A DNA stretch of 15,670 bases, taken from Methanobacteriota archaeon (GTDB lineage: Archaea > Hydrothermarchaeota > Hydrothermarchaeia > Hydrothermarchaeales > JAADFM01). Of the stretch, positions 1 through 15,670 are shown piece after piece. A program made the position numbers and the translations under genes. Location of the stretch: contig JAADFM010000166.1 of NCBI GenBank assembly GCA_013152845.1, positions 1-15,670 on the forward strand. The letters run 5' to 3'. The stretch's first letter is position 1. Every line of letters begins with the position of its first letter. Under the pieces are notes generated by a model. That model was not told where the DNA came from. It made no database searches and saw only the letters and a list, made by a program, of their open reading frames with translations.

Positions 1-500
1 ACCTTGCCGTCTGGCCCGAGCATGGCGTCGCAGAACTTGATGCCCACGTCCACCGGGCCGGTGGTCTTCTTGGTCTTCAGATTGACCTCATAGACCTGCC
101 CACCCAGGGTGCCCACAACAAGGGTCTCACCATCGGACAGGAGGGTCACACCATGGGTTCCGCCCTGCTTCTCGGGCATGCCCTCGCCGGTCATCTCGCC
201 GATGTCCATACCCGCAAGCTTACCGGCAGTCTCACTGCCGCCCTTGAGGCCCTTAGGCTTCACTCTCTTGGGCATGTAGTTGGCCGGGTCCTTTGTGAAC
301 TCCGTAAGGTCAATCACGGCCGCATGGCCACCTTCACCCGCTATATAGGCAGTACCGATGAGGTACTGGGGTGCCGGCGCCTCAGTGGTTGCTGGCGGAG
401 CTGCTGTCTCAGCAGGGGGTGCGGCTTCCTTTTTTGCACACCCGGCTACGAACATTCCCATCAAGAGAATGCTCAGCATCAATAATACATCTTTTCTCAC
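1..500 (-). CDS. Secreted lipoprotein with beta-propeller-like repeats (3' end outside window)
   Basis: The gene reads leftward and runs off the window, so only about 166 N-terminal residues are visible. It starts at GTG (498-500), preceded by a good Shine-Dalgarno GGAGGTG at 506-512. The product begins with a lipoprotein signal peptide (positive MRKD, hydrophobic stretch, lipobox VAGC with the modified Cys near residue 20), then a Pro/Ala/Thr-rich linker typical of surface lipoproteins. The visible folded part has strands of the type DGETLVVGT...GGQVYEV and a following GPDGKV, the pattern of YVTN/beta-propeller proteins. Inference: an extracytoplasmic, membrane-tethered propeller. The visible portion has no CXXCH heme motif. 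The function is unknown; the neighbouring respiratory cluster makes a redox or sensory role possible, but nothing in the sequence proves it. Confidence 0.75.
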   Translation of the reverse strand, partial: MRKDVLLMLSILLMGMFVAGCAKKEAAPPAETAAPPATTEAPAPQYLIGTAYIAGEGGHAAVIDLTEFTKDPANYMPKRVKPKGLKGGSETAGKLAGMDIGEMTGEGMPEKQGGTHGVTLLSDGETLVVGTLGGQVYEVNLKTKKTTGPVDVGIKFCDAMLGPDGK

Positions 501-573
501 ACATTCACCTCCTTATTGGGATTTAAAATCGAGCTGTTGCGCCCGATCTTAATAACCCCCGGTGGGGACTTAT

Positions 574-584
574 CATATATAAAG
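574..584 (-). promoter_or_regulatory. TATA box of the lipoprotein gene
   Basis: On the minus strand this reads CTTTATATATG, a classical archaeal TATA box. Transcription would start about 25 bases downstream, near 550-553, giving a leader of about 50 bases that carries the Shine-Dalgarno at 506-512 before the GTG start at 500. Confidence 0.6.
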
Positions 585-608
585 GGTATGAAAATATTAA
601 TACTCTGG

Positions 609-630
609 CTTGCAAATTATAATTTGCAAG
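609..630. repeat. Perfect 22-bp palindrome upstream of the lipoprotein promoter
   Basis: The left arm CTTGCAAATTA is followed immediately by its exact reverse complement, with no spacer. It lies about 40 bp upstream of the lipoprotein TATA box and about 15 bp beyond the stop codon of the membrane-bound regulator gene. A spacer-free, AT-rich palindrome in this position fits a dimeric repressor or activator site better than an RNA hairpin, though either is possible. Confidence 0.6.
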
Positions 631-633
631 TTT

Positions 634-644
634 GAAAAGAAAAA
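634..644 (-). terminator. T-run terminator after the membrane-bound regulator
   Basis: Directly after the TAA stop at 645-647 the minus strand reads TTTTTCTTTTC, the oligo-T type of archaeal terminator. It needs no hairpin, although the palindrome at 609-630 follows immediately. Confidence 0.4.
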
Positions 645-1466
645 TTATCTTATGATTATTTTGGGTGGAGCTACATAGATTTCCTGCTCGTAGACCGTCA
701 CCCACTCCTCTCTGGGGTAGAAAAAGACCTCCACCACGAGAGTGTGGTCTATCTTTGAGTCCATGGTCCTCATGGTGAACTCGAAGCTCTTGGTGATTTC
801 AGGGTTTGTATAGAGGTTGTCAAGGAAGACATATACGCCGTCCCCTGCCTCCTCCACCTCTATTCCCTTGCCCTTGATATTGCCTATGACGAATCCATCG
901 CCGGGGACGACCTTCAATCTGAAGGTAAGGTTTTTCACGGTGACGTCCCCCATGTTCCTGACATCTATCCTGCCCACCTTGCTCTCATTGGCTGCCAGTA
1001 CCTCGGGTATCCCATAGACCCCCACCTCGAATTCAGGAAGGAACAGGGGCTTGGCCTCCCTTGTGACATTAAGGGGCTCCTTGTTCTCCACGTCCCCGCT
1101 CCCTGGGAGGGACTGCGAGATGAGAAAACCCCCCACGAACCCGATGACCAGGAAAATCGCTCCTGCCAGGACCAGCTGCTCCCTGTCAGTCTCCCTCTCC
1201 ACCGGGACCTCCAGGCGCTCGGCACTCTCCAGGAAGACCAGGGCCTTCTTCCCCTGCTCGGAGAGGACGTACTTCTTGTGCTTGTCCTGCTGGAGGAGGG
1301 GCCTCACCTTCTCCAGGTGGAACCTCAGCTTGCCGCTTTCGATACCCAGGCCCTCCATGAGTTCGGTGTACATCATGGGGCGCCTGCTTACGAGGCGGAT
1401 TATCTCCTTCCTGTAGGGATGGCTGAGCATCTGGAAGATGTCGCCGTTTTCGGGTTCCTCGCTCAT
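645..1466 (-). CDS. Membrane-anchored winged-helix (ArsR-like) regulator with extracytoplasmic domain
   Basis: About 273 residues. Residues ~10-75 form a winged helix of the archaeal ArsR-like type (LSHPYRKEIIRLVSRRP, then TELMEGLGIESGKLRFHLEKV and a basic wing KHKKYVLSEQGKKAL). A single membrane helix follows at ~98-117, then a beta-rich domain of about 150 residues with Ig/CARDB-like sequence (VGRIDVRNMGDVTVKNLTFRLKV). Topology predicts DNA binding inside and the beta domain outside: a one-component transmembrane regulator. I chose ATG 1466 (MSEEPEN); an in-frame TTG at 1493 would add nine residues, and neither start has a clear Shine-Dalgarno. The gene is divergent from ccdA and the cytochrome operon, its most obvious candidate target; the palindrome just beyond its 3' end is another. 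The ligand is unknown. Confidence 0.75.
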   Translation of the reverse strand: MSEEPENGDIFQMLSHPYRKEIIRLVSRRPMMYTELMEGLGIESGKLRFHLEKVRPLLQQDKHKKYVLSEQGKKALVFLESAERLEVPVERETDREQLVLAGAIFLVIGFVGGFLISQSLPGSGDVENKEPLNVTREAKPLFLPEFEVGVYGIPEVLAANESKVGRIDVRNMGDVTVKNLTFRLKVVPGDGFVIGNIKGKGIEVEEAGDGVYVFLDNLYTNPEITKSFEFTMRTMDSKIDHTLVVEVFFYPREEWVTVYEQEIYVAPPKIIIR

Positions 1467-1634
1467 TTCATCCAGTAGGATGTCCCCAAACAAATAAGAA
1501 ACTTTCTATTCATGCTCCCCCTCGAAGACCTTCCCCACAAGGTGATTTGGCCCTGCAAAAGCGGTAATCCGTGGCCATTGCGGTCATGGATGGTATACAG
1601 GGCAGCATGTTTTTGTTTGAAGATGTTAGGCGGG

Positions 1635-2378
1635 ATGCCCTATACCATGGTGGACGTCCCATCCATTGCCGTTGCCTTCGCCGGGGGGGTCCTCTCCGTA
1701 ACCTCCCCCTGTGTGCTGCCCCTGGTACCTGTAATCATGGCGGGCTCGGTGGGCCACCGGCTGCGGCCTTTGGCCATCGTACTTGGGATGTCCCTCTCCT
1801 TCAGCATCATGGGCGGGGCGGTCTCGGCAGTCGGTGTCATCTCCCCCCTCCAGGGCCAGCTCCTCCGCGAGCTGGCCATCGCCCTCATCATCGTCTTCGG
1901 CCTCTTCCTTGCATCTGACAGGCTCAACACATACTTCGTCATGAAAAGCAGCCTGGCGGTGGGCCGCCTCAGGGGCCTGGCCAAGCGGAGGGCAGGAGGG
2001 CGGGAGGGACAGGACAGGGGAGGGCTGCTCGGCCCCTTCATACTGGGCATGTCCCTTGGGGTGGTCTGGATACCCTGCGTCGGACCGGTCCTGGGGGCCA
2101 TCCTCATGTACGTGGCCATGGGCGGGAACATCCTCCAGGGAATCCTCCTCCTCTTTGTCTACTCCATGGGGCTGGGCCTGCCCATGCTGGCGGTGGCCTA
2201 TGCAGGAAAATACGCCTCTGCCAGGCTCGGGGCCGTCTCCGAGAAGAGCCATGCCATTAAGAAGGCGGCCGGGGTGGTCCTGGTCCTGGCCGGGCTGGCC
2301 ATGCTCATGGGCCTGGACCGCACCATCCAGATACTGCTGGCACCCTACCTGCCGACCATAGAATATATAAGCCAGTGA
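1635..2378 (+). CDS. ccdA: CcdA-type thiol-disulfide electron-transfer membrane protein
   Basis: About 247 residues with six hydrophobic segments. CcdA/DsbD-beta proteins carry electrons from cytoplasmic thioredoxin across the membrane, keeping apocytochrome c cysteines reduced for heme attachment. The two family motifs with the redox cysteines are present: TSPCVLPLVP (Cys26) in helix 1 and WIPCVGPVLG (Cys148) in the helix that opens the second half, matching the internal pseudo-repeat of the family. A charged loop (about residues 110-130, RLRGLAKRRAGGREGQ) links the two halves. The start is uncertain: ATG 1635 or ATG 1647 both give a normal-length protein, and the open frame reaches back to 1512 with non-conserved sequence. 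It lies 19 bp upstream of the decaheme cytochrome gene, which fits a role in cytochrome maturation. Overall identification is strong. Confidence 0.88.
   Translation: MPYTMVDVPSIAVAFAGGVLSVTSPCVLPLVPVIMAGSVGHRLRPLAIVLGMSLSFSIMGGAVSAVGVISPLQGQLLRELAIALIIVFGLFLASDRLNTYFVMKSSLAVGRLRGLAKRRAGGREGQDRGGLLGPFILGMSLGVVWIPCVGPVLGAILMYVAMGGNILQGILLLFVYSMGLGLPMLAVAYAGKYASARLGAVSEKSHAIKKAAGVVLVLAGLAMLMGLDRTIQILLAPYLPTIEYISQ
2362..2371 (+). promoter_or_regulatory. Probable TATA box for the cytochrome/Rieske/cytochrome b genes
   Basis: The sequence AATATATAAG lies inside the last codons of ccdA, about 30 bases before the cytochrome ATG at 2398. That spacing puts the transcript start within about 10 bases of the ATG. 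This agrees with the absence of a Shine-Dalgarno (TTTACTCATTAATGAT precedes the ATG), so this gene may be read from an almost leaderless transcript. Confidence 0.45.
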
Positions 2379-2397
2379 TTTTTTACTCATTAATGAT

Positions 2398-4188
2398 ATG
2401 CGCCTCCTGAGTCTCCTCATTTGTATCCTCCTGGCCCTGCCTCCGGTCGCGGCCGCGGGGTCCAGCTGCACCTTCTGCCACTCCAACCGGACACTCATGG
2501 ATGAGCTGGGCTTCCCCGGGTTCTACTTCACCGACGAAGAGGTCTGGAACCAGTCGAAGATGCTCAGGACCGGGGTGGGAGGCCCGACATGCCAGGACTG
2601 CCACCTCGGCGACCCCGGGAACTGCACGGCCGGGGGGGCCCACCTGGGGATGCCGCGGCCCATCGCGGTTTCCCTGGAAGGCTTCGGTCCGGCAGACAGG
2701 TACGAGCACCTCCCCAACCTGACCCCGCAGAAGGGGCGCTACCCCCTCAACATGCTGCCAGGAGACTTCAGCCTCAAGACCGTCCTCTACCACGAGCGCA
2801 ACCCCACAAATTACGCCCCCAACAGCACCCTCATCGAGGCCACCTGCGGCAAGTGCCACAGGGAGCAGGTGGAAGACTTCCTAAAAAGCCCCATGGGAAA
2901 CGCCACCGCCCAGTCCTCATATCCGAGCTTCACGGACCCGCCGGGTCCCCACAACTGCGGCTACTGGCGGGTGAACACCGAGAAGATCAGGGCGGAACTC
3001 GCCGTGAATTATTCCGACAAGCAGGCCCAGGTTGTTGACCGGGTCTGCCAGCAGTGCCACACCGGCTGCCTGGACTGCCACTACCAGCCCTTCCTGGACA
3101 AGGGGCGCCACTACTTCTCCAGGACGGTTCCCACCGAATCCTGCGAGAGCGGCGGCGGCAGGGGCATCTGCCACGCAGGGGCCGAGGACTTCCGCCGGGG
3201 GGCGGGGTACAACCGGGACCTGACCTCCCTGCCGGAGCTGCCCCGGGACGCCCATGCCGCGGCGAACATGACCTGCACCGACTGCCACCAAAGGGACGGC
3301 CACCTCTTCAGGAGGGAGGTCAAAAACTGCGGCCAGTGCCACCGGGAGGCCGTGGAAGGGATGGAGGAGAGCGTCCACCGCAACCTCTCCTGCGAGGCCT
3401 GCCACATCCAGACCCTCGGGGGCTACCAGATGACCATCTGGGGGCCGGGGGAGTACTACGGGGTGGTCTCCCCCCTGGTGAAGAACAACTACTACGGCGT
3501 CCTCTCGGAGCCCATCCTCATCAGGGACCAGGACGGGATATGGATACCAGTCAAGGCCCTGCCCCAGGCCGTCCTCAATATCAGGGGTGAGATGTCCCCC
3601 ACCGGGATAATGTTCCGCAACCTCCCGGGGGTCCACAACAGGTCCAGGGACGCTTATGCCGTGGTCGGGACCTTCAAGGACCTGCCCAAAAACAACAACG
3701 CCGTGCTGTGGGTCCACATGGACAAGGCGTCCCATGCCCTGGGCCCCGCCCGCAGCTGCCCGGACTGCCACACAACCGGCATCCAGCAGGCGGCCTCCTC
3801 CTGGATAGCCTACGGGGAGCACGTCTATCCCCCCCTCAACAGGTCCTTCACCGGGAGGTACCGGGTGGTGGGCAACGCCACCGGGCTCTACATCACCGAC
3901 ATCCAGACCACCTCCCCAATCTCCATCAAGGACCTGGGCCATGCCTCTGACTTCCTGCCCTGGGCCTTCGGGTTCAGCTGGACGGTCCGGGGCGATTTCT
4001 CTCTTCCCGCAAAAGACGAAGACGCATGCAGGGCGGACCGGAACTGCACCTCATGCCACGGCCCGGGCCACGCCACCGTAAACCCCGCCTACCTCAGGCA
4101 GCGCCCGGCCCTGGAACGGATATTCCTGGGTGCCCTCCTGGCCCTGCTGGTGGCCCTGTACTTCCTCCTCGGAGGCCGGGAGAGATGA
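2398..4188 (+). CDS. Exported decaheme c-type cytochrome with C-terminal membrane anchor
   Basis: 596 residues. A signal peptide (1-20, ending PPVAAA) precedes ten canonical CXXCH heme sites at Cys24, 65, 150, 217, 224, 293, 311, 332, 454 and 550. An eleventh, unusual C-x8-CH occurs at Cys249/Cys258-His259. Sites 217 and 224 are only seven residues apart, and a 117-residue heme-free stretch (337-453) may form a separate beta domain or a catalytic or docking region. A membrane helix at ~575-591 followed by GGRER anchors the C terminus. The sequence also holds eleven N-x-S/T sequons. Rieske and cytochrome b genes follow directly, with an ATGA overlap to the Rieske gene. Inference: it accepts electrons from the Rieske/cytochrome b module and passes them to an external or soluble acceptor. 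It could instead be an enzyme of the multiheme reductase type; no CXXCK active-site motif is visible. Confidence 0.9.
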   Translation: MRLLSLLICILLALPPVAAAGSSCTFCHSNRTLMDELGFPGFYFTDEEVWNQSKMLRTGVGGPTCQDCHLGDPGNCTAGGAHLGMPRPIAVSLEGFGPADRYEHLPNLTPQKGRYPLNMLPGDFSLKTVLYHERNPTNYAPNSTLIEATCGKCHREQVEDFLKSPMGNATAQSSYPSFTDPPGPHNCGYWRVNTEKIRAELAVNYSDKQAQVVDRVCQQCHTGCLDCHYQPFLDKGRHYFSRTVPTESCESGGGRGICHAGAEDFRRGAGYNRDLTSLPELPRDAHAAANMTCTDCHQRDGHLFRREVKNCGQCHREAVEGMEESVHRNLSCEACHIQTLGGYQMTIWGPGEYYGVVSPLVKNNYYGVLSEPILIRDQDGIWIPVKALPQAVLNIRGEMSPTGIMFRNLPGVHNRSRDAYAVVGTFKDLPKNNNAVLWVHMDKASHALGPARSCPDCHTTGIQQAASSWIAYGEHVYPPLNRSFTGRYRVVGNATGLYITDIQTTSPISIKDLGHASDFLPWAFGFSWTVRGDFSLPAKDEDACRADRNCTSCHGPGHATVNPAYLRQRPALERIFLGALLALLVALYFLLGGRER

Positions 4189-4628
4189 GGGTCTCGAGGA
4201 GGGCGGTTCTCGGGGCCGTGGCAAGACTCCTTGCAGGTGTGGGGCTGCTGGGCCTCGCCCTCTCCGGCTATTCCCTGAAGGCAGGGGCACCCGGAAGGGT
4301 CAGCAGCTCCGGGACCTCCGGGGAGGTCATGGTCATAAAACTCGATGACCTCCCGGACCCCGGGACGGTGAAGTTCACCGCAGGTGGGGTCCCGGGAATC
4401 CTCGTGAGGTTCAACGGGCAGCTGAAGGCCTTCACCGCCACCTGTACCCACATGGGCTGCCCGGTCAGCGGCAAGAAGCTGGCCACCGAGGGGCTGCTGG
4501 TCTGCCCGTGCCACGGCTCCACCTACGACCCCCTCACAGGGAAACGCCTCTCGGGCCCGGCCCCCAGGCCCCTCCGTGAGATGGCCGTCCAGGTCCGGGA
4601 AGGTAACATCTACGCCAGTGCGGTATAG
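4185..4628 (+). CDS. Rieske [2Fe-2S] protein with Tat signal
   Basis: 147 residues. The N terminus has a twin-arginine signal (SRRAVLG at 4-10) and a hydrophobic segment (~11-30) that probably stays as the membrane anchor. The Rieske fold follows, with cluster ligands in CTHMGC (Cys87, His89; Cys92 is the disulfide partner) and CPCHGS (Cys107, His110; Cys109 is the partner), then the Pro loop GPAPRPL. In the family this subunit takes the first electron from quinol at the outer face and hands it to a c-type cytochrome. ATG 4185 overlaps the stop of the decaheme gene (ATGA), and GGAGG at 4171-4175 is well placed. Cytochrome b follows 15 bp downstream. All cluster residues are present, so the protein should be functional. 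Confidence 0.92.
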   Translation: MRVSRRAVLGAVARLLAGVGLLGLALSGYSLKAGAPGRVSSSGTSGEVMVIKLDDLPDPGTVKFTAGGVPGILVRFNGQLKAFTATCTHMGCPVSGKKLATEGLLVCPCHGSTYDPLTGKRLSGPAPRPLREMAVQVREGNIYASAV

Positions 4629-4643
4629 GAGGTCTTTTGAGGA

Positions 4644-5567
4644 ATGGCGCTTTTCAGCTGGGAACCCGGGAGGTTGAAAAACCCCCTCTACTGGCTCAGT
4701 GCCGTCTCCGCCACCTGCCTCATCGTCCTCACCCTGACCGGGGCCGTCCTGGCCCTCTGGTACGAGCCCGCCCCTGAGCGGGCCTACGGGAGCATGGTCT
4801 ACATCCAGAGGTACGTCCACTTCGGGGACCTCCTCCTGGCCCTCCACCACTGGGCCACCCACCTCCTCCTGGTCTCCATCATCCTGCACCTCCTCAGGGT
4901 CTTCTACATGGGCACCTACAGGGGGAGGATGGGGACCGCCTGGGTTACCAGCGCACTCTTCCTGGTGGTGGCCGTCCTCTTCGTGTTCTCGGGCTACCTC
5001 CTGCGGTGGGACGAGCTGGGCTACTGGTCCGTGCGGGTGACGGCCTCCATCGTGGGCTACACGCCCCTTGTGGGCCGGGGGCTTGAGAACTTCATCCTGG
5101 GCGGGGGTGATATCACCTCCAGGACCCTGGCCAGGTTCTACCTGTGGCACATCGGCATCCTGCCCCTGGCCGCCCTCCTCCTCCTGGGCTACCACTACTA
5201 CCTGATAAACAAGAGGAAGATATACTGGGCCGAGGTGGGGGTGGGGTTCATCGTCCTGGGGTTCCTGGTGATGTACTCGGTCCTGCAACCCTTCGCCCTG
5301 GGGCCCGAACCCTCGCCGGAACTCCAGACCACCCTGAAGCCCATCTGGCTCTTCCTCTGGCTATACTCGATAGAACGCTCCCTGCCGCCGGGGCTGAACT
5401 TTTTGAACATCCTCATCCTCCTGGCCCTGCTAGCGTTTGTTACCTTCCTCCCCTACCTGGACAGGGGCGATGACCCGAGATGGAGGCTGAGGGTCGCCGT
5501 CCCCCTCCTTGCGGTACTGCTCCTGCTCTCCCTTGTCGGCTACCTCTGGGATGCACCGCTGAAATAG
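4644..5567 (+). CDS. Cytochrome b of a bc/b6f-like quinol-oxidising complex
   Basis: 307 residues with about eight hydrophobic helices, so the b6-like and subunit IV-like parts are fused but short. Helix B has the heme ligand pair His68-x13-His82 and helix D has His169-x14-His184; the x14 spacing in helix D is the b6 type. The family sequence after helix C is recognisable (SGYLLRWDELGYWSVRV then PLVGRGLENFILGG). The usual quinol-site PEWY is altered to PIWL (residues 233-236), so the glutamate is missing. A Shine-Dalgarno AGGAGGT precedes the ATG. With the Rieske protein and decaheme cytochrome this should form a membrane complex moving electrons from quinol to c hemes. The altered PEWY motif leaves open whether it works as a full Q-cycle enzyme. 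Confidence 0.9.
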   Translation: MALFSWEPGRLKNPLYWLSAVSATCLIVLTLTGAVLALWYEPAPERAYGSMVYIQRYVHFGDLLLALHHWATHLLLVSIILHLLRVFYMGTYRGRMGTAWVTSALFLVVAVLFVFSGYLLRWDELGYWSVRVTASIVGYTPLVGRGLENFILGGGDITSRTLARFYLWHIGILPLAALLLLGYHYYLINKRKIYWAEVGVGFIVLGFLVMYSVLQPFALGPEPSPELQTTLKPIWLFLWLYSIERSLPPGLNFLNILILLALLAFVTFLPYLDRGDDPRWRLRVAVPLLAVLLLLSLVGYLWDAPLK

Positions 5568-5569
5568 GC

Positions 5570-5633
5570 GGGGATAAGTGGGGGTCAGAAAATGCAAGGG
5601 GTGAACTCACATCAACCTGACGCACTTATCCCC
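5570..5633. terminator. Inverted repeat between convergent operons, probable terminator structure
   Basis: Arms GGGGATAAGTG (5570-5580) and CACTTATCCCC (5623-5633) are perfectly complementary. The stem can extend inward after a small bulge by GTCAG (5584-5588) with CTGAC (5617-5621). The loop contains a minor GTGA/TCAC pair. It sits just past the cytochrome b stop and faces the 3' end of the sulfur operon on the other strand, which suits transcript end formation or 3' end protection. Nothing else is evident in the 134-bp gap. Confidence 0.45.
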
Positions 5634-5674
5634 ACCCCCCATTTTCCTGGGGTGCAATATTAAGTTTTCCCTTG

Positions 5675-5688
5675 AAAAATAGGAAAGA
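5675..5688 (-). terminator. T-run terminator of the rhodanese-YeeE-Dsr operon
   Basis: Reading the minus strand after the stop at 5702-5704, the sequence CTTTCCTATTTTTC appears within 30 bases, an oligo-T terminator of archaeal type. Confidence 0.35.
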
Positions 5689-5701
5689 ATCCTGGCAGGG
5701 T

Positions 5702-5875
5702 CTACCACCAGGATATCGCTTTCTCGCTTTCGAAGATGGCCTCCAGGAGGCCAGGGTAGTCAGGGTCCCCTTCGTAGAGCCTTACCACCTTGACCTCGTG
5801 CTCTGCCTTGTGGGCCTCAATTATCCTCTCCACGGCAGGACAGGGTTCGGACCGCAATATCTCCAGTATCTTCAT
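5702..5875 (-). CDS. 57-residue DsrH/TusB-like small protein, copy 1
   Basis: Small acidic protein starting MKILEILRSEP and ending ISWW. It is the last gene of the seven-gene sulfur operon and follows the Cys-free DsrE-like gene by 9 bp. A GTG at 5884 is in frame, but the paralogue at 13673 starts at the equivalent ATG, so ATG 5875 is preferred; GGTGG lies just before it. The two copies agree at roughly two thirds of positions, including the start, HKAEH, KVV, LYEG and the C-terminal SWW. Position in the triad, a KILEIL-type first strand and a terminal Trp recall DsrH/TusB, the third subunit of DsrEFH, but at about 60% of its usual length. That assignment is an inference. Cys12 is absent in copy 2 and so is not a conserved carrier. 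Confidence 0.7.
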   Translation of the reverse strand: MKILEILRSEPCPAVERIIEAHKAEHEVKVVRLYEGDPDYPGLLEAIFESEKAISWW

Positions 5876-5884
5876 CTCCACCAC

Positions 5885-6175
5885 CTAGAAGGGCACGATG
5901 AAGTCTGCCTCCAGGAGCCTCTGGGGCAGGTCCTCATCCGAGATGTACTCTATGTAGTCCGCGGCGTTCTCCTCGTTGTTGGAATACACCCTGCCACCGG
6001 CGTCCACTATCCATTCCAGGTTCTCGTCGATGTAAGGGTTCCTCTGCAGCACCACATCCAGCACGAAAACATGGACCTCGTGGCCGGCCAGGAGCATCCC
6101 GAGACTTGAGCGGGAGAACTCGCTCTGGCGGAACCGGCCCTCGTCCCTGAGCAGAAAGGCGATCTTGCGCTCCAT
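5885..6175 (-). CDS. DsrE-superfamily protein without cysteine (DsrF-like), copy 1
   Basis: 96 residues. It begins KIAFLLRDEG, a typical first strand of the DsrE/DsrF fold, and continues SSLGMLLAGHEVHVFVLDV, the helix-strand pattern of the family. It contains no cysteine, so it cannot itself carry persulfide and is more likely a structural partner of the Cys-bearing neighbour, as DsrF is to DsrE. Its ATG follows the stop of that neighbour with no gap, which implies coupled translation. The copy at 13856-14155 matches over the whole length (SRS/ALG..L.GHE, ENLEWI, SNN, EYIS/M and the end IVPF/Y). Naming it DsrF is an inference from position. Confidence 0.78.
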   Translation of the reverse strand: MERKIAFLLRDEGRFRQSEFSRSSLGMLLAGHEVHVFVLDVVLQRNPYIDENLEWIVDAGGRVYSNNEENAADYIEYISDEDLPQRLLEADFIVPF

Positions 6176-6481
6176 CTAGAACACCACGTACCTGTCCACC
6201 TGGGATGCCATCCGGGCGTTCCAGTCCTGGTTGGAGTGCTTCACGCCCTCGAGCTCGGGTTTGAAGGTCTTGTCCAGGTCGAATCCCTTGTAGGTCTTGT
6301 CGCACATGGCCACTTCTGCCCCTGCATCCAGGAGTTCCTGGAATTCCGGGTCCTGGGTCAGGAACACGGAATCTGCCGTGAAAAATATCCTGACCCCGAT
6401 ACCCTTGTCCCGGGCCGCCTTGGTGAGGCCCACCACGTGGTTCAGATGCCTATCGGTTGAAACCAGGATACCCAGTTCCAT
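6176..6481 (-). CDS. DsrE-family sulfur-transfer protein with conserved cysteine, copy 1
   Basis: 101 residues of DsrE/TusD-like sequence: first strand MELGILVSTD, then HVVGLTKAARDKGIGVRIFFTADSV, and AEVAMCDKTYKG with Cys60 placed after the central strand, where DsrE/TusD have their persulfide-carrying cysteine. The copy at 14157 keeps the same CDKTY motif (Cys62). Family role: takes sulfane sulfur from TusA or a related donor and passes it on within a DsrEFH-type complex in the cytoplasm. The start ATG 6481 has GGAGGGA close upstream and lies one base after the YeeE stop. The C terminus VDRYVVF is identical in both copies. Confidence 0.82.
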   Translation of the reverse strand: MELGILVSTDRHLNHVVGLTKAARDKGIGVRIFFTADSVFLTQDPEFQELLDAGAEVAMCDKTYKGFDLDKTFKPELEGVKHSNQDWNARMASQVDRYVVF

Positions 6482-6482
6482 C

Positions 6483-7889
6483 CTATCCCTCCAGGTACTT
6501 CCTGAAGGTGCGCCCGGCAGCCCAGGTCATCACCCCGGCCCACAGGAGCATGAACAGCACCATCACCACCACTGCCGGGATGTAGCCTCCCAGCATCTTG
6601 GGCAGATAGACGCTGTAGATGTTGCCGGTCCCGTAGGGGTTGATGACGGTGTTGAAGAGCTCGGAGTTCCTCAAGGGGAACAGCCAGGCCGTGCTGGTGA
6701 TGAGGACCAGAAGGGCTATCCATATCTTGACCTGGCCCTCGGCCGTCCTCCACAGGCTGTCGCTGACACAGGCGCCGTTGATGGCCATTCCGATCCCGAA
6801 GAAGATGCCGCCCAGGATTATCCCGAATCCCGCCGGGCTCACGCCGAATATCTCGCCATAGGCGATGTTGGGGTTCACCGTGGCGATGAGCTTGAAGGGC
6901 AGGAACCCTATTATCAGCAGGATGTAGAGCAGGGTCATGGCCCTGGTCATCTCCGCAAACCCGCTGAGGAAGGGCTCCCTGTAGGCATGGGCAAAACACA
7001 TCCCTCCACGCTCCATCGCCACACCGGTGAGCATGCATGCGAAGATCAGGACTGCCGCATGGGGGAATCCCATGGACGCCAAGTTCCACAGACCGAATCC
7101 GACCAGCCCCAGGACGATGAGTGCCACATAGGGCTGATACCTCAGTCCCCAGTGCTCGCCACCGTCGAGGTTCTCGGGGTTCTTAGGCCAGATGGTCCTG
7201 GTCTTTTCGAAATGGCACAGAGGCCTGTACTTGGCCCCGTCAAAGGGCGCCTGCTGCTCGAACCGCTTCTGTTCAAGATATCTCAACAAGACTGCCCCGA
7301 AATAGGAGCCGATGACCATGCCGACCACCATCAGCATCCCCTGGAAGGACAGGGTCCCGATGTTGGTGGTGCTGACGATGGGGCAGCCGTACATGAAGAC
7401 CGCACCTATCCCCATCAGCAGTCCGCCGGCCACCGCGAAGATGTACTCTATCCTGTCCCTGGGCACCTTCACGGCGAACTCCTTGGAGAGCAGGGCTGCC
7501 ACCAGGCCTCCCAGGAGGATACCCAGCATGGTATTCACGGTGGGCTCCAGGAGGGGGTTGGGCCACATCCTGAAGAAGTTCGTCTCACCGGTGAACCAGT
7601 GGTACCCCTCAAAACCAGGGAAGCTGGGGACACCCATGAAATCATCTATAATCCCGCCGAGTTCCCGCAGGCCCACGAAGGTGCCGATAGGCCTCGCCAT
7701 GTCGTAGGGGTTGCCGCCAGTGGCAATATCCGAGAGGGCCCAGATGCCTATCCCATAGGCCAGTATGTTCGAGACCGCCATGAAGATGGCGGCTATCCAG
7801 TAGGGCCATTTGTCCACCATGTAGGTCCTCCACCAGCCCCTGAGGTAGGCCTTAAGACCCACGTCCATCTCAAATCCAGTATTCGTCAT
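6483..7889 (-). CDS. YeeE/YedE (TsuA-type) sulfur-compound transporter, fused two-half form
   Basis: 468 residues, a polytopic membrane protein made of two YeeE/YedE halves. Conserved cysteines lie in the family motifs: MYGCPIVSTTNIG (Cys169) in the first half, RGGMCFAHAYR (Cys298) and NGACVSDSLWR (Cys374) in the second. Bacterial YeeE/TsuA imports thiosulfate through such cysteines. A cytoplasmic or external loop (~205-255) joins the halves. ATG 7889 is chosen because GGAGGT lies at the right distance; the in-frame GTG at 7907 is upstream of that ribosome site. The neighbours are TusA, DsrE and an exported rhodanese, the set expected for import and relay of sulfane sulfur. The substrate (thiosulfate, polysulfide or another) cannot be told from sequence. 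Confidence 0.9.
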   Translation of the reverse strand: MTNTGFEMDVGLKAYLRGWWRTYMVDKWPYWIAAIFMAVSNILAYGIGIWALSDIATGGNPYDMARPIGTFVGLRELGGIIDDFMGVPSFPGFEGYHWFTGETNFFRMWPNPLLEPTVNTMLGILLGGLVAALLSKEFAVKVPRDRIEYIFAVAGGLLMGIGAVFMYGCPIVSTTNIGTLSFQGMLMVVGMVIGSYFGAVLLRYLEQKRFEQQAPFDGAKYRPLCHFEKTRTIWPKNPENLDGGEHWGLRYQPYVALIVLGLVGFGLWNLASMGFPHAAVLIFACMLTGVAMERGGMCFAHAYREPFLSGFAEMTRAMTLLYILLIIGFLPFKLIATVNPNIAYGEIFGVSPAGFGIILGGIFFGIGMAINGACVSDSLWRTAEGQVKIWIALLVLITSTAWLFPLRNSELFNTVINPYGTGNIYSVYLPKMLGGYIPAVVVMVLFMLLWAGVMTWAAGRTFRKYLEG

Positions 7890-7890
7890 T

Positions 7891-8481
7891 TCAGCAACCT
7901 CCTGCACCGGGGGGCAGTCCGATAAAGGGTATCACCCCTTGGCCGATGAGATTCCCCGAGTCATCCTTGACGACGATGACAAGCTTCTTGGAACCGACCG
8001 GACCGCCCGGCTTCAGGTTGAAGACGGCACCGCCCTTGATGGACCCGTCCTCTATCTTTATGTCCTTCAAGGAGATTCCCATCCCCTCTATCTCGGGGTC
8101 TTGGATTTCCACGGTGACTTCCCCGGAATAATCAGGGGGCAGTCCGCTGAACTCAAAGGGACAGGTCACACTCCGGCCCTGGGCAACCTGGGCCACGGTT
8201 ATGCCTTCCCTCACCGGGGTCCAGCTGAAGGTCAGCTCCTGGGATATGGCACCCCCGGACTCACCCGGTGTTTCACCGGCCACGCCGGTTTCCCCGGTTG
8301 GGCTACCCGTCGTCTGTGTCCCCCCAGCCTTTGGTAGTTCAACCTGCTGCGGTTGGACCGCCTGGCCCAGCTCCACCAGGGGCTGGTTCAGGGGTGGCAC
8401 GGTAAAGACGACAAAGCTTATCAGGGCCATCAACACCGCAACTTCCGGTCTGGGAAAAGACCATCCGCCTTCGCCTGACAT
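7891..8481 (-). CDS. Membrane-anchored beta-sandwich protein ending in Gly-Gly-Cys; possible SoxY-like carrier
   Basis: 196 residues. One N-terminal membrane helix (~13-31) is followed by a Pro/Thr/Gly-rich linker (~40-80) and a beta-rich domain of about 110 residues with Ig-like sequence (EVTVEIQDPEIEG, KKLVIVVKDDSGNLIGQGVI). The chain ends LPPGAGGC, so the last residue is a cysteine on a flexible Gly/Pro arm; Cys107 is the only other cysteine. The family is not recognised. Known SoxY proteins are extracytoplasmic and carry sulfur on a Cys in a C-terminal GGCGG arm, and this gene sits between TusA and YeeE downstream of an exported rhodanese, so a carrier role is an attractive inference. Caution: GGA GGT is also the Shine-Dalgarno of yeeE. 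ATG 8481 (after AGGTGA) is preferred over GTG 8490. Confidence 0.75.
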   Translation of the reverse strand: MSGEGGWSFPRPEVAVLMALISFVVFTVPPLNQPLVELGQAVQPQQVELPKAGGTQTTGSPTGETGVAGETPGESGGAISQELTFSWTPVREGITVAQVAQGRSVTCPFEFSGLPPDYSGEVTVEIQDPEIEGMGISLKDIKIEDGSIKGGAVFNLKPGGPVGSKKLVIVVKDDSGNLIGQGVIPFIGLPPGAGGC

Positions 8482-8486
8482 CAGCT

Positions 8487-8729
8487 TCACCTTTTAATCC
8501 AGAAGTAGTAGTTTCCCTCCCGCTGTTCCATCTTAGCCAGTTCACAGCCCATCCTCTCACAGAGGTCCCGGATGTTGCCCTTGGCACTGCTGTCCGATGC
8601 CTTTATGAGCAGCACCTGCCCCTTTTTGAGGTTCTTCAGGGCGCTCATGGTCCTGAGCATGGGCTGCGGGCAGACTAGGCCCACGCAATCCACTTCTATG
8701 TCGACCTTGATTCCTTCTTCGTCTGACAT
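8487..8729 (-). CDS. tusA: TusA-family sulfur carrier protein, copy 1
   Basis: 80 residues with the hallmark DCVGLVCPQPMLRT: Cys20 of the CPxP motif carries persulfide sulfur at the start of helix 1. The rest follows the two-layer TusA fold (KKGQVLLIKASDSSAKGNIRDLCERMGCEL). Cys15, 57 and 62 are additional. ATG 8729 is chosen because AAGGAGGATG sits about eight bases upstream; longer upstream readings have no family match. It lies between the rhodanese and YeeE genes, matching the known functional pairing of YeeE with TusA-type proteins, and should pass sulfur to the DsrE-like protein downstream. It differs clearly from the second TusA at 11184. Confidence 0.92.
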   Translation of the reverse strand: MSDEEGIKVDIEVDCVGLVCPQPMLRTMSALKNLKKGQVLLIKASDSSAKGNIRDLCERMGCELAKMEQREGNYYFWIKR

Positions 8730-8761
8730 CCTTTTCATCCTCCTTGAAAGTTCTAGAAGGG

Positions 8762-8790
8762 TAGGGGGTCGGAGGTGAGAGAACCCCCTA
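8762..8790 (-). repeat. Hairpin at the rhodanese stop codon, between rhodanese and tusA
   Basis: Arms TAGGGGGT (8762-8769) and ACCCCCTA (8783-8790) are perfect inverse complements around a 13-base loop. One arm includes the TAG stop of the rhodanese gene. No T-run follows, so it is more likely an RNA-processing or stability element, or a partial attenuator, than a terminator. Confidence 0.4.
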
Positions 8791-10053
8791 ACTCCTCCTA
8801 GCCACGGCCACAACTATGGCCAAGATAGCCAGGACGTAGGCACCGAAGACCTGGCCCCGGCCTGCCTTTTCTGCGGCAACCGTATTGGCTGCCTCCAGGG
8901 CATTCTGGGCGGCCGACAGGGATTCCTCAATCTGAGGAGATATCTCCTGTGTAGCGGCCTGGATTGCCTCTCCTTTGGTTTCCTCTGCAACCTTTTTGGC
9001 TTCCTCAACGCCGGCCTTGGCTTCGTCAACGCCTGCCTTAGCCTCCTCGACGCCGACCAGGGCCTGGGTGGCAAGGGACTGGACGTCCTTTATCTTCTTG
9101 ACCTCCTTGTTCAGGGCAGCAAAGTTATACCACTGCTCGTTCTCGATGGGCGTGTCCTGCCTGCTGCCCCAGACCCTCCAGGAATCGTCGTAGATCTTGA
9201 TCCTGTCGGCATCATATCCCAGAAGCCTCAGGACAAAATAGGTGTAACTGGTCCTGGTCGCAGTCTGGCAGTGGAGTACGAGGTCCTTGTCCTTGGGCAC
9301 ATCGGCATAGTTTTTAAGGAGGTCGTCGACCGGTAACAGCTGCCAGGTCGTTCTATTGTAAAGAGTATGCTTTGTGTCGATGTTGTGCGCCCCTGGTATA
9401 TGGCCGCACCTTATTGCCTTGCAGTCCTTGCCGCTGTATTCCTTCGGGGTCCTGACATCGATGACATAGACACTCGGGCTATTGTAGTTCTTGATGAGCC
9501 AGTCGGTACTTACTATTCTGTCGCTGTGGGTATTCAGGTTGAAGGTCGTCGGCGGGCGGGTCTCGACACCTGTTTTGACCTCGTTTCCTTCCCTGACCCA
9601 TTCATCGATACCGCCTGGATAGAACTTCACGTTCTTTGCCCCTAGGTATTCGAGAATCCAGTAGGCTACCGTGAAATGGTAGGGCTTCTTCTCCAGGGCA
9701 CCATAGACAATGATCTCATTGGTATCGCTTATCCCGGCATCACCCAGCAGTGCCGCATCCTCGGCAGTAACGGTATAGACCCTGGCCGTGCTGTCCCTCA
9801 GGACCTTCCAGGCCTTCCCACCCAGATTTACAGCCCCGGGAATGTGACCTTCCTCATAGTCCGCGGCATCCCTTACATCCAAAAGCACGGTATTCGGGTC
9901 ATTTAGCTTGGACTTCACGTAATCTGTCGTGGCAAGAACACTCGGGTTCGGGTATTCCGCCGCCTGCACGGTGGGAGCGAGGGCCAAAACCAAAATCACT
10001 GCCACCAGCAGTGGTCCTCCCTTCCCCCAACTAGCCGTTTTTCCTTTTTCCAT
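8788..10053 (-). CDS. Exported tandem-rhodanese protein with coiled coil and C-terminal membrane anchor
   Basis: 421 residues. A signal peptide (~12-32, ending VQAA) is followed by two rhodanese domains. Domain 1 (~38-160; LLDVRDAADYEEGHIPGAVNL) has Gly118 where the catalytic Cys belongs, so it is inactive. Domain 2 (~180-305; VIDVRTPKEYSG, GHIPGAHN) has Cys262 in LHCQTATRTSY and should be active. This matches the layout of thiosulfate/3-mercaptopyruvate sulfurtransferases with a dead first domain. Residues ~313-397 form an Ala/Glu/Lys coiled coil with repeated AKAGVxEAK units, then a membrane helix (~401-417) and RRS. The enzyme is thus held outside the membrane on a stalk. It heads the operon with TusA and YeeE, GGGGTGA precedes the ATG, and a strong TATA box lies upstream. 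Inference: prepares sulfane sulfur for uptake. Confidence 0.9.
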   Translation of the reverse strand: MEKGKTASWGKGGPLLVAVILVLALAPTVQAAEYPNPSVLATTDYVKSKLNDPNTVLLDVRDAADYEEGHIPGAVNLGGKAWKVLRDSTARVYTVTAEDAALLGDAGISDTNEIIVYGALEKKPYHFTVAYWILEYLGAKNVKFYPGGIDEWVREGNEVKTGVETRPPTTFNLNTHSDRIVSTDWLIKNYNSPSVYVIDVRTPKEYSGKDCKAIRCGHIPGAHNIDTKHTLYNRTTWQLLPVDDLLKNYADVPKDKDLVLHCQTATRTSYTYFVLRLLGYDADRIKIYDDSWRVWGSRQDTPIENEQWYNFAALNKEVKKIKDVQSLATQALVGVEEAKAGVDEAKAGVEEAKKVAEETKGEAIQAATQEISPQIEESLSAAQNALEAANTVAAEKAGRGQVFGAYVLAILAIVVAVARRS

Positions 10054-10102
10054 GATTATTCACCCCTTGCATTTTCATTACAGGGTTAATATTATTCAAA
10101 AG

Positions 10103-10131
10103 TATATATATTTTTCGAAAGCGATTTCGAA
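10103..10131 (-). promoter_or_regulatory. Promoter and putative operator of the rhodanese-TusA-YeeE-Dsr operon
   Basis: On the minus strand CTTTCGAAAAA runs straight into TATATATAC, giving a BRE-like element plus TATA box. The ATG at 10053 is about 50 bases downstream, leaving a leader of about 27 bases with a Shine-Dalgarno. Positions 10114-10131 form a dyad TTCGAAA-GCGA-TTTCGAA. The 10111-10131 block matches 12870-12890, upstream of the LysR-type gene, at 17 of 21 positions. Confidence 0.65.
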
Positions 10132-10153
10132 TTTTCCGAATAGTTGCGGAAAA
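10132..10153. repeat. Inverted repeat TTTTCCG-N8-CGGAAAA
   Basis: A perfect 7-bp dyad directly beside the TTCGAAA dyad at 10114-10131 and upstream of the rhodanese promoter. It is a candidate second regulator site, or part of the 3' region of the yeeE half gene ending at 10183. Confidence 0.4.
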
Positions 10154-10164
10154 TAATATCACTC

Positions 10165-10181
10165 TTTCGCTTTGAGCGAAA
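10165..10181. repeat. Inverted repeat TTTCGC-N5-GCGAAA after the split yeeE operon
   Basis: A perfect 6-bp dyad one base beyond the stop codon of the yeeE second half. On the minus strand it is followed within about 15 bases by ATTATTTTCC. It may be a terminator hairpin, a further operator-like site of the same TTTCG type as its neighbours, or both. Confidence 0.4.
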
Positions 10182-10182
10182 T

Positions 10183-10710
10183 CTACCTGCCCAAGACCCG
10201 GTAGAGGCCCAGGTACACCATGGAGAGGAGGGCCACCAGGTACCAGGGCGAGATGCCGAGGGTCTGGGGGAGGGTCACATTACCCAGGGATGTGGGGTTT
10301 ATCAGGTTGTCCAAAAAGAACCCGTAGACCTCTGCGAAGGTTCCAATCCCGATGAGCATGCCGGAGAGGGCTATCACGGCATTGGTGTTCCCCTCGCCTA
10401 TCCTGAAGAGGGTCCCGGAGGCGCACCCCCCAGCAAGGACCATCCCGACCCCGAATATCAGTCCCCCGAGGACGTTGTGGAGGCCCGCCTCCTTGACATA
10501 GGGGAAGTTCCCGGGGGGTATGACCCCGGTCGCACCTCCCAGATAGAAGAGGACCATGGTGGAAAAGAGGAGGAAAAGGAAACCCCGGGTGAGGTAAAAA
10601 TACCTGTTCACAAAGATGCTCCTGAAGGCGCATGTGAGGCAGAACTGGCCCCGCTGGAGGACCAAACCCACAAGGACCCCGAAGACGAGGCCCGCAAGCT
10701 CTTCCATCAT
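10183..10710 (-). CDS. YeeE/YedE transporter, second half as a separate protein (set 2)
   Basis: 175 residues, hydrophobic throughout. It carries the second-half family motifs RGQFCLTCAFR (Cys24, Cys27) and AGGCASGTLFRIGEG (Cys96). ATG 10710 overlaps the stop of the first-half gene by four bases (ATGA), so the two halves are almost surely made together and assemble as a heterodimer equivalent to the fused protein at 6483-7889. The extra Cys27, three residues after the conserved one, is not in the other sets. This is the last gene of the LysR/V4R/TusA/YeeE operon; no Dsr-type genes follow here. Confidence 0.88.
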   Translation of the reverse strand: MMEELAGLVFGVLVGLVLQRGQFCLTCAFRSIFVNRYFYLTRGFLFLLFSTMVLFYLGGATGVIPPGNFPYVKEAGLHNVLGGLIFGVGMVLAGGCASGTLFRIGEGNTNAVIALSGMLIGIGTFAEVYGFFLDNLINPTSLGNVTLPQTLGISPWYLVALLSMVYLGLYRVLGR

Positions 10711-11177
10711 AATACCCTCAGCAGAACCTTTGTCCCGATATATGAGCCCACAAATATCGAGATAAAGGCCAGAAAGCTCGACAGGGCCAGCATGGGGACC
10801 CCCGAGATTATATGCCCTATGTTACACCCAAAGGCGAGTCTTGCGCCGAATCCCATCAGCAGTCCTCCCACGAATACCTGGAGGTACCGCTCCTTTTTCC
10901 GCGGGACCCTTATCTTGAAGTCCCTGCTCAACACCGCCCCTATGAAGGCCCCGAGGACGATACCCAAATCCAGGAACACCCTCCAGTCGAGGGAGGGGGG
11001 ATACCTCTGGAAATACAGGTTTCCCTGGACGTGCCCCGGAAAGAACAGGTTTTCAAGATAGGCGGTAAAATGGGCCTCCCCGGTGGTAATGCTCCAGGGT
11101 TTTCCCAGGGAGGCGTATATGAAAAGGTTCAGACAGGCCAAAAGGACAGCGGACTGCCATGGAAGTAGGTACCTCAT
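10707..11177 (-). CDS. YeeE/YedE transporter, first half as a separate protein (set 2)
   Basis: 156 residues with membrane helices and the first-half motif FGCNIGHIISG (Cys118), the classical YeeE GCNIGH form. Preceding family features include LGAFIGAVLSRDFKIRVPRKKERYLQVFVGGLLMGFGARLAFGC. The matching second half overlaps it downstream. Cys118 corresponds to the first conserved cysteine of bacterial YeeE/TsuA. ATG 11177 lies 6 bp after the TusA stop with only a weak ribosome site, so translation is probably coupled. Together with the adjacent TusA this is a complete minimal sulfur importer. Confidence 0.88.
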   Translation of the reverse strand: MRYLLPWQSAVLLACLNLFIYASLGKPWSITTGEAHFTAYLENLFFPGHVQGNLYFQRYPPSLDWRVFLDLGIVLGAFIGAVLSRDFKIRVPRKKERYLQVFVGGLLMGFGARLAFGCNIGHIISGVPMLALSSFLAFISIFVGSYIGTKVLLRVL

Positions 11178-11183
11178 ATCCGC

Positions 11184-11396
11184 TCACACATGGATGATGA
11201 TTTCGAAGTCTGGGCCGTTCTCGTGCATCTCATATTTTTTCTTCTGGGCCTCCATCTCGAAGGGTATGGATTTTTTTGCCGGGGGGTGGTCGGCCAGGAC
11301 CTTCAGGGTGTCGCCTTTCTTCATGGTCTTGAGCTTCCTCACCGTCTCCACCAGGGGCACAGGGCATATCTCGCCTCTAACATCCAGGGTCTCCAC
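11184..11396 (-). CDS. tusA: TusA-family sulfur carrier protein, copy 2
   Basis: 70 residues: [21 protein letters not shown] gives the CPxP motif with Cys11, the only cysteine in the protein, followed by the fold sequence [27 protein letters not shown]. It starts at GTG 11396, immediately after the V4R stop codon with no spacer; AAGGTGG overlaps the end of that gene as the ribosome site. It is paired with the split YeeE downstream. It resembles classical short TusA proteins more closely than copy 1, which is longer and has extra cysteines; the two probably serve different transporters. Confidence 0.92.
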
Positions 11397-11927
11397 CTAT
11401 TCCACCTTCCCGATGGCCACCTTGTTGCTCCTTCCGTTTTCGAGGATGGTATGGCTTGTCACCGTCATTTCGGTTTTAAATATCTCCCTCAGTATCCCTG
11501 CCAGCATCCCGGCCTCAAAATGATAGAATATGGGTCCGGATTTGACCGTCAGCCCGGAGGGGGCGTCTGCGATGATGGCCTCCATGGAGGGCTCTTCAAA
11601 ATCGATGTCCAGGATTTCGATGCTGCCAAACCCGGTATTTCTGAGGATGATGGAGCACAGCTCATGGACCAGGGTCTTCTTCCCGACGTCATTGAGTTCA
11701 GGAAAATTCTCCAGCACGAGCTGGGAATACCTTATCCCCATATCCTTTCCTATCTCCCTCAGCAGCAGGTCCGAACCGTCACCTATCAGCTTGAACAGTG
11801 TAATTCTCAGGGTGCTCAATGCCTCACTGAACAGCACCGTGCACCTCTCTCCCATCATCAGGGGATTTCCCTCTTCGTCGTCGAGCCATATATACGGGAT
11901 ATTTTTCTTAATGGGACCGACCTCCAT
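11397..11927 (-). CDS. V4R-domain protein, putative small-molecule sensor
   Basis: 176 residues. The C-terminal ~140 residues fit the V4R (4-vinyl reductase-type) fold: a conserved-looking FYHFEAGMLAGILREIFKTEM segment, then strands TVTSHTILENGRSNKVAI. V4R domains bind small hydrophobic ligands or metals and are often sensory parts in archaea and proteobacterial regulators. No DNA-binding domain is visible, so it may act through another protein. Cys29 and a second Cys in HELCSII are present, but the CX(n)C zinc pair seen in some V4R proteins is not obvious. It lies between the LysR-type gene (1 bp gap) and TusA (0 bp gap), so it belongs to the sulfur operon. Domain assignment is by sequence pattern and is moderately sure. 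Confidence 0.62.
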   Translation of the reverse strand: MEVGPIKKNIPYIWLDDEEGNPLMMGERCTVLFSEALSTLRITLFKLIGDGSDLLLREIGKDMGIRYSQLVLENFPELNDVGKKTLVHELCSIILRNTGFGSIEILDIDFEEPSMEAIIADAPSGLTVKSGPIFYHFEAGMLAGILREIFKTEMTVTSHTILENGRSNKVAIGKVE

Positions 11928-11928
11928 T

Positions 11929-12835
11929 TCATACGTTATATTGGCTTACCAGCTCCCGGCCATTTTCCACAAGGTACTCATAGAAATTCTTGATTTCCGG
12001 ATTTTTAATCCCTCTCTTATCGCAGATGACATAGATGGGCCTTCTCTCGGAGAAATCCTCTATCTCCCTTATCCTGAGAAGCCCGCCCTTCTCGTATTTT
12101 TCCGCAAGGATATAGGAGGTAATGGCGGTACCGAGGCCTGCCGAAACCCCGTATATCTGGGAGAAGACATCGTCCACAGAGCACTCTATGGCCAGGTCGG
12201 TATCGCATTTTTCCCTGGAGATGGCATCCTCCAGCTGGTCTGTTAGGCCGTAGGAATGGGAGAGGGTGACCATGGGGTATTCCAGGACATCCCTTATGTA
12301 TATCTTGTCCTTCGATTCCAGCTCATGGCCGGGCGGCAGCAGAAGTACCTGCCTGTCCATTCCAATCTCCTCAAAGACGTATTTCTCGCTGTCGGGGGTC
12401 GAGGAGATGTATCCCGCCAGTATCAGATTCACGTCGTTTCTGTTCAGGAGGTCAAAGCACCTCCTCTCCCCGCCGAGCAGGGTTGTTATGACGACACCGG
12501 GGTTCTTCTCCTTATATCCCATCTGGAGCTGGGCAATCAGGGGGACCCCCACGCACCCGATGGCGACCTTGATCTCCTTTGTCGTTATGCTCCTTATGAA
12601 CTTCCTGGTCCTTTCGATGTGCTCTTCAAGCTCCTCTATGGCCTCATAGGCGATCTTGCCCTCCGCTGACAGCTCCACCCCCTTGGCCTTTCTGTCCAGC
12701 AATATCGAAAAACTTCTCCACCGAGGATATCTGACTGCTGATGGTACTCACGGACACATCCAGGGTCCTGGCCGCTTTGAGCAGGCTGCCCTCCTTCACC
12801 ACGGTCTTGAGGGTGGCCAGATAGTCGATTCTCAT
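11929..12835 (-). pseudogene. LysR-type regulator gene with a frameshift between DNA-binding and effector domains
   Basis: The N-terminal frame from ATG 12835 encodes a LysR winged helix (LATLKTVVKEGSLLKAARTLDVSVSTISSQISSVEKFFDI). The match then jumps near 12700-12712 to another frame giving LLDRKAKGVELSAEGK and the full effector-binding domain ending SQYNV. Read together the pieces form one LysR protein of about 302 residues, the normal length; alone, neither half is a usual protein. Restoring the family spacing needs about two extra bases near the join, and a TTTTT run lies at 12708-12712. It could be a true disabling mutation, programmed frameshifting or a sequencing error; the rest of the gene shows no decay. 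It heads the V4R/TusA/YeeE operon and has an operator-like site beside its own TATA box, as LysR autoregulators often do. Confidence 0.8.
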
Positions 12836-12861
12836 CTCTCTAATACTAAGCACCCTCTTGA

Positions 12862-12890
12862 CATTTAAGTTTTTCGAAAGACGTTTCAAA
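12862..12890 (-). promoter_or_regulatory. Promoter and putative operator of the LysR-type gene and its operon
   Basis: On the minus strand CTTTCGAAAAA (12870-12880) adjoins a weak TATA-like CTTAAATG (12862-12869), about 30 bases before ATG 12835, so the transcript would be nearly leaderless. The 12870-12890 block aligns without gaps to the element at 10111-10131. The site also lies in the 114-bp divergent gap before the archaemetzincin gene. Confidence 0.5.
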
Positions 12891-12949
12891 AAAGTAGAAA
12901 CCAATCGGCGGAAGGAATATGAGTGATGACCCGGTTTTTATTAACCGAA

Positions 12950-13474
12950 ATGGATATCGCCGTGGTCCCCCTGGGGGGGGTCGGGAAAAATGAGATAGAG
13001 GGAATAGCCCGTTTCTTGGAGGGAAAGTTGGGCAGGAAGGTCGGAATTAGAGAAGGAATCCTCCCAAGTGGGAGGGCATTCTCACAAAAAAGGGGCCAGT
13101 TTGATGGCGAAATCCTTTTGGCCCAGTTGTCGGGTTATAAAAGAGAGGGGGAGGCGCTCTTGGCCATCACCGATGAGGACCTCTTTGTCCCAGGCCTCAA
13201 CTTCATCTTCGGGATATCCAAAATTGGCGGGGGCATCGCCATACTCTCCCTGCGGCGGTTAAGGGAGGCAGCGGGCAGACCCCTTTCCCGCCAGCGCTAT
13301 GAGGAAAGGGTCCGAAAGGAGGTCCTCCACGAGGTGGGGCATGCGGCAGGACTCACCCATTGTAAAGATGATTGCGTCATGAAATTCTCCAACAGCATCT
13401 ATGAGGTGGACGAGAAAAACGAGGATATGTGCGACAGGCACAAATCGCAGTTTCTCCAGTATCTCAACCCGTGA
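12950..13474 (+). CDS. amzA: Archaemetzincin-type zinc metalloprotease
   Basis: 174 residues. The metzincin site is clear: HEVGHAAGLTHC (His127, Glu128, His131, His137 and Cys138) with a following Met-turn at VMKFSNS (Met144). Archaemetzincins also bind a second, structural zinc through cysteines after the active site. Here Cys138, Cys142 and Cys161 are present, but the last position reads CDRH (His164) rather than the usual CXXC, and only three residues separate Cys138 and Cys142. The family usually begins at the first strand, MDIAVVPLGG, hence ATG 12950; ATG 12926 would add eight residues and has AAGGA upstream. The protein lacks a signal peptide, so it is cytoplasmic. Natural substrates of the family are poorly known, and its link to the sulfur genes may be only positional. 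Confidence 0.9.
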   Translation: MDIAVVPLGGVGKNEIEGIARFLEGKLGRKVGIREGILPSGRAFSQKRGQFDGEILLAQLSGYKREGEALLAITDEDLFVPGLNFIFGISKIGGGIAILSLRRLREAAGRPLSRQRYEERVRKEVLHEVGHAAGLTHCKDDCVMKFSNSIYEVDEKNEDMCDRHKSQFLQYLNP

Positions 13475-13480
13475 AATGCC

Positions 13481-13645
13481 TCACTTCAGTGCCGTGTAGA
13501 GGATGGCGCTTCCCGCCAGGATGAGGGCAATCCCGAAGGCATAGGAGGCATAGTCCTCGATGGTGTAGGCGATGACCCCGCCCTCGGTCATGGCCGCAGC
13601 CGGCGGGATGAGGGCGAGAAGCAGGAAAAGGAGCGGCAGTCTCAT
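13481..13645 (-). CDS. 54-residue secreted or membrane small protein
   Basis: MRLPLLFLLLALIPPAAA is a convincing signal peptide or first helix; a short acidic segment (TEGGVIAYTIEDYAS) and a second hydrophobic helix (AFGIALILAGSAILYTALK) follow. The stop lies 6 bp from the convergent archaemetzincin stop. The same MRLLxLL...PPxAAA style of signal occurs in the decaheme cytochrome, so export is likely. It follows the third sulfur operon by 27 bp, across a T-run, and has no Shine-Dalgarno, so co-transcription is uncertain. I recognise no family. It could be a small subunit of a membrane complex such as the split YeeE. Confidence 0.6.
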   Translation of the reverse strand: MRLPLLFLLLALIPPAAAMTEGGVIAYTIEDYASYAFGIALILAGSAILYTALK

Positions 13646-13648
13646 CTT

Positions 13649-13659
13649 AAAATAAAAAA
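13649..13659 (-). terminator. T-run terminator after the third sulfur operon
   Basis: The minus strand reads TTTTTTATTTT 13 bases after the stop of the 56-residue gene and just before the 54-residue gene. This is a typical archaeal oligo-T terminator and may end only part of the transcripts. Confidence 0.45.
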
Positions 13660-13672
13660 GGGTATGGTGGGG

Positions 13673-13843
13673 TTACCACCAGGAAACGACCTTGTCGGCC
13701 TCGAAGATGTCGTCCACCAGGCTGTCGTAGTCGGCGCCCTCGTAGAGCTTTACGACCTTGACGTCGTGCTCGGCCTTGTGGACCTCTATCATCTTCTGGA
13801 CGGTCTCGTCGGGTTCGGATTTGAGAATCTCGAGTATCTTCAT
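13673..13843 (-). CDS. 56-residue DsrH/TusB-like small protein, copy 2
   Basis: Starts MKILEILKSEPDETVQ and ends DKVVSWW; no cysteine. It is a clear paralogue of the protein at 5702-5875 and occupies the same place, directly after the Cys-free DsrE-like gene (12 bp gap). ATG 13843 is preceded by GAGGTG. Conservation of the whole length between two operons, with synonymous base differences throughout, shows it is a real gene despite its size. The comparison with DsrH/TusB rests on gene order, the first strand and the terminal Trp, and is tentative. Confidence 0.72.
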   Translation of the reverse strand: MKILEILKSEPDETVQKMIEVHKAEHDVKVVKLYEGADYDSLVDDIFEADKVVSWW

Positions 13844-13855
13844 CACTGCTCACCT

Positions 13856-14155
13856 CTAGTAGGGCACGATGACATCGTACTCCAGCATCTTCTTGGCCAT
13901 GTCCTCGACGGACATGTACTCGATGAACTCCGACTTGTCCACGTTGGCCTGGTTGTTGGAGACCACTATCCCGTCGGAGTCGATTATCCACTCCAGGTTC
14001 TCTTCCACCTCGCCCCGCTCCACGTCGTAGTCCACGTCCAGGATCATCAGGCTGGGCTCATGGCCTTTCAGCATGGTCCCGAGGGCACTCCTGGAAGCCT
14101 CCTCCTGGACGAAACCGTCGGAGGATTTTGACAAGAATACAACTGTCTTGGGCAT
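13856..14155 (-). CDS. DsrE-superfamily protein without cysteine (DsrF-like), copy 2
   Basis: 99 residues beginning KTVVFLSKSSDGF, with the family helix ASRSALGTMLKGHEPSLMILDV and the end YDVIVPY. Like copy 1 it has no cysteine, so the lack of a sulfur-carrying residue is conserved and points to a partner role. ATG 14155 lies one base after the stop of the Cys-bearing DsrE gene. Compared with copy 1 it is three residues longer, in the acidic loop after the third strand (DYDVERGEVEENLEWI). Confidence 0.8.
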   Translation of the reverse strand: MPKTVVFLSKSSDGFVQEEASRSALGTMLKGHEPSLMILDVDYDVERGEVEENLEWIIDSDGIVVSNNQANVDKSEFIEYMSVEDMAKKMLEYDVIVPY

Positions 14156-14156
14156 C

Positions 14157-14468
14157 TTAAAACACCACGTACCTGTCTACTTCTTCGATTATGTCCGCAT
14201 TGTCGTCCTGGCTGCCGTGCTCCATGCCCTCCACCTTGTCGCCGTGCTCCTTGTTCACACCAAGGCCCTGGTAGGTCTTGTCGCACAGGCTCACCTTGGC
14301 CCCGGCCTTTACAAGCTCCTGGGCCTTGGGGTCGGGACAGAGTTTGACTCCAACCCCGGTGAAGAAGACGTGCACCTCCTTACCCTTGTTTATGGCCGCC
14401 TTGGTCAGGCCTACTACGTGGTCCAGATGTTTATCTGAACTCACCATTATACCCAGTTTGTCTGCCAT
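14157..14468 (-). CDS. DsrE-family sulfur-transfer protein with conserved cysteine, copy 2
   Basis: 103 residues: KLGIMVSSDKHLDHVVGLTK, then VHVFFTGVGVKLC and AKVSLCDKTYQG with Cys62 in the conserved CDKTY position shared with copy 1; Cys44 is extra. The end VDRYVVF is identical to copy 1. AGGTGG precedes ATG 14468. It lies just after the second-half YeeE gene of set 3, so in both Dsr-bearing operons the DsrE protein follows the transporter directly, in line with sulfur transfer from the imported substrate. No TusA gene is visible in this operon, although one might lie upstream beyond the window. Confidence 0.83.
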   Translation of the reverse strand: MADKLGIMVSSDKHLDHVVGLTKAAINKGKEVHVFFTGVGVKLCPDPKAQELVKAGAKVSLCDKTYQGLGVNKEHGDKVEGMEHGSQDDNADIIEEVDRYVVF

Positions 14469-14483
14469 TTAACCACCTCTCTT

Positions 14484-15119
14484 TCAATCCATCTTCTTTT
14501 CGACATATATATATGCCGCAAACAGAATCGCTGCCTGTATTATCCCGACTATCATACCGTCAACAGGCAATACGCTGTGGATGGGCTGTCCACCGGTGCC
14601 GGGATAGGCCGCCTCTGCGTACCTGCCGAGCCATACCCAGTTGGAATCGAAGCCGATGACATTGGACTTGGCCCCCAGGGCCAGGTAGTCGCCCAGGTAC
14701 TTGAAGCTCTCGGCCCCTATGGCGATGCCCACGAACATGGAGACCGCTGTGAGAACGTAGTTGAGACTGCCCTCTCCAATCCTGTAGAAGGTGCTCACCA
14801 CGCAGCCCCCGGCGATGGCCATGCCTATGCCGAAGAGGATTCCTCCTCCTATCTGGTACCAGCCCGCCGGGAAGGGGGTGGCCTTGACCCCGCCGATGCC
14901 CTGGGACAGGAAGATGGAATAGAAGAAGGTTATGGTCCCCAGGATCAGGAACAGGTACTTCAGGTTCCGGGTCACCTGGAAGAGGATGAAATCCCTTATG
15001 GCCCCGGTGACACACAGCCTCGACCTCTGGGCCAGGTAGCCCAAGAGGAAACCGAAGACGGCCCCGGCGATTATCTCAAGGGAGCCGGCCTTGGGAACGA
15101 ATATTACAAGCGCGCTCAT
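14484..15119 (-). CDS. YeeE/YedE transporter, second half as a separate protein (set 3)
   Basis: 211 residues, hydrophobic, with second-half motifs QRSRLCVTGAIRDF (Cys36) and AGGCVVSTFYRIGEGS (Cys106). It differs from set 2 by a longer segment before the last membrane helix (about residues 135-185, YLALGAKSNVIGFDSNWVWLGRYAEAAYP), a likely external loop comparable in place to the NTVINPYGTGNIYSVYLPK loop of the fused protein. The gene starts at ATG 15119 after GGTGAAGGAG, 12 bp beyond the first-half stop. It is followed by the DsrE gene after 15 bp. Confidence 0.88.
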   Translation of the reverse strand: MSALVIFVPKAGSLEIIAGAVFGFLLGYLAQRSRLCVTGAIRDFILFQVTRNLKYLFLILGTITFFYSIFLSQGIGGVKATPFPAGWYQIGGGILFGIGMAIAGGCVVSTFYRIGEGSLNYVLTAVSMFVGIAIGAESFKYLGDYLALGAKSNVIGFDSNWVWLGRYAEAAYPGTGGQPIHSVLPVDGMIVGIIQAAILFAAYIYVEKKMD

Positions 15120-15131
15120 CTCTCCTTCACC

Positions 15132-15670
15132 TCAGAGCCCCATCTTCCTCTCATAGTACTTGGCTCCTATATAGGTGCCAATGATTATCCCTATCACTGC
15201 CAGGTATCCTCCCAGGGCCAGCTGGGATACCGCCCCCATGAAGACACCCACGTTGCACTGGGTCATATAGGCGATGCCGATGCCCATGAGAACCCCGCCC
15301 ACGATGGAGTCCAGCACCGCGCTTTTGTCGAACTTGATTCCAAACTCACCTGATATCAGGGCTGCTGCGAAACCGCCTATCACGAAGCAAAGGAGTGATA
15401 CAGCCACCTTCTGGACCGATGTCACCTTGCCCCAGAAGGGGTGGCTCTTCGCATAGTCCGAGAGGTATATTACCGCATTGCCCCCCTGTATCTCCTTGAC
15501 ATCACCGCCCATGACCGCATTGAGGGCCACCTCGTCGATATACCTGAGGCCTCCACCGAAGGCCCAGGCCACCCCGTAGCCCTGGTTGAGGCCTGCTGGA
15601 CTCTTGAACGGAAAGACCATCAGTATGAGCAGGATGCTTACCATGACCGCCCCCCATTTGTATTCAATCT
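15132..15670 (-). CDS. YeeE/YedE transporter, first half (set 3), start beyond the window
   Basis: The reading frame is open to the right edge, so the true start may lie outside. From the internal Met at 15644 there are 170 residues, and the codons before it (IEYKWGAV) resemble the polar lead-in to a first membrane helix, suggesting that this Met is not the start. The family motif is TQCNVGVFMG (Cys130 counted from that Met), a variant of GCNIG with Gln before the Cys. The external loop (~15-75) is long, as in the fused transporter. It pairs with the second half at 14484-15119. Confidence 0.85.
   Translation of the reverse strand, partial: IEYKWGAVMVSILLILMVFPFKSPAGLNQGYGVAWAFGGGLRYIDEVALNAVMGGDVKEIQGGNAVIYLSDYAKSHPFWGKVTSVQKVAVSLLCFVIGGFAAALISGEFGIKFDKSAVLDSIVGGVLMGIGIAYMTQCNVGVFMGAVSQLALGGYLAVIGIIIGTYIGAKYYERKMGL

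Follow-up and report, generated by a model that had tools for sequence, protein, structure and literature searches.

The route of sulfane sulfur across the cytoplasmic membrane has been called poorly understood (PMC11582611). The closest described systems are the clusters named YTD or DsrEFH type II, which represent the inner part of a relay. In a cable bacterium, TusA donates sulfur to one DsrE cysteine of DsrEFH type II; in E. aureum, DsrE has a single active cysteine, Cys67; and the co-occurrence of type II clusters with DsrAB has been given as 73.9% reductive type (PMC13293266). Two to three conserved hypothetical proteins are also allowed in YTD clusters (chp1-3, PMC12998232). Periplasmic rhodaneses are treated apart from YTD in PMC13047784, the word rhodanese occurs 0 times in the available text of PMC13293266, and the external sulfur donor to the YeeE of these clusters is not settled in the accounts available.

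For exported donors, the passage of sulfur from SoxY to the YeeE-like SoxT1 has been called conceivable, a 56-residue single-helix membrane protein of Hyphomicrobium denitrificans has been discussed together with one SoxT1, and one of the two Hyphomicrobium SoxT1 systems has been assigned to signalling (PMC11582611). The YeeE/YeeD pair of E. coli takes up thiosulfate (PMC11073785). For Hydrothermarchaeota, no DsrEFH is reported in the available text of PMC6759336.

Layout of the locus and its host genome

The window, that is, the whole stretch of DNA analysed here, comprises 15,670 nucleotides of contig JAADFM010000166.1 from an archaeon of the order Hydrothermarchaeales. It contains the following features:

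5702-10053, minus strand: seven-gene operon, with ORFs at the positions below and gaps of 0 to 58 nt, varying with the start codon
10053-8788, minus strand: exported tandem rhodanese, 421 aa (Pfam PF00581, two stretches, 124.8 bits)
8738 (or 8729)-8487, minus strand: TusA sulfur carrier (Pfam PF01206, 77.7 bits)
8490 (GTG) or 8481 (ATG, 196 aa)-7891, minus strand: GGC protein, named here after its last residues (no Pfam or NCBIfam family)
7907 or 7889-6483, minus strand: YeeE1, Sulf_transp (Pfam PF04143, 122.9 bits)
6481-6176, minus strand: DsrE, type II-like (Pfam 22.3 bits, slightly below the cut-off of 22.7)
6175-5885, minus strand: DsrF-like protein (no Pfam family; 45% to a second copy in the window)
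5884 or 5875-5702, minus strand: DsrH-like protein, 57-60 aa (no Pfam family; BLASTP and our own HMM)
10102-10115, minus strand: TATA-like stretch upstream of the operon, a putative promoter judged from sequence, with short inverted repeats around it (10050-10190)
10183-11396, minus strand: ordinary YeeE in two half genes (10183-10710 and 10707-11177) and TusA3 (11184-11396) (Pfam PF04143, PF01206)
12923-13474, plus strand: archaemetzincin-family metalloprotease with HEVGHAAGLTHC (Pfam PF07998, 88.7 bits, over cut-off; NCBIfam NF033823, 144.3 against a cut-off of 145)
13673-15644, minus strand: second cluster of YeeE (two halves) and DsrEFH (homology within the window and to relatives)

ORFs and Pfam matches confirmed the seven genes, their order, minus-strand positions and gaps of 0-58 bp as given in the original prediction, and the three cysteines it had named (Cys262 of the rhodanese, Cys20 of TusA and the terminal Cys of the 196-residue protein) were all correct. 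The rhodanese has a signal-like N-terminus and two hydrophobic segments (14-32 and 400-418, the latter a C-terminal anchor) and matches PDB rhodanese 1uar with an E value of 2.6e-36; its second domain carries the CX4R active loop CQTATRT at Cys262, and the first has no CX4R. In TusA, the cysteine of CPQP is Cys20 counted from the MSDEE start and Cys23 from the MKRM start, and the best match among the loci compared was a GGC-linked Nitrospirota TusA (45%). The single cysteine of DsrE, Cys60, was invariant in 10/10 aligned DsrE proteins and may equal Cys67 of E. aureum DsrE; the best PDB match of DsrE, 3pnx, had an E value of only 0.26. The DsrF-like protein contains no cysteine, and the DsrH-like protein, whose homologues adjoin DsrE and DsrF in relatives, has a single one that is missing in its window paralogue. 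Thus, these two proteins are not hand-over stations.

The ordinary YeeE/TusA3 pair has a counterpart in Nitrospirota, where many GGC clusters are flanked by a second YeeE/TusA pair, and is possibly a sensing or second import arm. No GGC protein, rhodanese or TusA accompanied the second YeeE-DsrEFH cluster up to the contig end. The window also encodes a LysR gene, a V4R-like protein and a DsbD-like gene.

Elsewhere in the genome, DsrA (459 bits), DsrB (464 bits) and DsrC (157.7 bits) all scored over their cut-offs, and AprA was split into two pieces scoring 628 and 236 bits. The host is probably archaeal, as judged from a ZPR1 homologue (TIGR00340, 178 bits), a stand-alone 307-aa GMP synthase subunit and same-order kinship; archaeal SSU rRNA gave no match in this incomplete genome. 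By sequence similarity, the operon is a mosaic of a Nitrospirota-like YeeE and a DsrEFH like that of same-order archaea: YeeE1 reached 59% with Nitrospirota and 27% with the top archaeal locus among those compared, whereas for DsrE1 the values were 39-43% with Nitrospirota and 68% with a same-order genome; the DsrF-like protein reached 65% with a same-order genome. Mis-binning of the contig is conceivable; against it, same-order genomes contain 49-76% matches to its DsrEFH and second YeeE.

The GGC protein and its partners in Nitrospirota

In the GGC protein of the window, an N-terminal membrane peptide of about 40 residues, with one hydrophobic segment by hydropathy (residues 16-34), is fused to a predicted Ig-like domain with the tail LPPGAGGC. 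We collected 78 proteins of this family, the window copy included, and 77 of them had Cys as the terminal residue; the last three residues were GGC in 55, CSC in 21, VGC in one and another combination in one. The terminal Cys was retained across differing tails (GGC, ECLC, ECMC and KCSC), and in 48 of the 56 GGC/VGC-tailed proteins it was the sole Cys. AlphaFold2 modelled residues 71-170 of one member (P0001) with a pLDDT of 93-97. Anchor and carrier are separate adjoining genes in Nitrospirota, whereas the window copy and P0049 combine them in a single protein. One Nitrospirota GGC paralogue ends in AGGD, a weak same-order archaeal relative of the GGC domain (E 2.8e-5) ends in PPGAS without Cys, and YeeE was not found in the fetched stretches of four KCSC-tailed relatives (G427, G498, G602 and G720). 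The window protein has an additional, non-conserved internal Cys (VTCP), which was considered as a second carrier site and dropped because it is missing in most aligned Nitrospirota copies.

SoxY has a C-terminal arm with the motif GGCGG, whereas in the GGC protein no residue follows the Cys. The SoxY Pfam model gave no match among 50 GGC-family members, which matched 12 families up to an E value of 1. Homology to SoxY was rejected after PDB profile searches and fold searches with two models had returned generic Ig-like or chance matches; SoxY was absent among the matches listed, which is still compatible with a shared fold.

Of 395 Nitrospirota genomes sampled, 18 contained GGC-tailed copies; these represent 17 independent stretches since G560 and G616 share an identical 12,110-base contig. 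In all 18, the fetched stretch contained YeeE together with a gene for an exported member of the rhodanese family (17 by our own HMM, G297 by Pfam). TusA was present in 17, the exception being the 5.2 kb contig of G297, and DsrEFH in 12, with six lacking it in the fetched stretch; all seven window families occurred together in 11/18. The test proposed with the original prediction, linkage of the rhodanese and the GGC protein to YeeE elsewhere, was therefore positive in 18/18 Nitrospirota GGC genomes, not in archaea: the same-order archaeal genomes yielded no GGC gene with such linkage. Because the combination recurs in Nitrospirota with differing gene orders, it appears to be more than chance. 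A linked rhodanese-like lipoprotein without the CX4R loop was found in 10 of the 18 genomes, and in 9/10 of these variant clusters its last residue is a Cys preceded by a Gly-rich stretch.

As controls, we used 20 DsrE stretches hand-picked from 160 DsrE-positive, GGC-negative genomes (17 among the strongest matches with loci and three weaker). It should be noted that controls were centred on DsrE and test stretches on GGC, and that many stretches end at contig ends; with this scope, the membrane peptide and the archaemetzincin accompanied the module in 14/18 GGC stretches (13/17 independent ones) versus 0/20 controls. None of the 20 controls had a GGC match, and four had exported rhodaneses without it. 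The Fisher values calculated take no account of relatedness and serve as description only. The YeeE subfamily to which YeeE1 belongs was present in 15/18 GGC stretches and absent from the controls, 17 of which contain a YeeE (0/17). Of the three exceptions, G297 has an ordinary YeeE with a single-domain rhodanese, and G467 and G620 have ordinary YeeE only.

This dedicated subfamily is marked by the motifs FMYGCPIVS, RGGMCFAHA and INGACVSDS. Cys304, Cys380 and Cys175 of YeeE1 align with the three Cys of 6leo, and the halves of YeeE1 are in swapped order relative to TsuA. In a tree, YeeE1 fell into a clade (100/100) with 13 GGC-linked Nitrospirota YeeE proteins, apart from 16 control YeeE; L103, L104 and L113 were left out as duplicates, and L112, L166 and upstream YeeE halves because the motif used for cutting was absent. 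The nearest YeeE outside the clade, an archaeal one with no GGC gene nearby, was sister at 98/87 on a long branch. Four NCBIfam models matched YeeE1, all far under cut-off: the best was the selenium-linked YedE/FdhT model (89 bits against 350), and TsuA-type models gave 76.1 against 400 and 60.3 against 645.

The archaemetzincin is probably an accessory of the GGC module. The published signature of this family is HEXXHXXGXXHCX4CXMX17CXXC (PMC3427221); the window copy has HEVGHAAGLTHC, followed by CX3CVM, and CDRH in place of CXXC, and scores 0.7 bit below the NCBIfam cut-off. Its likeness to the family (PMC3427221, PMC4681839) lies in the HExxHxxGxxHC motif and PF07998, and it deviates in the C-terminal CxxC. 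In the literature searched, no paper contained both 'archaemetzincin' and 'sulfur'. Trimming of the GGC tail by this protease was considered; most archaemetzincin copies have no obvious signal peptide.

A proposed inward sulfur relay and its alternatives

The best reading, to which we assign a probability of about 0.6, is an inward relay in which a SoxY-like, Sox-independent carrier feeds a dedicated YeeE, followed by TusA, DsrE and DsrC. Outside the membrane, the anchored rhodanese would take sulfane sulfur on Cys262 and load the terminal Cys of the GGC protein. The latter, held to the membrane by its N-terminal helix, would bear sulfur on a flexible C-terminal tail in the manner of SoxY and present it to the dedicated YeeE with its three channel cysteines. 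Inside, TusA may receive the sulfur and pass it to Cys60 of DsrE, with DsrF and DsrH as scaffold, and from DsrE it could reach DsrC and DsrAB. The analysis establishes the anatomy of the locus, the conservation of the terminal Cys, the three YeeE Cys and the DsrE Cys, the recurrent linkage, the co-occurrence of GGC protein and YeeE subfamily, and DsrAB, DsrC and the two-piece AprA of the genome; every transfer step, the import direction, the nature of the substrate and a role in catabolism, as opposed to assimilation or sensing, are inferred. Of the 'complete relay' originally proposed, the transmembrane relay stands as the best reading, whereas 'complete' was too strong, since the loader of the carrier is putative and DsrF and DsrH have no conserved Cys.

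With a Cys at the extreme C-terminus of 77/78 proteins, often as their sole Cys, a mobile carrier arm is a better match than a redox or assembly factor acting on YeeE, in which the terminal Cys would form a disulfide or dimer. Such a factor, added to an otherwise known YTD or DsrEFH type II importer, is nevertheless the foremost competitor, although an unlikely one: YeeE, TusA and DsrEFH suffice in published clusters (PMC13293266, PMC13047784), the DsrE controls do without a GGC match, and the window has a DsbD-like gene. The tie of the GGC protein to one YeeE subfamily does not discriminate between this and a carrier.

We consider it improbable that the GGC-rhodanese-YeeE arm senses extracellular sulfur instead of feeding catabolism. 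Regulators do flank the arrays, with the LysR gene and V4R-like protein in the window and a histidine kinase and sigma-54 response regulator in one related locus (L090), and the signalling role of one SoxT1 system offers a precedent; however, in both loci the regulators adjoin the other, ordinary YeeE/TusA pair, and in the window DsrEFH comes directly after YeeE1. Slightly less credible still is that YeeE1 transports selenium, or takes up thiosulfate directly, while the exported proteins serve as accessory binders. The top NCBIfam similarity to the selenium-linked model and the thiosulfate uptake of E. coli YeeE/YeeD would agree with this, but all four model matches are far under cut-off, and a transporter linked to DsrEFH and to an exported rhodanese is more likely to carry sulfane sulfur. 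Finally, a gene island shared by transfer without a physical relay would account for the mosaic operon and is very improbable, since the union of a membrane module related to foreign genes with a DsrEFH of native type, together with the altered gene order and the anchor-carrier fusion, suggests selection for joint function.

Within the inward relay, the GGC protein may found a new class of extracytoplasmic sulfur carrier, Ig-like with Cys as its last residue, which docks to a YeeE subfamily of its own and is maintained by the membrane peptide and archaemetzincin. It would be an equivalent of SoxY that works without the Sox system, in use among Nitrospirota and held in common with an archaeon; we put this reading at somewhat short of even odds. 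If true, it would provide a physiological context for archaemetzincins.

Comparison with known systems

By gene content, and with published clusters compared by their description, the YeeE-TusA-DsrEFH part is already known as the YTD or DsrEFH type II make-up: yeeE/yedE, tusA, dsrE with one conserved Cys and two small DsrF/DsrH-like (hypothetical) genes were found together in the window, and the genome has the DsrAB with which YTD co-occurs (PMC13293266, PMC13047784, PMC12998232, PMC9751629, PMC8780430). The window differs from these published clusters in its exported tandem rhodanese, its GGC protein with the membrane peptide and its different YeeE subfamily. TsuA-TsuB (YeeE-YeeD; 6leo, 8j4c) is similar in the three aligned Cys and a TusA-like partner, whereas YeeE1 has swapped halves, NCBIfam scores far under cut-off and exported partners.

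That known YeeE-TusA pairs lack two exported partners, as originally stated, was too strong. In Hyphomicrobium denitrificans, SoxYZ possibly feeds YeeE-like transporters, of which there are two (SoxT1A/B, with TusA; PMC11582611); no Sox family was found by Pfam among 21 window proteins. In Desulfurivibrio dismutans, exported rhodanese lipoproteins and a porin lie beside YeeE, with a proposed relay to TusA and DsrC; no GGC-like carrier is named in the available text, according to which DsrEFH was looked for and not found (PMC12142623). The suggested 'undescribed system' therefore narrows to its exported module, exported rhodaneses beside YeeE being already published: the GGC protein, the dedicated YeeE subfamily, the membrane peptide and the archaemetzincin are new as far as the literature searched goes, unless chp3 (PMC12998232) is one of them. 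A carrier outside the membrane that has a single conserved terminal Cys and a tie to one transporter subfamily would make the external hand-over step testable with purified parts and a single point mutation.

Layout of the seven-gene operon

The original prediction had placed a candidate complete sulfur-import relay in one operon on this contig (C166), which makes up the whole window and belongs to a probably archaeal genome of 62.7% completeness, and its operon coordinates, gaps and key cysteines were all correct on re-check. The features are listed below.

Features of the contig
1605-5567, plus strand: DsbD-like membrane protein, multiheme cytochrome (cytochrome c7 match), Rieske protein and cytochrome b, adjoining the sulfur genes
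10053 to 5702, minus strand: seven-gene run of rhodanese, TusA (TusA1), GGC protein, YeeE (YeeE1), DsrE (DsrE1), DsrF-like and DsrH-like genes
Within the run, minus strand: tandem rhodanese, exported, with a C-terminal anchor
Within the run, minus strand: GGC-ended protein, anchored
10098-10183: upstream of the operon, TATA-like stretch and several short inverted repeats (for example, TTTCGCT/AGCGAAA and TTCGAA)
10183-11396: third YeeE with TusA, adjoining the LysR gene and a V4R-like protein
11929-12904: LysR-type regulator, seemingly split across two frames, with the N-terminal ORF at 12644-12904 and the substrate domain at 11929-12702
13673-15644: second YeeE-DsrEFH cluster, on the same contig as the operon

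The GGC family and its linkage in Nitrospirota

The GGC protein matched no family in Pfam or NCBIfam. A first protein search gave four close GGC clusters including the window's own, all ending in LPPGAGGC; an alignment search added two distant clusters, including one that belongs to a Nitrospirae genome, and a wide alignment search (7996 candidates scored, E up to 1e-5) returned 73 proteins. All five family members whose listed name gives an organism (P0006 included) came from Nitrospirota. A terminal Cys was present in 77 of 78 collected proteins (55 GGC, 21 CSC and 1 VGC), the sole exception being P0056, which may be frameshifted; among the 56 GGC/VGC-tailed proteins, 48 have no other Cys. 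AlphaFold2, run with 50 sequences, predicted an Ig-like sandwich (block pLDDT 93-97 at residues 71-170) with a short tail behind it (pLDDT 81). Nitrospirota encode the membrane peptide and the GGC protein in adjoining genes; in the window, its close relatives and P0049 both are parts of a single protein.

Several divergent relatives were also observed. GGC paralogues adjoin the GGC protein at L102 8832-10105, L099 8196-8669 and L101 3946-4449, with ECLC/ECMC endings and one AGGD ending without Cys. KCSC-tailed relatives in L098, L109, L110 and L191 had no YeeE within the fetched stretch. At a contig edge of a same-order genome (L047 1-229, G007), the C-terminal part of a GGC-like domain ends in PPGAS, without Cys. 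P0078 (95 aa) has a DsrH-like start and a GGC-tail end, and may be a natural fusion, a deletion or an assembly chimera.

A GGC-alignment scan of named genomes found one locus, in a groundwater Nitrospirae MAG, with the order DsrE, DsrF, DsrH, exported rhodanese, GGC protein (PKGAGGC end) and YeeE. The family was present in 22 of 395 Nitrospirota genomes surveyed: 18 with a GGC-tailed copy, three with KCSC-tailed copies only, and G477, which had a weak N-terminal match only and was discounted. When 394 relatives of the Nitrospirae genome were surveyed in addition, 23 were positive, 21 of them already found. The fetched stretches of the 18 GGC-tailed genomes, which are not all independent (G616 and G560, at L100 and L103, share an identical 12,110-base contig), all contained YeeE and an exported rhodanese-family protein; TusA occurred in 17, the dedicated YeeE subfamily in 15, the membrane peptide in 14 and DsrEFH in 12. 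A nineteenth genome (G718) carries archaemetzincin, membrane peptide, GGC protein, a 467-aa YeeE, TusA and a lipoprotein rhodanese, with DsrEFH nearby.

Among 20 control stretches from DsrE-positive Nitrospirota lacking GGC, 17 had YeeE, 14 TusA and four an exported rhodanese; none had the dedicated YeeE, the membrane peptide or archaemetzincin. These three were likewise absent from 11 archaeal-side loci (seven from same-order genomes, eight with DsrE), one of which held a GGC-like domain without Cys. At the genome level, 20 of 21 GGC-family genomes (G477 excluded) had DsrE, versus 160 of 374 others, a contrast inflated by relatedness.

The archaemetzincin-family protease accompanied the GGC module in 14 of 18 Nitrospirota stretches versus 0 of 20 controls; in G584 it lies on the opposite strand, ~5 kb distant. 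A copy is also present in the window (12923-13474), and others include L090 6869-7387 and L099 7500-8096. The 18 linked rhodaneses comprised seven with a CQTGSRS loop, ten lipoproteins without CX4R and one single-domain protein (Pfam-detected). Nine of these ten rhodanese-like lipoproteins (in L096, L097, L100, L102, L103, L106, L108, L111 and L112) themselves end in a Cys preceded by Gly-rich sequence (for example, GGGGKTGC); they are thus a second kind of terminal-cysteine protein in the same arrays and repeat the theme of the GGC protein.

The dedicated YeeE and the mosaic operon

The motifs GCPxxS, RG(G/S)xCFA and NGACVSDS are common to YeeE1 of the window and the GGC-array YeeE (465-470 aa), where other YeeE usually have GCNxx, FCxxxA and GGCxxx. 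In a tree built on one half of the protein, YeeE1 and 13 GGC-linked YeeE grouped with support 100/100 on a long stem that separates them from the 16 control YeeE. The closest sequence outside this group was archaeal (L054, 98/87), on a contig without GGC. Cys304, Cys380 and Cys175 of YeeE1 align with cysteines of 6leo, the halves being in swapped order. Three genomes were exceptions to this linkage: G467, G620 and G297, the last with a YeeE of an ordinary type that two controls share.

The closest Nitrospirota match of YeeE1 had 59% identity, against 27% for the closest archaeal locus in the comparison. For DsrE1, a same-order genome gave 68% and Nitrospirota 39-43%. The best matches of the rhodanese (39%), TusA1 (45%) and GGC protein (39%) were GGC-linked Nitrospirota. 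Judged by these identities, the operon is a mosaic of differing kinships. The gene fusion and the joining with native-type DsrEFH argue for a joint function.

Proposed relay and published systems

In the best-supported model, sulfur would pass from rhodanese Cys262 to the terminal Cys of the GGC protein, then through the YeeE channel to TusA Cys20, DsrE Cys60 and finally DsrC; the stations are read from the sequence; every transfer step, like the import direction and the substrate, is our inference. The genome encodes DsrA (459 bits) and DsrB (464 bits), both over cut-offs, DsrC (157.7 bits, two Cys in its tail) and AprA as two fragments that lie in different frames (628 and 236 bits, both below the cut-off of 641.75). 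Thus, the relay would have a plausible end point, with a DsrAB that may run in the oxidative direction. Four observations speak against the relay: the same-order PPGAS ending, the Nitrospirota paralogue ending in AGGD, the KCSC-tailed relatives with no YeeE in their neighbourhood, and the absence of the CX4R loop from 10 of 18 linked rhodaneses. Set against the last point is the terminal Cys carried by nine of these ten.

The YTD cluster (YeeE, TusA, DsrE and two small proteins) is now explained as DsrEFH type II; in a cable bacterium one Cys of DsrE accepts sulfur from TusA, and DsrEFH delivers it to DsrC (PMC13293266; further sources on YTD or DsrEFH type II are PMC13047784, PMC8780430, PMC9751629 and PMC12998232). 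For Desulfurivibrio dismutans, exported rhodaneses and a porin adjoining YeeE are proposed, together with a relay to TusA (PMC12142623), and sulfur transfer from SoxY to the YeeE-like SoxT is termed conceivable in PMC11582611. Given these three precedents, the relay idea in general is already published. One publication mentions a third hypothetical protein of the YTD cluster. Leaving this protein aside, the literature searched, mostly open-access articles in their main text, did not describe the GGC family, the YeeE subfamily tied to it or the link with archaemetzincin, and there is a real chance that the family represents a new class of carrier. The inner YeeE-TusA-DsrEFH part is rated as a known type, and the GGC-containing operon as a variant of it.
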